From positions 124,001 through 188,000 of the forward strand of contig NZ_JAHTKI010000001.1 in assembly GCF_019145475.1 (NCBI RefSeq): a stretch of 64,000 nt of DNA, in the 5' to 3' direction. Positions within the stretch are counted from its first letter, which is position 1. The number at the start of each line of letters is the position of its first letter. The notes under the pieces are model-generated. The model was given only the letters and a program-made list of their open reading frames with translations. It was not told where the DNA came from and did no database searches. Positions 1 to 64,000 of this stretch are shown piece by piece. The stretch comes from Pseudomonas botevensis (GTDB lineage: Bacteria > Pseudomonadota > Gammaproteobacteria > Pseudomonadales > Pseudomonadaceae). The translations under genes and the position numbers were made by a program.

Positions 1-564
1 GTCCGACAACTGCCGTATGGAAAACCGAGTACCGAGGGCCTGAATACGACCATCACGGGTTTCAACGAAAAACGGTCGTTGATCGCCGAGCTTTCCGGTC
101 TGGATCAGGATTTCGCCGGCACGCAAACGGATCAGGCGTTGTGCGCTGTTGAAAGACACGTCAATGGCGGTGTCAGTATTGAGTTGAATCTGGCTGCCGT
201 CGGCCAGCGAAAGGGAACGACGTTGCCCGACCCGGGTTTTATAGTCGGCCCAGGCGTTGCCCAATGAAGTGTGTTGCTGAACGTTCCATCCGACGAACCC
301 GGTTCCGGCCAACAGCAGCATCAATTTCAGTACCTGACGCCGTTGTTGCCCCGCATTCAAGGCGCGGCGTTTCAGCTCCGGCGGTAGCGTGCCGAGATGG
401 CGCTGCAATTGTTCCATCTGATTCCACGCGGCCAGGTGCGCAGGATCGCTATCTATCCACAGCTGCCAGGCCCGTTGTTCGGTGAGCGTCGGCGGTTCCA
501 CCTGGAACTGAACGAACCAGCTCGCCGCTGCCTCGAAAGCCTTGCGATTCGGGGCGATCGTCAT
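1..564 (-). CDS. FecR-like anti-sigma factor / sigma regulator (partial, C-terminus beyond window)
   Basis: This is the first 188 codons of a FecR-family protein; the reading frame is still open at base 1. These inner-membrane proteins relay a signal from a TonB-dependent outer-membrane receptor to their partner ECF sigma factor. The N-terminal cytoplasmic part (about residues 8-55) has the FecR N-terminal pattern with WQLWIDSDPAHLAAWNQME. One hydrophobic segment lies around residues 78-98, and the start of the periplasmic FecR domain follows, with VGQRRSLSLADGSQIQLN at about 108-125. The start ATG overlaps the stop of the upstream sigma factor as TGATG, so the two are translationally coupled. 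The family and sigma/FecR pairing are well supported; the inducing iron source cannot be told. A receptor gene would be expected to the left of the window. Confidence 0.88.
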   Translation of the reverse strand, partial: MTIAPNRKAFEAAASWFVQFQVEPPTLTEQRAWQLWIDSDPAHLAAWNQMEQLQRHLGTLPPELKRRALNAGQQRRQVLKLMLLLAGTGFVGWNVQQHTSLGNAWADYKTRVGQRRSLSLADGSQIQLNTDTAIDVSFNSAQRLIRLRAGEILIQTGKLGDQRPFFVETRDGRIQALGTRFSIRQLSD

Positions 565-1070
565 CAGGGCTGCGCCATTATCAGCGCGCATTCGGTCAGT
601 GCGCGGATCATGTGTTTCTTCACAGTGGTCAACGAAACCTGCAATTGCACGGCGATCTGTTGATAAGTCAGGCCATCGATCTGCGACAGCATGAAAATCC
701 GCTGGGTTCTTGCCCCCAGTCCCGCCAGCGCTTTGTCCACAGCAACCAGGGTTTCGATGATCAACGCCTTGTCTTCTTCGCTGATCTCGGTGGCTTCCGG
801 GCGCGCGGCCAGGGTTTGCAGGTAAGCAGCTTCGATCGCACGTCTTCGATAACGGTCAATGACCAGCCCACGTGCCACGGTTGCCAGGTAATCCCGTGGT
901 TCCCGGATTTGCGCGGCATTGCGCGCTGCGAGGATTCGCACAAAGGTGTCATGTGCCACATCGGCGGCATCGCAGGCGTCATTCAATTTGCCCTTGAGCC
1001 AGCCATGTAGCCACGAATGGTGCTGCTCGTAGATTTGCTCGATCGCTGCGGTATGGGCGGGTAGGGACAT
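564..1070 (-). CDS. FecI-like ECF sigma-70 factor
   Basis: An extracytoplasmic-function sigma factor of 168 residues, the normal size for the FecI/PvdS-like group. Region 2 covers about residues 8-75 (AADVAHDTFVRILAARN, then REPRDYLATVARGLVIDRYRRR). Region 4 ends in a helix-turn-helix at about 138-158 (LTYQQIAVQLQVSLTTVKKH). The gene is immediately followed by a fecR-like gene, the standard cell-surface-signalling arrangement for siderophore uptake. A Fur-box-like palindrome lies about 20 bases upstream, so iron repression is likely (inference). In most gammaproteobacteria mnmE directly precedes mnmG; here an iron-signalling pair occupies that place, suggesting insertion or rearrangement next to the origin. 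Confidence 0.9.
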   Translation of the reverse strand: MSLPAHTAAIEQIYEQHHSWLHGWLKGKLNDACDAADVAHDTFVRILAARNAAQIREPRDYLATVARGLVIDRYRRRAIEAAYLQTLAARPEATEISEEDKALIIETLVAVDKALAGLGARTQRIFMLSQIDGLTYQQIAVQLQVSLTTVKKHMIRALTECALIMAQP

Positions 1071-1087
1071 GGGCAGGACGTGAGAGT

Positions 1088-1108
1088 TAATGATAATGGC
1101 TATTATTA
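1088..1108 (-). promoter_or_regulatory. Probable Fur box upstream of the ECF sigma factor gene
   Basis: The stretch TAATGATAATGGCTATTATT is an AT-rich inverted repeat resembling the 19-bp Fur consensus of overlapping GATAAT hexamers. It ends about 18 bases before the sigma factor start, where Fur would block transcription. The match is by eye and imperfect in the middle; the gene context (FecI/FecR) supports it. Confidence 0.6.
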
Positions 1109-1138
1109 GCCTCTGTTACGTCCTCTCACAATAGCCCT

Positions 1139-1574
1139 CACAAATCCTTCGATCGTCGTTTTTTCCACATCACCGCTCTTTGCCGGGAAGTCAGCAGCGG
1201 GTTTGTCGTGCCTGAAATTCGTTCATTCGTCGATTTTCTGTGGATTAAGCCCTGTGAATAAGTGCCGCTGAGGGCAGTTGATAACTGGGCTTCAAAACTG
1301 AATATAACCGCCTCTGTGGATAACCAGCTCATTCATCCACAGGCTTAAAGCGGTTATCCAAGGGCCTCATTCGTACATGGCCACAGGGTTTTAAAACTCT
1401 GTACACATTGAAAATAAAGGGCTGTATAGATCTATCCACAGAATGGTGGTGCGCTAAGAATAAACATAAAAACAAGGACTTTATAAATTTCTCTCTTTTT
1501 TATTTTTTTAACCGCGAGTTCTCCACAGCTGGTTAAATTTTGTGCAGAGGGTTCTTTAGGAAAGGCGAAGTCCC
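1139..1574. other. DnaA-box cluster and AT-rich stretch upstream of mnmG (oriC-like region)
   Basis: About 500 bases without a convincing gene. It contains one perfect DnaA box (TGTGGATAA, 1315-1323) and near matches with one mismatch at 1161-1169 (TTTTCCACA), 1239-1247 (TGTGGATTA), 1253-1261 (TGTGAATAA), 1333-1341 (TCATCCACA), 1432-1440 (CTATCCACA) and 1519-1527 (TTCTCCACA). From about 1455 to 1512 the sequence is very AT-rich with long A and T runs, as in a DNA unwinding element. In E. coli oriC lies beside mnmG (gidA). In pseudomonads the mapped oriC is between rpmH and dnaA, and a second DnaA-box cluster upstream of gidA has been reported for P. putida. Whether this one fires cannot be read from sequence. 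Confidence 0.7.
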
Positions 1575-1580
1575 TATACT
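1575..1580 (+). promoter_or_regulatory. Candidate -10 element of the mnmG promoter
   Basis: TATACT lies about 70 bases before the mnmG start. The -35 is weak: TTCTTT at about 1552-1557 would give a 17-base spacer. Transcription from here would cover mnmG-rsmG-parAB, which are tightly spaced. Only the -10 is convincing. Confidence 0.4.
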
Positions 1581-1648
1581 TGCCGACCAGGTTCGAAAAC
1601 CTGAGATCGAATTTTTCCTGAATACCTACTTAAGCAGGCACGAGGTGC

Positions 1649-3550
1649 GTGGTGGATTTCCCTTCCCGTTTTGAAGTGATCGTCATCGGCGGCGGTCATG
1701 CCGGTACCGAGGCAGCACTGGCCTCAGCACGTATGGGGGCAAAAACCCTGTTGCTGACGCATAACGTGGAAACCCTCGGTGCCATGAGTTGCAACCCGGC
1801 TATCGGTGGCATCGGCAAGAGCCATCTGGTCAAGGAAATCGATGCCCTCGGCGGCGCGATGGCCATGGCCACCGACAAGGGCGGCATCCAGTTCCGCGTA
1901 TTGAACAGCCGCAAAGGCCCGGCGGTACGGGCGACCCGTGCGCAGGCCGACCGTATTCTCTACAAGGCCGCTGTCCGCGAAATCCTCGAAAACCAGCCGA
2001 ACCTGTGGATATTTCAACAAGCCGCCGATGACCTGATCGTCGAGCAGGAACAAGTACGCGGTGTCGTCACCCAAATGGGTCTGCGTTTCTTCGCCGATTC
2101 CGTGGTATTGACCACCGGCACGTTTCTCGGCGGACTTATCCACATCGGTTTGCAGAATTTCTCCGGCGGTCGCGCCGGTGATCCACCGTCGATTGCCCTG
2201 GCGCGCCGTCTGCGTGAACTGCCGCTGCGGGTTGGCCGTTTGAAAACCGGCACTCCGCCGCGTATCGATGGCCGCTCTGTGGATTTCTCGGTGATGACCG
2301 AGCAGCCGGGCGATACGCCGATCCCGGTGATGTCGTTCATGGGCAACAAGGAACAGCATCCACGGCAGGTCAGTTGCTGGATTACCCACACCAACGCCCG
2401 TACCCACGAAATCATTGCCGCGAACCTCGACCGTTCGCCGATGTATTCCGCTGCCGGCGAGATCGAAGGCATTGGCCCGCGTTACTGCCCGTCGATCGAA
2501 GACAAGATTCACCGCTTTGCCGACAAGGAAAGCCATCAGGTGTTCATCGAGCCGGAAGGCCTGACCACCCATGAGCTGTATCCGAACGGGATATCCACAA
2601 GCTTGCCGTTCGACGTGCAATTGCAGATCGTGCAATCGATTCGCGGCATGGAAAACGCGCACATCGTGCGTCCGGGTTACGCGATCGAGTACGACTACTT
2701 CGATCCACGCGACCTGAAGTACAGCCTGGAAACCAAAGTCATCGGCGGCCTGTTCTTTGCCGGTCAGATCAACGGCACCACCGGTTACGAAGAGGCCGGC
2801 GCCCAGGGTTTGCTGGCTGGCGCCAACGCCGCGTTGCGTGCGAAGGGCAAAGAAGCCTGGTGCCCGCGTCGTGATGAAGCGTACATCGGGGTATTGGTCG
2901 ACGACCTGATCACCCTCGGCACCCAAGAGCCGTACCGGATGTTCACGTCCCGCGCCGAATATCGTCTGATCCTGCGCGAAGACAACGCCGATCTGCGTCT
3001 GACCGAAAAAGGCCGCGAACTGGGTCTGGTCGATGACGCGCGTTGGGCGGCGTTCTGCGAGAAACGCGAAAACATCGCGCTCGAAGAACAGCGTCTGAAA
3101 AGCACCTGGGTACGTCCGGGCACGCCGCAGGGCGATGCCATCGCAGAAAAATTCGGCACGCCGCTGACCCACGAATACAACCTGCTCAATCTCTTGAGCC
3201 GTCCGGAAATCGACTACGCTGGTCTGGTCGAAGTGACCGGGCAGGGCGCCGAAGATCCACAGGTCGCCGAACAGGTCGAGATCAAGACCAAATACGCCGG
3301 TTACATCGACCGTCAACAGGACGAAATCGCTCGTCTGCGTGCCAGTGAAGACACGAAACTGCCTGTGGATATCGATTACACCAGCATTTCCGGGCTCTCC
3401 AAGGAGATCCAGAGCAAGCTTGGCGCGACGCGTCCAGAGACACTCGGGCAGGCTTCGCGGATCCCGGGCGTGACCCCGGCAGCGATTTCGCTGTTGATGA
3501 TTCATTTGAAAAAACGCGGCGCGGGCCGTCAGTTGGAGCAAAGCGCTTGA
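1649..3550 (+). CDS. mnmG: tRNA uridine-5-carboxymethylaminomethyl(34) synthesis enzyme MnmG (GidA)
   Basis: MnmG is an FAD-dependent enzyme that, with the GTPase MnmE, installs the cmnm5 group on wobble uridine 34 of several tRNAs. The protein has 633 residues, close to the usual 630. The Rossmann FAD site [19 protein letters not shown] is at residues 10-28, followed by the family blocks [19 protein letters not shown] and [13 protein letters not shown]. The GTG at 1649 gives MVDFPSRF; a second GTG at 1652 gives MDFPSRF and sits at better distance (6 bases) from the GAGG at 1642-1645, so either start is possible. It heads the rsmG-parA-parB run, overlapping rsmG by four bases. A perfect DnaA nonamer lies inside it at 2136-2144. 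MnmE is not encoded in the window. Confidence 0.97.
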
Positions 3551-4191
3551 GTTCTAAGGTCACTTCGCAACACGCCGAAGAGTTATCCACAGGAGCCCGC
3601 GCGCTCGGTGTCAATCTCACGGAAATCCAGCATGAAAAACTGCTGGGTTATCTGGCCCTGTTGATCAAATGGAACCAGGCCTACAACCTGACCGCCGTGC
3701 GCGATCCGGACGAAATGGTTTCGCGTCACTTGCTCGATAGCCTCAGCGTGATGTCGTTCATCGAAAACGGCCGCTGGCTGGATGTCGGCAGCGGCGGCGG
3801 CATGCCGGGAATCCCCTTGGCGATCCTGTTTCCCGACTCGGCAGTGACGTGCCTGGACAGCAACGGCAAGAAAACCCGCTTCCTCACCCAGGTCAAACTC
3901 GAGCTCAAACTGGATAACCTGCAAGTTATCCACAGTCGTGTCGAAGAGTTCCAGCCTGCCCAGCCGTTCAACGGGATCATCTCCCGGGCGTTCAGCAGCA
4001 TGGAGAACTTCACTAACTGGACTCGCCACCTCGGCGACGCCGATACACGCTGGCTGGCAATGAAGGGCGTTCATCCGGCCGATGAGCTGGTAGCATTGCC
4101 GGCAGACTTCAAACTCGATAGCGAACACGCCCTGGCCGTACCCGGTTGCCAAGGCCAACGCCATCTGCTGATACTGCGCCGCACGGCATGA
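3547..4191 (+). CDS. rsmG: 16S rRNA (guanine527-N7)-methyltransferase RsmG (GidB)
   Basis: RsmG uses S-adenosylmethionine to methylate N7 of G527 in 16S rRNA. The 214-residue length is normal. The SAM-binding motif [20 protein letters not shown] is at about residues 76-95, and [22 protein letters not shown] is the conserved N-terminal block. The start is a TTG sharing TTGA with the mnmG stop, a coupled overlap; the N-terminal sequence from this codon is typical of pseudomonad RsmG. Two perfect DnaA boxes lie in the gene, at 3583-3591 and 3926-3934. Confidence 0.95.
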
Positions 4192-4209
4192 TTGGGAACA
4201 CAAGCAAGA

Positions 4210-5007
4210 ATGGCTAAGGTATTCGCGATAGCGAACCAGAAGGGTGGTGTGGGCAAGACCACCACCTGCATCAACCTCGCAGCATCCCTGGTCGCGACCA
4301 AGCGCCGGGTGCTGTTGATCGATCTCGATCCACAGGGCAACGCCACCATGGGTAGCGGTGTGGATAAACATGGCCTGGAAAACTCGGTCTACGACCTGCT
4401 GATCGGTGAATGCGATCTGGCCCAGGCCATGCACTTCTCTGAGCACGGCGGTTATCAACTGCTGCCGGCCAACCGCGACCTGACCGCGGCCGAAGTGGTT
4501 CTGCTGGAAATGCAGATGAAGGAGAGCCGCCTGCGCAGTGCGCTGGCGCCGATCCGCGAAAACTACGATTACATCCTGATCGACTGCCCGCCGTCGCTGT
4601 CGATGCTCACGTTGAACGCACTGGTCGCCGCTGACGGGGTGATTATCCCCATGCAGTGCGAATACTTTGCGCTCGAAGGTCTGAGCGACCTTGTGGATAA
4701 CATCAAGCGCATTTCCGAACTGCTCAACCCGAACCTGAAGGTCGAAGGCCTGCTGCGTACCATGTACGACCCGCGCCTGAGCCTGATGAACGACGTTTCC
4801 ACGCAGCTCAAGGAGCATTTCGGCGACCAGCTCTACGACACGGTGATCCCGCGTAACGTAAGGCTCGCCGAAGCACCGAGCTACGGCATGCCGGCGCTGG
4901 CCTACGACAAGCAATCGCGTGGCGCGCTGGCCTACCTGGCGCTGGCGGGCGAGATGGTTCGCCGTCAACGCAAAAATTCACGCATCGCCGCTGCCCAGCC
5001 AACTTAA
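4210..5007 (+). CDS. parA: Chromosome partitioning ATPase ParA (Soj)
   Basis: ParA is the Walker-type ATPase that binds DNA non-specifically and moves ParB-parS complexes during origin segregation. The deviant Walker A motif KGGVGKTT is at residues 11-18, the A-prime region LLIDLDPQGNAT at about 35-46, and the Walker B DCPPSLSMLTLNAL at about 125. ATG at 4210 was chosen because it gives the family N-terminus MAKVFAIANQ and a 265-residue protein; a longer frame from 4192 adds six residues without family similarity. Perfect DnaA boxes lie at 4359-4367 and 4692-4700. ParB follows 9 bases downstream. Confidence 0.97.
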   Translation: MAKVFAIANQKGGVGKTTTCINLAASLVATKRRVLLIDLDPQGNATMGSGVDKHGLENSVYDLLIGECDLAQAMHFSEHGGYQLLPANRDLTAAEVVLLEMQMKESRLRSALAPIRENYDYILIDCPPSLSMLTLNALVAADGVIIPMQCEYFALEGLSDLVDNIKRISELLNPNLKVEGLLRTMYDPRLSLMNDVSTQLKEHFGDQLYDTVIPRNVRLAEAPSYGMPALAYDKQSRGALAYLALAGEMVRRQRKNSRIAAAQPT

Positions 5008-5016
5008 GGAATTCCC

Positions 5017-5889
5017 ATGGCCGTCAAGAAACGAGGTCTCGGACGTGGACTGGACGCATTGCTGAGTGGTCCGACCGTCAGCGCGCTGGAAGAACAAGCC
5101 GCCCAGGCCGATCACCGCGAGCTGCAGCACTTGCCGCTGGATCTGCTCCAGCGTGGCAAATATCAACCACGCCGGGACATGGATCCCCAGGCGCTGGAAG
5201 AGCTGGCGCAGTCGATCAAGGCACAGGGCGTGATGCAGCCGATCGTGGTTCGCCCGATCGGCAGCGGTCGCTTTGAAATCATCGCCGGTGAGCGTCGCTG
5301 GCGCGCGAGCCAACAGGCCGGGCAGGAAACCATTCCGGCGATGGTGCGCGACGTTCCGGATGAAACCGCGATCGCCATTGCGCTGATCGAGAACATCCAG
5401 CGTGAAGACCTGAATCCGATCGAAGAGGCGATTGCCCTGCAGCGCCTGCAGCAGGAATTCCAGCTGACCCAGCAACAGGTGGCCGAGGCTGTGGGTAAGT
5501 CCCGGGTGACGGTGGCTAACCTGTTACGGCTTATTGCCCTGCCGGAAGTCATCAAGACCATGCTGTCCCACGGTGACCTGGAAATGGGTCATGCCCGTGC
5601 TTTGCTCGGTCTGCCGGACAATCAGCAGGTCGAGGGGGCGCGACATGTTGTCGCACGCGGCCTGACCGTGCGCCAAACCGAGGCACTGGTTCGTCAGTGG
5701 TTGAGTGGCAAACCGGAGCCGGTCGAGCCTGCCAAACCCGACCCGGATATCGCCCGTCTCGAACAGCGTCTGGCCGAGCGCCTAGGCTCTGCGGTGCAGA
5801 TTCGCCATGGCAAGAAGGGCAAAGGCCAGTTGGTGATCGGTTACAACTCCCTCGATGAGCTTCAAGGTGTGCTCGCACACATCCGCTGA
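5017..5889 (+). CDS. parB: Chromosome partitioning protein ParB (Spo0J)
   Basis: ParB binds parS palindromes and loads onto DNA as a CTP-dependent clamp that ParA moves. The 290-residue protein has the order expected: N-terminal basic box (KKRGLGRGLDALL, 4-16), the CTP-binding motif GERRWRAS (91-98), the ENIQREDLNPIEEA box (125-138), the helix-turn-helix (about 152-172) and a C-terminal dimerisation region (about 235-290). A Shine-Dalgarno AAGGA precedes the ATG. Three parS-like sites for this protein are in this window, at 45792-45807, 57088-57101 and 58006-58021. Confidence 0.97.
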   Translation: MAVKKRGLGRGLDALLSGPTVSALEEQAAQADHRELQHLPLDLLQRGKYQPRRDMDPQALEELAQSIKAQGVMQPIVVRPIGSGRFEIIAGERRWRASQQAGQETIPAMVRDVPDETAIAIALIENIQREDLNPIEEAIALQRLQQEFQLTQQQVAEAVGKSRVTVANLLRLIALPEVIKTMLSHGDLEMGHARALLGLPDNQQVEGARHVVARGLTVRQTEALVRQWLSGKPEPVEPAKPDPDIARLEQRLAERLGSAVQIRHGKKGKGQLVIGYNSLDELQGVLAHIR

Positions 5890-5934
5890 AACATTTCCTC
5901 ATGTAGCGCGCAGTCGGAAATCACTACCTGACAG

Positions 5935-5963
5935 TTGAATAGGGGCAGAACCGCCCCTATACT
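5935..5963 (+). promoter_or_regulatory. Sigma-70-type promoter of the atp operon, with a dyad in the spacer
   Basis: TTGAAT (5935-5940) and TATACT (5958-5963) are separated by exactly 17 bases, a strong sigma-70 promoter match upstream of atpI. The spacer is an inverted repeat, AGGGGC-agaacc-GCCCCT (5941-5958), that would fit a repressor operator, though no regulator is known to me. It may alternatively be a weak stem at the end of parB, but no T-run follows. Confidence 0.65.
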
Positions 5964-6037
5964 CTGCGCGCATTTTGTCGGCACAAATTATGCCAAGTTA
6001 TTGAATTCTGGCAGCCGACCATTGGAGAGCAAACGTG

Positions 6038-7331
<1,294 letters not shown>

Positions 7332-7355
7332 GGCCAGTTTCGACTAGTCTGATGT

Positions 7356-7377
7356 CCCTCCCGGTCAAACGGGAGGG
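7356..7377 (+). promoter_or_regulatory. Intercistronic hairpin between atpB and atpE
   Basis: CCCTCCCG-gtcaaa-CGGGAGGG, a perfect 8-bp GC-rich stem with a 6-base loop, lies 25 bases after atpB. It has no T-run, so it is more likely an mRNA stability or processing element than a terminator. It would separate the atpB and atpE message segments. Confidence 0.6.
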
Positions 7378-7406
7378 GGCTCCTGACGGGGCCTCTGAAA
7401 CGATTT

Positions 7407-7722
<316 letters not shown>

Positions 7723-7723
<1 letters not shown>

Positions 7724-7745
7724 TTACTCGGTTTCCCCGAGTAAT
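7723..7745 (+). promoter_or_regulatory. Intercistronic hairpin between atpE and atpF
   Basis: ATTACTCGG-tttcc-CCGAGTAAT, a perfect 9-bp stem beginning in the atpE stop codon. Only TTTGG follows, so it is a poor terminator. It probably protects the 3' end of the atpE segment or slows readthrough, as REP-like or hairpin elements do in polycistronic messages. Confidence 0.6.
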
Positions 7746-7781
7746 TTGGTGTGATGGACAACGTAACTGCGAGGTGTTGGC

Positions 7782-8252
7782 GTGAACATTAATGCGACCC
7801 TGATTGGCCAGTCCGTTGCGTTCCTGATTTTTGTACTGTTCTGCATGAAGTATGTATGGCCTCCGGTCATCACTGCTCTGCACGAACGTCAAAAGAAGAT
7901 CGCTGATGGTCTGGACGCTGCCAGCCGTGCAGCTCGCGACCTGGAGTTGGCCCAAGAGAAAGCGGGTCAGCAACTGCGCGAAGCGAAGGCTCAGGCAGCT
8001 GAAATCATCGAGCAAGCCAAGAAACGCGGTACCCAGATTGTCGACGAAGCCCGTGAACAGGCTCGCGTCGAAGCTGACCGTGTGAAGGCTCAGGCTCAGG
8101 CCGAGATCGAACAGGAACTGAACAGCGTCAAAGACGCGCTGCGCGCCCAAGTGGGTAGCCTGGCCGTTGGCGGTGCTTCGAAGATCCTGGGCAAAGCAAT
8201 CGATCAAAACGCGCACGCAGAGCTGGTTAACCAACTGGCTGCTGAAATCTAA
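7782..8252 (+). CDS. atpF: F0F1 ATP synthase subunit b
   Basis: Subunit b is the peripheral stalk. The 156-residue protein starts with one membrane helix (about residues 5-26, [21 protein letters not shown]) and continues as a long charged alpha-helical coiled coil rich in Ala, Glu, Gln and Arg (about 30-125), as expected for the b2 dimer. The start is a GTG (M of MNINATLIG) after GAGGTGTTGGC. It is followed 12 bases later by atpH. Confidence 0.97.
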
Positions 8253-8264
8253 GCGAGGGCGATC

Positions 8265-8801
8265 ATGGCAGAACTGACCACGTTGGCCCGACCTTACGCT
8301 AAGGCGGCCTTCGAGCACGCTCAGGCCCACCAGCAACTGGCCAATTGGTCAGCCATGCTCGGCCTGGCAGCAGCGGTGTCGCAAGACGACACCATGCAGC
8401 GCGTGCTCAAGGCCCCGCGACTGACGAGCGCAGAAAAGGCCGCCACGTTCATCGACGTGTGCGGCGACAAGTTCGATGCCAAGGCACAGAATTTCATTCA
8501 CGTCGTTGCCGAAAACGACCGTCTCCCGCTTCTGCCGGAGATCGCCGCTCTTTTCGACCTGTACAAGGCCGAGCAAGAGAAGTCGGTAGACGTGGAAGTA
8601 ACCAGTGCTTTCGCATTGAACCAAGAACAGCAAGACAAACTCGCCAAGGTTCTCAGTGCACGACTCAACCGGGAAGTGCGCCTGCAAGTCGAGGAAGATG
8701 CATCCCTCATTGGGGGTGTTGTCATCCGCGCCGGCGACCTGGTTATCGATGGCTCGATTCGCGGCAAAATCGCGAAACTTGCCGAAGCATTGAAATCTTG
8801 A
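8265..8801 (+). CDS. atpH: F0F1 ATP synthase subunit delta
   Basis: Delta caps the F1 head and connects it to the b stalk. The 178-residue protein begins with the family block [15 protein letters not shown] (5-19) and ends with the conserved [25 protein letters not shown] region (about 145-169). Its place between atpF and atpA is invariant. Normal length, no anomaly. Confidence 0.97.
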
Positions 8802-8822
8802 GTTTGAAGGGGCAGCAGAGCA

Positions 8823-10367
8823 ATGCAGCAACTCAATCCTTCCGAAATAAGTGAAATTATCAAGGGCCGCATCGACAAGCTCGATGTGACCTCCCAAGCC
8901 CGTAACGAAGGCACTGTCGTCAGCGTATCTGACGGCATCGTGCGGATTCACGGTCTGGCCGACGTCATGTACGGCGAGATGATCGAGTTTCCGGGCGGCG
9001 TCTACGGTATGGCTCTCAACCTGGAGCAAGACTCCGTAGGTGCCGTTGTACTGGGCGCATACACCAGTCTGGCTGAAGGCATGAGCGCCAAGTGCACTGG
9101 CCGCATCCTGCAGGTTCCGGTTGGTAAGGAACTGCTGGGTCGCGTAGTCGACGCACTGGGTAACCCAGTTGACGGCAAAGGTCCGCTGAACAACACCGAG
9201 ACCGACGCGGTCGAGAAAGTTGCTCCAGGCGTGATCTGGCGTAAGTCGGTAGACCAGCCTGTACAGACTGGCTACAAGGCTGTCGATGCCATGATCCCTG
9301 TCGGCCGTGGCCAGCGTGAGCTGATCATCGGTGACCGTCAGATCGGTAAAACCGCTCTGGCGATCGACGCGATCATCAACCAGAAAGACAGCGGCATTTT
9401 CTGCGTCTACGTTGCAATCGGTCAGAAACAATCGACCATCGCCAACGTGGTTCGCAAGCTGGAAGAAAACGGCGCCCTGGCCAACACGATCATCGTGGCT
9501 GCCAGCGCTTCGGAATCTCCTGCGCTGCAATACCTGGCACCGTACTCCGGTTGCACCATGGGCGAATACTTCCGCGACCGCGGTGAAGACGCGCTGATCG
9601 TTTATGACGATCTGTCCAAGCAAGCAGTGGCTTACCGCCAGATTTCCCTGCTGCTGCGCCGTCCACCAGGCCGTGAAGCTTACCCAGGCGACGTGTTCTA
9701 TCTCCACTCCCGTCTGCTGGAGCGCGCATCCCGCGTTTCGGAAGAGTACGTAGAGAAGTTCACCAACGGCGCAGTGACCGGCAAAACCGGTTCCCTGACC
9801 GCACTGCCGATCATCGAAACCCAGGCTGGCGACGTTTCCGCGTTCGTTCCGACCAACGTGATTTCCATCACCGACGGTCAGATCTTCCTGGAATCGGCCA
9901 TGTTCAACTCGGGCATCCGCCCTGCAGTGAACGCCGGTGTTTCGGTATCCCGTGTGGGTGGTGCCGCTCAGACCAAGATCATCAAGAAGCTGTCCGGTGG
10001 TATCCGTACCGCTCTGGCTCAGTACCGTGAACTGGCGGCATTCGCCCAGTTCGCTTCTGACCTGGACGAAGCGACCCGCAAGCAACTTGAGCATGGTCAG
10101 CGCGTTACCGAGCTGATGAAGCAGAAGCAATACGCGCCAATGTCGATCGCCGACATGTCGCTGTCGCTGTATGCCGCTGAGCGTGGGTTCCTGACTGACG
10201 TTGAAAACGCCAAAGTCGGCAGCTTCGAGCAAGCGCTGATTGCTTACTTCAACCGCGATCACGCCGATTTGATGGCGAAGATCAACGTGAAGGGTGATTT
10301 CAATGACGAAATCGACGCTGGCCTCAAAGCCGGTATCGAGAAGTTCAAGGCCACCCAAACCTGGTAA
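8823..10367 (+). CDS. atpA: F0F1 ATP synthase subunit alpha
   Basis: Alpha is the regulatory nucleotide-binding subunit of F1. The 514 residues contain the Walker A motif GDRQIGKTA (about 169-177), [20 protein letters not shown] and the alpha/beta signature region [19 protein letters not shown] (about 363-381). Sequence and length are those expected for a gammaproteobacterium. A GNRA-loop hairpin follows in the gap to atpG. Confidence 0.98.
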
Positions 10368-10372
10368 GCCGC

Positions 10373-10396
10373 AGCGGGGGCCGCAAGGCTCCCGCT
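10373..10396 (+). promoter_or_regulatory. Intercistronic GNRA-tetraloop hairpin between atpA and atpG
   Basis: AGCGGGGGCC-GCAA-GGCTCCCGCT folds into a 10-bp stem (one G-U pair) closed by a GCAA tetraloop. It lies 5 bases after the atpA stop and has no T-run. Probably an mRNA-stabilising or segmental processing element. Confidence 0.6.
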
Positions 10397-10417
10397 TGCT
10401 AACCTGATAGGTGTTAC

Positions 10418-11278
10418 ATGGCAGGCGCAAAAGAGATTCGCAGTAAGATTGCGAGCATCAAAAGCACGCAAAAAATTACCAGCGCCATGGAAAAAGTGGC
10501 GGTCAGCAAAATGCGCAAGGCACAAATGCGCATGGCTGCTAGCCGTCCTTATGCGGAGCGCATCCGCCAGGTTATTGGTCATCTGGCCAACGCCAACCCG
10601 GAATATCGCCACCCGTTCATGATCGAGCGTGAAGTAAAACGCGCTGGTTATGTCGTGGTGAGCAGTGACCGTGGTCTGTGTGGTGGCTTGAACACCAACC
10701 TGTTCAAGGCTCTGGTCAAGGACATGGCGGTAAACCGCGAAAACGGTGTCGAGATCGACCTGTGTGTCGTTGGTAGCAAGGGTGCGGCTTTCTTCCGCAA
10801 CTTCGGCGGTAACGTCGTTGCAGCTATCAGCCACCTGGGTGAAGAGCCGTCGATCAATGACCTGATCGGCAGCGTCAAGGTGATGCTGGATGCTTATCTG
10901 GACGGCCGTATCGATCGCCTGTCCGTGGTGTCCAACAAGTTCATCAACACCATGACGCAAACGCCAACCGTGGAGCAGTTGATTCCACTGGTGGCAACCC
11001 CGGATCAGGAACTCAAGCACCACTGGGATTATCTGTACGAACCGGACGCCAAAGAGCTGCTTGACGGCTTGATGGTCCGCTACGTGGAGTCGCAGGTGTA
11101 CCAGGCGGTGGTCGAGAACAACGCGGCTGAACAAGCTGCGCGGATGATCGCGATGAAGAACGCTACCGACAACGCCGGTGATTTGATCAGCGAATTGCAG
11201 CTGGTCTACAACAAGGCGCGTCAGGCTGCGATCACCCAAGAGATCTCGGAAATCGTCGGCGGCGCTGCCGCGGTTTAA
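10418..11278 (+). CDS. atpG: F0F1 ATP synthase subunit gamma
   Basis: Gamma is the central shaft that turns inside the alpha3beta3 head. The 286-residue protein has the N-terminal helix [20 protein letters not shown] (4-23) followed by [26 protein letters not shown] (about 77-89), and the C-terminal helix [20 protein letters not shown] with the family signature (about 247-268). Normal length and position. Confidence 0.97.
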
Positions 11279-12682
<1,404 letters not shown>

Positions 12683-12686
12683 TCCA

Positions 12687-12706
12687 GGCGCCCGGAAACG
12701 GGCGCT
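12687..12706 (+). promoter_or_regulatory. Intercistronic GNRA-tetraloop hairpin between atpD and atpC
   Basis: GGCGCCCG-GAAA-CGGGCGCT gives an 8-bp stem (first pair G-U) with a GAAA tetraloop, 5 bases after atpD. It is followed by TAATTTAGG, too few T residues for a strong terminator. It may set the level of epsilon relative to beta. Confidence 0.6.
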
Positions 12707-12727
12707 AATTTAGGTTGAGGCAATCAG

Positions 12728-13153
12728 ATGGCTATGACAGTCCATTGCGACATCGTCAGCGCGGAAGGGGAAATCTTTTCCGGCCTGGTCGAGATGGTGA
12801 TTGCGCACGGTGCACTGGGTGATCTTGGTATCGCTCTGGGTCACGCGCCGCTGATCACCAATCTCAAGCCGGGTCCGATCCGCCTGATCAAGCAAGGTGG
12901 CGAAGCCGAGGTGTTCTACATCTCTGGTGGTTTCCTCGAGGTTCAGCCGAACATGGTCAAGGTTCTCGCCGACACCGTGCAACGTGCTGCCGACCTGGAT
13001 GAAGCCTCTGCTCAGGAAGCCGTCAAGGCTGCCGAGCGAGCGCTGCATGACAAAGGTGCAGATTTCGATTACGGAGCTGCATCCGCACGTCTGGCCGAGG
13101 CCGCAGCCCAGCTGCGCACCGTCCAGCAGATCCGCAAGAAGTTTGGCGGTTGA
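12728..13153 (+). CDS. atpC: F0F1 ATP synthase subunit epsilon
   Basis: Epsilon binds gamma and the c-ring and inhibits ATP hydrolysis through its C-terminal helices. The 141-residue protein shows the N-terminal beta sandwich ([39 protein letters not shown] at about 32-50) and two C-terminal helices (about 89-140, with ALHDK). Last gene of the operon, followed by a strong terminator. Confidence 0.97.
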
Positions 13154-13181
13154 TCCGTCAGCCACTTGTTGTGTGATTGAT

Positions 13182-13211
13182 AAAAAAGGGTAGCCTCGGC
13201 TACCCTTTTTT
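13182..13211 (+). terminator. Rho-independent terminator of the atp operon
   Basis: AAAAAAGGGTAGCC is followed after TC by GGCTACCCTTTTTT, a perfect inverted repeat with a 6-T tail and a matching A-run on the other side. It starts 28 bases after atpC and can also stop transcription on the opposite strand. Confidence 0.93.
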
Positions 13212-13271
13212 CTTTTCCGATTTTCAAACCCCCGGTCGCAGTTGCTGACCACCCAGGATTGGTAGCCAGTC

Positions 13272-14639
13272 ATGTCTCTCGAAATCGTTATCCTCGCGGC
13301 CGGTCAAGGCACCCGCATGCGTTCGGCACTGCCGAAGGTCCTGCACCCGATCGCTGGCAACTCCATGCTTGGCCATGTTATCCACAGTGCCCGGCAACTT
13401 GATCCACAACGCATTCATGTGGTGATCGGCCATGGCGCCGATGTGGTGCGCGAGCGTCTGGCGGCTGACGATCTGAATTTCGTCCTGCAGGACAAGCAAC
13501 TGGGCACCGGCCACGCCACGGCGCAGGCCGTGCCCTTCATCAGCGCCGATACCGTGCTGATCCTTTACGGCGACGTGCCGCTGATCGAAGTCGAAACCCT
13601 GCAACGTCTGCTTGCGCATGTCGGCCCCGAGCAGATCGGCCTACTGACTGTCGAGCTGGATGATCCGACCGGCTATGGCCGCATCGTTCGCGACGCGGCG
13701 GGCAAGGTCGCCGCTATCGTCGAACACAAGGACGCCAGCGAAGCGCAGCGCGCGATCACTGAAGGCAACACCGGCATTCTCGCGGTGCCGGCCAAGCGCC
13801 TGGCTGACTGGATGAGCCGCCTGTCGAACAACAACGCCCAAGGCGAGTACTACCTGACCGACGTGATCGAAATGGCGGTCAGCGATGGCCTGGTGGTGGC
13901 CACCGAACAGCCCCACGATCCCATGGAAGTGCAGGGCGCCAACGACCGCAAGCAACTGTCCGAACTGGAGCGTCATTATCAATTGCGTGCCGGTCGGCGC
14001 TTGATGGCCCAAGGCGTCACCCTGCGCGATCCGGCGCGTTTCGATGTACGTGGCGACGTGACCGTCGGTCGCGATGTGCTGATCGACATCAATGTCATCC
14101 TCGAAGGCAAGGTGGTCATTGAAGACGACGTGGAGATCGGTCCGAACTGCGTGATCAAGGACAGCACGCTACGCAAAGGCGCGGTGGTCAAGGCCAACAG
14201 CCACATCGAAGGCGCGGTGCTGGGCGAGTACAGCGACGCCGGTCCGTTTGCCCGTCTGCGTCCGGGCACGGTGCTGGAGGCTCGCGCCCATGTGGGTAAC
14301 TTCGTCGAACTGAAAAACGCCCACATGGGCGAGGGCGCCAAGGCCGGACACCTGACCTATCTGGGTGACGCCGAAATCGGCGCGCGCACCAACATTGGTG
14401 CCGGCACCATCACCTGCAACTACGATGGCGCCAACAAGTGGAAAACCGTGTTGGGCGAGGATGTGTTCATCGGCTCGAACAACTCGCTGGTGGCGCCTGT
14501 GGATATCTCTTCGGGTGCGACCACCGCCGCCGGTTCGACCATCACCCAGAATGTGGATAGCTCACAACTGGCGGTCGGTCGGGCGCGGCAGCGGAACATC
14601 GAAGGCTGGAAACGCCCGGAGAAGATCAAGAAGAACTGA
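13272..14639 (+). CDS. glmU: Bifunctional UDP-N-acetylglucosamine pyrophosphorylase / glucosamine-1-phosphate N-acetyltransferase
   Basis: GlmU acetylates glucosamine-1-phosphate and then transfers UMP to give UDP-GlcNAc for peptidoglycan and lipopolysaccharide. The 455 residues match the usual length. The N-terminal uridyltransferase half has [20 protein letters not shown] (8-27); the C-terminal half is a left-handed beta-helix of hexapeptide repeats from about residue 250, with the acetyltransferase block [20 protein letters not shown] (about 342-361). It begins 60 bases after the atp terminator. A perfect DnaA nonamer is at 13378-13386 and another overlaps its 3' edge (14641-14649). The pathway enzyme GlmS is two genes downstream. 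Confidence 0.97.
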
Positions 14640-14666
14640 GTTATCCACAGCGCTTCAAGATCAGAG

Positions 14667-14735
14667 AGATCGCAGCACTGCGGCAATACCTACCTCTTTC
14701 CCGGTAGGCATTGTTTCAGGCTGCGATCTTTTTTA
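14667..14735 (+). terminator. Terminator-like branched inverted repeat after glmU
   Basis: AGATCGCAGC (14667-14676) pairs with GCTGCGATCT (14720-14729), followed by a T-run. Inside the loop is a second stem, CCTACC with GGTAGG. It would end glmU transcripts before glmR. Confidence 0.75.
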
Positions 14736-14746
14736 TGGGCGCCGGC

Positions 14747-14775
14747 TTGACGATTGGCAGCTGATAGGTTTTGAT
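14747..14775 (+). promoter_or_regulatory. Candidate glmR promoter
   Basis: TTGACG (14747-14752) and TTTGAT (14770-14775) with a 17-base spacer lie between the glmU terminator and glmR. The -35 is good, the -10 weak. A 13-bp dyad just downstream would overlap the early transcribed region. Confidence 0.35.
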
Positions 14776-14788
14776 TGCTTCCGTTATC

Positions 14789-14801
14789 TTTCGAATCGAA
14801 A
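14789..14801. promoter_or_regulatory. Candidate operator for the DeoR-type regulator GlmR
   Basis: TTTCGAATCGAAA is a perfect dyad around a central base, 11 bases before the glmR start. DeoR-family repressors bind repeats containing TTTCG/CGAAA, so autoregulation is a reasonable guess. A related 10-bp palindrome GTTTCGAAAC lies inside glmR at 14904-14913. Confidence 0.45.
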
Positions 14802-14812
14802 CTTAATCAGTC

Positions 14813-15589
14813 ATGTCGAAACGCAATACACCTCAGCGCCGTCACAACATCCTCGCCTTGCTCAACGAGCAGGGCGAAGTCAGTGTCGACGAACTCGCCA
14901 AGCGTTTCGAAACCTCGGAAGTTACGATTCGCAAGGATCTGGCCGCGCTGGAAAGCCATGGCTTGTTGCTGCGTCGCTACGGCGGGGCGATCACCATGCC
15001 TCAGGAGCTGGTGGCGGAAACCAGCCAGAGCGTTTCCAAATACAAGCAGGCGATTGCCCGTGCCGCCGTGAATCGCATCCGCGAACACGCGCGCATCATC
15101 ATCGACAGCGGCAGCACCACCGCCGCGATGATTCCCGAACTTGGCCAGCAGCCGGGTCTGGTGGTGATGACCAACTCCCTGCATGTCGCCAACGCCTTGA
15201 GCGAACTCGAGCACGAGCCGGTGCTGTTGATGACCGGCGGCACCTGGGACCCGCATTCGGAGTCCTTCCAGGGCCAGGTGGCCGAGCAGGTACTACGCTC
15301 TTACGACTTCGATCAGTTGTTTATCGGGGCTGATGGCATCGATCTGGTGCGCGGAACCACCACGTTCAACGAGTTGCTCGGCCTGAGCCGGGTGATGGCC
15401 GAAGTGGCGCGGGAAGTAATCGTGATGGTCGAGGCCGACAAGATCGGCCGCAAGATTCCAAACCTGGAGCTGCCATGGAGCAGCGTCCATACCCTCATTA
15501 CCGATGATCGCCTGCCCCATGAGGCACGGGATCAGATTCAGGCCCGCGGTATCACCGTGATTTGCGCGGCTGTCAGTCAGGAGAAATAA
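14813..15589 (+). CDS. glmR: DeoR-family transcriptional regulator GlmR
   Basis: A 258-residue DeoR-type repressor. The N-terminal winged helix-turn-helix has [30 protein letters not shown] (split across residues 23-52); the C-terminal sugar-phosphate sensor domain (about 75-235) has [14 protein letters not shown] and [10 protein letters not shown]. In P. aeruginosa the orthologue between glmU and glmS is called glmR. Its position between two genes of hexosamine synthesis suggests control of amino-sugar metabolism, with a hexosamine phosphate as likely effector (inference). No obvious Shine-Dalgarno precedes the ATG. Two bases separate its stop codon from the glmS start. Confidence 0.88.
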
Positions 15590-15591
15590 GC

Positions 15592-17424
15592 ATGTGTGGA
15601 ATTGTCGGCGCAGTTGCTGAACGTAATATCACCGCCATCCTGGTCGAAGGCCTCAAGCGCCTTGAATACCGGGGCTACGACAGTGCCGGTGTTGCGGTGT
15701 ACACCAATGACAAAACCCTGGAGCGCATGCGCCGCGTGGGTAAGGTCAGCGAGCTGGAAGCGGCCCTGGCTGCACAGCCGCTGGTCGGCCGTCTCGGCAT
15801 CGCCCATACCCGCTGGGCGACTCATGGCGCGCCGAACGAGCGCAACGCGCACCCGCATTTCTCCGGCGATATCGCCGTGGTGCACAACGGCATCATCGAG
15901 AACCATGAAGTCCTGCGCGAGCGGCTCAAAGCCAAGGGTTATGTGTTCACCTCCGACACTGACACCGAAGTCATCGCCCATCTGCTGACCGAGAAACTCA
16001 AGGCTCAGCCTGACCTGACCATCGCTCTCAAGGCGACCGTCAAGGAGCTGCACGGTGCTTATGGTCTGGCGGTCATCAACGCGCAGCAGCCGGATCGTCT
16101 GGTCGCCGCCCGCAGCGGCAGCCCACTGGTTATCGGCCTGGGTCTGGGCGAAAACTTCCTTGCTTCCGACCAGTTGGCCCTGCGTCAGGTGACTGACCGT
16201 TTCATGTACCTGGAAGAAGGCGATATCGCTGAAATCCGCCGTGACAACGTGCAGATCTGGGATGTGAGCGGCCAGGCGGTCGAGCGCCAGATCGTGCAGT
16301 ACAGCGATGGCGCCGAAGCGGCTGACAAGGGTGAGTTCCGTCATTACATGCTCAAGGAAATCCACGAGCAGCCAACCGTGGTGCAGCGCACCCTGGAAGG
16401 TCGCCTCAGCCAGAATCAAGTGCTGGTGCAAGCGTTCGGTCCACAAGCGGCCGAGCTGTTCGCCAAGGTGCGCAACGTGCAGATCGTCGCTTGCGGCACC
16501 AGTTATCACGCCGGCATGGTCGCCCGTTACTGGCTCGAAGAACTGGCCGGCATCCCGTGCCAGGTCGAAGTCGCCAGTGAGTTCCGCTACCGCAAGGTCG
16601 TGGTGCAGCCGGACACCCTGTTCGTCAGCATTTCCCAGTCCGGCGAAACCGCCGACACCCTGGCCGCGCTGCGCAACGCCAAGGAGTTGGGTTTTCTCGG
16701 TAGCCTGGCGATCTGCAACGTTGGTATCAGCTCGCTGGTGCGCGAATCCGACCTGACGCTGCTGACCCAGGCCGGCCGCGAAATCGGTGTTGCTTCGACC
16801 AAGGCGTTCACCACGCAACTGGTCGGTCTGTTGCTGCTGACCTTGTCCCTGGGCCAGGTGCGCGGCACCCTGGGCGAAGGCGTCGAAGCCACCCTGGTGG
16901 AAGAACTGCGTCGTCTGCCAACCCGGCTGGGCGAAGCCCTGGCGATGGACAGCACCGTGGAAAAAATCGCCGAGCTGTTCGCCGAAAAGAACCACACCCT
17001 GTTCCTTGGACGTGGCGCGCAATTCCCGGTGGCGATGGAAGGGGCCTTGAAGCTCAAGGAGATCTCCTACATCCACGCCGAAGCCTACCCGGCCGGCGAA
17101 CTGAAACACGGGCCGCTGGCGCTTGTGGATAACGATATGCCGGTGGTCACCGTGGCGCCGAACAACGAACTGCTGGAGAAGCTCAAGTCCAACCTGCAGG
17201 AAGTCCGCGCCCGTGGCGGCGAACTGATCGTGTTCGCCGACGAAAAAGCCGGCATGACCAATGGCGAAGGCACCCACGTGGTGCAGATGCCGCACATCCA
17301 CGACATCCTTTCGCCGATCCTCTACACCATCCCGCTGCAACTGCTGTCGTACTACGTCGCCGTGCTCAAGGGCACCGACGTGGATCAGCCGCGTAATCTG
17401 GCGAAGTCGGTGACGGTGGAATAA
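15592..17424 (+). CDS. glmS: Glutamine-fructose-6-phosphate aminotransferase (isomerizing)
   Basis: GlmS makes glucosamine-6-phosphate from fructose-6-phosphate and glutamine, the entry step to UDP-GlcNAc. ATG at 15592 was chosen because it places the catalytic N-terminal cysteine directly after Met (MCGIVGAV) and follows AGGAGA by 7 bases; the frame is open further upstream but that would bury the cysteine. The 610 residues comprise the glutaminase domain (1 to about 225) and two SIS sugar-isomerase domains (about 285-420 and 455-590). The 3' end contains the conserved binding region for Tn7 TnsD. Perfect DnaA boxes lie at 17124-17132 and 17426-17434. Confidence 0.97.
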
Positions 17425-17455
17425 GTTATCCACAACTGACAAAACCAAAAATCGC
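17425..17455 (+). other. attTn7 region (unoccupied)
   Basis: Tn7 inserts about 25 bases downstream of glmS after TnsD binds the end of the gene, a well-established site in pseudomonads. Here the insertion point would be near 17449, at the left side of the glmS terminator stem. Adjacent sequence is a plain terminator followed by a LysR gene, so no Tn7-like element is present. Confidence 0.7.
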
Positions 17456-17474
17456 AGCTCCGGCTGCGATTTTT
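17447..17474 (+). terminator. Rho-independent terminator of glmS
   Basis: AAAAATCGCAGC-TCCG-GCTGCGATTTTT is a perfect 12-bp stem with a 4-base loop and flanking A/T runs, 22 bases after the glmS stop. It should work in both directions. Confidence 0.93.
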
Positions 17475-17495
17475 GTATTTGACCCGAGGACCTTC

Positions 17496-18422
17496 ATGGA
17501 TCGCTTCCAGGAAATGCAAATCTTCGCCGCCGTCGCCCAGGAGCAGGGCTTCTCGGCGGCGGCGCGGCGGTTGGGTTTGTCGGCGGCCAGTGTCACCCGA
17601 GCGGTGGCGGGGCTGGAGTTGCGGATTGGCACGCAGCTGTTGATTCGCACCACCCGCAGCGTGCATTTGAGCGAGGCCGGCCTGCGATACCTTGAGGATT
17701 GTCGGAGGATTCTCGCCGAGGTGCAGGAAGCGGAGGATTCTGCTGCCGGCAGTCACGCCCAGCCCCGTGGGCAATTGACGGTGACGGCGCCGGTGTTGTT
17801 CGGCGAGTTGTTTGTCACGCCGGTGATGGCGGGGTATCTGGCCGAGTATCCGGAGGTGTCGATCAACGCCTTGTTGCTGGATCGTGTTGTCAGCATGGTC
17901 GAGGAGGGCGTCGATGTGGCGGTGCGCATCGGTGAGTTGCCGGACAGCAATCAGCACGCGATCCGGGTTGGCGAGGTGCGGCGGGTGGTGTGTGGATCGC
18001 CCGGGTTTTTTGCTGCTCACGGTCGGCCAACGCATCCGCAGGATCTGGCCGGGGCACCGGTGGTGGCGACTTCGGCCATTGGTCAGGTACGCAACTGGCC
18101 GTTCCTTGAAGCGGGGGAGCCGCTGAGCGTGCGACCGGAACCGCGTTTGGTGGTGACGGCCAATCAGGCCGCGATTTCCGCAGCCTGTCTTGGCCTCGGG
18201 CTGACGCGGGTGTTGTCCTATCAGGTCGCCAGCAAGGTGGCTTGCGGGGCGCTGGAAATCGTCCTCGCCGAATACGAGTTGCCGCCCTTGCCGATCCATG
18301 TGGTGTATCAGGGTGGGCGCAAAGCCCCGGCACGGGTGCGCAGTTTTGTCGACTATGCGGTAAAGGCCTTGCGAGAGCATCCGGCGCTGAAAGACGCGGC
18401 GTTATTTCGTCAGGTGAAATAA
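17496..18422 (+). CDS. LysR-family transcriptional regulator
   Basis: A 308-residue LysR-type regulator. The N-terminal winged helix-turn-helix (about 1-60) contains MDRFQEMQIFAAVAQEQGFS and AARRLGLSAASVTRAVAGLE; the rest is the substrate-binding-like effector domain (about 90-295). It is preceded by GAGGA at a normal distance and reads in the same direction as the following glutathione S-transferase-like gene, about 100 bases away, a frequent pairing. The sequence resembles regulators of the AaeR/CrgA-like group, but the target and inducer cannot be named. Confidence 0.9.
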   Translation: MDRFQEMQIFAAVAQEQGFSAAARRLGLSAASVTRAVAGLELRIGTQLLIRTTRSVHLSEAGLRYLEDCRRILAEVQEAEDSAAGSHAQPRGQLTVTAPVLFGELFVTPVMAGYLAEYPEVSINALLLDRVVSMVEEGVDVAVRIGELPDSNQHAIRVGEVRRVVCGSPGFFAAHGRPTHPQDLAGAPVVATSAIGQVRNWPFLEAGEPLSVRPEPRLVVTANQAAISAACLGLGLTRVLSYQVASKVACGALEIVLAEYELPPLPIHVVYQGGRKAPARVRSFVDYAVKALREHPALKDAALFRQVK

Positions 18423-18526
18423 TCGATTGCGTTTTCTGGTGATTCTTTTGTTTTGATGATGGGTGGAAGATGGCCTCCACCGGCGCCATCCCTCCAGTAC
18501 GGCGCCCTCATCCAGCGGAGTCGACC

Positions 18527-19153
18527 ATGCAACCGATCAAGTTCTACAACTTCCCGCGTTCCGGCCATGCCCATCGGGTGGAACTGATGCTGTCGCTGCT
18601 GAAATTGCCGACCGAAACCATCTTCGTCGATCTGGCGAAGGGGGAGCACAAGCAGCCGGCATTCCTGGCCATCAACAGCTTCGGCCAGGTGCCGGTGATC
18701 GATGACGGCGGCGTGGTGTTGGCCGACTCCAACGCGATCCTCGTTTATCTCGCGCAAAAATACGGCAACGGCCGTTGGCTACCGAGCGATCCGGTCGGTG
18801 CCGCGCGAGTGCAGCGCTGGTTGTCGATTGCGGCAGGGCCGATTGCCTTTGGTCCGGCAGCCGCACGCCTGATTACCGTGTTTGGCGCGCAACTGAACGC
18901 TGATGAATTGATCACCCGCGCCCACAACCTGCTCAAGGTGATGGATCTGGAACTGGGCAAGACCCCGTACCTGGCCGGAGACGAGCCGACCATTGCCGAT
19001 ATCTCGGGCTACAGCTACATCGCCCATGCGCCGGAAGGCAACGTGTCGCTGGATGACTACGCCAACGTGCGCGCCTGGCTGGCCCGCGTCGAGGCCTTGC
19101 CCGGCTTTGTCGGCATGCCGCGCACGGTTGTCGGTTTGCAGAAGACCGCCTGA
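18527..19153 (+). CDS. Glutathione S-transferase family protein
   Basis: A 208-residue glutathione S-transferase-like protein. The thioredoxin-like N-terminal domain (1 to about 80) contains [17 protein letters not shown] and the glutathione-site segment [20 protein letters not shown]; the helical C-terminal domain follows with [18 protein letters not shown] (about 147-164). ATG at 18527 was chosen over one at 18470 because it gives the family N-terminus [10 protein letters not shown]. It is followed by an oxidoreductase gene, suggesting a small redox or detoxification operon under the LysR gene upstream. The substrate is unknown. Confidence 0.88.
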
Positions 19154-19215
19154 GGTTCCCGGCCCGGTTTCTGCGGGCCATCCACACTGCGCCCGTGGCG
19201 CGGGGAGAGGTCGTG

Positions 19216-21246
19216 ATGGAACGTTCACCCTGGCACGCCGGCGAGCAGCAATTGCAGGCCCATGTAGGTGTTGCCGAACGCATGGAGGCATTCGGGCGTA
19301 AGGTGATTCGCAGCTGGATGCCGGATCAGCACCGCCAGTTCTATCAGCAATTGCCGTTCATGCTGTACGGCGCGGTAGATGGCGAGGGTCGACCCTGGGC
19401 CAGCGTGCTTGAAGGTGAACCCGGATTTGCCGAGTCCCCGGACCCGACCCATTTGCAGTTCACCAGCCTGCCCGCCACCGATGATCCGGCGCAATTGCAG
19501 GCGGGGGCGGCGATCGGTCTGCTCGGCATCGAGTTGCATACCCGCCGCCGCAATCGTCTCAACGGGCATATCGGCAGCCTGGGCGAGGCCGGTTTCGAAC
19601 TCACCGTGGATCAATCCTTCGGCAACTGCCCGCAGTACATTCAACTGCGCCAGTTCCAGCGTGTGCCGCTGACGGACCCGGCGACCCGGGCCGCCGAGCA
19701 CCTCGATGGGCTCGATGCCGCCGCCGTCGCGCTGATCGAAACTGCCGACACCCTGTTCGTCGCCAGTTACGTCGATGTCGACGGGCAGCGTGCGGTGGAC
19801 GTTTCCCATCGCGGCGGCCAGCCCGGTTTCGTACGGGTCGAAGGCAATCGTCTGACCATCCCGGATTTTGCCGGCAACCTGCACTTCAACACCCTTGGCA
19901 ACTTCCTGCTCAACCCTCGGGCCGGCCTGCTGTTCATCGACTTTTCCACAGGCGATCTGTTACAGCTCAGCGGCCGTACCGAGGTCATTCTCGACGGGCC
20001 GCAGATCGAAGCCTTTCAAGGCGCGGAACGCTTGTGGACCTTCGAGGTGGAACATCTGGTGCGGCGTCCGGCAGCCCTGGCCCTGCGCTGGCGCTTCGAC
20101 GGCATGTCGCCCACCAGCCTGTTGACCGGCACCTGGGCTCAGGCCGAGGCGCGTTTGCAGGCCCAGGCGCTGGGCGATCAATGGCGGCCGCTGCGGGTGA
20201 CAAAGATCGAAATGGAAAGCCGCAACATCCGCTCGATCTATCTGGAGCCGGATGACGGCGCCGGTCTGCCGGTGTTTCTCGCCGGGCAGCATCTGCCGTT
20301 GCGGTTCACCCTCGACGGCGAGGTGCATATCCGCACTTACAGTCTGTCGAGTGCGCCGTCGGACAGTTTCTTCCGCATCAGCGTCAAGCGCGAGGGGCTG
20401 GTGTCGAGCCACTTGCATGAGCGGATCCGCGTCGGCGATGTGCTGGAAGCACGCGCACCGAAAGGTCACTTCACCGTTGCACCGCTGGAGCGCCGGCCGT
20501 TGGTGTTGCTGGCCGCCGGTGTCGGCATCACGCCGTTGCTGTCTATGCTCCGGGAGGTGGTGTATCAGGGTCTGCGCACCCGTGGGATTCGTCCTACGTG
20601 GTTGATCCAGAGTTCACGCAGTCTTGCGGATCAACCGTTTCGCCAGGAGCTGGACCAGTTGCTGGAAGGCGCCGGGGAGTCGGTGCGGGTTCTGCGCTTG
20701 CTCAGCCAGCCGGAGAGCGGTCTGGTGGAGCGCGAGGATTTCGACCTGCACGGGCGGATCGACGCTGCGTTGCTGAGAAATCTGCTGGCGGTCGAGGATT
20801 ACGATCAGGTCGATTTCGTCCTCTGCGGCCCCGGCGCTTTTACCCAGGGTTTGTACGACAGCCTGCGGGAACTGGATGTGCGTGATGCGCAGATCCACGC
20901 CGAAACCTTCGGTCCTTCGACCCTCAAGCGTCGGGCCGATGCGGACGCGATCGTCATCGAACAACCACCGGCGGCGACCACTTCGGTGCCGGTAGTGTTC
21001 GAGCGTTCGGCCAAGGAGGCACGCTGGCAGCCGCAGGGCGGCAGTCTGCTGGAACTGGCGGAGAGCCGTGGCTTGCGTCCGGAATTCAGCTGTCGTGGCG
21101 GGTCCTGCGGCACCTGCAAGACGCGGCTGATCAGCGGCGCCGTGAATTATCCACAGCCGCCCGCAGAGGTGCCGGAAGAAGGCCAGGTGCTGATTTGTTG
21201 CGCGGTGCCAGCCCAAAGTGCGCAGCCGCTGGTGCTGGATCTTTAA
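19216..21246 (+). CDS. Multidomain flavin/2Fe-2S oxidoreductase (PNPOx-like, FNR-like and ferredoxin domains)
   Basis: A 676-residue cytosolic fusion protein. The N-terminal third (about 30-310) resembles the pyridoxamine-5'-phosphate-oxidase-like FMN-binding fold. The middle (about 325-570) is a ferredoxin-NADP reductase-type module, with the flavin motif RTYSLSSAPSDSFFRISVKR and the nucleotide motif LVLLAAGVGITPLLSMLREV. The C-terminus is a plant-type 2Fe-2S domain with cysteines near 626, 631, 634 and 661 in CRGGSCGTCK and LICCAVP. The ATG at 19216 is preceded by GGGGAGAGG; GTG at 19195 is an alternative. Such proteins probably pass electrons from NAD(P)H through flavin to the cluster. The natural substrate is not evident. 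A perfect DnaA box lies at 21147-21155. Confidence 0.85.
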   Translation: MERSPWHAGEQQLQAHVGVAERMEAFGRKVIRSWMPDQHRQFYQQLPFMLYGAVDGEGRPWASVLEGEPGFAESPDPTHLQFTSLPATDDPAQLQAGAAIGLLGIELHTRRRNRLNGHIGSLGEAGFELTVDQSFGNCPQYIQLRQFQRVPLTDPATRAAEHLDGLDAAAVALIETADTLFVASYVDVDGQRAVDVSHRGGQPGFVRVEGNRLTIPDFAGNLHFNTLGNFLLNPRAGLLFIDFSTGDLLQLSGRTEVILDGPQIEAFQGAERLWTFEVEHLVRRPAALALRWRFDGMSPTSLLTGTWAQAEARLQAQALGDQWRPLRVTKIEMESRNIRSIYLEPDDGAGLPVFLAGQHLPLRFTLDGEVHIRTYSLSSAPSDSFFRISVKREGLVSSHLHERIRVGDVLEARAPKGHFTVAPLERRPLVLLAAGVGITPLLSMLREVVYQGLRTRGIRPTWLIQSSRSLADQPFRQELDQLLEGAGESVRVLRLLSQPESGLVEREDFDLHGRIDAALLRNLLAVEDYDQVDFVLCGPGAFTQGLYDSLRELDVRDAQIHAETFGPSTLKRRADADAIVIEQPPAATTSVPVVFERSAKEARWQPQGGSLLELAESRGLRPEFSCRGGSCGTCKTRLISGAVNYPQPPAEVPEEGQVLICCAVPAQSAQPLVLDL

Positions 21247-21259
21247 AACGCGTAACCCT

Positions 21260-21287
21260 TGTGGGAGCAGGCAGGCCTGCTCCCACA
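21260..21287. repeat. REP-type palindrome
   Basis: TGTGGGAGCAGGC-AG-GCCTGCTCCCACA, a perfect 13-bp inverted repeat of a sequence family common between genes in P. fluorescens-group genomes. It lies between two convergent genes and may end transcription from both sides. Confidence 0.8.
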
Positions 21288-21312
21288 TTCAGGATTTGTG
21301 TTGAATTTTTGC

Positions 21313-22443
21313 TCAGGCGTAGGACAACGCCTTCTCCTCCAGCAGATCCTGATACAGCTCCGTCCACTTGCGGCCCATTTCATCGGCTGTGAATAACTGC
21401 CGATAACGCGCCTCTGCCTTCACGCCCATTTCCGCAGCCCGAGTCGGGTTTTCCCACAAGGTACGCATCGCCTCGCGAAACGCCTGTGGATGACTTGGCG
21501 GCACCACCAGCCCCGTTTCATTGTGGATATTGATGTAGCTGGTGCCGGTGCCGATTTCGCTGGAGATCATCGGTTTGCCGTACATCGCGCCTTCGAGCAG
21601 CGAGATGCCGAACGCCTCGGAGCGCAGGTGCGAGGGGAACACGATGGCGTAGCTCAATTGCAGCAGCGCCACTTTGTCTTCGTCGCCCAGGCGCCCGAGG
21701 AAGTGGATATTGCGCAGGCCCAGCGTAGCGGCCTGGGCGTGCAGTTCCTGCTCCAGCGGGCCGGCGCCGACGATGACCACCGGGTAATCCACATCCTTCA
21801 GCGCTTCGAGCAGGATGTGCAGGCCCTTGTAGTAACGCATCACGCCGACAAACAGGAAGAACTTATCCCCAAGCTGCTGGCGCCAGCGGTTCATGCGCTC
21901 GGCATCGGGCTGTGGATAACCTGCCTTGTTCAGACCGTAAGGGATGACCCGAGTCTTGTCCTGGAACTGCTGCAGCACATCGCTGGTGTGCAGGTAGTTG
22001 GGGGACGCCGCGACGATCCGGTCGGCGCTGGCAAGAAAGCGGTTCATCAGCGGCCGATAGAGTTTGAGTAAATGCTTCTGGCGAATGATGTCCGAGTGGT
22101 AGGTCACCACGCTGGGTTTGTCGGTCGCGCTGGCGAAGTGAACCAGATCCATGAACGGCCAAGGAAAGTGGTAGTTGACCACATCGGCCTCGGCGGCCAT
22201 TTCGCGAAACTGTTTGAACACGCTCCAGGAAAAACCGGTGGAGGCGAACTGGATATCCAGTTTGGCCCGATGCACTTGGTGCTGCCCGAGTTGCACCACC
22301 GCCGGTTCCGGATTGGCGCTGAGGGTCAGCACCTGGCCGTCGATACCGTGTCGGGCGCCGCTTTCGCACAACTGGAAGATCACTTGTTCGATGCCGCCGA
22401 CCGAGTCAGGCAGGTACGTCTTGAAGAAATGTAGAACTCGCAT
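21313..22443 (-). CDS. wbpZ: Glycosyltransferase WbpZ (common polysaccharide antigen)
   Basis: A 376-residue GT4-type glycosyltransferase. In P. aeruginosa WbpZ adds the first D-rhamnose after the priming sugar of the common polysaccharide antigen (A-band). The N-terminal domain begins MRVLHFFKTYLPDSVGGIEQ; the C-terminal nucleotide-sugar domain has FLFVGVMRYYKGLHILLEAL (about 195-214) and the acidic motif EAFGISLLEGAMYGKP (about 284-299). It is the last gene of the rmd-to-wbpZ operon, abutting wbpY with no gap. A perfect DnaA nonamer lies at 21911-21919. Confidence 0.92.
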   Translation of the reverse strand: MRVLHFFKTYLPDSVGGIEQVIFQLCESGARHGIDGQVLTLSANPEPAVVQLGQHQVHRAKLDIQFASTGFSWSVFKQFREMAAEADVVNYHFPWPFMDLVHFASATDKPSVVTYHSDIIRQKHLLKLYRPLMNRFLASADRIVAASPNYLHTSDVLQQFQDKTRVIPYGLNKAGYPQPDAERMNRWRQQLGDKFFLFVGVMRYYKGLHILLEALKDVDYPVVIVGAGPLEQELHAQAATLGLRNIHFLGRLGDEDKVALLQLSYAIVFPSHLRSEAFGISLLEGAMYGKPMISSEIGTGTSYINIHNETGLVVPPSHPQAFREAMRTLWENPTRAAEMGVKAEARYRQLFTADEMGRKWTELYQDLLEEKALSYA

Positions 22444-23574
22444 TCAACCTCCCATGGCCTGGCGGTAGGCCTGGGCCGTGGCCCGTGCGCAACGCTTCCA
22501 GGAAAAAAGCCGTGCCTGCTGCAATCCGGCTTCGCGGCATGCCTGCCAATGCGCTTGATCGTCGATCAGCCGGCTCATCACTGTGCGCAAGCCGTCTGCA
22601 TCGTCAGCTTCAATATAGTTGCCGGCGGCGCCCGCCACCTCCGGCATCGCCGAAGAACGGGTGAGTGCGACCGGCGTGCCGCTGGCCATGGCTTCCAGGA
22701 CCGGCAGGCCGAAACCTTCATACAACGACGGAAAAATCAGCGCCCGGGCACCGGCCAGCAGTTGCGCCACCTGTTCATCGGGCAAGTAGCCGAGCAGGCA
22801 GACGTGGCCGGAAGCCAGCGCCTGACGCAACTCATCATTGAACTGCTCGCGTTGCCAGCCCGCCATGCCGACGATCAGCAGCGGGAAGCGCTGGCGCACG
22901 ACGTCCGGCAACAAGGCGTGGGCGCGCAGGGCGAGGTTCAGGTTCTTGCGCGGTTCGAGGGTGCCGACACACAGAAAGTATTCCCGAAAGCTCACAGCGT
23001 GAGCCTTGAGCACCGCATCGATGGCTTCCGGTGGCCGTGGATGAAAGCGCTCGGCCACGCCCAGTGGCGCGACCACAAAACGCTCGGCGGGCAGTCCGAA
23101 ATAATCCCGCGCCTCGTCAGCGATGGCTTGCGAGTCGGTAAGAATCAGTCGCGCTTGCTGTACGCCGGCAGCCAGTCGCCGCTCGATTTCCCGCAGTCGC
23201 GCCGCTGGCTGGGTCTGCGGGAAGTGCAGGTGCGTCAGGTCGTGCAGGGTGATCACGGTCGGGCCGTCGAAGGCCAGCGGCCACAGGCTCGGCTCGTGGT
23301 ACAGATCGATGTGTTGCGCGCGGCCCTGATCGAAGCGTTTCTGTTCCAGCCAGCGCCGGGCCTGATAGGCGCCGGGGATCTGTCGCAACAGCGGGGTCAG
23401 GCGCGAATAACCGGGCATCGCGGCGTCCGGCAACGCCGAACTCCAGCCCCAGCCGTGGAACAGCGCCAGGTCGATGTCGGTTTCGGCGCGCAGGGCGGTC
23501 ACCAGTTCGGCGACATACTGGCCGATGCCGGTGCGCGGTGCCTGGAGGATCCGTGCGTTAAGGGCAATGCGCAT
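22444..23574 (-). CDS. wbpY: Glycosyltransferase WbpY (common polysaccharide antigen)
   Basis: A 376-residue GT4 glycosyltransferase. WbpY is one of the D-rhamnosyltransferases that extend the alpha-linked D-rhamnan of the common polysaccharide antigen. The start MRIALNARILQAPRTGIGQY is the family N-terminus; a longer open frame exists upstream but overlaps wbpX. The C-terminal domain has FLCVGTLEPRKNLNLALRAH and YEGFGLPVLEAMASGTPV, with the EX7E pattern. It overlaps the end of wbpX by 17 bases. Confidence 0.92.
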   Translation of the reverse strand: MRIALNARILQAPRTGIGQYVAELVTALRAETDIDLALFHGWGWSSALPDAAMPGYSRLTPLLRQIPGAYQARRWLEQKRFDQGRAQHIDLYHEPSLWPLAFDGPTVITLHDLTHLHFPQTQPAARLREIERRLAAGVQQARLILTDSQAIADEARDYFGLPAERFVVAPLGVAERFHPRPPEAIDAVLKAHAVSFREYFLCVGTLEPRKNLNLALRAHALLPDVVRQRFPLLIVGMAGWQREQFNDELRQALASGHVCLLGYLPDEQVAQLLAGARALIFPSLYEGFGLPVLEAMASGTPVALTRSSAMPEVAGAAGNYIEADDADGLRTVMSRLIDDQAHWQACREAGLQQARLFSWKRCARATAQAYRQAMGG

Positions 23575-24925
23575 GCGGCCTCGTTTGCGCCGTCGGCGCC
23601 TCCAGCACATTGCGCGCGGTTCGTTCGGCCAGTTGCGCACTGGCTTCGCGCCAGCCGATCCAGCGCCAGTCGGCCACGTCGCGGGCGGCGGGGAACTGGC
23701 CGCTGCGTTCGAAGGCGTGCAGCAGATCGGCGAGGCTTTGCGGGTCCTGCAAATCGAAGTAGGCCATGAATTCGCCGCCGATCTCGCGGAACACGGCGAT
23801 GTCGCTGCCCATCGCCGGCAGGCCGCGCTGCATGGCTTCCACCAGCGGCAGGCCGAAACCTTCGACGAACGACGGAAACACCAGCGCACTGGCGTGGGCG
23901 TAGGCATGTTCGAGACTGGTGTCGCTGAGGTCGTTGAACATGAACAGGCGGCGGTTCAGTTCGGGATGGTTGCGCACCCGGTCGAGCAGGGCGTCGCACT
24001 TCCAGCCGATGCGGCCGGCGATGCACAGCCGTGCCCTGGAGCCGTTGGCCCAGGCGCGTTCAAAAGCGTCCAGCAGGTACGCATGATTCTTGCGCGGCTC
24101 GATGGTGCTGACCATCAGGAACACCGGTTCCGGCGTGCCGAACAGGCGCTCAAGCGCTGGCTCGACCGCCGCCTCGGCGTTGTGCAGATCCAGCTCCGAG
24201 CCGAGGTGGAAGTAATCGAACCAGCGTTGCTCGACCTGCGCCAGGCCGATTCGCCGCTGCAATTCTTCGCGCAACTGATCGCGTACCGTGGCGGAAATCG
24301 CCATGAAACCATCGGCGGTGCGGCTGAGCCAGTCGAACCATTCGCTGAAAACCTGCACCAGCCGTGTGTCGTAAAACTGCGGGTGGGACAGCGGAATCAG
24401 GTCGTAGATCACTGCGACGATGCCTACGCCGTCGCGTTTGAGGCGTTCGGCCTGCACGAAAAAGTCCGAGTGCCAGGACGAATCCAGCAGTACCAGTTGA
24501 TCGCCGCTCTGGTGTTGCAGCGGTGCGCAGCGCTTGGGCAGTTGATGGCGGTTGATCCGCTCGATCAGGCGCAGCGGCACCCCGAATACGCCGAAGGACG
24601 TCAGGCGATAGCCGACGTACAACAGACGTCGCGCGGTTTTGCTTTTCAGGCGGCTGTCGCGGCGCTGATACCCTTGCCAGAAGCGATGGGCCAGGCGTTC
24701 CAGGCGCTCGCCGAATGTGACGACGGCGTTGAACAGCGGCGAATCCAGCGGTGCCAGGCGCGTCACGCGGTACAGCGTGCCCTTGAGCAGGACCACCGGC
24801 AGGCATTCGACCCCTTCGGCGCTCGGCGGCAATTGGTTGATGACGTTGCGCACCACGCGCTGGATCCCCGAGTTGACCTTCGGGTGCTTGAACACGTGGG
24901 TGCATTCGACCAGGAGGCGGGTCAT
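23558..24925 (-). CDS. wbpX: Glycosyltransferase WbpX (common polysaccharide antigen)
   Basis: A 455-residue GT4 glycosyltransferase, close to the length of P. aeruginosa WbpX, a D-rhamnosyltransferase of the common polysaccharide antigen. The ATG at 24925 shares ATGA with the wzt stop and gives MTRLLVECTHVFKHPKVNSG; a longer frame reaching 25051 would run into wzt and was not used. The C-terminal half has FLMVSTIEPRKNHAYLLDAF and FVEGFGLPLVEAMQRGLPA. Its C-terminal overlap with wbpY indicates coupled translation. Confidence 0.92.
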   Translation of the reverse strand: MTRLLVECTHVFKHPKVNSGIQRVVRNVINQLPPSAEGVECLPVVLLKGTLYRVTRLAPLDSPLFNAVVTFGERLERLAHRFWQGYQRRDSRLKSKTARRLLYVGYRLTSFGVFGVPLRLIERINRHQLPKRCAPLQHQSGDQLVLLDSSWHSDFFVQAERLKRDGVGIVAVIYDLIPLSHPQFYDTRLVQVFSEWFDWLSRTADGFMAISATVRDQLREELQRRIGLAQVEQRWFDYFHLGSELDLHNAEAAVEPALERLFGTPEPVFLMVSTIEPRKNHAYLLDAFERAWANGSRARLCIAGRIGWKCDALLDRVRNHPELNRRLFMFNDLSDTSLEHAYAHASALVFPSFVEGFGLPLVEAMQRGLPAMGSDIAVFREIGGEFMAYFDLQDPQSLADLLHAFERSGQFPAARDVADWRWIGWREASAQLAERTARNVLEAPTAQTRPHAHCP

Positions 24926-26172
24926 GGCGCGCGCTCCACGAGGTTTTCCGCGTGACGGGTGATCGATGTTTTTGCCCCCAGCCACGAGTACCCGACGAAA
25001 TCTTCCTGGCGGTTGTTGATGATGTGGAACACCAGCCCGTAATCGCGCCATTCGAAGTTGCGGTCCAGGTGCGAGTCCAGCCGCGACAGGCTCAGCGCCA
25101 CGGAGTAATTGCCCTTGCCCAGCCCCATGATGAACGCGAAACGGTACGTGATGCGTTCGCCTGCATGCAGGTCTTCCAGGGCCTGGTTCTGCCGGTGCGT
25201 GTTGATGCCGTACATGGCCTGGCCGAGGCGGTCCTTGATCATGAAACCGAGCACCAGCCGTTCGATGTCCTGGCGGATTTCGACCTGCACTTCCAGCACC
25301 ACTGGCTGACCGACCTCGGCCGCCTCGATGGAGCGCTCGCGTTCATCCAGCAGACGCACACTGAGAATGCCCGCCTCGCCGGTGCCGGATACGGTTTGCA
25401 CCTGGCCGCCGGCGAGGGTTTCCTGGCGTACGGTCTGGCCTTCGCGTTCGGCGAGCAGGGCGTTGTAGTAATCCATGACCGCTTCGGGCTTGTCGTGCAT
25501 GGCCATGCGGCCACCCTCAAGGAGGATCGCCGAATCGCAGATCGACTGAATTGCCGAGCGATCATGGGAAACGATCAGCAGGGTGGTGCCGGCCTTGCGG
25601 AAGCTGCGGATGCGATCGAAGCTCTTGTGCTGGAAGTAGGCGTCGCCCACCGACAGGGCTTCGTCGACGATCAGGATGTCCGGGCGGCGCGCGGTGGCGA
25701 CGCTGAACGCCAGGCGCATCTGCATGCCGCTGGAGTAGGTACGCACCGGATGATCGATGGCCTCGCCGATTTCCGCGAAACGTTCGATGTCAGGCATCAG
25801 CGCTTCGATCTCTTCGACCTGCATGCCCAGCAGTTGCCCGGCCATCACTGCGTTCTGCCGGCCGGTGAAATCCGGGTGAAAGCCCATGCCCAGCTCCAGC
25901 AGCGCGGCGACCCGGCCTTCCAGTTGAATCCGCCCGCAGGTCGGCTGGGTGGTGCCGGTGATCATCTTCAGCAGGGTGCTCTTGCCGGCGCCGTTGACGC
26001 CGACGATGCCCACCGCTTCACCCGGGGCGATTTCGAAGTTCACGTCCTGCAAGACCCAATGCTGGCGATGGCGCATCGGTGAAAACGGAATCAGCCATTC
26101 GGCCAGGCGACTCCAGCGGGTGGGGTATTGCTTGTAGGCCTTGCCCAGGTCAGTGACACGTATGTGGCCCAT
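24922..26172 (-). CDS. wzt: O-antigen ABC transporter ATP-binding protein Wzt
   Basis: Wzt powers export of the undecaprenol-linked D-rhamnan across the inner membrane with Wzm. The ATPase domain has Walker A GVNGAGKST (58-66), the signature SSGMQ (147-151) and Walker B DILIVDEAL (165-173). Residues from about 255 to 416 form an extra beta-rich C-terminal domain. In E. coli O8/O9a the corresponding domain recognises the modified non-reducing end of the finished glycan. With two methyltransferases and an acyltransferase encoded next door, an end-cap recognition role is plausible (inference). It overlaps both neighbours by 1 and 4 bases. Confidence 0.95.
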   Translation of the reverse strand: MGHIRVTDLGKAYKQYPTRWSRLAEWLIPFSPMRHRQHWVLQDVNFEIAPGEAVGIVGVNGAGKSTLLKMITGTTQPTCGRIQLEGRVAALLELGMGFHPDFTGRQNAVMAGQLLGMQVEEIEALMPDIERFAEIGEAIDHPVRTYSSGMQMRLAFSVATARRPDILIVDEALSVGDAYFQHKSFDRIRSFRKAGTTLLIVSHDRSAIQSICDSAILLEGGRMAMHDKPEAVMDYYNALLAEREGQTVRQETLAGGQVQTVSGTGEAGILSVRLLDERERSIEAAEVGQPVVLEVQVEIRQDIERLVLGFMIKDRLGQAMYGINTHRQNQALEDLHAGERITYRFAFIMGLGKGNYSVALSLSRLDSHLDRNFEWRDYGLVFHIINNRQEDFVGYSWLGAKTSITRHAENLVERAP

Positions 26173-26969
26173 CAGAGTTCATCCACCATTTCGCCGACCC
26201 GTCGACGGAACACGCGCAGGCCGATCACGCAGAACAGCACGCCGATCACCAGGGTCGGCAACAGCGAATTCCACACCGGCCACTGGCCGTAGAGAAACAG
26301 GTTCTGGTAGCTGCCGATCAGGTTGGTCAGCGGATTGAGTTGCAGCAGGCGCTGCACCCACTCGGGCAGGATGCTCAACGGGTAAACGATCGGCGTCAGC
26401 CAGAACCAGAATTGCAGGCAGATGGCGAAAAACTGCCCGACATCGCGGAAAAACACATTGAGCACACCGAGGATCATTCCCAGTCCCGCACAGAACAGCA
26501 CCTGCAACGCCAGCAGCGGCAGCATCGCCAGCAACGCCATGCCCGGCCAGCGCCCGGTAATCAGCAGAAAGCCGAGAAACAGGCCGATGATGATCGCGAA
26601 GTTGATCCCGGCATTGAGCAGCACGATCACCGGCAGGCAGATACGCGGGAAGCTGATTTTCTTCAGCAGGTTGGCGTTTTCCAGAAACATGTTCTGGCTG
26701 CGCAGGGTGATTTCCGAGAACAGGCCCCAGGTCAGCAGGCCCGCGCACAGGTAGACGCTGTAGGCCATGCCGTCGTCCACTCCGGGTAAACGGGCACGCA
26801 TGATGTGGGAAAAGATCACCGTGTACACGACGATCATCGACAGCGGATTGAGTACCGTCCACAGCGCGCCGAACAGCGAATTGCGATACCGCGCTTGAAA
26901 CTCTCGCTTGACGCTACCGAGGATGAAGCCACGGTAGCTGCGCAGCGAGCGGTACAGGGAAAGCAGCAT
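26172..26969 (-). CDS. wzm: O-antigen ABC transporter permease Wzm
   Basis: Wzm is the membrane half of the ABC-2-type exporter for the common polysaccharide antigen. The 265-residue protein has six predicted membrane segments, roughly at 35-55, 65-90, 112-140, 145-170, 180-198 and 235-255, and the N-terminal block GFILGSVKREFQARYRNSLF (15-34) typical of polysaccharide exporters. It overlaps wzt by one base (TGATG) and adjoins wbpW. Confidence 0.95.
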   Translation of the reverse strand: MLLSLYRSLRSYRGFILGSVKREFQARYRNSLFGALWTVLNPLSMIVVYTVIFSHIMRARLPGVDDGMAYSVYLCAGLLTWGLFSEITLRSQNMFLENANLLKKISFPRICLPVIVLLNAGINFAIIIGLFLGFLLITGRWPGMALLAMLPLLALQVLFCAGLGMILGVLNVFFRDVGQFFAICLQFWFWLTPIVYPLSILPEWVQRLLQLNPLTNLIGSYQNLFLYGQWPVWNSLLPTLVIGVLFCVIGLRVFRRRVGEMVDEL

Positions 26970-28412
26970 TCAAACCGTCCTGCCGTATTGATCTTCGAAG
27001 CGGACGATATCGTCCTCTCCCAGGTATTCGCCGCTTTGCACCTCGATGATCACCAGATCGATCACGCCGGGGTTTTCCAGGCGATGCTTGTGCCCGGCGG
27101 CAATGAACGTCGATTCGTTCTTCGCCACCAGCGTCGTGCCGGTGCCATTGTTGGTGACCTTGGCCATGCCTTCGACCACCACCCAGTGTTCGTTGCGGTG
27201 ATGGTGCATTTGCAGGGACAGCTTGCCACCGGGCTTGACCACGATGCGCTTGATCTTGAAGCGCGGGCCTTCCTCGAGCACGGTGTAGGTGCCCCACGGA
27301 CGGCTGACCGTGCGATGCAGGCGATAGGCTTCGTGAGATTTGTCCTTGAGCTGCTTGGCCACCCGCCGCACGTCCTGCGCACGGTCGGCGTGGGCCACGA
27401 GCACGGCATCGGCGGTGTCGATCACGATCAGGTCTTCCACACCCACCGCCGCCACCAGCCGGCCTTCGCTCTGGACGAAGTTGTTCTTGCTGTCGATGAA
27501 GATCGCTTCACCGCTGGCGCGGTTATGGTCGGCGTCGGCCGGCACCAGCGCCGCGACTGCGCCCCATGAACCGATGTCACTCCAGTCGAAACCGGCGGGC
27601 ACCACGACGACTTTGTCCGAGCGCTCCATCAAGGCGTAGTCGATGGAAATGTCGGTGATTTCGGCGAACAGCGCCGGCGAGAGTTCCTGTTGCAGGTAGC
27701 CGGTGGTTTCCAGCGGTTCGCTGGCGGCCATGCAGGCGCGGGTCTGTTCCAGCAATTCCGGGGCGTGCAGTTGCAGTTCGCCGAGCAGCGTCGCGATGGA
27801 GAAGCAGAACATGCCCGAGTTCCACAGGAAATTGCCGCTTTCCAGGTAATGGGTGGCGGTCTGCAGGTCGGGCTTTTCCACGAAGCGCTGCACTTTCGCG
27901 GCGCCTCTGGCGTCCAGCGGCGCGCCGGTCTCGATGTAGCCGAAGCCGGTTTCCGGAGCGCTCGGCACGACGCCGAAGGTCACCAGGTAACCGTCCTTCG
28001 CCAGATTCACCGCGTGTTCGACCGCGCTTTTGAGCGCGTCTTCGTTGACGATCAAATGGTCGGCGGGCATCACCACCATGATCGCTTCATCGCCGTGCAG
28101 GGCTTGCAGCGCCAGGGCCGCCGCCGCAATGGCCGGGGCGGTGTTGCGTCCGCTCGGCTCCAGCAGGAAGTGCCCGCGATGGCGGGACACCCGCGCGGCC
28201 TGATAGTGATCCTTGCTCTGGAAGTAGTATTCGCGATTGGTCACCGTGACGATATCGCCCCAGCCGTCCAGCAGCCCGGCCGCGCGCCGATACGTCTTGC
28301 CCAGCAGCGACTGGCCGTCGGGCAGGGTCATGAACGGTTTGGGGTGGCCTTCGCGCGACACCGGCCACAAACGGGTCCCGGCACCGCCGGAGAGAATCAC
28401 GGGGATCAGCAT
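26970..28412 (-). CDS. wbpW: Bifunctional mannose-1-phosphate guanylyltransferase / mannose-6-phosphate isomerase WbpW
   Basis: The enzyme isomerises fructose-6-phosphate to mannose-6-phosphate and converts mannose-1-phosphate to GDP-mannose, precursor of GDP-D-rhamnose. The 480 residues show the nucleotidyltransferase motif LSGGAGTRLWPVSREGHPKP (7-26), YALMERSDKVVVVPAGFDWS (about 255-274), and a C-terminal cupin with QMHHHRNEHWVVVEG (about 405-419) that binds the isomerase metal. This is the type II enzyme family shared with AlgA. It lies between wzm and gmd. Confidence 0.94.
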   Translation of the reverse strand: MLIPVILSGGAGTRLWPVSREGHPKPFMTLPDGQSLLGKTYRRAAGLLDGWGDIVTVTNREYYFQSKDHYQAARVSRHRGHFLLEPSGRNTAPAIAAAALALQALHGDEAIMVVMPADHLIVNEDALKSAVEHAVNLAKDGYLVTFGVVPSAPETGFGYIETGAPLDARGAAKVQRFVEKPDLQTATHYLESGNFLWNSGMFCFSIATLLGELQLHAPELLEQTRACMAASEPLETTGYLQQELSPALFAEITDISIDYALMERSDKVVVVPAGFDWSDIGSWGAVAALVPADADHNRASGEAIFIDSKNNFVQSEGRLVAAVGVEDLIVIDTADAVLVAHADRAQDVRRVAKQLKDKSHEAYRLHRTVSRPWGTYTVLEEGPRFKIKRIVVKPGGKLSLQMHHHRNEHWVVVEGMAKVTNNGTGTTLVAKNESTFIAAGHKHRLENPGVIDLVIIEVQSGEYLGEDDIVRFEDQYGRTV

Positions 28413-28415
28413 GGC

Positions 28416-30298
<1,883 letters not shown>

Positions 30299-30724
30299 AC
30301 AGCGGCCCCTTGGTCTTGAACTTGCGCCATTTCCCACAGGCTCTATGGGTATGTCTGTCAGACCGGTGGCAGAACCGGCGTCGGAACAGGCGAAGTCATC
30401 GTTTGTAGTTATTTGGTTGCCAATCTGTGCCAATTGCGCGGCAATTTCAACCGGGCAAATCGTGACCGGTCAGTTCTCGTCATCCTAGCCTGATTTATTC
30501 TCGCCGGGCGGTTCACGAATCCGCGATGGATGTGTTTAGAATGCCCCTCGTCGCGATCCTCTCAGGCTTGTCCGGATGACCGCGCGACAGGGTGAAACCG
30601 ACCACTAAAACAAGAACGAAGACGTGCGTGAGGACGCAGGACGAGAAGCGGCGCTGCCGATCCGATCCGACGCCCGCCGTCATGACGTGAGATTGCCGGG
30701 ATGGCGGTCTCGCCGTGGAATGCC
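30299..30724. promoter_or_regulatory. Divergent control region between the D-rhamnan operon and the glycan-modification cassette
   Basis: A 426-base gap without a credible gene. A plus-strand promoter candidate is TTCACG (30512-30517) with TAGAAT (30537-30542), spacer 19. A minus-strand -10-like TAGGAT (complement of 30482-30487, followed upstream by an AT-rich run at about 30490-30500) could serve rmd. Transcripts toward the right would have a leader of about 175 bases. I see no clear operator or riboswitch. Confidence 0.35.
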
Positions 30725-32284
30725 ATGAATTTCATTCTCTACTCGGACGTCAACGACAGCTCCATCAGCCAGAGTCTCGGGCGTCCCGAATACAGTTACT
30801 ACTTCGTGCTCAAGGCCTATCGCCCGGTGCTCGAAAGCCTCGGGCGGGTGCATGTGGTGACCTCTGTCGACGAGGTCGATCCGCTCTATCGGCAACTGCT
30901 CGCTGGCGGTGAAGCCAGTGTGTTCCTGTCGTTCACCCCGCCGCAGAATACCCCGACCGGTCTTGAGTGCCCGACCCTCTGCGTGGTCGCCTGGGAGTTC
31001 GATTCGATCCCCGACGAAACCTGGGACAACGACCCGCGCCAGGACTGGACGCAGATGCTCGCTCGCCAAGGGCGGGTGATTACGCTGTCGAGCCATACCG
31101 CGCGAGCGATTCGCCGGGCCATGGGTGAAGACTTTCCGGTGCTGGTGCTGCCGACGCCGCTGTGGGAAAACTTCGCGGCCATCCGCGAGCAGCATGACAG
31201 TGCGCCGATCAATCCCGGCGCGACCCTGGCGATCAAGGGCTGCATTTTCGACAGCCGCACGCTGAATCTTTGTGCCGATGACCTGCTGCCCAAGCCGCTG
31301 ACCGCCGAGCAACTGGCGGAAATCGAAGCGCTGCGGCCACCGCCACTGACCCTCAAGCGACGCTTGGTCATCGCTCGTCATTACCTGCATTTGTGGCGCC
31401 GGAACGCGGCCGGTCAGGACGGCGAGCCACGGGTCATGTTCCTGCACCACTGGTACTGGGAAGGGCTGCGCGATCTGTTCTCGGACAAGGCCCACGCCTG
31501 GCTCGAACGCCGCCTGCCGAGCATCGCCGCGCCGCATGCGGTGCCCGTGGCCGAGCCGCCACCGCTGGAACTGCCGGACACCTCCGGTGTGGTTGAAACC
31601 AGCGTCGATGGCGTGGTTTACGTCACTGTGTTCAACCCGAAAGACGGCCGCAAGAACTGGCATCAATTGATCACCGCGTTCTGCTGGGCGTTTCGCGAAA
31701 CGCCGGACGCGACCCTGGTGTTGAAGATCACCCAAAGCGATCTGGCGTCCTATTACAGCGAGCTGATGACCCTGCTCGCGCAGTTGTCGCCGTTCGCCTG
31801 CCGGGTGCTGGTGATGCACGGTTACCTGGACGACGCGCAATATGCCCGGCTCTACGAGGCCGCGAGTTTTTACGTCAATGCCTCGCGTTGCGAAGGCCTG
31901 TGCCTGCCGCTGATGGAGTTCATGTCCAGCGGCAAACCGGTGATCGCTCCGGATCACACGGCCATGGAAGACTACATCGACGACTCGGTGGCTTTCGTCG
32001 TCAAGGCCAGCGAAGAGCTGACGATCTGGCCCCAGGACACCCGCATCATCTATCGGACCCTGCGCTACCGACCGGACTGGGGCTCGCTCAAGAGCGCCTA
32101 CGAAAACAGTTACCGGATGGCCAGGACGCAGCCGCAGGACTACCGGCGCATGTCCGCCGCCGCCGTCGAGCGCATGCACGCCTACTGCGCGTTCGCCCCG
32201 GTGCAGCAGCGCATGGCGGATTTCTTCGCGCTGACACCTCGGGCCACCGATGCCACGCCTGTGACGGATAACGCCTCATGCTGA
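30725..32284 (+). CDS. GT4-like glycosyltransferase, paralogue 1 (PA5455-PA5459-like cassette)
   Basis: A 519-residue glycosyltransferase. The C-terminal half has the GT-B pattern: VYVTVFNPKDGRKNWHQLI (about 300), then CEGLCLPLMEFMSSGKPVIA with the acidic EX7E motif. The start ATG at 30725 is preferred to one at 30701 because MNFILYSDVNDSSISQSLGR aligns with the N-terminus of the next gene (MLIIIHSETNQHTIAQNLGR); both continue with EYSYYFVLK. The two are clear tandem paralogues, this one with an insertion of about 80 residues in the middle. In P. aeruginosa the five genes next to rmd (PA5455-PA5459) affect common polysaccharide antigen synthesis. The sugar transferred is unknown. Confidence 0.85.
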   Translation: MNFILYSDVNDSSISQSLGRPEYSYYFVLKAYRPVLESLGRVHVVTSVDEVDPLYRQLLAGGEASVFLSFTPPQNTPTGLECPTLCVVAWEFDSIPDETWDNDPRQDWTQMLARQGRVITLSSHTARAIRRAMGEDFPVLVLPTPLWENFAAIREQHDSAPINPGATLAIKGCIFDSRTLNLCADDLLPKPLTAEQLAEIEALRPPPLTLKRRLVIARHYLHLWRRNAAGQDGEPRVMFLHHWYWEGLRDLFSDKAHAWLERRLPSIAAPHAVPVAEPPPLELPDTSGVVETSVDGVVYVTVFNPKDGRKNWHQLITAFCWAFRETPDATLVLKITQSDLASYYSELMTLLAQLSPFACRVLVMHGYLDDAQYARLYEAASFYVNASRCEGLCLPLMEFMSSGKPVIAPDHTAMEDYIDDSVAFVVKASEELTIWPQDTRIIYRTLRYRPDWGSLKSAYENSYRMARTQPQDYRRMSAAAVERMHAYCAFAPVQQRMADFFALTPRATDATPVTDNASC

Positions 32285-33585
32285 TCATCATTCATTCGGA
32301 AACCAACCAGCACACCATCGCGCAGAACCTGGGCCGCTCGGAGTACAGCTATTACTTCGTGCTCAAGGAATACCGGCCGGTGCTCGAACGTCTCGGGCGA
32401 GTGATCGAAGTCACCGACCCGGCGCGTGAGGTCGATGCGCTGTACCTGGATTGTCTGGCCCGTGGCGAACCCTGCGTGTTCCTGTCGTTTTCGCCGCCCC
32501 ATCGCACGCCGATCCACTTGGCCTGCCCGACGCTGCCGGTGTTCGCCTGGGAGTTCAGCACCATTCCCGACGAGCCGTTCGACGGCGAGCCGCGCAATGA
32601 CTGGCGCACGGTGTTGCGGGCCTGCGGAGCGGCGATCACCCACTCCAGCTACACGGTCAACGCGGTGCGCGAAGCCATGGGCGCCGATTACCCGATCGTC
32701 GCGGTGCCGGCGCCGGTGTGGGATCGCTTTGCCGCGCGCGGCGCGCAGTTGCAGGGCCAACCCGCGCCGACGGAACCGTTGATGCTGAAGATCAAGGGGC
32801 TGGTGGCCGACAGTCGCCAACTCAATCTCGACGCCTTCGGCCCGAAGCATCTGCGCCGTGGACAGGGCATCGATTTCACCGCTCCGGTCAGCGAGCAGAC
32901 CTTGCTGCTGGACGGCGTGGTCTACACCTCGGTGTTCAATCCCGGTGACGGGCGCAAGAACTGGGAGGACATGCTCAGCGCGTTCTGCGTGAGTTTCCGC
33001 GAGGTCGAAGACGCGACCCTGGTGCTCAAGCTGACCCATCACGATGCCGAAGAAGCGCTCGGCGACATTCTTCATCATTTGTACAAAAACCAGCCTTATC
33101 GCTGCCGCATCGTGCTGATTTACGGCTATCTTGCGGACGCGGACTACGAACGTCTGGTGCAGGCCACTCGTTATGTGGTGAACACGTCCTACGGCGAAGG
33201 CCAGTGCCTGCCGCTGATGGAGTTCATGTCCTGTGGCAAACCAGCGGTGGCGCCGCGCACCACGGCGATGATCGATTACCTCGACGCCGGGAATGCGTTC
33301 GTGATCGAGTCCACCGATGAACTCACCGCCTGGCCCCACGATCCGCGCAAGGCGTTCCGCACCCTGCGTTACGTGACCAATTGGGCGTCGTTGTGCGAGG
33401 CCTATCGCGCCAGTTATGAGGTCGCGACCCGCCAGCCGCTGCGTTACGCGCAAATGTCGGCGCAAGCGGTCCTGAGCCTGCAAGGGTTTTGCAGTCAGGC
33501 CGTGGCCGAGCAGCGCTTGCAGAGCTTTCTTGCGCAACTGTTCGAGCACCGCGCGATGTTGGCCGAGGAAGCCCCCGGCCCATGA
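32278..33585 (+). CDS. GT4-like glycosyltransferase, paralogue 2
   Basis: A 435-residue glycosyltransferase paralogous to the preceding gene over its whole length. Shared blocks are GRSEYSYYFVLKEYRPVLER (19-38), CPTLPVFAWEFSTIPDEPFD, YTSVFNPGDGRKNWEDMLSA and GEGQCLPLMEFMSCGKPAVA (EX7E). Its start overlaps the previous stop by 7 bases and its stop shares ATGA with the methyltransferase, so the set is one transcript. Probably adds a capping or side residue to the D-rhamnan (inference from position). Confidence 0.85.
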   Translation: MLIIIHSETNQHTIAQNLGRSEYSYYFVLKEYRPVLERLGRVIEVTDPAREVDALYLDCLARGEPCVFLSFSPPHRTPIHLACPTLPVFAWEFSTIPDEPFDGEPRNDWRTVLRACGAAITHSSYTVNAVREAMGADYPIVAVPAPVWDRFAARGAQLQGQPAPTEPLMLKIKGLVADSRQLNLDAFGPKHLRRGQGIDFTAPVSEQTLLLDGVVYTSVFNPGDGRKNWEDMLSAFCVSFREVEDATLVLKLTHHDAEEALGDILHHLYKNQPYRCRIVLIYGYLADADYERLVQATRYVVNTSYGEGQCLPLMEFMSCGKPAVAPRTTAMIDYLDAGNAFVIESTDELTAWPHDPRKAFRTLRYVTNWASLCEAYRASYEVATRQPLRYAQMSAQAVLSLQGFCSQAVAEQRLQSFLAQLFEHRAMLAEEAPGP

Positions 33586-34466
33586 TCCGCGCATTGATCC
33601 GACGTTTTCTGCCCGCCGCGCCAGCGCCGGCGGTTGCCACTCCGGCGCCGGACGTGCCGAGGGTTTCGCCTCGGGATGTCGGCCTGTGCGATGCCGTCCT
33701 CGATGGCTGGTTCAGTGGTGACACCGGCGAGATGCTCAAGGGCTTTGCCATCGGTGTCGACGATACCGTTCTCGATGTCGGCTGCGGCGAAGGCGTGGCG
33801 ACGCTGTTCGCGGTGCGCCAGGGTGCAGCGGTGATCTTTACCGACAGCGAACACGACAAGGTGCGTGACCTCGCCCGCCAGGTCGAGGCGCAATCGCGAC
33901 GGGCGAATCTGGGCCTGGTCAGCAACAGCCTGCCGTTGCCGCTGGCCGATGGCTGCGCCAGCAAAGTGGTGTGCATGGAGGTCCTCGAACACATCGACGA
34001 GCCTGAGCCGTTCATGGCCGAGCTGGTGCGCATGGGTCGTCCCGGCGCGCAATACCTGCTGAGCGTCCCGGCCCCGGTGGGCGAGCATTTGCAGCAGGGC
34101 ATCGCGCCGGCCAGCTACTACCGGTCGCCCAATCATGTGCAGATTTTTACCCCGGAGCGTTTTGCCGCGCTGGTCGAGGAGGCCGGTCTGGTGATCGAGC
34201 ATCGTCAGGCCACGGGCTTTTTCTGGGTGATGGGCATGATCTTTTTCTGGGCCAGCGAACGTGCCGCCGGGCGTGATCTGGAAGGCGCGGTGCGCGACCG
34301 GATCCAGCCGCCGTATCCGCCGCTGATGGAGAGTTGGGCGCGCACCTGGCAAGACCTGCTCGCGCACCCTGACGGTCTGGCAATCAAGCAGGTGCTCGAC
34401 CGCTTCATGCCCAAGAGCCAGGTGATCATTGCCCGCAAGCCTCTCGATGCAGGGAACGCCTCATGA
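33582..34466 (+). CDS. Class I SAM-dependent methyltransferase, paralogue 1
   Basis: A 294-residue methyltransferase. The SAM-binding motif VLDVGCGEGVATLFAV is at about residues 64-79, and the post-motif region VCMEVLEHIDEPEPFMAELV at about 130-149. ATG at 33582 overlaps the glycosyltransferase stop as ATGA. It is paralogous to the methyltransferase two genes on: both have PNH(V/I)(Q/R)I near residue 187 and end SQVIIARKP. Sugar O-methylation of the D-rhamnan end is the likely job, since 3-O-methyl-rhamnose caps are known on P. aeruginosa common antigen. The specific position methylated is not readable. Confidence 0.85.
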   Translation: MIRALIRRFLPAAPAPAVATPAPDVPRVSPRDVGLCDAVLDGWFSGDTGEMLKGFAIGVDDTVLDVGCGEGVATLFAVRQGAAVIFTDSEHDKVRDLARQVEAQSRRANLGLVSNSLPLPLADGCASKVVCMEVLEHIDEPEPFMAELVRMGRPGAQYLLSVPAPVGEHLQQGIAPASYYRSPNHVQIFTPERFAALVEEAGLVIEHRQATGFFWVMGMIFFWASERAAGRDLEGAVRDRIQPPYPPLMESWARTWQDLLAHPDGLAIKQVLDRFMPKSQVIIARKPLDAGNAS

Positions 34467-35617
34467 GCGGCAAACGGATCATGGACATCGAGGTGCTGCG
34501 CGCAATCGCGGTACTCGGGGTTCTGTTTCATCACTTGCAGGGCAGTCTGTTCACCGATCCGGTGCCGCTGCTGGAAAACATCCATGCCTGGGCGCAGCCA
34601 TGGTGGGGCGTCGATCTGTTTTTTGCGATCTCGGGATTCGTGATCGCCCGCAGCCTGATCCCGGCATTGCACGGCTGCAGCACGCGCCGGGAATACTGGG
34701 AGCAGACGCGCAATTTCTGGCTGCGGCGGGTGTTCCGGCTGTTGCCGTCGGCGTGGTTGTGGCTGGCGCTGATGCTGCTGGCGTGTGTGTTTCTCAACCG
34801 TTCCGGGGCGTTCGGTACGCTGTCGGCGAATATCCAGGCGACCCTGGCGGGTGTGTTGCAGTACGCCAATTTCCGCTTTGCCGACAGCTTCTTCCATTAC
34901 GAGTACGGCAGCAGTTTCGTGTACTGGAGTCTGTCGCTGGAGGAGCAGTTCTACCTGCTGTTCCCGTTGCTGATTCTGGTGTGCCGCAAGCATCTGGTGT
35001 GGGCGCTGCTGGCGCTCGTTGCGGTGCAGCTGTTCACCCTGCGCACGCCGCTCCTGATGGTGGTTCGCACCGACGCGCTGGCCCTTGGCATCCTGCTGGC
35101 GATGTGGAGCGCCCAGCCATCTTACAAGCGCTGGGAGCCGACCTTTCTGCGTCGCCCGTGGGCCGGGTTGTCCGCACTGATCGGCATCGGTCTGCTGTTG
35201 AGCTTCATGGCGACTGACCGGTTCACCTTCAGCAGTTACCGCATTGGCGCCATCGCCGTGCTTGGCGCGATGCTGGTGTGGATCGCCTCCTACAACCGCG
35301 ATTACCTGTTGCCGGCCGGTGCCGTGCAGCGGCTGATGGCGTGGATCGGCAGCCGCTCCTACGGCATCTACCTGATTCATATCCCGGCCTATCAACTGGT
35401 GCGTGAACTGATCTTTCGTTTGCAGACTGCCGGTCTGCCCAGTCCCGCCGGACATCCGGTCGTCACCCTGCTGATCGCGGGCGGGTTGATCGTGCTGCTC
35501 AGCGAACTCAATTACCGCCTGATCGAAATGCCGATGCGCAACCGTGGCGCTGCCTTGGTCAAACGCCTCGGAACGTCGCGTACCGCCGTCCCATCCTCTG
35601 GAGCCACCTCATGCTGA
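34463..35617 (+). CDS. Acyltransferase 3 (OafA/YrhL-type) family membrane protein
   Basis: A 384-residue integral membrane acyltransferase. The N-terminal family pattern is MDIEVLRAIAVLGVLFHHLQ with Arg and the catalytic-type His, then WWGVDLFFAISGFVIARSLI (about 50-69). About ten hydrophobic segments follow, with YWSLSLEEQFYLLFPLLIL in the middle and SYGIYLIHIPAYQLVRELI near 298. Such enzymes O-acetylate lipopolysaccharide and other glycans from the periplasmic side. It shares ATGA with the gene before and overlaps the next gene by 7 bases. Corresponds in order to PA5458. Confidence 0.88.
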   Translation: MSGKRIMDIEVLRAIAVLGVLFHHLQGSLFTDPVPLLENIHAWAQPWWGVDLFFAISGFVIARSLIPALHGCSTRREYWEQTRNFWLRRVFRLLPSAWLWLALMLLACVFLNRSGAFGTLSANIQATLAGVLQYANFRFADSFFHYEYGSSFVYWSLSLEEQFYLLFPLLILVCRKHLVWALLALVAVQLFTLRTPLLMVVRTDALALGILLAMWSAQPSYKRWEPTFLRRPWAGLSALIGIGLLLSFMATDRFTFSSYRIGAIAVLGAMLVWIASYNRDYLLPAGAVQRLMAWIGSRSYGIYLIHIPAYQLVRELIFRLQTAGLPSPAGHPVVTLLIAGGLIVLLSELNYRLIEMPMRNRGAALVKRLGTSRTAVPSSGATSC

Positions 35618-36438
35618 GCCTTTTGAAGAAACTCACGGCGGCGACGCCTGCGCCAGTCCCCGAGCAACCTGCCGCGCCGGTCGCCGACAAGGTAGATCCG
35701 TACATGCTCGGCCTGTACGACGCGACGCTCAGCGGCTGGTTCAACAAGGAAACCGGTGAGCTGTTCACAGGCTTCCCGGTGACGGCGGATGACATCCTGA
35801 TCGATGTCGGCTGCGGCGATGGCGGCAACGTGCAGTTCTGCGGCAATCGCGGGGCGCGGATCATCATCGCCGACATCGACGAAGCCAAGGTCGAGGCCAC
35901 CCGCCAGCGCCTGGCCGATACCCCGGCGCGCAGCGTCGAATGCCATGTCACCGACTGCAATCCACTGCCGATCGCCGACGGCACCGCGACTCGCGTGGTG
36001 TCCACGGAAGTCATCGAGCACGTCGAGGACCCGGCGCAGTTCCTCTCTGAACTGGTGCGTGTCGGCCAGTCGGGGGCGCTGTATCTGCTGAGCGTGCCGC
36101 ACCCGAGCTCCGAAGATCTGCAAAAGGGCATCGCGTCCCCGGACTATTTCGAGAAGCCGAATCACATTCGCATCATCAGTGAAGAGCAGTTCAAGGCGAT
36201 GGTCAGCGAGGCCGGCCTGGAGATCATCAGCCATAGCCAGTACGGCTTTTACTGGTCGATGTGGATGCTGCTGTTCTGGGAAGCCAAGGTCGATTTCAGC
36301 AATCCCGATCATCCGCTGCTCCATCACTGGGCCAGCACCTGGCAAGCCGTGCTCGACTCGCCACGCGGCGCGCAGATCAAAGAAGCCCTGGACGGCGTCG
36401 TGGCGAAAAGTCAGGTGATCATCGCGCGCAAACCGTAG
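35611..36438 (+). CDS. Class I SAM-dependent methyltransferase, paralogue 2
   Basis: A 275-residue SAM methyltransferase and paralogue of the gene at 33582. SAM motif ILIDVGCGDGGNVQFCGNRG at about 64-83; STEVIEHVEDPAQFLSELVR at about 131-150; PNHIRIISEEQFKAMVSEAG near 185. The C-terminal SQVIIARKP is identical to its paralogue. Last gene of the five-gene glycan-modification cassette; no terminator is evident after it. Confidence 0.85.
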   Translation: MLSLLKKLTAATPAPVPEQPAAPVADKVDPYMLGLYDATLSGWFNKETGELFTGFPVTADDILIDVGCGDGGNVQFCGNRGARIIIADIDEAKVEATRQRLADTPARSVECHVTDCNPLPIADGTATRVVSTEVIEHVEDPAQFLSELVRVGQSGALYLLSVPHPSSEDLQKGIASPDYFEKPNHIRIISEEQFKAMVSEAGLEIISHSQYGFYWSMWMLLFWEAKVDFSNPDHPLLHHWASTWQAVLDSPRGAQIKEALDGVVAKSQVIIARKP

Positions 36439-36525
36439 CCCCGCCGCAAGCCTTCGTGGGCGAGGTCACTCCCACGGGTTTTGTGTACCCTTGCAGCCTT
36501 GTGTTGTCAGGGATGCGCGAAAGGT

Positions 36526-37728
36526 ATGCGGTTTATCGTGGGTCTGCCGGTGTTGCTGGCTTCTTTGCTGTGGCTGTCCGCCTGCGAGCAGCAGGAGGCC
36601 CCTCGTCTGGATCAACAACTCTACGTCTGGCAACGCCAGTGGACGCCGGCCCATGAGCCGGCGCTCAGGGACAGCCGCGCCGATTTCTCGACCCTGCGGG
36701 TGCTGGCGCTGCAAGCGTTTCCGCAGGCAGGCTGGAGTCGGGCGCGGATCGATCCGCCATTGCTCAAGAGCGACGGCCGGCCGCTGATTGCGGTGATACG
36801 CCTCGACGGTCAGCTCAAGACGCTGGATCAGGATCAGGATCAGGTCAGCGGGCAGATCCTTCAGTTGATCGCCGACTGGCAAGGACGGGGCCTGACGCTG
36901 GCCGGGGTCGAGATCGACCACGATGCCGGCAACGCGCGTCTGCCGGATTACGCCGCATTCCTCACGCATTTGCGCTCGGCCTTGCCGGCGACGTTGCCGC
37001 TGAGCATCACCGCGCTCCCGGCATGGCTCGACAGCCCGCAACTGCCGGCGTTGCTGGCGACGGTCGACAGCAGCGTGTTGCAGGTGCATGCGGTCAGCGA
37101 TCCGCGTCGTGGTTTGTTCGATCCGCAGCAGGCGCAACGCTGGGCCAAGGCCTGGGGCCGGATCAGCGAAAAACCGTTCTACCTGGCGCTGCCGGCCTAC
37201 GGTGTGGCGCTGTTGCCCGACGCGGGCGGGGCGCCGCTGGTGGAAAGTGAAGTCACGCTGGAGCGCGGCGGGCAGCGACGGGAACTGTTGGCCGATCCGC
37301 AGCAACTGAGCCGCCTCGCCCAAGAGCTGCGCGACGATCGCCCAGCGCACCTGGCCGGGCTGATCTGGTTCCGCTTGCCGCTGGCCAACGACCGCCGGGC
37401 CTGGAGCCTGACCACATTACGCGCGGTGGCGCGCGGCGATGCGCTGAGCGGCCCGTTGACCGTGGCGTTCAGCGAGCACGAGGGTTTGCACGACATTCGC
37501 CTGGAAAATCCCGGCAACCTCGATCAACCCTGGCCGGCGCGCGTGACGCTCAAGGCGCGAAGCTGTGACGGTGCCGACGCGCTCGCCGGTTATTCGTTGC
37601 AACAAAGTCCGGATCTGCTTACCTTCACCCGCCTGCGCGACGGTCGATTGCCGGCGGGCGGGCAGCGCGCCATCGGTTGGGCGCGTTGCGCAAATATTGA
37701 TCAAGGAGGTTCGCATGTTGACCCGTAA
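36526..37728 (+). CDS. Lipoprotein of the DUF3142 type
   Basis: A 400-residue protein with a clear lipoprotein signal: MRFIVGLPVLLASLLWLSAC, with lipobox LSAC and the lipidated Cys at residue 20. The following Glu at +2 suggests outer-membrane sorting. The mature part begins LYVWQRQWTPAHEPAL, the pattern I associate with the uncharacterised DUF3142 family, and has an internal region VEIDHDAGNARLPDYAAFLT that resembles a glycosidase-like TIM-barrel strand. It overlaps the next gene by 14 bases. Function unknown; position next to the glycan cassette may be chance. Confidence 0.7.
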   Translation: MRFIVGLPVLLASLLWLSACEQQEAPRLDQQLYVWQRQWTPAHEPALRDSRADFSTLRVLALQAFPQAGWSRARIDPPLLKSDGRPLIAVIRLDGQLKTLDQDQDQVSGQILQLIADWQGRGLTLAGVEIDHDAGNARLPDYAAFLTHLRSALPATLPLSITALPAWLDSPQLPALLATVDSSVLQVHAVSDPRRGLFDPQQAQRWAKAWGRISEKPFYLALPAYGVALLPDAGGAPLVESEVTLERGGQRRELLADPQQLSRLAQELRDDRPAHLAGLIWFRLPLANDRRAWSLTTLRAVARGDALSGPLTVAFSEHEGLHDIRLENPGNLDQPWPARVTLKARSCDGADALAGYSLQQSPDLLTFTRLRDGRLPAGGQRAIGWARCANIDQGGSHVDP

Positions 37729-39850
37729 CTGGCCCCGCCACCTGCTCTGCCTGAGCCTCAGCCTGCCGCTGGGTTCGGCGTTGGCCTGCGGCCCGGACTT
37801 CCCGATGCGCCTGCTCGACGATCGCGGGCAATCGTTGGCGGAGATGCCTGAGGGCAACTTCAACTTCGAGATCAATCGCCTCGGCAAAACCATTGCCGGG
37901 CTGAAGAATGTCACGGCGGTCACCTACAACCCGGATGATTATTCCGCCGATTCGAGTGAGCCCAACGCAGCGCGGGACAAGGCCGAGCAGGTGGGGCTGA
38001 GCGCGGAACAGCAGGCGCAGGTCAAGCAATTGCGCAGCCTGACCGATGCCCGTCAGGTCGAGTTGCAAGGCGCGAGCCTGGCGCCGGAGCTGCGCCTGTA
38101 TGTGGCGGGCGCCGTGGCGTTCGGTGCTGGCGATCATCAACTGGCCGCCGACTATTTCCGCCAGGTGCTGGCGCTGCCGGCGGACCAGCGTCCGCTGCGC
38201 AGCACCTGGGCCGCGTACTCGCTGGGCCGTGCATTGTTTGCCATGACCGAAGAGGCGGGCGATGCACTCACCCGACTGGAAGACGCCCGCGATGCGTTTC
38301 GCCAGGCGCGGCAACTGAGCATCGACGGTTTCAGTGATCCACTGGAGCTGGGCGTTGCCAGCCTTGGTGAAGAGGCGCGAGTGCTGCGCAAGGCGGGCGA
38401 CTGGAACAGCGCCATCGAACTCTACGCGACGCAAAATCTGCACGGTTCGAATGTCGGCTACACCTCGCTGAAGTTGCTGATGAACGACCTCGCCGAGCAG
38501 CCTGAAGATCAGTTGGTGAAGTTGCTGCGCGGCACAGCGGTGCAGCAATTGGTCACGGCATCCCTTATCAGTCGACTTGGCTGGTCTTTTGGCGACGAGC
38601 CGCCGAACGAGAAAAAACTGATCAAGCTGTTGCAGGACAGCACCCGCGGCAGCCTCGACAACGCCGATCGTCTGGCCGCGATGAATTACCAACAGGGCGA
38701 CTACGCCAGCGCCAAGGCGTTCCTCGAACACGCTGGCGACAGCGGCCTGGCCTGGTGGCTGCGGGCCAAACTGGCGGTGCGCGATGGTGATAAGAACGCT
38801 GCCGCTGCGGCCTATGCCAAAGCGGCACAGGCCTTCCCGCAGGGCGAGTCCTGGGGTGAGCGGCGTACGCCGGACTGGAATTATGAGACGTTGCAGCCCA
38901 AGTGCCGGGTCGAGGGTGAGAGCGCGATTCTGGCGCTGCAACGTGGCGAGTACGTGCAGGCTTTCGATCAGTTGTATCGCAGCCAACGCATTTATTGGTA
39001 CGACGCGGCGACGGTGGCCGAGCGGGTGCTGACGGTCGAGGAGCTCAAGCAATACGTCGATACCAACGTGCCGGCGCCGGCTGCGCTGAGCCAGCAGGAT
39101 CGCGACAACTACGTGCCGCTGCCGGTGGCCGCGAGCCTGCGCAATCTGCTTGGGCGTCGATTGTTGCGTGAAGGGCACTATGAACAGGCGGTCGGCTATT
39201 TCGACAGCGACGATTTGAAGCACAAGGCCCGACTCTACGGCGAACAACGAATGAAGGCCGACGCCGCCTGGTGGCCGACCCGGCGCGCCAGTGCGTTGTA
39301 CAACGCGGCGTGGACGGCGCGGGAGTGGGGCATGGACATCCTCGGTTACGAGATGGCCCCGGATTACGCCACGTTCGGCGGCAACTACAGCCTGGAAAAC
39401 ACTGAGCTGAAGGTCGGGCCGCTGGTGGCCGAGGCTGAGGTGCAGCGCCAGAAAGCCAGTGAGGCGCAGCCGGATCAGCGCTATCACTACCGGTTCGTCG
39501 CCACGGCGCTGGCCGGTCGTGCCGCCGACAATCTGCCGCACACCAGCCAGGCGTTTGCCGCCGTGTTGTGCTCGGCGGCGGGCTGGAACAGCAGCCTGGA
39601 GGAGCAGAGTGCGCTGTATCAGCGCTATGTGAATGAAGGCCCGTACGTGCCGTGGGCCGTGGACTTCGGTCACCAGTGCCCGTATCCAGACTTCGAGAAT
39701 GCCGACAAGCGCTACGTCACGCAGGTGACCGATTCCGTGCGTTCGGCATTGCGGCCGTACAAATGGCCGGTGCAGATCGGGGCGCTTGTGGTGTTCGTCG
39801 CCGCTGCGTTGCTGATGATCCGCCGCCAGCGCAAGGCCCGCAAAAGCTAA
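37715..39850 (+). CDS. Large exported helical-repeat protein with C-terminal membrane anchor, unknown function
   Basis: A 711-residue protein not recognised by name. ATG at 37715 follows AAGGAGG by 5 bases and gives a signal peptide (1 to about 23, ending SALA-CGPDF). The body is helical and Ala/Leu-rich with TPR-like units, for example VAFGAGDHQLAADYFRQVLA (about 131-150) and MNYQQGDYASAKAFLEHAG (about 322-340). A hydrophobic helix near the end (GALVVFVAAALLMI, about 689-702) is followed by RRQRKARKS, which suggests anchoring by the C-terminus. The pair with the upstream lipoprotein overlaps, so they likely act together in the envelope. Its stop overlaps the convergent LysE gene. Confidence 0.8.
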   Translation: MLTRNWPRHLLCLSLSLPLGSALACGPDFPMRLLDDRGQSLAEMPEGNFNFEINRLGKTIAGLKNVTAVTYNPDDYSADSSEPNAARDKAEQVGLSAEQQAQVKQLRSLTDARQVELQGASLAPELRLYVAGAVAFGAGDHQLAADYFRQVLALPADQRPLRSTWAAYSLGRALFAMTEEAGDALTRLEDARDAFRQARQLSIDGFSDPLELGVASLGEEARVLRKAGDWNSAIELYATQNLHGSNVGYTSLKLLMNDLAEQPEDQLVKLLRGTAVQQLVTASLISRLGWSFGDEPPNEKKLIKLLQDSTRGSLDNADRLAAMNYQQGDYASAKAFLEHAGDSGLAWWLRAKLAVRDGDKNAAAAAYAKAAQAFPQGESWGERRTPDWNYETLQPKCRVEGESAILALQRGEYVQAFDQLYRSQRIYWYDAATVAERVLTVEELKQYVDTNVPAPAALSQQDRDNYVPLPVAASLRNLLGRRLLREGHYEQAVGYFDSDDLKHKARLYGEQRMKADAAWWPTRRASALYNAAWTAREWGMDILGYEMAPDYATFGGNYSLENTELKVGPLVAEAEVQRQKASEAQPDQRYHYRFVATALAGRAADNLPHTSQAFAAVLCSAAGWNSSLEEQSALYQRYVNEGPYVPWAVDFGHQCPYPDFENADKRYVTQVTDSVRSALRPYKWPVQIGALVVFVAAALLMIRRQRKARKS

Positions 39851-40476
39851 GCCTGCTGGATAAACGTCAGGCGCACCGCAAAACCGATCAACAGGCTGCC
39901 GAACAACCATTGCTGGACTCGCTGGGCCGTTGGACTGTGTTGCAGCCAGCGGCCCAGCGCGGCGCCCGTCAGGGCATAGGCACTGTCGAACAGCAGACCG
40001 ACGCCCACCAGGATCACGCCCAGCACGGCGAACTGGCTCAGCACCGGCGCGCCGTCGGCGACGATGAACTGCGGCAGCAGCACCGAGCAGAACAACAACG
40101 CCTTGGGGTTGAGCAGGTTGGTCAGCAGGCCCCGGCGGATCGCCTCGCGCCACTGTGCACGGGCGTCGGGCACGCTGCTGGCGCGCAGGTCCGGCAACAA
40201 GGTGCTGCGCAGACATTGAATGCCGATCCACAACAGATAAGCCGCCCCGGCCAGGCGCACCACGTCGAATGTCCACGGTGCCGCCTTGAACAGAGCCGCC
40301 AGCCCCAACGCCGCCAAAGCCACATGACAACCCCGTGCGACTGCCAAACCCACTGCCGTGGCGAGCGCTGCGCCGCGCCCTTGGCGGGCGCCGGTCTGTA
40401 ACAACAGGATCATGTCGGGTCCGGGCAACAGATAGACCACCGCCAATGCCAGGAAAAACAGCCAGAGACTTGCCAC
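39847..40476 (-). CDS. LysE/RhtB-family amino acid exporter
   Basis: A 209-residue inner-membrane exporter. The family N-terminus has VVYLLPGPDMILLLQTGARQ (13-32) followed by GRGAALATAVGLAVARG; six hydrophobic segments are visible. NLLNPKALLFCSVLLPQFI (about 120-138) is the second conserved block. The start is a GTG at 40476 after GGGGTGGCAAC. It is divergent from an Lrp-type regulator, a classic arrangement for amino acid exporters. Substrate unknown. Confidence 0.92.
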   Translation of the reverse strand: MASLWLFFLALAVVYLLPGPDMILLLQTGARQGRGAALATAVGLAVARGCHVALAALGLAALFKAAPWTFDVVRLAGAAYLLWIGIQCLRSTLLPDLRASSVPDARAQWREAIRRGLLTNLLNPKALLFCSVLLPQFIVADGAPVLSQFAVLGVILVGVGLLFDSAYALTGAALGRWLQHSPTAQRVQQWLFGSLLIGFAVRLTFIQQA

Positions 40477-40621
40477 GTTGCCACCCCTTTCGTTGTCGAT
40501 TCGGTGACATCAGTCTATGGCCGGGGGGCAGGGCAGGTGCTTGCGTAGTTCGCTTCAAAGTCATTCAGGATTGGCATAACCTGCTTTCTTTTTGCCGTGA
40601 AACCATCAGGATCTGCCAATC

Positions 40622-41095
40622 ATGAAACTCGACGCCTTCGATCGCAAGATTCTCGCCGCGCTGCAACGGGACGGGCGCCTGAGCAATGTGCAACTGGCGG
40701 ACGAGATCGGTCTGTCCGCTTCGCCTTGTCTGCGCCGGGTGCGGATGCTCGAAGAGGCGGGGGTGATTCGCGGTTATCAGGCGAACCTCGATCGCGACGA
40801 GGTGGGATTGGGGCTGACGGTGTTTGTCGGGGTGAAGGTCGAACGCCATAACGACGAGCAGGCCGAGGCGTTTCACCGGGCGGTGACGGCGTTGCCCGAG
40901 GTGCTTTCGGCGTTTCTGGTGTCCGGCGAGTCGGATTTCCTGCTGCAAGTGGTGGTGCCGGACCTGCGTGCCTATGACCGTTTTCTCACCGGTTGCCTGC
41001 TGAAGTTGCCGGGGGTGAGCGATATCCGCAGCAACTTCGCGATCCATACGGTGAAGACGCCGGGGGCGTTGCCGTTGGGGCATCTTCCGCAGTAG
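40622..41095 (+). CDS. Lrp/AsnC-family transcriptional regulator
   Basis: A 157-residue Lrp-type regulator with the N-terminal helix-turn-helix (LDAFDRKILAALQRDGRLSN, then VQLADEIGLSASPCLRRVRM) and the C-terminal RAM/effector domain (about 65-150). It stands 145 bases from the divergent LysE gene and likely controls it in response to an amino acid (inference from arrangement). Confidence 0.93.
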   Translation: MKLDAFDRKILAALQRDGRLSNVQLADEIGLSASPCLRRVRMLEEAGVIRGYQANLDRDEVGLGLTVFVGVKVERHNDEQAEAFHRAVTALPEVLSAFLVSGESDFLLQVVVPDLRAYDRFLTGCLLKLPGVSDIRSNFAIHTVKTPGALPLGHLPQ

Positions 41096-41106
41096 ACCGG
41101 GTTGTT

Positions 41107-41134
41107 CCCCTTCGCGGGCAAGCCCGCGAAGGGG
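41107..41134. repeat. REP-type palindrome
   Basis: CCCCTTCGCGGGC-AA-GCCCGCGAAGGGG, a perfect 13-bp inverted repeat of the pseudomonad REP type, between the convergent lrp-like and lpd genes. Possible bidirectional terminator. Confidence 0.82.
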
Positions 41135-41161
41135 ATCGGCCGGTCACTGACGCGCAAAGCC

Positions 41162-42562
41162 TTACATCTGCGTCGCCATCCCCTCCACGTTCATTGCTGC
41201 CTGGCGCAATGCCTCGGAGCGCGTCGGGTGCGGGTGGCAGGTGAGGGCGATGTCCTCGGCCGAGGCGCTGAACTCCATGGCCACGCAGAACTCGCCGATC
41301 ATTTCACTGACGCTCGGCCCGACCAGATGCACGCCGAGGACTTCATCGGTGCGTTCGTCGGCGATGACTTTGGCAAAACCTTCGGTCTCGTGGTTGATCT
41401 TCGCCCGGCTGTTGGCGGTGAACGGGAATTTGCCGACCTTGTAGGCCCGGCCTTCGGCCTTGAGCTGCTCTTCGGTCTTGCCGACGCTGGCCAGTTCCGG
41501 TCGGGTGTAGATCACGTTGGGGATCAGCTCGTAATTGACTTCCCCGGCCTTGCCGACGATCTGCTCGATGCAGGCCATGGCTTCGTCTTCCGCCTTGTGC
41601 GCGAGCATCGGCCCGGACGTGACATCGCCGATGACCCACACGCCGGGCGCTTCGGTGCGATGCTGTTTGTTGGCGAGCATGCCGCGTTTGTCGGTGCTCA
41701 GGCCGACATTCTCCAGCCCCAGGCCCTTTGTGTAAGGCCGGCGACCGATCGCCACCAGCACGTAATCGGCTTCCAGCCGCTCGGCGGCGCCACCGGCGGC
41801 AGGTTCGACGCTCAGTTGCACGCCGCTGGCGGTCGAGGTGGCGCTGGTGACTTTCGAACTCAATTTGAAGGCGATGCCTTGTTTGCTCAGAGAGCGTTGC
41901 AGGGTTTTGCCGGCCTCGCCATCGACGCCTGGGCAGATGCGGTCGAGGTATTCGACCACCGTGACCTGTGCTCCCAGGCGCCGCCAGACCGAACCGAGTT
42001 CGAGGCCGATGACCCCGGCGCCGATCACCACCAGATGCCGGGGCACCTCGTTCAGCGACAGGGCGCCGGTGGAGTCGAGGATGCGTTGGTTGTCGATGTC
42101 CACGCCGGGCAGGGGGGTGGGCTCGGAGCCGGTGGCGATGACAATGTCCTTGGCCGTCAGCTCGATCCGGCTGCCCTGATCGCCGGTCACACTGACCTTG
42201 CCCGGGCCGTCGATGTGGCCCCAGCCCTTGATCCAGTCGACCTTGTTCTTGCGAAACAGAAATTCGATGCCCTTGGTCAGTCCCGCCACGCTTTCGTCTT
42301 TCTGTTTCATCATTTGCGCGAGGTTGAGGGTCGGCTGGACCTCGATACCGAGGTTGGCGAACTCTGTACCCGTGGCCGCTTCGTACAGCTCCGAGGCATG
42401 CAGCAAGGCCTTGGACGGCATGCAGCCAACGTTCAGGCAGGTGCCGCCGAGGGTTGCGCGACCTTCCACGCAAGCGGCCTTGAGGCCCAGCTGACCGGCG
42501 CGGATCGCCGCGTTATAACCGCCCGGGCCACCGCCCAGAATCACCACGTCATAGTTGCTCAT
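41162..42562 (-). CDS. lpdA: Dihydrolipoamide dehydrogenase (stand-alone, LPD-3-like)
   Basis: The E3 flavoprotein that reoxidises dihydrolipoamide with NAD+. The 466 residues include the FAD motif VVILGGGPGGYNAAIRAGQL (6-25), the redox disulfide in GGTCLNVGCMPSK (about 38-50), the NAD motif VVIGAGVIGLELGSVW (about 183-198) and the active-site HPHPTRSE near the C-terminus. It is not next to any 2-oxo acid dehydrogenase or glycine cleavage genes, as for the third lipoamide dehydrogenase (LPD-3) of pseudomonads. It is divergent from the SPFH operon. Confidence 0.93.
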   Translation of the reverse strand: MSNYDVVILGGGPGGYNAAIRAGQLGLKAACVEGRATLGGTCLNVGCMPSKALLHASELYEAATGTEFANLGIEVQPTLNLAQMMKQKDESVAGLTKGIEFLFRKNKVDWIKGWGHIDGPGKVSVTGDQGSRIELTAKDIVIATGSEPTPLPGVDIDNQRILDSTGALSLNEVPRHLVVIGAGVIGLELGSVWRRLGAQVTVVEYLDRICPGVDGEAGKTLQRSLSKQGIAFKLSSKVTSATSTASGVQLSVEPAAGGAAERLEADYVLVAIGRRPYTKGLGLENVGLSTDKRGMLANKQHRTEAPGVWVIGDVTSGPMLAHKAEDEAMACIEQIVGKAGEVNYELIPNVIYTRPELASVGKTEEQLKAEGRAYKVGKFPFTANSRAKINHETEGFAKVIADERTDEVLGVHLVGPSVSEMIGEFCVAMEFSASAEDIALTCHPHPTRSEALRQAAMNVEGMATQM

Positions 42563-42729
42563 GCTCTTGCTCCTGACTGAAGGATGCGGATCGATAACAG
42601 TAGTTCGGAGTAAAAATTATGAGCGTAATATGAGCGTTTCCAGCGATTTCGGTCAAGGCTTCAGGCAAGCGACAGGTTGCATGGCGTTCAGGTTGGGAAA
42701 ATGAGTACAAATATTTCACAGCTTTCGTT

Positions 42730-42744
42730 ATATCGTAACGATAT
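42730..42744. promoter_or_regulatory. Perfect 15-base dyad upstream of the SPFH/P-type ATPase operon
   Basis: ATATCGT-A-ACGATAT lies 33 bases before the start of the first SPFH gene. A -35-like TTCACA (42715-42720) lies just before it, so the dyad would overlap the -10 region. It looks like an operator for a dimeric repressor, but no regulator gene is adjacent and the family cannot be named. Confidence 0.5.
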
Positions 42745-42776
42745 GTGCAGTGAGCCAAGTGTGAGTTCGGGGGGAT

Positions 42777-44738
42777 ATGCAAGTCGATCTGGAGGTTGAT
42801 GGCACGCAAGTGACCGGATTGCCGCGCTTTCAGCAAGCGGCGGCGCAGGGGCGGCGCTTGCGCCGGTTGGCGATTGGCCTTGGCGGGCTGGCGGCAGTCG
42901 GTTGGGTGCTGGCGTTCTTCGTTGGCCTGTTTGCGGCCCAATCCTTGTGGCCGGCGTTGCTGGTCAACCAGAGCGCGGCGTTGCTGGTACTCGCGGCCGG
43001 GCTGCAATCGGCGGGGTGGGTGACGCGCTGGCGGGAGCGGGTGATCCATCCGCCGTTGACGGTCGCTGCCGCGCCGGACGATCAGCCTGCCCCGGACGGT
43101 TGGTACGAACGCCTGCTCGATCGCTTGAGCCAGCGCAGCCTGCATCTGCTTGCGCAGATCGGCGCCGCTACATTGTGGCTGGGTGGTTGGGCGCTGTTGG
43201 TGTTGCTCGGCATCGAGCAGACGTGGAACCTCACCTTGCCGTCGGCGGCTACCGGTTTGTCCGCCACCGTCGGTGCGGCCGTGGCGCTGCTGCTGGCGTT
43301 CGGTTTGCTGGTGCTGGAGCGGCAACTGGCCCAGGAAAACCCGGCGCAATGGCCCGAAGCCGGCGCATTGGCACAACTGACGCGGGTGACGATCATCACG
43401 CTGGTGCTGGGCGCATTGTGTCTGTTGTTTGCCAGTGAAAATGCGGTCTGGCCTGTGCGCCTGGCGGTGCTGATCGGTCTTTTGCCGGGGCTGGTCGCTG
43501 TCGAGTTGCTGCTGCGTGCCTTGCTGTCGCTGTTCAGCCCGCGCCGCGAACAGCTCGAACCGACGTTGCTGGCCCGCAGTTTTGTCGCCGACCTGCTGCG
43601 CTGGCCGCCCCAGCCGCTGCTTGCGTTGCAGCACGAATTACACAACCGTTTCGGCATCGATCTGCGCCAGATCTGGGCCTTCAGTTACATGCGCCGCGCG
43701 TTCTGGCCGGTGCTGGCGCTGGTTGCGGCGGTGGGCTGGTTGCTCACCGGCATCCATGAAATACCCCTACAAAGCCGTGGCATCTACGAGCGTTTCGGCA
43801 AACCGGTGCAGGTGTTCGGTCCGGGTCTGCATGCCGGTCTGCCCTGGCCGCTGGGGCGGGTGCTGAGCGTCGAAAACGGTGTGGTGCACGAGCTGGCGAC
43901 CAGCATTGGAGAAAATCCCGCGCCGCCGCAGCCGGACCCGGCGGAAGGCCCGGCGCCGCTGACCGCCAACCGCTTGTGGGACGCCAGTCACGTCAACGAT
44001 AAATCCCAGGTCATCGCCAGCCGCCGTGGCGATCAGCAGGGCTTGCAGATCGTCAACATGGACGTGCGCTTTGTCTACCGCATCGGCCTCAGCGATCAAG
44101 CGGCGCTCGCCGCCACTTACAACAGCGCCGATGTGCCGACGCTGATTCGCAGCACCGCCAGCCGCATTCTCGTACACGACTTCGCCTCGCGGACCCTCGA
44201 CGGTTTGCTCGGCGAAGACAGGGAAGGGCTGGCCGAAGAAATCGGTCGCGCGGTGCAAGGCGATCTGCAAAAGCTCGACAGCGGCGTGGAAATCCTTGCC
44301 ACCGTGGTCGAAGCGATTCATCCGCCGGCCGGCGCGGCGAATGCCTATCACAGCGTTCAAGCGGCGCAGATCGGCGCGCAGGCATTGATTTCCCGCGAGC
44401 GCGGTGCCGCCGCCGAAGCGAATAATCAGGCACAACTTCAGGCGAGCCTTGTTCAGGATCAGGCCAGCGCCAGTGCCCATGAAATCAACGCCACGGCGCG
44501 CGCGGCGGATCTGAGGTTCAGCGCCGAACAAAAAGCCTATGCCAGCGCCGGCCAGGCGTTCGTGTTGGAGCAATACCTCAGTCAACTCAGCCAGGGTTTG
44601 AGCAAGGCCAGATTGCTGGTGCTCGACCATCGCCTGGGCGGCAGCAGCAATGCGCCGACCATCGACCTGCGTACGTTCACGCTGCCGGCGGACCCCGTGC
44701 CGGCGCGCGCCACCGCTCAACCAGGAGCCACCCATTGA
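42777..44738 (+). CDS. Polytopic membrane protein with C-terminal SPFH domain (HflK-like), SPFH-1
   Basis: A 653-residue protein, far longer than classic HflK (about 400). The first 325 residues hold about seven hydrophobic segments (about 31-52, 58-80, 124-147, 157-180, 204-220, 225-252, 307-325). The SPFH/band-7 domain follows from IHEIPLQSRGIYERFGKPVQ (326-345), then GPGLHAGLPWPLG and the helical region rich in Ala and Gln (about 515-610). HflK/HflC normally wrap the FtsH protease; the extra polytopic half is not part of that family and its role is unknown. It overlaps the next gene by four bases (TTGA). It is commonly annotated HflK-like, but the cognate hflK-hflC pair of pseudomonads lies elsewhere, with hfq-hflX. 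Confidence 0.82.
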   Translation: MQVDLEVDGTQVTGLPRFQQAAAQGRRLRRLAIGLGGLAAVGWVLAFFVGLFAAQSLWPALLVNQSAALLVLAAGLQSAGWVTRWRERVIHPPLTVAAAPDDQPAPDGWYERLLDRLSQRSLHLLAQIGAATLWLGGWALLVLLGIEQTWNLTLPSAATGLSATVGAAVALLLAFGLLVLERQLAQENPAQWPEAGALAQLTRVTIITLVLGALCLLFASENAVWPVRLAVLIGLLPGLVAVELLLRALLSLFSPRREQLEPTLLARSFVADLLRWPPQPLLALQHELHNRFGIDLRQIWAFSYMRRAFWPVLALVAAVGWLLTGIHEIPLQSRGIYERFGKPVQVFGPGLHAGLPWPLGRVLSVENGVVHELATSIGENPAPPQPDPAEGPAPLTANRLWDASHVNDKSQVIASRRGDQQGLQIVNMDVRFVYRIGLSDQAALAATYNSADVPTLIRSTASRILVHDFASRTLDGLLGEDREGLAEEIGRAVQGDLQKLDSGVEILATVVEAIHPPAGAANAYHSVQAAQIGAQALISRERGAAAEANNQAQLQASLVQDQASASAHEINATARAADLRFSAEQKAYASAGQAFVLEQYLSQLSQGLSKARLLVLDHRLGGSSNAPTIDLRTFTLPADPVPARATAQPGATH

Positions 44739-45784
44739 GCCAGTCGCACACTCACGATCACCATGACCACAGCGGCCACGATCATGCTCATGGCGGTGGA
44801 CACCACCATCACGGGCATCATCACCATCACCACCACGGTGCGCCGGAAGAGGCGGGGCCATTCCCCTGGCGGCGGATGGGCTGGGCCGTGTTGCTGGTGG
44901 CCTTTGCCGTCGCGGCGGCGAGCCTGGTGCAGGTGCGCTCCGGTGAGGCCACGGTCATCACCCGTTTCGGCAATCCGTCCCGGGTCTTGCTGGAGCCGGG
45001 TTTGAGCTGGCGCTGGCCGGCGCCGTTCGAAGCGGCGATTCCGGTGGATCTGCGTCTGCGCACGACCTCCAGCGGCTTGCAGGACGTCGGCACCCGCGAC
45101 GGTTTGCGCATCATCGTGCAGGCATACGTGGCGTGGCAGGTGCAGGGCGATCCGGACAACGTGCAGCGCTTCATGCGCGCGGTACAGAACCAGCCGGATG
45201 AAGCGGCGCGGCAGATTCGCACCTTTGTCGGTTCGGCGCTGGAAACCACGGCCGCCAGTTTTGATCTGGCGAACCTGGTGAACACCGATGCCAGTCAGGT
45301 TCACATCGCCGATTTCGAAGCGCAGTTGCGCCAGCAGATCGATCAGCAGTTGCTCGCCACTTATGGCGTGCGTGTGGTGCAGGTCGGTATCGAACGCTTG
45401 ACCCTGCCTTCGGTGACGCTGACGGCGACGGTCGATCGTATGCGCGCCGAGCGTGAAACCATTGCCACTGAACGTACCGCCATCGGCAAGCGTGAGGCGG
45501 CGCAGATCCGTTCCGCCGCCGAACGCGATGCGCGAATCGTGCAGGCCGATGCCACGGTGAAAGCGGCGGAAATCGAGGCGCAATCGCGAGTCGAAGCGGC
45601 GCAGATTTATGGTCGCGCTTACGCGGGTTCGCCGCAGCTGTATAACCTGCTGCGCTCGCTGGACACCCTCGGCACCATCGTTTCGCCGGACACCAAACTG
45701 ATTCTGCGCACCGACGCCGCACCGTTCCGCGTGCTGGTGGACGGTCCGCCGAATCTTGACGGTAAAAGTGGAACACAGCCATGA
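44735..45784 (+). CDS. SPFH-domain membrane protein with His-rich N-terminus, SPFH-2
   Basis: A 349-residue single-pass SPFH protein. Nineteen of the first 34 residues are His, mixed with Asp and Gly (HDHHDHSGHDHAHGGG, then a run of seven His at 28-34), facing the cytoplasm before the membrane helix at about 48-67. The SPFH domain runs from about 68 (SGEATVITRFGNPSRVLLEP) to about 290, followed by a helical region. The start is a TTG sharing TTGA with SPFH-1. Such His/Asp tails bind Zn, Ni or Co in metal transporters and chaperones, so metal buffering or sensing for the P-type ATPase two genes downstream is suggested (inference). Codons alternate CAC and CAT, so it is not a simple slippage product. 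Confidence 0.85.
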   Translation: MSQSHTHDHHDHSGHDHAHGGGHHHHGHHHHHHHGAPEEAGPFPWRRMGWAVLLVAFAVAAASLVQVRSGEATVITRFGNPSRVLLEPGLSWRWPAPFEAAIPVDLRLRTTSSGLQDVGTRDGLRIIVQAYVAWQVQGDPDNVQRFMRAVQNQPDEAARQIRTFVGSALETTAASFDLANLVNTDASQVHIADFEAQLRQQIDQQLLATYGVRVVQVGIERLTLPSVTLTATVDRMRAERETIATERTAIGKREAAQIRSAAERDARIVQADATVKAAEIEAQSRVEAAQIYGRAYAGSPQLYNLLRSLDTLGTIVSPDTKLILRTDAAPFRVLVDGPPNLDGKSGTQP

Positions 45785-46842
45785 GCGAAGAAGTTCCACG
45801 TGGAACACAAACGTTGAACAGTGCGTGGATTCAGGCTGGACGCCTGGCGTTTTTCGCACTCTACGGTGTGACAGTACTGGCAGCGTTGGCCTGGGCGTTT
45901 TCCAACGTTAGGCAGATTGATCCGCAGAATCGCGCGGTGGTTTTGCACTTTGGAGCGTTGGAGCGCATTCAAAATGCCGGCCTGTTGCTGGCGTGGCCGC
46001 AGCCGTTCGAACAGGTGGTGTTACTGCCGGCGGCGGATCGGGTGATCGAGCGGCGGGTGGAAAACCTGCTGCGCAGCGGTGCTGCCGTGCAGGCCGATCG
46101 CGTCGCGACATTCGCCACGCCGTTGAGCGATGCACTGGCCGGCTCCGGCTATCTGCTCACCGGTGACGCCGGGGTTGTGCAACTGGATGTGCGGGTGTTC
46201 TACAAGGTCATCGATCCGTATGACTTCGTGCTGCAAGGCGATCACGTTTTGCCGGCACTGGATCGACTGGTGACCCGCAGCGCGGTGGCCCTGACCGCCG
46301 CGCGGGATCTGGACACGATCCTGGTAGCACGCCCGGAATTGATCGGCTCGGACAACCAGGCTGCCGAGCGCCGGGAGCGGCTGCGTGGTGATCTGGTTCA
46401 GGGTATCAATCAGCGACTGGCCGAATTGAAGGCGAGCGGGCAGGGCATCGGCATCGAAGTGGCGCGGGTCGATGTGCAATCGAGTTTGCCGGAGCCGGCC
46501 ATCAGCGCGTTCAACGCAGTGCTGACCGCCAGTCAGCAAGCCGACAAGACGGTCGCCAACGCCCGCACCGACGCGGAAAAACTCACTCAGTCCGCCAACG
46601 AACAGGCTGACCGTACCGTGCAAGTCGCCCATGCCCAGGCCGGTGAGCGACTGGCGAAAGCGTCTGCCGATACCGCAACCGTTCTGGGCCTGGCCAAGGC
46701 CCAGAAACAAGGCACTGACCCGCAAATGTTGTTGCGCCTGTATCGCGAGCGGATGCCGAAGATTCTCGGCCAGGCCGGTTCCGTGACCACGGTCGACCCG
46801 AAAGACGATTCCCGCCTGATCATTCAGGGAGCCAGTAAATGA
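45781..46842 (+). CDS. SPFH-domain membrane protein (HflC-like), SPFH-3
   Basis: A 353-residue single-pass SPFH protein with a membrane helix at about 20-41 and the band-7 domain from VRQIDPQNRAVVLHFGALER (about 43-62). A long Ala/Gln/Glu/Lys helix (about 245-310) matches the assembly region of HflC-type proteins. It shares ATGA with both neighbours. A parS-like palindrome is embedded in codons 4-9. Together with the two preceding genes it could form a heteromeric SPFH cage or ring in the inner membrane. Confidence 0.83.
   Translation: MSEEVPRGTQTLNSAWIQAGRLAFFALYGVTVLAALAWAFSNVRQIDPQNRAVVLHFGALERIQNAGLLLAWPQPFEQVVLLPAADRVIERRVENLLRSGAAVQADRVATFATPLSDALAGSGYLLTGDAGVVQLDVRVFYKVIDPYDFVLQGDHVLPALDRLVTRSAVALTAARDLDTILVARPELIGSDNQAAERRERLRGDLVQGINQRLAELKASGQGIGIEVARVDVQSSLPEPAISAFNAVLTASQQADKTVANARTDAEKLTQSANEQADRTVQVAHAQAGERLAKASADTATVLGLAKAQKQGTDPQMLLRLYRERMPKILGQAGSVTTVDPKDDSRLIIQGASK
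45792..45807. promoter_or_regulatory. parS-like ParB-binding site in the SPFH-3 gene
   Basis: AGTTCCACGTGGAACA contains the perfect 14-bp palindrome GTTCCACGTGGAAC and matches the bacterial parS 16-mer TGTTCCACGTGGAACA at 15 positions. ParB is encoded at 5017-5889. It lies about 44 kb from the mnmG-proximal origin region, farther than the core cluster of parS sites usually is. Confidence 0.8.
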
Positions 46843-48746
46843 CTGCGACTACCGCCGCTCCGAGCCTGTTGTCCTCGGCCGAACAACGCCGCGCCGCGCG
46901 CCAATTGACCCTGGCGATGCTTGCCCTCGGTCTGCTCGGTCTGGGTCTGATCTGGCGCTGGTTGCTGCCGGAGCAGACCGGTGTCAGCCAGTTACTGCTC
47001 GGTTTCGCGTCCTTGCTGGTCGCGGTTCCGGTGATGCGTTCGGCGTGGTTCAGCCTGCGTTACCCGAGCCTGCACGGGATCACCGACCAGTTGATCGCCC
47101 TGGCGATGCTCGGTGCCTGGGCCACCGGCGATCTGCTCACGGCGGCGCTGTTGCCGATCATCATGATCTTCGGCCATGTGCTGGAAGAGCGCAGCGTGAT
47201 CGGTTCCCAGGAAGCGATTCATGCGCTTGGCCAACTGACCCGCAGCCATGCGCGCAAGGTTCAGGCGGACGGCACGATCATCGAGGTCGATAACGGCACG
47301 CTCAAGGCGGGCGATACGGTGGAGGTTCGCGCGGGCGACCGGATACCGGCAGACGGTCGGGTGTTGGCCGGCCAGGCCAGTCTGGATACTGCGTCGATCA
47401 CCGGTGAGTCGGTGCCGGTGGAGGCGGGTGTCGGCATGCCGGTGTTCGGTGGGGCGATCAACCTCGACGGCCTGCTGCGCATCGAGGTAACGCGAACCGG
47501 CGACCAGTCGACCCTCGGCAAAGTCATCGCGCTGATGCAAAACGCTGAGCGCTCGAAACCGCCGATCACCCGTTTGCTCGAGCGCTATGCCGGCAGCTAC
47601 ATGGTGCTGGTGTTGCTGCTGGCGGCGGTGACCTGGTTCATCACCAACGACGCGCAGGCGATGCTCGCCGTTCTGGTGGCGGCGTGTCCTTGCGCATTGG
47701 TGTTGTCGGCGCCGGCCACGGCGATTGCCGGGGTCGCGGTGGCGGCGCGCCACGGGATCCTGATCCGCAGTTCGGCGTTCCTTGAAGAGTTGGCGGACCT
47801 CACCTCGCTGGTGGTGGACAAGACCGGCACCCTGACTTACGGCACATTGCGTTTGCAGTCGATCGACAGCCCGCAGGTGGATCACACCTCGGTGATGGCA
47901 TTGGCCGCCAGCCTGGGGGCGGCGAGCAGCCACCCGGTCAGTCGCGCCTTGGCGGGGCTGGTCGGCTCGGAAGATGTCCTGGCCTTGACCGACATTCATG
48001 AACGCCAGGGCCTCGGCGTAGTGGCAATGACCGCTGACGGCGAAGCGGCGCTCGGGCGTCCGGAGTTGTTTGCCCAACTCGGGATCAGCACCTCGGCCGT
48101 TCCCGACCACGATGGCCCGATTGCCGGGCTGGCGCTGAACGGTAAATTTCTCGCCTGGTTGTTGTTGGCCGACAGCGTCAAACCCGAAGCGCGTTTTGCG
48201 TTGGGGGAGTTGCGCGAATTGGGCCTGGGGCGCCAGTTGCTGTTGACCGGCGACCGCCAGAGCGTCGCGCAGACGCTGGCGCGGGATGTCGGTCTGCACG
48301 AAGTCGAAGCCCAGGCGCTGCCTGAAGACAAGCTCAATCGCGTGCTCAAGGAGATCGACAACGGTTTCCGGCCGATGGTGGTGGGCGACGGCATCAACGA
48401 TTCCCTGGCGCTCAAGGCCGGGGTGGTCGGGGTCGCGATGGGGGCGGGCGGCGCGGACATTGCCCTGGCGTCCGCCGACATCGTGCTGATCGGCAGCGAC
48501 CTGCGTCGGCTCGGCACCTGCGTACGCCTCAGTCGTCAATGTCGGCGCACCTTGCAGGTGAACGTGATCATCGGCCTGGGCTGGACGCTGGCGATCGTGG
48601 TATTCGCCGCGTTCGGCTGGCTCGGTGCCGCCGGAGCAATGATTGCGGCCCTGCTGCATAACCTCAGCACGCTGCTGGTGCTGGGCAACGCCGGGCGGTT
48701 GCTGCGCTTTCAGGAGCCGCTGCTCAAGCTGAAAGAGCCGGATTGA
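46839..48746 (+). CDS. Heavy-metal-type (P1B-like) P-type ATPase without N-terminal metal-binding domain
   Basis: A 635-residue cation pump. It has TGES (188-191, actuator), the transmembrane CPC motif (Cys283-Pro-Cys285), the phosphorylation motif DKTGTLT (Asp327), the P1B hallmark His-Pro (365-366) and GDGIND (516-521). No HMA domain or CXXC motif precedes the first membrane helix, and total length is about 100 below ZntA/CadA. In the last helix ZntA-type pumps have an Asp; here the sequence is LLHNLSTLLVLGNAGRLL (His607, Asn608, Ser610, Thr611), neither the Zn/Cd nor the Cu signature, so the ion is uncertain. It is the last gene of the SPFH operon and shares ATGA with SPFH-3. The His-rich tail of SPFH-2 may supply the missing metal-binding function (inference). 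Confidence 0.88.
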   Translation: MTATTAAPSLLSSAEQRRAARQLTLAMLALGLLGLGLIWRWLLPEQTGVSQLLLGFASLLVAVPVMRSAWFSLRYPSLHGITDQLIALAMLGAWATGDLLTAALLPIIMIFGHVLEERSVIGSQEAIHALGQLTRSHARKVQADGTIIEVDNGTLKAGDTVEVRAGDRIPADGRVLAGQASLDTASITGESVPVEAGVGMPVFGGAINLDGLLRIEVTRTGDQSTLGKVIALMQNAERSKPPITRLLERYAGSYMVLVLLLAAVTWFITNDAQAMLAVLVAACPCALVLSAPATAIAGVAVAARHGILIRSSAFLEELADLTSLVVDKTGTLTYGTLRLQSIDSPQVDHTSVMALAASLGAASSHPVSRALAGLVGSEDVLALTDIHERQGLGVVAMTADGEAALGRPELFAQLGISTSAVPDHDGPIAGLALNGKFLAWLLLADSVKPEARFALGELRELGLGRQLLLTGDRQSVAQTLARDVGLHEVEAQALPEDKLNRVLKEIDNGFRPMVVGDGINDSLALKAGVVGVAMGAGGADIALASADIVLIGSDLRRLGTCVRLSRQCRRTLQVNVIIGLGWTLAIVVFAAFGWLGAAGAMIAALLHNLSTLLVLGNAGRLLRFQEPLLKLKEPD

Positions 48747-48923
48747 TCATTTTTCGAACTGTGCGCCCACTTCGCAGTCCTCTGAGAAGGCGCACCGTGA
48801 CGAGGATGACGATGCGGTTCAGAGCCACCCGGCTCATAGGCGGCGACTATCAAATCGATAGCCTGCTATTTTTCAAGGATGGTCTACCCTCAGATCAGAC
48901 GTCTGAAACCAGGGGGATATTCC

Positions 48924-50111
48924 ATGCTCGCGCAACTTCCACCGGCCTTACAGAATCTGCAGCTGCCGCTTCGCCTGCGACTCTGGGACGGCCATGAATT
49001 CGATCTCGGGCCGGAGCCCAGCGTTACCATCGTGGTCAAGGATCCACAGATGGTGGCTCAGCTCACCCATCCAAGTCTTGATGCGCTGGGGGGCGCATTC
49101 GTCGAGGGCAAAGTCGAACTGGAAGGTTCGATCAGCGAAGTCATCCGGGTCTGCGATGAATTGAGCACCGCGCTGCTCGAGGAAGATGAAGACAGCCAGC
49201 CGGTGCGAACGCTGCACGACAAGGCGACTGATGCCAAGGCGATTTCCTATCACTACGACCTGTCCAACGAGTTCTACCAGCTATGGCTGGACAGCAACAT
49301 GGTGTATTCCTGTGCGTATTTCGAGACCGGCAGTGAGTCTCTCGAGCAGGCTCAGGAAGCCAAGTTCCGCCATCTGTGTCGCAAGCTGCGCCTGCAGCCT
49401 GGTGAATACCTGCTGGATGTCGGCTGCGGTTGGGGTGGATTGGCCCGCTTCGCTGCGCGCGAGTTTGGCGCCAAAGTGTTTGGCATCACTCTGAGCAAGG
49501 AGCAACTGGCGCTGGCCCGGGAACGGGTGAAAACCGAAGGCCTGGAAAATCAGGTCGAACTGCAACTGCTCGACTATCGCGATCTGCCGCAAGACGGTCG
49601 GTTCGACAAAGTGGTGAGCGTCGGCATGTTCGAGCACGTCGGCCACGCCAACCTCCCCGAATACACCCGGATTCTGTTCGGTGCGGTGAAGGACGGCGGG
49701 CTGGTCATGAATCACGGCATCACCGCCAAGCACACCGATGGCCGCCCGGTGGGACGCGGCGCCGGGGATTTCATCGAGAAGTACGTGTTCCCCAACGGTG
49801 AGTTGCCGCACCTGTCGATGATTTCGGCGGCCATCAGTGAAGCGGGTCTGGAAATCGTCGACGTCGAGAGCTTGCGCCTGCATTACGCGCGCACGCTCGA
49901 TCATTGGAGCGAACGGCTTGAAGATAACCTCGAAGCCGCCGGGAAAATGGTTCCGGAACAGGCACTGCGCATCTGGCGCCTGTACCTGGCCGGTTGCGCC
50001 TACGCGTTTGCCCACGGCTGGATCAATCTGCACCAGATCCTCGCGGTGAAAGCCCATCCGGATGGCAGCCATGAACTGCCGTGGACTCGCGACGACATCT
50101 ACAACCCTTAG
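48924..50111 (+). CDS. Cyclopropane-fatty-acyl-phospholipid synthase family protein
   Basis: A 395-residue SAM-dependent enzyme of the Cfa family, which adds a methylene bridge to unsaturated acyl chains of membrane phospholipids. Key blocks are [20 protein letters not shown] (about 108-127), [20 protein letters not shown] (about 164-183) and [17 protein letters not shown] (about 227-243). ATG at 48924 follows AGGGGGAT; the frame is open 15 codons upstream but with no ribosome binding site. P. aeruginosa has an orthologue near glmS (PA5546) in addition to its main cfa genes. Its stop overlaps the stop of the convergent cls gene. Confidence 0.9.
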
Positions 50112-51547
50112 AGAATCGGTGAAATGAGCCGGGCGATCCGCATGCCGACCTGTTGCAGGCGGTGGATCTCCCGGCTTTCTTCTTTGGCGATTTCGTAGGC
50201 TTGGACGAAGTCTTCGCTGAGCATCTGTTCCACGTGGCGGGCGAACTCGCTGTCGACGGTCAGTAACATCACTTCAAAATTCAGCCGGAACGAACGGTTG
50301 TCCAGGTTGGCGCTGCCGATCGCGCTGATCTCGTTGTCGATCAACACCACTTTCTGATGCAGGAACCCCGGTTCGTAGCGGAACACCCGCACCCCGGCGC
50401 GTACCGCTTCGAACGCATACAGGCTGGAGGCCGCATAGACGATGCGGTGATCCGGGCGCGAGGGCAGCAGCAGGCGCACATCGACACCGCGCAGCACCGC
50501 CAGGCGCAAAGCGGCAAACACGGCTTCGTCGGGAATGAAATAGGGGCTGGTGATCCACACCCGTTCATTGGCGGCGTGGATCGCTTCGACAAAGAACAAC
50601 GAGCAGGTTTCGTAGGCATCCGCCGGGCCGCTGGCGAGCAACTGGCAAAGCACGCCGTCCTCGGGGTAGGCGTCTGGCAGGATCAGTGGCGGCAGCGAGC
50701 GGGCGGCCCAGAACCAGTCTTCGGCGAATGACTCCTGCATGCACGCCACCACCGGGCCGCGCACTTGCACATGGGTGTCGCGCCATGGCGCCAGCGGTGG
50801 TTTTTCGCCCATGTATTCGTCGCCGACGTTATGGCCGCCGACAAACCCGACCAGCCCGTCGACCACGACGATCTTGCGATGGTTGCGGAAATTCACCTGG
50901 AAACGATTGAGCCAGCCGCTGCGGGTGGCAAAGGCTTTGACCTCGACCCCGGCATCGCGCAGGCTCTGCACGTAGCTGTGGGGCAGGGCATGGCTGCCGA
51001 TGCGGTCGTAGAGCAGATGGATGGCCACGCCCTCGGCGGCCTTCTTCAGCAGAAGATCGCGCAGGCGCTGGCCGAGGCGGTCGTCATGGATGATGAAAAA
51101 CTGGATCAGCACCGCTTCCCGCGCCTGACTGATGGCGTTGAAAATCGCCTCGAACGTTGCGGTGCCGTTCACCAGCAACTGCACTTCGTTGTTTGCCAGG
51201 CACGGCATGCGTCCCAGCTTGGGCATCGCGCGTAATGAGTCGTAGGCGTTTGAGGCGCGGGCGGTCAGGGCTTCTTCCACCCAGGGCCGCCAGTTGAGTT
51301 CGGAGATTGCCTGGCGCATGTGCTCGTTGGCCTGGCGCCGGGCCTTGATGTAGCCATCGAAGGTACTGCGCCCGAACACCAGATACGGAATGAGCGTCAG
51401 GTAGGGAATGAAGATCAGCGACAGCGCCCAGGCGATCGAGCCTTGGGCGGTGCGCACGGTCAGCACCGCATGGATCGCGGCGATCGAGCCTAGCGTGTGT
51501 ATCAGGGCGATCAGATAACCGAAAATGTGCGGTCCGAAATAATCCAT
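50108..51547 (-). CDS. cls: Cardiolipin synthase
   Basis: A 479-residue ClsA-type phospholipase D-superfamily enzyme that joins two phosphatidylglycerols into cardiolipin. Two N-terminal membrane helices (about 6-26 and 36-56) are followed by two HxK catalytic motifs, [19 protein letters not shown] (about 219-237) and [20 protein letters not shown] (about 396-415). ATG at 51547 gives the usual [12 protein letters not shown] start. Convergent with the Cfa-like gene, sharing four bases at the stops; both enzymes modify membrane phospholipids, but they are not co-transcribed. Confidence 0.95.
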
Positions 51548-51693
51548 GGGGCAACCTTGCTCCTGAAGATTCAATGCTTAACAGACCATGTTCTTATGCG
51601 ATTGTCGCTATTTGTTTTTCAGCCACGAACGCCGGCCATGAACCGAAACAAGCGGTCGGCGTCTAACGGCCACAACTGATCAGGAGTTTTTCA

Positions 51694-52212
51694 ATGAACG
51701 TTCGTCTGCTGGGTTTGGCGCTGGGCCTGGGGTTGGCCTTGCCGTGGGTTGCTCAGGCGCAAATGCTGCAGCCGGGATTGTGGGAAATGACTTCTAGCAA
51801 CGTGAAGGTCGATGACCAGGCGATGGACGTGCAATCGATTCTCGGCCAGCTTCAGGGCCAGATCACTCCGCAGCAGCGCGCGGAGCTGGAGAAGCAGGGG
51901 ATCAACATCGGCGGCAAGGGCATCCGTGCCTGTCTGACGCCGCAGCAAGTGGCAACCAATGACATCCCGCTGGCCGACCCGCAATCGGGGTGCAAACAGC
52001 AGATCACCGAGCGTAGCGGCAACCAGTGGAAATTCCGCTTCAGTTGCCCACGGGCGCAGGGAACGGGGGTTGCGACGTTCCTCAGTGACCGCGAGTTCAC
52101 CACCGTTGCCAACGGTACGTTCAACGCCATCGGGATCAATCAGAAGGGCAGTCTGGAGACTCGCGCGGTGTGGTTGGGTCAGGACTGCGGAGCGGTCAAA
52201 CCGCGCGCTTAA
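51694..52212 (+). CDS. Small exported protein of the DUF3617 type
   Basis: A 172-residue protein with a signal peptide (MNVRLLGLALGLGLALPWVA, cleavage likely after QAQ near 23). The mature part starts MLQPGLWEMTSSNVKVDDQ, the pattern of the DUF3617 family, and has four cysteines (near 80, 105, 120 and 166) that could form disulfides in the periplasm. A strong AGGAG precedes the ATG. Function unknown. A REP-like repeat follows. Confidence 0.8.
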   Translation: MNVRLLGLALGLGLALPWVAQAQMLQPGLWEMTSSNVKVDDQAMDVQSILGQLQGQITPQQRAELEKQGINIGGKGIRACLTPQQVATNDIPLADPQSGCKQQITERSGNQWKFRFSCPRAQGTGVATFLSDREFTTVANGTFNAIGINQKGSLETRAVWLGQDCGAVKPRA

Positions 52213-52215
52213 ACG

Positions 52216-52292
52216 CTTCGCGAGCCAGCCCGACGCCCACGGGAAATCTCTGGTTTATCCAGATCCCGTGGGCGCCGGGCTCGCCCGCGAAG
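52216..52292. repeat. REP-like long imperfect inverted repeat
   Basis: CGCCCACGGGA (from about 52234) pairs with TCCCGTGGGCG (from 52264), extended outward by CTTCGCGAGCCAGCCCG against CGGGCTCGCCCGCGAAG with one small bulge. It is the pseudomonad REP type in inverted pair form and lies between convergent genes. Confidence 0.75.
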
Positions 52293-52295
52293 GCG

Positions 52296-53627
52296 TCAGC
52301 GCATAAACCGCAATGGCAATCCCTGACATCCGTCATGAACCCGGTTGTCATGCCAGGCCACTTGCCCCGACACCAGCGTCGTACTCACCCGATGACGAAA
52401 GCGGCGGCCGGCAAACGGCGTCCATCCGCATTGCGACAGGATCGGCTGGCGTGACACATCCAGCGGCTGCGCCTCCACCAACACCAGATCCGCCCAGTAC
52501 CCTTCCCGCAGATACCCACGATCCGGAATCGCAAACAGATCCGCCACGCGATGGCTGGTCTTCGCCACCAGCGTGGTCATTGGCAGCACACCGTCGGCCA
52601 CCAGTTCCAACAGCGCCGGCAGGGCGTGTTGCACTAACGGCAGGCCGGACGGCGCCTGAGCATACGGGCGCTGTTTTTCCGTCCAGGTGTGGGGGGCGTG
52701 ATCGCTGCCAATGACGTCCAGTCGGTTGCTCAGCAATGCCTCACGTAACGCGTCACGGTCATGCTGCTGCTTGATCGCCGGGTTGCATTTGATCAGGTTG
52801 CCGAGGGCCGGATAGTCGCGATCATCGAATAACAAATGGTGCAGACACACCTCGGCAGTGATGCGTTTTTGCGCCAGTGGCTTGTCCTCGAACAGTGCGA
52901 GTTCGCGAGCGGTGGTCAGGTGCAGGACATGCAGGCGAGTGCCGTGACGCCGGGCCAGATCCACCGCCAGGGAGGACGAGCGATAGCAGGTTTCGGCATT
53001 GCGGATCAGCGCATGAGCGTCCGCCGGCAGATGCTCGCCAAACCGTTCGAGCAGTTCGGCGGCATTGGCGTCGATGCTGGGCGTGTGTTCGCAATGGGCC
53101 AGCAAAATCGTCGGCACCTCGGCGAACAGCCGTTCGAGGATCTGCGGATCGTCCACCAGCAGGTTGCCGGTGGACGCGCCCATGAACACTTTCACGCCGG
53201 CCACTTCACAGGGATTGAGCGCCGCGACGGTGTCGAGATTGTCCTGGCTGACACCGAAGTGAAAGCCGTAATTGGCCACCGAGTTGATCGCCGCCCGACG
53301 TTTTTTATCGGCCAGTGCTTCGAGGGTGAGGGTGGCCGGTCGGGTGTTGGGCATGTCCATGAAACTGGTGATGCCGCCCGCCACCGCCGCGCGGGACTCG
53401 GTGTAGAAGCTGCCCTTGTCCGGCGACCCCGGCTCCCGGAAATGCACCTGATCGTCGATCATCCCCGGCAACAGCCATTGGCCGTTGGCGTCGATTTCCA
53501 GGGTGGCGTTTTCGCCCTCGATGCTACGGGCGATCTTGACGATGCGCCCATGGCTGACCAGCAGATCGCCATCGAACTCGCGTCCCTCATTTACCAGGCG
53601 CGCATTGCGAATCAACACACTGCTCAT
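52296..53627 (-). CDS. pyrQ: Dihydroorotase-like protein with altered metal motif (PyrQ/PyrC2-like)
   Basis: A 443-residue amidohydrolase of the dihydroorotase family, which closes N-carbamoylaspartate to dihydroorotate in pyrimidine synthesis. Recognised blocks are PGMIDDQVHFREPGS (54-68), GGITSFMDMPNTRP, VKVFMGASTGN (candidate carboxylated Lys), LLAHCEHTP and DVIGSDHAPHTW. The usual HxH at the N-terminal end of the barrel is Gln60-Val-His62, a change seen in one known subclass. In P. aeruginosa the orthologue (PA5541) ends the Zur-controlled PA5534-PA5541 region. It is the last gene of the folE2 operon, 3 bases after the carbonic anhydrase, and may replace the zinc-rich housekeeping enzyme when zinc is scarce. 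Confidence 0.88.
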   Translation of the reverse strand: MSSVLIRNARLVNEGREFDGDLLVSHGRIVKIARSIEGENATLEIDANGQWLLPGMIDDQVHFREPGSPDKGSFYTESRAAVAGGITSFMDMPNTRPATLTLEALADKKRRAAINSVANYGFHFGVSQDNLDTVAALNPCEVAGVKVFMGASTGNLLVDDPQILERLFAEVPTILLAHCEHTPSIDANAAELLERFGEHLPADAHALIRNAETCYRSSSLAVDLARRHGTRLHVLHLTTARELALFEDKPLAQKRITAEVCLHHLLFDDRDYPALGNLIKCNPAIKQQHDRDALREALLSNRLDVIGSDHAPHTWTEKQRPYAQAPSGLPLVQHALPALLELVADGVLPMTTLVAKTSHRVADLFAIPDRGYLREGYWADLVLVEAQPLDVSRQPILSQCGWTPFAGRRFRHRVSTTLVSGQVAWHDNRVHDGCQGLPLRFMR

Positions 53628-53630
53628 GAT

Positions 53631-54191
53631 TCAGAACTCGTTCTGCAGGGCCTTGTAGCCGCGCACCAGATCGACGTTGGTGCGCGCCACGTCCTCGGAA
53701 AACTCCGAAGCGCTGACGCTCACCGGTGGGAATTGCGAGAGATCGGTGTTCGGGCCGATCCGGGTGGTGGAGGGCACGTAGAACGCGTCCGGCAGATCCC
53801 GACCGTCGACCACCGAGTTGTGGCGCACCACGCAACCATCGCCTACCGCGCAGTTGAACAGCACGCTGTTGAAGCCGATGAACACCCGATTACCGACGGT
53901 GCATGGGCCGTGCACGATCGAGCGGTGGGCGATGGAGCTGAACTCGCCGATGGTCACCGCCGCGCCGGACTTGGAGTGAATCACCACGCCGTCCTGGATG
54001 TTCGAATTGGCGCCGATGATGATGGGCTCCATCGTGCCCGAAGCGTCCACTTCGTCGGCACGGATCACCGCGTAGGGACCGACGAACACGTTCTCGCCGA
54101 TCACCACTTTGCCGCAGATGATCGCGGTTTTATCGACGTAGGCAGACTCGGCAATTTGCGGCAGATCGCCGGAAGGATTCTTGCGGATCAT
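53631..54191 (-). CDS. Gamma-class carbonic anhydrase-like protein
   Basis: A 186-residue left-handed beta-helix protein. Three candidate metal ligands are His72, His89 and His94 (VIHSKSG and SIAHRSIVHGP), the spacing of CamH/YrdA-type gamma carbonic anhydrases. These trimers interconvert CO2 and bicarbonate and can use metals other than zinc. In P. aeruginosa the orthologue is PA5540, in the zinc-starvation cluster. It shares ATGA with the upstream binding-protein gene. Catalytic activity is probable but not certain, because many family members are inactive. Confidence 0.87.
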   Translation of the reverse strand: MIRKNPSGDLPQIAESAYVDKTAIICGKVVIGENVFVGPYAVIRADEVDASGTMEPIIIGANSNIQDGVVIHSKSGAAVTIGEFSSIAHRSIVHGPCTVGNRVFIGFNSVLFNCAVGDGCVVRHNSVVDGRDLPDAFYVPSTTRIGPNTDLSQFPPVSVSASEFSEDVARTNVDLVRGYKALQNEF

Positions 54192-55063
54192 GGTTGGCTC
54201 AGCGCGTTGTAGAGGGTGTTGAGGTTGTATTCGAACAGTCCGGTGAAGGTGCTGGCCGGGCCGCTGGCGGCGAGGGCGTCGGAGTACAGTGTGCCGCCGA
54301 TCTTCGCGCCGCTTTCGCCGGCGATCTGCTTGAGCAGGCGCGCGTCCTTGATGTTTTCCATGAACACCGCTTTGACCTTGGCCTGGCGGATCTGCGTGAT
54401 CAGTGCGGCGACTTCGCTGGCGGACGGCTCGCGTTCGGTCGACAGCCCTTGTGGCGCCATGAAGTCGATCCCATAGGCCTGGCCGAGATAGCCAAAGGCA
54501 TCGTGGCTGGTGACGATCTTGCGATTGCCGGCGGGCAGGGAACCGAGCTTGGCCTTGGCTTCGGCGAGCAGGGCGTAGATCTGTTTCAGATAGGCTTTGC
54601 TGTTGCGCTCATAGTCGGCCTGGTTGGCCGGGTCGGCGGCGATCAGTGCCTTGGTGATGTTGGCGATGTACAGCTCAGTGTTCGCCAGGTTGTGCCACGC
54701 GTGCGGATCAGGAACGGTTTCGCCGTCCTCGTCCAGCGCGCGAGGAATCACTCCGTGGCTGGCGCTGATCACCGTGGCTTTGGTGTCGGTGCTGGTCACC
54801 AGCCGATCCAGCCACGGCTCGAAGCCCAGGCCGTTTTTGACGATCAGCTTCGCCTTGAGCAGGGCCTTGGCGTCATCCGGTGTTGGCTCGTAGGTGTGGG
54901 CATCGGCGTCGGGACCGACCATGTTGGTGATCTGGATATGCTCGCCGCCGACCTGATGCACCATGTCGGCAAGAATGCTGAAGCTGGTGACCACCGGCAG
55001 TTTTTCCGCCGCCGACAATGACATCGACAGCAACAGGCTGAACAGCACGAGTAGAGCGCGCAT
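54188..55063 (-). CDS. Metal (probably zinc) ABC transporter substrate-binding protein
   Basis: A 291-residue periplasmic protein of the ZnuA/TroA (cluster A-I) family, starting with signal peptide MRALLVLFSLLLSMSLSA. Predicted ligands are His56 (DAHTYEP), His121 (DPHAWHN), His187 (TSHDAFGY) and Asp262 (LYSDAL). A His third ligand fits zinc better than the Glu of manganese proteins. The long His-rich loop of E. coli ZnuA is absent; a short acidic DEDGE stands there (111-115). ATG at 55063 is the signal-peptide start; the frame is open far upstream but overlaps the permease. Downstream of permease and ATPase in the folE2 operon. Confidence 0.88.
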   Translation of the reverse strand: MRALLVLFSLLLSMSLSAAEKLPVVTSFSILADMVHQVGGEHIQITNMVGPDADAHTYEPTPDDAKALLKAKLIVKNGLGFEPWLDRLVTSTDTKATVISASHGVIPRALDEDGETVPDPHAWHNLANTELYIANITKALIAADPANQADYERNSKAYLKQIYALLAEAKAKLGSLPAGNRKIVTSHDAFGYLGQAYGIDFMAPQGLSTEREPSASEVAALITQIRQAKVKAVFMENIKDARLLKQIAGESGAKIGGTLYSDALAASGPASTFTGLFEYNLNTLYNALSQP

Positions 55064-55074
55064 CGGGAAACACC

Positions 55075-55941
55075 TCATTGGGATGTGAGCAAGGGTGGGC
55101 GGCGCAGCAAGCCGTGCACCGGCCCGAACACCACGGACAGCAGATAGCCGATGCCGGCGACCAGCACGATCGCCGGGCCGCTGGGCAACGAGTAGTAGAA
55201 CGACAGCAACAGACCGAGCCATACCGACAGACAGCCGATCAGCCCGGCGATGGCGATCAGGACCGGCAAGCGCCGGCTCCAGAAGCGTGAGGCGATGGCG
55301 GGCAGCATCATCAGTCCGACCACCATCAGCGCGCCGATGGCCTGGAAGCCGATCACCAGATTGAGCACCACCAGGGTCAGGAACACGCCGTGGGCGATCG
55401 GGCCGAGGCGGCTGACGGTACGCAGGAAAAGGGGATCGAGGGTGTCGAGCAGCAGCGGTTTGTAGATCAGTGCCATGGCACTCAGGCTGATGGCTGAGAC
55501 CCACAACATGCCGTTCAGGGTTGGACCGTCGACGGCCAGCGCCGAGCCGAACAGCAGGTGCAACAGGTCCAGGCGCTTGCCGGCGATACCCAGAATCAGC
55601 ACGCCGCTCGCCAAGGAGATCGGATAGATCGCCGCCAGGCTGGCGTCTTCACGCAAGCCGGTGCTGCGGGTGATCCACGCGGCGAGTCCGGCCATACCGA
55701 GACCCGCGCCGAGGCCGCCGAAGGTCAGCGCCGGCAGGCTCAGACCGGCGAACCAGAAACCCAATGCGGCGCCGGGCAGAATGCCGTGGGCGACCGCATC
55801 GCCGATCAGGCTCATGCGCCTGAGGATCAGAAACACCCCGAGTGGTGCCGTGCTGCAAGCCAGCAGCAGGCCTCCCAGTAATGCCCGTCGCATGAACACG
55901 AATTCGTGAAACGGTTGCCAGAAATGCATGAGGGTGAGCAT
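55075..55941 (-). CDS. Metal (probably zinc) ABC transporter permease
   Basis: A 288-residue ABC-3-type (ZnuB/TroC) permease with about eight membrane helices. The family blocks are LGVFLILRRMSLIGDAVAHG (34-53) and VLNLVIGFQAIGALMVVGLM (about 186-205). It starts within the stop of the ATPase gene (TGATG) and is 11 bases from the binding-protein gene. Forms the membrane channel for the ATPase and binding protein next to it. Confidence 0.92.
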   Translation of the reverse strand: MLTLMHFWQPFHEFVFMRRALLGGLLLACSTAPLGVFLILRRMSLIGDAVAHGILPGAALGFWFAGLSLPALTFGGLGAGLGMAGLAAWITRSTGLREDASLAAIYPISLASGVLILGIAGKRLDLLHLLFGSALAVDGPTLNGMLWVSAISLSAMALIYKPLLLDTLDPLFLRTVSRLGPIAHGVFLTLVVLNLVIGFQAIGALMVVGLMMLPAIASRFWSRRLPVLIAIAGLIGCLSVWLGLLLSFYYSLPSGPAIVLVAGIGYLLSVVFGPVHGLLRRPPLLTSQ

Positions 55942-56609
55942 CAGGCCACCCGCGCGTCAGGTGTGGGTTGGAGCAGTTCGGTGCTGGCGCCAAACATGCA
56001 GTCGCCACTTTTGAACAACAGGGTTTGCGGGATGTGCTGGCGGACGGCGGGCAGGTCATGACACACGACGAGCAGAGTCCGGCCTTGTGAGTGCCACGCC
56101 TGAAGGTGTTGCCAGAGCAGCGACTGACCGAGCTCATCGAGCGCTGCGTCCGGCTCGTCGAGCAGCAGGACGGGCGCGTCGGCGAGGCTCAATCGGGCGA
56201 GCAGGGCACGTTGCAGTTCCCCGCCAGAGAGGGCCATCAGCGGACGCTTCTCCAGTCCGCTCAGGTGCCAGTCTTCCAGCGCGGCAGCCAAACGTTGAGT
56301 ACGCAACCGCGTCGACAGTCGACGTCCCCAGAATCCTGCGGCGACCAGTTCTTGCAGATTGATCGGGAATTGTCGATCCAGATGCTGTTGTTGCGGCAGG
56401 AACGACAGGCCACTTTGACGGGGCACACTAAGACTGGCTTTGCCGGACAGCGGCTTCTGCAACCCGGCGATGACTTTCAGCAGGCTGCTTTTGCCACAGC
56501 CGTTCGGGCCGACGATGGCCGTCAGGCTTCCGCTGTCCAGACGCAGATTCAAGGGCGGGGTGAGGGGCTGGCCGGGTGCTCCCCAACTCAAGGCTTGGCA
56601 CCGGATCAT
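55941..56609 (-). CDS. Metal (probably zinc) ABC transporter ATP-binding protein
   Basis: A 222-residue ABC ATPase. Walker A is GPNGCGKSS (about 33-41), the signature LSGGELQRALLARL (about 125-138) and Walker B VLLLDEPDAALDEL (about 144-157). ATG at 56609 shares ATGA with the folE2 stop; a longer frame inside folE2 was not used. With the permease and binding protein it is a complete importer in a Zur-box operon, in addition to the usual znuABC expected elsewhere. Confidence 0.92.
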   Translation of the reverse strand: MIRCQALSWGAPGQPLTPPLNLRLDSGSLTAIVGPNGCGKSSLLKVIAGLQKPLSGKASLSVPRQSGLSFLPQQQHLDRQFPINLQELVAAGFWGRRLSTRLRTQRLAAALEDWHLSGLEKRPLMALSGGELQRALLARLSLADAPVLLLDEPDAALDELGQSLLWQHLQAWHSQGRTLLVVCHDLPAVRQHIPQTLLFKSGDCMFGASTELLQPTPDARVA

Positions 56610-57502
56610 GGTAATTCCCGAGTCCAGGTGCTTTCCGCCACGGCATCGTGAGCGTGGAGGCTTTCGGCGTGGATGACTCGCAGGTGGAATTGGCAGATAC
56701 CTGGCGTGCGACGCAGCGCCAGGTTCAGTCGACGGGCTGCGTCTTCGCAAAACATCAGGTTCTGTCCGTTGGCCAGAGCGAAGGCTTGTTCATCGGCGCG
56801 TTTTACAGCGGTTTGCACAGCCGTGCCGAGGGCGGCTTCGGCGTCGTTGATGATCGCATTGAGAGGCAACGCATCGACGAACTCATCCAGATGAACGTGC
56901 AGTTGTGCAGTGCTGCGTTGGCTGTGGGGAGTTGCGACGATGCCTTGAGTCGAGCCGAGCCAGTTCAGAACGTCGGCATGCTGCAGTGGCTTATTGGCGA
57001 AATCATCGATGAATTGCTGCTGAATCAACTGCCGAGCCAGAGCCGCCGAGCAAGGGCAGGTTGAGGAATATTCCACATCGATTTTCAGTTCCACGTGGAA
57101 CACTTTGTTTTTCAGGCTGGCCGCAATCGTGACCGGATAGGTTTTCCAGCCGCTGAGCGGGCTGATGAGTGCCGGCTGTTTCAGCAACAGATCGGTATGG
57201 ATATTCAGGTAGGCGCTGGTGGACAAGCCTTCATGGCTCCGCAGGAATTCCTGCAAAACCTGATACAGAAGAGTCGGTGAAAGGTTCTGCCGCTCCAGCA
57301 TTTCCAGAGCCAGATACAGCCGAGACATATGAATGCCTCGGGCCTCTCCATCATCAAGACTGACGCCCGCATCGGCCTTGGCAACCAGGCGTTGACCCTC
57401 GATTGAAACGGGCAGAGCAATGCCACGCATACCCACCCATTCGAGTGGCAGGGATTGGCGGGTGGCTTGCGCGGCGATATCCGGCAGCGTCAGCGCATTC
57501 AT
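56606..57502 (-). CDS. folE2: GTP cyclohydrolase FolE2 (type IB)
   Basis: FolE2 makes dihydroneopterin triphosphate, first step of folate synthesis, and unlike zinc-dependent FolE works with other divalent metals, which is why it is induced under zinc limitation. The 298-residue protein has the family blocks VGMRGIALPVSI (near 20), VEYSSTCPCSAALARQLIQQ (with the active-site Cys) and the C-terminal FCEDAARRLNLAL. ATG at 57502 gives MNALTLPDIAAQATR, the family start; 57514 is possible. First gene of the six-gene leftward operon, behind a Zur-box-like palindrome at 57533-57547. A parS-like site lies inside at 57088-57101. Confidence 0.94.
   Translation of the reverse strand: MNALTLPDIAAQATRQSLPLEWVGMRGIALPVSIEGQRLVAKADAGVSLDDGEARGIHMSRLYLALEMLERQNLSPTLLYQVLQEFLRSHEGLSTSAYLNIHTDLLLKQPALISPLSGWKTYPVTIAASLKNKVFHVELKIDVEYSSTCPCSAALARQLIQQQFIDDFANKPLQHADVLNWLGSTQGIVATPHSQRSTAQLHVHLDEFVDALPLNAIINDAEAALGTAVQTAVKRADEQAFALANGQNLMFCEDAARRLNLALRRTPGICQFHLRVIHAESLHAHDAVAESTWTRELP
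57088..57101. promoter_or_regulatory. parS-like ParB-binding site in folE2
   Basis: GTTCCACGTGGAAC, the perfect 14-bp core of parS, flanked by CA and AC. On the coding strand it encodes FHVE, different from the two other sites, so the DNA palindrome rather than the protein is the common element. Confidence 0.82.
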
Positions 57503-57532
57503 GATGAGATCCATTGTGGTGATTGAATTTGA

Positions 57533-57547
57533 TGTTACATTATAACA
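57533..57547. promoter_or_regulatory. Zur-box-like palindrome between folE2 and the amidase gene
   Basis: TGTTACATTATAACA is a near-perfect dyad matching the gammaproteobacterial Zur pattern TGTTATAnTATAACA with one change. Flanks TTTGA and TTCAAA extend the symmetry. It lies 31 bases from folE2 and 40 from the amidase and can control both divergent genes. Confidence 0.85.
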
Positions 57548-57586
57548 ATTCAAACCACGATGCCTTTTTCATGAACAGGCTTTCAT

Positions 57587-58789
57587 ATGCATAGGCGCCA
57601 CCTGCTTAACCTGATTCTGGCGAGCGCTACGTTGGCTCTGCCGTTTACTGTTTCGGCTACGCAAATTCGTAATGCACGGCTCTGGCGTTCGGAGAACAAG
57701 CTACGGTTGGTGTTCGATCTGAGCGGGCCAGTGCGCTACAAGACCTTCTCCTTGGGTTCACCAGAGCGCTTGATCGTCGATCTGAGTGGTGCGACCTTGA
57801 GCGGAGATTTCAGCCAGTTGGCGCTGGAAAATTCGGTCATTCGCTCGATCCGCTCGGGGCATTTTGGGCAGGGTGATACGCGCATCGTCCTCGATTTGAG
57901 TGAGCCAGTGCAGTTGAACAGTTTCTTGCTCGCCCCCCAGGATGGGCAAGGTCACCGGTTGGTGCTGGACTTGATCAGTGCTGCACCGGCCAAAATCGCG
58001 CCCATGGTTCCACGTGAAACACCCACGCAAAAGACTCATGCCAAACGCGACATCATCGTTGTGGTCGATCCTGGACACGGCGGCAAAGACCCCGGTGCGG
58101 TGGGCGCCAAAGGTGAGCGGGAAAAAGATGTGGTGCTTTCCATCGCCCAATTGCTCGCGCGACGGCTGAAACGCGAGAAGGGGTTCGGCGTAAAATTGGT
58201 ACGCAACGACGATTTCTTCGTCCCGTTGCGCAAGCGCGTGGACATTGCCAGGCAGCATAAGGCCGACATGTTTATCTCTGTACACGCCGACGCAGCGCCA
58301 CGCCTGACTGCCTCCGGTGCTTCGGTGTATTGCTTGTCCGAGGGTGGGGCCACATCGGCCACCGCGCGCTTCATGGCGCAACGGGAGAATGGTGCGGACT
58401 TACTGGGTGCTACCAGCCTTCTCAATCTCAAGGACAAGGACCCGATGCTGGCCGGGGTGATTCTCGACATGTCGATGAACGCGACCATCGCTGCCAGTCT
58501 GGAACTGGGTGGCACGGTTCTGGGCAGTTTGGCGGGCATTACCACACTGCATCAAAAACGTGTGGAACAGGCTGGATTTGCCGTGCTGAAGTCGCCGGAC
58601 GTGCCATCGATCCTGGTGGAAACCGGCTTCATTTCCAACGCACGGGACAGCCAGCGACTGGTCACGGCGCGTCATCAGCAGGCTGTGGCGGACGGATTGT
58701 TCGCGGGATTACAGCGCTATTTCGAGAAAAACCCACCGGCCGACAGCTACATCGCCTGGCAGCAAGCGCAGAAAAATGGACAGGTTTAG
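57587..58789 (+). CDS. N-acetylmuramoyl-L-alanine amidase (AmiA/AmiC type)
   Basis: A 400-residue cell-wall amidase that cuts the bond between N-acetylmuramic acid and L-alanine. The signal has twin arginines (MHRRHLLNLILASATLAL), so Tat export is possible, as for E. coli AmiA and AmiC. An AMIN domain (about 27-130) is followed by an Amidase_3 domain (about 155-385) with VVDPGHGGKDPGAVG (catalytic metal His), the Glu of GEREKD and ISVHADAAPR, and LVETGFISN near the end. In P. aeruginosa an amidase (PA5538) is in the zinc-starvation cluster. It diverges from folE2 across the Zur box. A parS-like site is inside at 58006-58021. Confidence 0.93.
   Translation: MHRRHLLNLILASATLALPFTVSATQIRNARLWRSENKLRLVFDLSGPVRYKTFSLGSPERLIVDLSGATLSGDFSQLALENSVIRSIRSGHFGQGDTRIVLDLSEPVQLNSFLLAPQDGQGHRLVLDLISAAPAKIAPMVPRETPTQKTHAKRDIIVVVDPGHGGKDPGAVGAKGEREKDVVLSIAQLLARRLKREKGFGVKLVRNDDFFVPLRKRVDIARQHKADMFISVHADAAPRLTASGASVYCLSEGGATSATARFMAQRENGADLLGATSLLNLKDKDPMLAGVILDMSMNATIAASLELGGTVLGSLAGITTLHQKRVEQAGFAVLKSPDVPSILVETGFISNARDSQRLVTARHQQAVADGLFAGLQRYFEKNPPADSYIAWQQAQKNGQV
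58006..58021. promoter_or_regulatory. parS-like ParB-binding site in the amidase gene
   Basis: GGTTCCACGTGAAACA matches the B. subtilis parS sequence TGTTCCACGTGAAACA at 15 of 16 bases. It is 0.9 kb from the folE2 site. It encodes VPRET, whereas the SPFH-3 site encodes VPRGT. Confidence 0.75.
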
Positions 58790-59160
58790 CAGCCGGTAAT
58801 GCGGCTGCAAGTGAACTTCGCGCTGCTCCCGCCGGAGCTGGAAAACCGGTTGATCGTCGTCCAGCCCACCCGGCGGTTGTAACCCACCCACGCTTCGCCA
58901 TCTGAAGCGATGCCGGTAAAGAACGTCAGTTGCCCGTAGCGACTGTTGGTCTGCGCCCAGTATCGCCGACCGACCTTTTCGAAACCACGCAGATACATCG
59001 TACTGCCCACCGTGTTGACGCTGTAGGCATTGCCTTCGGCGTCAATGCACGCCAACAGGTTGGCGGTGCGGGTGCAGGTGGCAAGCCCTGGAATCTGGCC
59101 CCAGGCATTGAAGGTCAACAGCGCGAGGCTCAGGAGCGAGCATTTCAGCGCAATTCTCAT
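58786..59160 (-). CDS. Small exported protein, divergent from the ZigA-type gene, unknown function
   Basis: A 124-residue protein I do not recognise. ATG at 59160 starts a signal peptide (MRIALKCSLLSLALLTFNAW, cleavage near GQI, about 22). The mature part has four cysteines, two as CTRTANLLAC (about 29-38) and two at the C-terminal end as CSRITGC, compatible with two disulfides, and many aromatic and glycine residues. Between it and the COG0523 gene lies a Zur-box-like palindrome, 80 bases upstream of this start, so it may be zinc-regulated. Its stop overlaps that of the convergent amidase gene. Confidence 0.72.
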   Translation of the reverse strand: MRIALKCSLLSLALLTFNAWGQIPGLATCTRTANLLACIDAEGNAYSVNTVGSTMYLRGFEKVGRRYWAQTNSRYGQLTFFTGIASDGEAWVGYNRRVGWTTINRFSSSGGSSAKFTCSRITGC

Positions 59161-59240
59161 GGTGTGTTCCGACAGGTGAAAGAGGTCCAGCTTCATGCCC
59201 TGTATGTATTTGGGCAAGAGCAAAGGTGGATTGTTCATAT

Positions 59241-59255
59241 TGTTATACTATAACA
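59241..59255. promoter_or_regulatory. Zur-box-like palindrome upstream of the ZigA-type gene
   Basis: TGTTATACTATAACA is a perfect dyad around a central base and matches the Zur pattern TGTTATAnTATAACA exactly. It lies between the small exported protein (80 bases away) and the COG0523 GTPase (108 bases away). Confidence 0.88.
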
Positions 59256-59363
59256 TTAAATCCAACCTGCTTTCCGTGACCCTGTTTTCAGGCGCCTGCT
59301 TCCTTGATTGGAGCCAAAGAGCGCCTTTTCGCTGCCCAGCGGCTGATTTATGAGGATTATCCA

Positions 59364-60569
59364 ATGTCTTACCCGCTTCCCGTGACCGTTTTGTCCGGCT
59401 TCCTCGGCGCTGGAAAAAGTACACTTTTGAATTACGTACTACGTAACAGGGACGCGCTGCGCGTTGCTGTAATCGTCAATGATATGAGTGAGATCAATAT
59501 CGATGGCAGCGAAGTCCAGCGTGATGTCAGCTTGAACCGTGCAGAAGAGAAACTGGTCGAGATGAGCAACGGCTGCATCTGCTGTACGTTACGCGAGGAC
59601 CTGCTGGAGGAAGTGAGCAAGCTCGCCCGCGATGGCCGTTTCGATTATCTGTTGATCGAGTCCACCGGTATTTCCGAGCCGTTGCCGGTCGCCGAGACCT
59701 TTACCTTCCGTGACGAGCAGGGGCAGAGCCTGGCCGACGTCGCGCGCCTCGACACGATGGTCACCGTGGTCGACGGCATGAACTTCCTTCAGGACTACTC
59801 AGCTGCCCAGAGCCTTGCCTCTCGCGGTGAAACCCTGGGCGAGGAAGACGAGCGCTCGATCACCGATTTGCTGATCGAGCAGATAGAGTTCGCCGACGTG
59901 CTGTTGATCAGCAAGATCGATCTGATCAGCCAGCGCGACCGCGAAGAACTGACGGCGATCCTTAAACGCCTGAATGCCCAGGCCGAGATCATCCCGATGG
60001 TGATGGGTGAAGTACCGTTGGAGAAGATCCTGAATACCGGTCGCTTCGACTTCGAAAAAGCCGCGCAGGCCCCTGGATGGTTGCAGGAATTGCGCGGCGA
60101 ACATGTCCCGGAAACCGAGGAATACGGCATCGCCTCCGGTGCCTACCGAGCGCGGCGGCCGTTCCATCCGGAGCGCTTCTTCAATTTCATCGACCGGCCA
60201 TGGCCGAACGGCAGGTTGCTGCGTTCAAAGGGCTTTTTCTGGCTTGCGAGCAAGCCGTCGGATGCTGGCAGCTGGTCGCAGGCGGGCGGTTTGATGCGTT
60301 ACGGATTTGCCGGGCGCTGGTGGCGCTATGTGCCGAAAGATCACTGGCCGCAGGATCAGGAAAGTACCGCAGCGATCATGCAAAACTGGACTTCCAGCGT
60401 CGGGGACTGCCGTCAGGAGCTGGTTTTCATCGGGCAGAACATCGATTTCGAGCAGCTCACCTCGGAGCTGGATGCCTGCTTGCTGACCGATGAAGAAATG
60501 GCCATCGGCACCGAAGGCTGGCGCTCGCTGGTCGACCCTTTTGGTCCGTGGAGCGAAGAGGCGGCCTGA
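59364..60569 (+). CDS. zigA: Zinc-associated COG0523 GTPase (ZigA-type)
   Basis: A 401-residue G3E-family GTPase thought to deliver zinc to client enzymes in zinc-limited cells. The P-loop GFLGAGKST is at 12-20, the metal site GCICC (Cys71, Cys73, Cys74) at 70-74, followed by ESTGISEP and the guanine-specific SKID. The C-terminal CobW domain (about 270-395) completes it. ATG at 59364 is chosen because [20 protein letters not shown] is the family start and GAGGA lies 8 bases before; a frame from 59304 would cover the leader. In P. aeruginosa the orthologue (PA5535) is Zur-repressed. Confidence 0.92.
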
Positions 60570-60572
60570 GGT

Positions 60573-60929
60573 TCAGGGCTTGAGCCACTTGCCCTGGCTC
60601 TGAGTCTCGCAGTACGGCTGCAAGTAAGCGGCGTCGGTGGCGATGCCGTAATAGTGGATATCCTGGCGATAGGGCATATTGGCGACCTGGGCGTTGCTGC
60701 ATACGCCGAACGCGCCGCCGGGGCACTGGTCGACGTATTGCACGTCGACTTTCTGCCCGGCCAGGGTCGGTTGGCAGAAACCGTCGTTGAACAGCTTTTC
60801 CGGGATGTTGCGGTTCTGCTGGCAGACCTTGACGTCCAGTCGCTCGGCCTGGCTATGAACCACACAGGCTTGCGCCAGCACCTGCCCCGACAGCAACATC
60901 AACAGCAACCAACCTCCCAACCACCGCAT
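60573..60929 (-). CDS. Small exported cysteine-containing protein, unknown function
   Basis: A 118-residue protein with signal peptide MRWLGGWLLLMLLSGQVLAQ (cleavage near residue 20). ATG at 60929 is 6 bases after GGAGG; a GTG at 60953 is less likely. The mature part has six cysteines (CVVHS, VCQQN, FCQPT, QCPGG, VCSNA, YCETQ), an even number suggesting disulfides, and the segment PYRQDIHYYGIATDAAYLQP. Not recognised by name. It is convergent with zigA and divergent from the second COG0523 gene. No Zur box was seen here. Confidence 0.7.
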   Translation of the reverse strand: MRWLGGWLLLMLLSGQVLAQACVVHSQAERLDVKVCQQNRNIPEKLFNDGFCQPTLAGQKVDVQYVDQCPGGAFGVCSNAQVANMPYRQDIHYYGIATDAAYLQPYCETQSQGKWLKP

Positions 60930-60955
60930 CAACGACCTCCAGAAAAACGCCACGC

Positions 60956-61921
60956 ATGCTGCAGAACATTCCTACCCACGTCATCGCAGGCCCCTTGGGC
61001 GCCGGCAAGACCAGCCTGATCCGCCAACTCATGGCCCAGCGTCCGGCCGGCGAACGCTGGGCGGTGCTGATCAACGAGTTCGGCCAGATCGGTCTCGATG
61101 CCGCGCTGCTGACCCGCGACGTCGATGGTATCGCACTGGGCGAGGTCGCCGGGGGCTGTTTGTGTTGCGTGAACGGTGCGCCGTTTCAGATCGGTCTGGG
61201 GCGCCTGCTGCGCAAAGCCAGGCCGGACCGACTGTTTATAGAGCCTTCCGGATTAGGGCATCCGGCGCAGTTGCTCAAGCAGTTGAGTGAGGCGCCGTGG
61301 CTGGGCGTACTGGCGGTTCAGCCGTGTGTGCTGGTGCTGGATGCGCAGGCTCTGGCGCAGGGGAAAACACTCTCGGCCCCGCAACAAGAGGCCTTGGCGA
61401 GCGCGGGTTTATTGCTGTTGAACAAGTCTGAGGGTGTCGATGAATCCGTGCGTCCGGCGATCATCGGACAACTCCCGCCAGTCCCGGTGATCTGGACGCA
61501 AAACGCCGCGCTGGCGTTGAGCGAGCTACCGGGATTGGCGGCAAGGGCTGTAGCAGGGGCGGACAATCCGGTGCTGCCGAAAGGATTGGCGCAGTTGCCA
61601 GCGGTCTGGAGCGACCCGGCGCAGCCGATTTGTCTGAGCCAGGCGCAGGAGGGCGGTTGGAGTATTGGTTGGCGCTGGCATCCCGACCAGACCTTCGACG
61701 CGGGGCGCATTGCTCGTTGGCTTGAGGGTCTGGTCTGGCGCCGCGCGAAACTGGTTATCCACAGTGCCCGGGGCTGGGTTTCGGCGAATGCCCTGGAGAA
61801 TGCCGAGCTGAACTGGCAGACGAGCGAATGGCGGCGGGATTCGCGGCTCGAGCTGATTTTCACCGATCCGCAGGATGTCGAGTTGCTTCAGGCTGGTTTG
61901 GCCCGCTGCCGGGTGGCTTGA
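60956..61921 (+). CDS. Second COG0523 (CobW/G3E) GTPase
   Basis: A 321-residue G3E-family GTPase, shorter than ZigA. P-loop GPLGAGKTS at 12-20, GCLCC (Cys68, Cys70, Cys71) metal site, EPSGLGHP and NKSEG. The C-terminal half (about 210-320) is divergent from ZigA. Probably another metallochaperone; P. aeruginosa also has several near this locus. Zinc is likely from the location, but cobalt or other metals cannot be excluded. A perfect DnaA nonamer is at 61755-61763. Its start is 26 bases from the divergent small exported gene. Confidence 0.88.
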   Translation: MLQNIPTHVIAGPLGAGKTSLIRQLMAQRPAGERWAVLINEFGQIGLDAALLTRDVDGIALGEVAGGCLCCVNGAPFQIGLGRLLRKARPDRLFIEPSGLGHPAQLLKQLSEAPWLGVLAVQPCVLVLDAQALAQGKTLSAPQQEALASAGLLLLNKSEGVDESVRPAIIGQLPPVPVIWTQNAALALSELPGLAARAVAGADNPVLPKGLAQLPAVWSDPAQPICLSQAQEGGWSIGWRWHPDQTFDAGRIARWLEGLVWRRAKLVIHSARGWVSANALENAELNWQTSEWRRDSRLELIFTDPQDVELLQAGLARCRVA

Positions 61922-61927
61922 GTCAGC

Positions 61928-62341
61928 TCACGGCTTCCACTTGGTGTGTTCCTGGCGCCACTGGCTCAGCTCGATCACCTCGGCCCGTGGTTTGTTCACC
62001 TCGACCACCGGCGGTGTGTCATCGAACGGGGCCGGGTAGGGCGCCAGTTCGATCTGGGCGCTGTGCGCGCCGAATTGGGTAATGGTGCCGTTGTGACGGG
62101 TTTCGCCGGTCACGGTGAATTCGAAATTGTAGACCCGCGCCAATCGCCGGCGACCGCTGGCGTCCTTGATGAAGCCAATCTTTTTCAGTGCGACGTTGCC
62201 GTCGAGCAGCTCCACGCCGACGTTCACGCAATGTTGCTTGACCCGTTCCAGCGCCCGCTCGCGCAAGCCGTGGTTGTGCCATAGCCAGGCGCCAGCAGCG
62301 GCGAACAGCATCAGCACGAAGATGTTTTCGAGGGTCAGCAT
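61928..62341 (-). CDS. DUF3301-type small membrane-anchored protein
   Basis: A 137-residue protein: one N-terminal membrane helix (about 5-22, [20 protein letters not shown]) followed by the pattern [20 protein letters not shown] and [13 protein letters not shown] typical of the DUF3301 family, then a beta-rich part with [23 protein letters not shown] at 62341 was chosen over two TTG codons just before. Function unknown. Convergent with the GTPase gene. Confidence 0.82.
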
Positions 62342-62458
62342 CAACAAGTAACTCCAAAAGAGGGCATCAGCTTAACTGCGTCGCCGGTCTGTCGTACAGG
62401 CTGCGTTTCGTCGCATACTGCGCGGCTCGAATTTCAATCGTTTTACGGAAAAACCCGA

Positions 62459-63331
62459 ATGAAACGTACGCCTCACTTGCTCGCCATCCAGTCCCATGTG
62501 GTGTTCGGCCACGCCGGCAACAGCGCTGCGGTTTTTCCGATGCAGCGGGTCGGGGTGAATGTCTGGCCGCTCAACACCGTGCAGTTTTCCAACCACACCC
62601 AGTACGGCCAATGGGCCGGGGAAGTGCTGGCGCCGCATCAGATCCCGGAACTGGTGGAAGGGATCGCCGCCATCGGCGAGCTGGGCAACTGCGACGCGGT
62701 GCTGTCCGGATATCTGGGCAGCGCGGCCCAGGGGCGGGCGATTCTCAGTGGCGTGGCGCGGATCAAGTCGGTCAACCCCAAGGCGTTATACCTGTGTGAT
62801 CCGGTGATGGGGCACCCGGAAAAGGGCTGCAGCGTACCGGCCGAAGTCAGCGATTTCCTCCTGGAGGAAGCGGCGGCGGTGGCGGACTTCATGTGTCCGA
62901 ACCAGTTGGAGCTGGACAGCTTCTGCGGGCGCAAGCCGCAATCGTTGTTTGATTGCCTGGCCATGGCGCGCTCGCTGCTGGCTCGCGGGCCGCAGGCGGT
63001 GCTGGTCAAGCATCTGGATTATCCGGGCAAGCCGGCGGAAGCCTTTGAAATGCTGCTGGTGACCGCCGAGGGCAGTTGGCATCTGCGCCGTCCGCTGCTG
63101 GCGTTCCCGCGTCAGCCGGTGGGCGTGGGCGATCTGACTTCCGGGCTGTTCCTGGCGCGCGTGCTGTTGGGGGACAGCCTGGTGGCCGCGTTCGAATTTA
63201 CCGCGGCGGCGGTGCATGAAGTGCTGCTGGAAACCCAGGCGTGCGCCAGTTATGAGCTGCAGCTGGTTCGGGCGCAGGATCGAATTGCGCATCCTCGGGT
63301 GAAGTTCGAGGCGACGCCGATCAGTCTTTAA
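62459..63331 (+). CDS. pdxY: Pyridoxal kinase PdxY
   Basis: PdxY phosphorylates pyridoxal in the vitamin B6 salvage pathway. The 290-residue ribokinase-fold protein has the start [20 protein letters not shown] (with SHVV and the GNSAA block), [17 protein letters not shown] (about 117-133), [13 protein letters not shown] (about 144-156) and the GVGDLTSG phosphate-binding motif (about 221-228). Length is normal. Single gene followed by an inverted REP pair. Confidence 0.95.
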
Positions 63332-63351
63332 GACCGCGCTACGCCCATTCA

Positions 63352-63407
63352 CGAGCAAGCCCGCTCCCCCAGATGATCACGGTCAACTGGGGGAGCGGGC
63401 TTGCTCG
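63352..63407. repeat. Inverted REP pair (21-bp stem)
   Basis: Two perfect 21-base arms (63352-63372 and 63387-63407), beginning CGAGCAAGCCCGCTCCCCC and its complement, with a 14-base loop. This is the GAGCGGGCTTGCTCG-type REP of fluorescent pseudomonads, here between convergent genes. Confidence 0.88.
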
Positions 63408-63447
63408 CGGAGGCTATCTATAAAACGACATCACCCCAAAGGGCCGA

Positions 63448-63930
63448 TCAGGCGTCGCCCTTGATCTCCTGATAGCGCTTTTCCAGCTCCTGACGAATCT
63501 GCCGACGCTGCTGCGCCTGCATATAGCGGCGCTTGTCTTCACTGTTTTCCGGCTGCAGCGGTGGCACCGGCGCCGGTTTGCGCTGGTCGTCGACGGCGAC
63601 CATGGTGAAGAAGCAGCTGTTGGTGTGGCGCACCGAGCGCTCGCGGATGTTCTCGGTCACGACTTTGATGCCGACTTCCATCGAGGTGTTGCCGGTGTAG
63701 TTGACCGACGCCAGGAACGTCACCAGTTCGCCGACATGGATCGGCTCGCGGAAAATCACCTGATCCACCGACAGTGTCACGACGTAGCGGCCGGCATAGC
63801 GGCTGGCGCAGGCGTAGGCGACTTCATCGAGGTATTTGAGCAGGGTGCCGCCGTGGACATTGCCAGAGAAGTTGGCCATGTCGGGGGTCATCAGTACCGT
63901 CATCGACAGCTGGGCGTTTCCGGGTTCCAT
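63448..63930 (-). CDS. Acyl-CoA thioesterase (YciA-like hotdog protein)
   Basis: A 160-residue hotdog-fold thioesterase that hydrolyses acyl-CoA. The active-site region is MANFSGNVHGGTLLKYLDEV (17-36), followed by ACASRYAGRYVVTLSVDQVI. ATG at 63930 gives MEPGNAQLSMTVLMTPDMAN, the usual start; a longer frame to 63996 lacks family sequence. A charged C-terminal helix (about 130-160, RRYMQAQQRRQIRQELEKRY) is typical of this pseudomonad type. Chain-length preference is not readable. Confidence 0.9.
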   Translation of the reverse strand: MEPGNAQLSMTVLMTPDMANFSGNVHGGTLLKYLDEVAYACASRYAGRYVVTLSVDQVIFREPIHVGELVTFLASVNYTGNTSMEVGIKVVTENIRERSVRHTNSCFFTMVAVDDQRKPAPVPPLQPENSEDKRRYMQAQQRRQIRQELEKRYQEIKGDA

Positions 63931-64000
63931 AACATTCTCACGGGTCAAGGCAGGGTTGCTGGAGGAACACCTCTGCGGGTGTCTGGTCGCTTTCAAAAAC

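Follow-up and report, generated by a model that had tools for sequence, protein, structure and literature searches.

A putative zinc-starvation operon of Pseudomonas botevensis joins three SPFH proteins to a P1B-type metal ATPase

Introduction

In Pseudomonas aeruginosa, the PA2439-PA2435 cluster encodes an SPFH trio (HflK/HflC/HflC-family) followed by a P-type ATPase, HmtA. Deletion of znuA raised PA2434, PA2435 and PA2437-PA2439 5.6- to 14.4-fold (PMC4542158), the cluster's proteins were higher under zinc depletion with mixed p-values (PMC11761036), and the PA2439 promoter was bound by Zur in a zinc-dependent manner in EMSA (PMC8531726). The Zur site of this cluster was rated weak, with an E-value of 0.11 (PMC4542158), hmtA mRNA was low and without zinc repression in one study (PMC8531726), and a review, which also reports that cellular zinc and copper rise upon HmtA overexpression, gives hmtA as an exception to Zur binding (PMC10393844). 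The SPFH trio received the names PaFlo5-7 in 2026 (PMC13086221), and its PA14 and PAO1 tags were matched here through PMC9431628. Deletion of PaFlo5-7 gave only mild phenotypes in the tests reported (less biofilm and weaker Galleria killing). The trio's gene organisation is common to a small set of species from different classes, and the main text of that paper mentions neither the ATPase nor HmtA (PMC13086221). The published work that we found on HmtA and on the SPFH proteins handles the two separately.

Other described systems resemble the locus in part. In the mycobacterial PacL1-CtpC zinc efflux platforms (PMC9374683), a protein encoded in the same operon and bearing a metal-binding tail holds a P1B pump in a membrane assembly; there, the scaffold is a PacL protein, the foci are independent of flotillin, and the platforms serve against zinc excess, whereas starvation is proposed below for the P. 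botevensis operon. Pfam puts the four proteins of this operon in families other than PacL. The HflK-HflC-FtsH supercomplex is built from SPFH proteins of the same general type, which in our operon would likewise face the periplasm and co-assemble. However, the operon has three SPFH genes and no FtsH, and it brings instead a predicted CDF-like domain and a metal pump.

Results

Structure and conservation of the operon

The window, a stretch of 64,000 nucleotides of P. botevensis DNA, contains four open reading frames on the + strand at positions 42777-48746, each sharing 4 bases with the next (Table 1). An initial annotation had already recognised this four-gene operon and its overlaps, and had taken the three SPFH proteins and the metal P-type ATPase to be one co-made unit, a view that is supported here. 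Band_7 is matched in the first three products and E1-E2_ATPase in the fourth. No ftsH lies among the four genes.

The order SPFH-1, SPFH-2, SPFH-3, ATPase, on a single strand, was kept in all 116 loci examined (115 unique loci and one duplicate, from alpha-, beta- and gammaproteobacteria). Besides the window, these loci (L015-L129) were drawn from plasmid records (5 of 10), confirmed relatives among genome contigs (the best 80 of at least 400) and further ATPase-positive genomes (30 of 84). SPFH-3 is broken into two frames in L049 and L050, and the pump gene is interrupted by a contig end in L102 and L129. When starts are assigned by a start-codon rule, 93, 107 and 111 of the 115 unique loci retain the 4-base overlap at the first, second and third junction, respectively.

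The pump and SPFH-2 were strictly found together. The ATPase is present in 85 of 139 congeneric genomes (E≤1e-140). SPFH-2 (E≤1e-45) occurs in the same 85, each time on the contig of the pump, with 983-1125 bases separating the two matches. SPFH-1 and SPFH-3, whose presence was checked in the fetched loci, occur in 116/116. Among 72,556 plasmid records, the ATPase (E limit 1e-80), SPFH-1 (1e-5) and SPFH-2 (1e-20) were all found in one set of 10, and the SPFH-2 search adds one more distant record, an Aquibium plasmid. The genome survey that the initial annotation had proposed thus revealed, at the thresholds used, no ATPase without the SPFH genes searched for, and the four-gene unit occurs in Pseudomonas and a few distant bacteria.

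Table 1. Positions of the operon's genes, their notable segments and the nearby Zur-type boxes in the window
Feature	Position	Strand	Basis
Zur-type operator GTTATATCGTAAC, ending 37 bases 5' of the SPFH-1 start codon	42727..42739	+	1 mismatch to GTTATANNATAAC
SPFH-1, 653 aa: predicted CDF-like six-helix membrane domain, linker, TM7, SPFH domain	42777..44738	+	Band_7, fold searches
SPFH-1 segment predicted to be a CDF-like membrane domain (residues about 20-255), without metal-site residues	42834..43541	+	AF2 model
SPFH-2, 349 aa, HflC-like, TTG start	44735..45784	+	Band_7 3.1e-31
His-rich N-terminal tail of SPFH-2, probably cytoplasmic	44735..44836	+	19 His in 34 residues
SPFH-3, 353 aa, HflK-like by NCBIfam	45781..46842	+	Band_7 9e-18
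Metal ATPase of the P1B type, 635 aa, without HMA domain; of HmtA type by its position	46839..48746	+	TIGR01525, TIGR01512
CPC motif of TM6, C283-P284-C285	47685..47693	+	CPC in 121/121 sequences
TM8 signature H607-N-L-S-T611	48657..48671	+	HNx(S/G)T in 119/121
Second Zur-type box, near the folE2 start, before an amiC-type amidase gene; context, outside the operon	57534..57546	.	
Third Zur-type box, a perfect one, lying upstream of zigA; also context outside the operon	59242..59254	.	

A Zur-type box and a zinc-starvation neighbourhood

Boxes were scored against GTTATANNATAAC, which we take to be the Zur consensus. With at most 2 mismatches, a box was found at 109/115 operon starts versus 47/5413 control windows. 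The 6.45 Mb genome has 6 sites for the pattern GTTATANNRTAAC, of which 3 fall within 16.5 kb here, and the backwards control gave 3 matches. Zinc-starvation genes sit about 5-13 kb downstream of the operon; these and the upstream box had been overlooked in the initial annotation. Znu-type ABC genes come after folE2, and the Paraburkholderia sprentiae locus has an operon for a ZnuA-type ABC transporter about 3.5 kb upstream. The operon looks like a zinc-starvation operon, which in this strain would be controlled by Zur. It has the layout of the HmtA locus: three HflK/HflC-type SPFH genes precede a P1B ATPase gene, and a Zur-type box is present. The P. aeruginosa cluster has a Zur-bound promoter and zinc-starvation induction. 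SPFH-1 matches PA2439/PaFlo5 by position and family, SPFH-2 matches PA2438/PaFlo6, and SPFH-3 matches PA2437/PaFlo7 by position, PaFlo7 being assigned there to the HflC family. Unlike that cluster, the P. botevensis operon has nothing between SPFH-3 and the pump. L140, from another genus of the family, has one small additional gene at this place, as PA2436 would be.

The SPFH proteins and the His-rich tail

Band_7 was matched by SPFH-1 (residues 329-544; E 1e-19, 71.7 bits), SPFH-2 (109.2 bits) and SPFH-3 (65.4 bits), all above the Pfam gathering score of 23.6. None reached the NCBIfam equivalog cut-offs for HflK/HflC: SPFH-1 scored 57.4 bits against 159.4, SPFH-2 99.3 against 134.4 (HflC, TIGR01932) and SPFH-3 89.9 against 159.4 (HflK, TIGR01933). 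The genome also carries an ordinary hflK-hflC pair above these cut-offs (378.5 and 285.7 bits) and one further SPFH gene.

SPFH-2 has 20 His in total, and a recount agreed with the initial annotation that 19 of them lie within residues 1-34. A tail with at least 6 His (median 16) is present in 114/115 operons; in the sole exception the pump bears a small one, so that 0/115 operons lack a His tail on both proteins. This conserved tail could serve the pump, as had been suggested.

SPFH-1 carries a predicted CDF-like fold

Seven separable hydrophobic segments precede the SPFH domain of SPFH-1, in agreement with the approximately seven extra helices first annotated; seven were counted in 104/115 operons, six in 9 and eight in 2. 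In the AF2 model, where pLDDT is about 85-95 across most helices and 59-75 in the loop around residues 91-130, the helices are predicted to form the six-helix membrane arrangement of CDF transporters (YiiP, ZnT) minus the metal site. The top 22 PDB entries in VIA-align were all CDF transporters, with Z from 13.7 to 7.8, values to be read knowing that a best Z near 14 is often obtained for mostly helical models that have no clear relative; the first non-CDF fold followed at Z 7.3. Foldseek E-values against CDF were only 0.035-0.075, and hhalign was not significant (E 0.017-0.07 with probability at most 2.2%; E 0.92 in another comparison). Unlike CDF transporters, the domain is joined to an SPFH domain, and a Pfam search of the window, L015 and L018 domains at E≤10 did not find Cation_efflux. 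Of 121 domains, all but 3 could be anchored, and [HD]xxxD in both TM2 and TM5 was found in 0/118 of these. True CDF-SPFH fusions, with the CDF domain at the same place and HxxxD in TM2 and TM5, were found in three other loci (G249, G132 and the Aquibium plasmid).

An HMA-less P1B ATPase with CPC in TM6 and HNx(S/G)T in TM8

The fourth product matched E1-E2_ATPase (1.4e-51) and Hydrolase, and the Pfam search gave no HMA domain, which bears out the annotated absence of a metal-binding domain of its own. It passed TIGR01525 (513.9 bits; cut-off 346.25) and TIGR01512 (486.7; cut-off 313.5), the latter being non-discriminating because the genome's CopA-like pump passes too. DKTGT and GDGxND are present in 121/121 pump sequences, window included. 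The nearest solved chains are 7qbz, a cadmium-translocating P-type ATPase, and 4umv, a zinc-transporting ATPase.

P1B-2 pumps (ZntA/CadA) have an Asp in TM8, and P1B-4 pumps (CoaT-like) combine SPC in TM6 with HEGxT in TM8. The operon pumps share the P1B core, and with P1B-2 the CPC of TM6, but they have HNx(S/G)T in place of either TM8 signature, the two sequences without a readable motif being those interrupted by contig ends. The genome's own ZntA/CadA-like pump has CPC with ADMG in TM8, and comparison pumps L132-L134 have SPC with HEGST.

Discussion

We propose, at a probability of roughly one half, that this is a Zur-repressed zinc-starvation operon encoding a single inner-membrane machine, a metal pump caged by SPFH proteins, for which net zinc import is the likeliest activity. 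When zinc is plentiful Zur would repress the operon, and the machine would be made upon starvation. The three HflK/HflC-type proteins may co-assemble into a cage or dome with their SPFH domains in the periplasm, and the CDF-like domain of SPFH-1, no longer metal-binding, may be a dock or membrane scaffold. Within or against this assembly the P1B ATPase would transport zinc and probably copper also, while the His-rich tails (SPFH-2's or the pump's own) would retain ions at its cytoplasmic side, replacing the absent HMA domain. We infer the topology, the co-assembly, the pump's place inside the cage, the use of the tail and the direction of transport; the cytoplasm would most likely gain zinc, and acquisition of zinc (and copper) is the likeliest role.

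The same Zur-controlled machine might instead export, its pump in starvation delivering zinc to the SPFH-enclosed periplasmic space for the loading of envelope zinc proteins, or expelling wrong metals (cobalt, nickel, copper or cadmium, entering via derepressed, less selective importers). The pump bears ordinary P1B motifs, which would make import unusual, and His tails facing the cytoplasm would gather ions from it. CDF proteins are mostly exporters, and the three related fusions carry the HxxxD motifs. The Aquibium locus adjoins a P-type ATPase with HMA domains and PCu(A)C and SCO genes, and P. aeruginosa uses pyochelin-cobalt under zinc shortage (PMC11481552). Against export, HmtA overexpression reportedly raises cell zinc and copper (PMC10393844). 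We consider export less likely than import.

An improbable reading is that the trio is a starvation form of HflKC for adjusting FtsH, which is a zinc protease too, and that the ATPase is merely a co-regulated neighbour. The trio resembles HflK/HflC and has been interpreted as FtsH modulators (PMC9431628, PMC11761036), but it scores under the equivalog cut-offs that the genome's other pair passes, ftsH is absent from the operon, SPFH-2 and the pump are never apart in the 85 genomes, one member has the predicted CDF-like domain, and the His tail is left unexplained. Very improbable is the scaffolded efflux unit against metal excess that was first suggested: a P1B ATPase with a His-rich tail and the conceptual parallel of the PacL/CtpC platforms (PMC9374683) speak for it, but the Zur-type box and the induction of the P. 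aeruginosa cluster by zinc shortage (PMC4542158, PMC11761036), with Zur bound there (PMC8531726), have the wrong sign and make an efflux or resistance purpose unlikely, and the genome has other P1B pumps elsewhere, best matching ZntA/CadA-like and CopA-like ones.

Beyond the proposed starvation-induced caged pump, a wider and more tentative reading is that the HflK/HflC-type trio is a general, horizontally spread chassis for metal transporters rather than proteases, with SPFH-1 bearing a CDF domain. The metal site of that domain would have been kept in the lineages of G249, G132 and the Aquibium plasmid, and in the Pseudomonas/Rhizobium/Burkholderia/Klebsiella line the CDF would be dead, a P1B pump with a distinct CPC plus HNx(S/G)T site having become the transporter. 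In this reading the SPFH dome would close off a periplasmic chamber of its own, in which metals pass or proteins are metallated, so that the direction of HmtA could be judged only with the cage present.

The suggestion that the system is undescribed is only partly right. The HmtA pump of the matching cluster and the PaFlo5-7 trio are known; for the whole system, for the CDF-SPFH fusion and for the shifting His tail, our literature search found no description. Pumps of this type have been studied; the cage, the dead transporter-like domain and the zinc-grabbing tail seem unrecognised as one machine. PaFlo5-7, left without a settled role in 2026 (PMC13086221), would gain a testable job in zinc starvation together with HmtA. 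As HmtA may need partners, the operon offers a route to settle whether it imports. If the cage encloses the pump, SPFH assemblies would be compartments not only for FtsH but also for transport, and a transporter domain, now dead, would have been recycled as a structural part.

Results

The four genes, whose four-base overlaps and joint arrangement had been proposed in the initial annotation, were confirmed by ORF analysis at 42777-48746, with neighbouring genes overlapping by 4 bases at each junction. Domain searches bore out the three SPFH proteins (Band_7 in each of the first three genes) and the lack of a metal-binding domain in the ATPase, hereafter the pump. Recounting gave the same 19 His in the first 34 residues of SPFH-2 and seven extra hydrophobic segments in SPFH-1; among 115 unique operons, the segments numbered 6 in nine, 8 in two and 7 otherwise. 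The trio is not an ordinary HflKC duplicate, as all three SPFH proteins score under the NCBIfam HflK/HflC equivalog cut-offs, which the genome's own separate hflK-hflC pair passes (378.5 and 285.7 bits); the genome holds one other SPFH gene. Because an odd number of helices follows a cytoplasmic N-terminus, the SPFH domain of SPFH-1 would be periplasmic, as for HflK, and by the same helix-count logic the His tail of SPFH-2 would be cytoplasmic.

Features of the operon and Zur-type boxes in the window
Feature	Position	Strand	Remarks
Zur-type box	42727-42739		palindrome GTTATATCGTAAC; ahead of SPFH-1 start
SPFH-1	42777-44738	+	Band_7 domain; HflK-like; 7 hydrophobic segments ahead of SPFH domain
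SPFH-2	44735-45784	+	Band_7 domain; HflC-like
SPFH-3	45781-46842	+	Band_7 domain; HflK-like
P1B-type metal ATPase	46839-48746	+	no HMA domain
Zur-type box	57534		in zinc-starvation island
Zur-type box	59242		in zinc-starvation island

The four genes also stay together elsewhere. Linkage was tested within the genus because matches among 369 evenly drawn Gammaproteobacteria were too few. The ATPase (E <= 1e-140) and SPFH-2 (E <= 1e-45) each occurred in 85 of 139 genomes of the genus, the same 85, and always on a single contig, 983-1125 bases apart. SPFH-1 and SPFH-3 were examined in the fetched loci, comprising the window, five plasmid loci, the best 80 of at least 400 relatives and 30 of 84 other ATPase-positive genomes; all 116 (one a duplicate) had the order SPFH1-2-3-ATPase, as did six further loci. 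SPFH-3 lies in two frames in two of the 116 (L049 and L050) and the pump is cut by a contig end in another two. At locus L143 (8964-9978, oriented), one in-frame stop splits SPFH-2, which is intact in its close relative L144; the split frames of all three loci may reflect either decay or sequencing error. Locus L140, from another genus of the family, has an extra 150-aa ORF between SPFH-3 and the pump (11184-11636), in the position of P. aeruginosa PA2436, with no Pfam match at E<=1.

Outside the genus, SPFH-2 of this kind is rare. At E<=1e-45 it was found in 7 of 79 genomes of the family, in 11 of 398 across the phylum and in 2 of the 369 Gammaproteobacteria, namely the source genome, the only one at full score, and a genome with a CDF-SPFH fusion (G249). 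The ATPase at E<=1e-110 was found in five of the 369, the source genome and four at 372-423 bits (best: L131). Ten of 72,556 plasmid records carry the ATPase (E limit 1e-80), seven of them from Rhizobium and one each from Klebsiella, Paraburkholderia and Burkholderia; the same ten carry SPFH-1, and SPFH-2 occurs in these and in a distant Aquibium record. Such a scattered distribution, which extends to plasmids in distant classes, is consistent with horizontal spread, as PMC13086221 likewise proposes. Upstream of the Paraburkholderia sprentiae locus, at a distance of about 3.5 kb or more, end an operon for a ZnuA-type ABC transporter and a GTP-binding gene.

With His tails delimited by a simple rule, 114 of 115 operons have at least 6 His in the SPFH-2 tail (median 16), and the tail is also present in the six further loci. 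The lone exception, a Klebsiella plasmid, instead has 5 His within the first 30 residues of its ATPase. A tail of at least 4 His was found on 18 of 115 ATPases, and no operon (0/115) lacked a tail on both proteins. Since the tail is able to sit on either protein, these data suggest that SPFH-2 and the pump reach the same place, favouring a shared complex.

The pump carries CPC in TM6 in all 121 sequences, window included, and HNx(S/G)T in TM8 in all 119 complete at that site. This signature differs from those of the comparison pumps, so the operon pump looks, by its motifs, like a distinct P1B branch. The source genome's pump nearest the Zn/Cd/Hg/Pb ATPase model has CPC and ADMG and its CopA-like pump CPC and MALSS; neither reaches the equivalog cut-offs. 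In other genomes, pumps L132-L134 have SPC and HEGST, and L131, which scores highest of the outside pumps, combines CPC with a different TM8. The operon pump exceeds the NCBIfam heavy-metal and cadmium-type subfamily cut-offs, both of which the CopA-like pump also passes.

The membrane part of SPFH-1 was modelled with AlphaFold (residues 1-327; 68 sequences), giving a mean pLDDT of 79.3 and about 85-95 across most membrane helices; in the whole-protein model the SPFH part was poor (mean pLDDT 58.2). With VIA-align, the top 22 entries for residues 1-327 were all CDF transporters (YiiP Z 13.7 over 195 residues at 3.9 A; ZnT1 and ZnT3 Z 12.2), the first other fold reaching Z 7.3. For the whole-protein model, YiiP scored Z 14.2 and rows 1-20 were all CDF, with another fold at rank 21 (Z 8.5). 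Foldseek also ranked YiiP first, weakly (E 0.075 and 0.035). Because predominantly helical models that have no clear relative frequently give a best Z near 14, a second line of evidence was needed.

Profile comparisons alone gave no proof. With hhalign, a 3-sequence CDF profile did not match the SPFH-1 N-domain (E 0.92); three CDF domains with three fusions gave E 0.053, the fusions alone 0.072 and a reversed control 0.66, and 28 CDF domains with the three fusions gave 0.021 locally and 0.017 globally (reversed global control 0.38). Full-length hhalign gave E 2.2e-23 over an alignment extending from near TM4 across the SPFH domain, the latter of which may account for the score. As proof from sequence failed, the CDF reading relies on fold prediction and on a gene-fusion parallel. 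In three loci, Pfam splits an SPFH protein into Cation_efflux and Band_7, with Cation_efflux E values of 1.2e-18 (G249), 1.2e-18 (G132) and 4.5e-25 (Aquibium oceanicum plasmid). In G249 and Aquibium the fusion is followed by two SPFH genes, HflC-like before HflK-like as in the window; in G132, where the contig is short, one further SPFH match is visible. Among the matches listed for 398 Pseudomonadota genomes, at most three candidates being scored per genome, we found no further CDF-SPFH fusion, only matches at profile position 248 or beyond, on the SPFH side. On this evidence the SPFH-1 N-domain probably has a CDF fold, at roughly three chances in four. All three fusions (3/3) retain the HxxxD pairs of TM2 and TM5, as against 0/118 anchored SPFH-1 domains of the window's lineage; if the fold holds, the transport function of this domain has very likely been lost.

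In the Aquibium locus (L145 5343-14774; NZ_CP018172.1), the fusion and the HflC-like and HflK-like SPFH genes are followed by genes for a PPIC-type isomerase, for a P-type ATPase that has two HMA stretches, and for PCu(A)C and SCO; the locus resembles a copper-flavoured relative of the window's operon. The other two of the three CDF-SPFH fusions, at loci L130 (6027-9722) and L147 (36-1844), come from two gammaproteobacterial genomes within a single order; the L130 fusion precedes two more SPFH genes with no P-type ATPase adjoining, and L147 is on a short contig.

A Zur-type box (<=2 mismatches) was found at the SPFH-1 start in 109 of 115 unique operons versus 47 of 5413 control windows drawn from these loci. 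It was not found in four Rhizobium/Burkholderia-type plasmids, whose Zur motifs may differ from that searched, in two congeneric loci (L077 and L103), or in L141 and L142 of the six further loci. The pattern GTTATANNRTAAC, loosened (R for A) after the window's own box was known, occurs at six places in the 6.45-Mb genome (7 matches over both strands; backwards control 3), so any single box may be chance. Three of the six lie in the window: at the operon, at the start of folE2 (Znu-type ABC transporter genes next) and at the zinc chaperone GTPase gene zigA. Of the remaining three, one lies ahead of a gene for a ZnuD-like receptor (its best match is ZnuD at 304.9 bits against a cut-off of 950, the gene being cut by the locus end) and one ahead of a TonB siderophore-type receptor gene. 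The third, at G000:C9:22368-22380 (L151), precedes a membrane acyltransferase-like gene (Pfam HGSNAT_cat) with no clear zinc role and may be chance. About 5-13 kb downstream of the operon, positions 54188-62000 form a zinc-starvation island. It holds folE2, Znu-type ABC genes whose binding protein is AztC-like but scores below the AztC cut-off, an amidase gene of amiC type, and two GTPase genes, zigA and a second one of CobW type.

Discussion

The literature on the P. aeruginosa cluster, matched by gene position, agrees with zinc-starvation control of the operon. PA2434, PA2435 and PA2437-PA2439 are reported to increase 5.6- to 14.4-fold when znuA is deleted, the Zur site being termed weak (PMC4542158); Zur with zinc shifts the PA2439 promoter (PMC8531726); the proteins increase on zinc depletion, with mixed p-values (PMC11761036); and PA2437-PA2439 are mildly induced by N-acetylcysteine, which the authors interpret as a zinc chelator (PMC9431628). 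However, PMC8531726 describes hmtA mRNA as low and not repressed, and a review names hmtA as an exception to Zur binding (PMC10393844). Given the Zur-type box and the published starvation data, efflux or resistance as the operon's purpose was set aside; efflux had been one option in the working model of the initial annotation.

HmtA and its link to starvation are already known, as are the binding of Zur to the promoter and the SPFH trio, under the name PaFlo5-7. PMC13086221 judges PaFlo5-7 non-essential, stresses that the nine SPFH genes have no common conserved context, and reports the trio's own gene organisation as common to a small set of species. In the open-licence literature, which does not prove absence, we did not find described the four genes as one obligate system, a CDF-SPFH fusion, live or dead, a His tail shifting between proteins, or the CPC and HNx(S/G)T signature. 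The earlier label of an undescribed system holds only in part.

We propose that, as zinc drops, Zur would leave its box and the four proteins would be produced in step. A dome like that of HflKC, on the periplasmic side, would be built from the SPFH proteins, with the pseudo-CDF domain of SPFH-1 as its membrane dock. Import is our first choice, because reviews report that HmtA overexpression raises the zinc and copper of cells (PMC10393844, PMC8456098). Since the pump carries ordinary P1B motifs, its exporting into the dome is a serious alternative. The pump would act inside or next to the dome, and the His tails may serve as an ion buffer at its cytoplasmic mouth.
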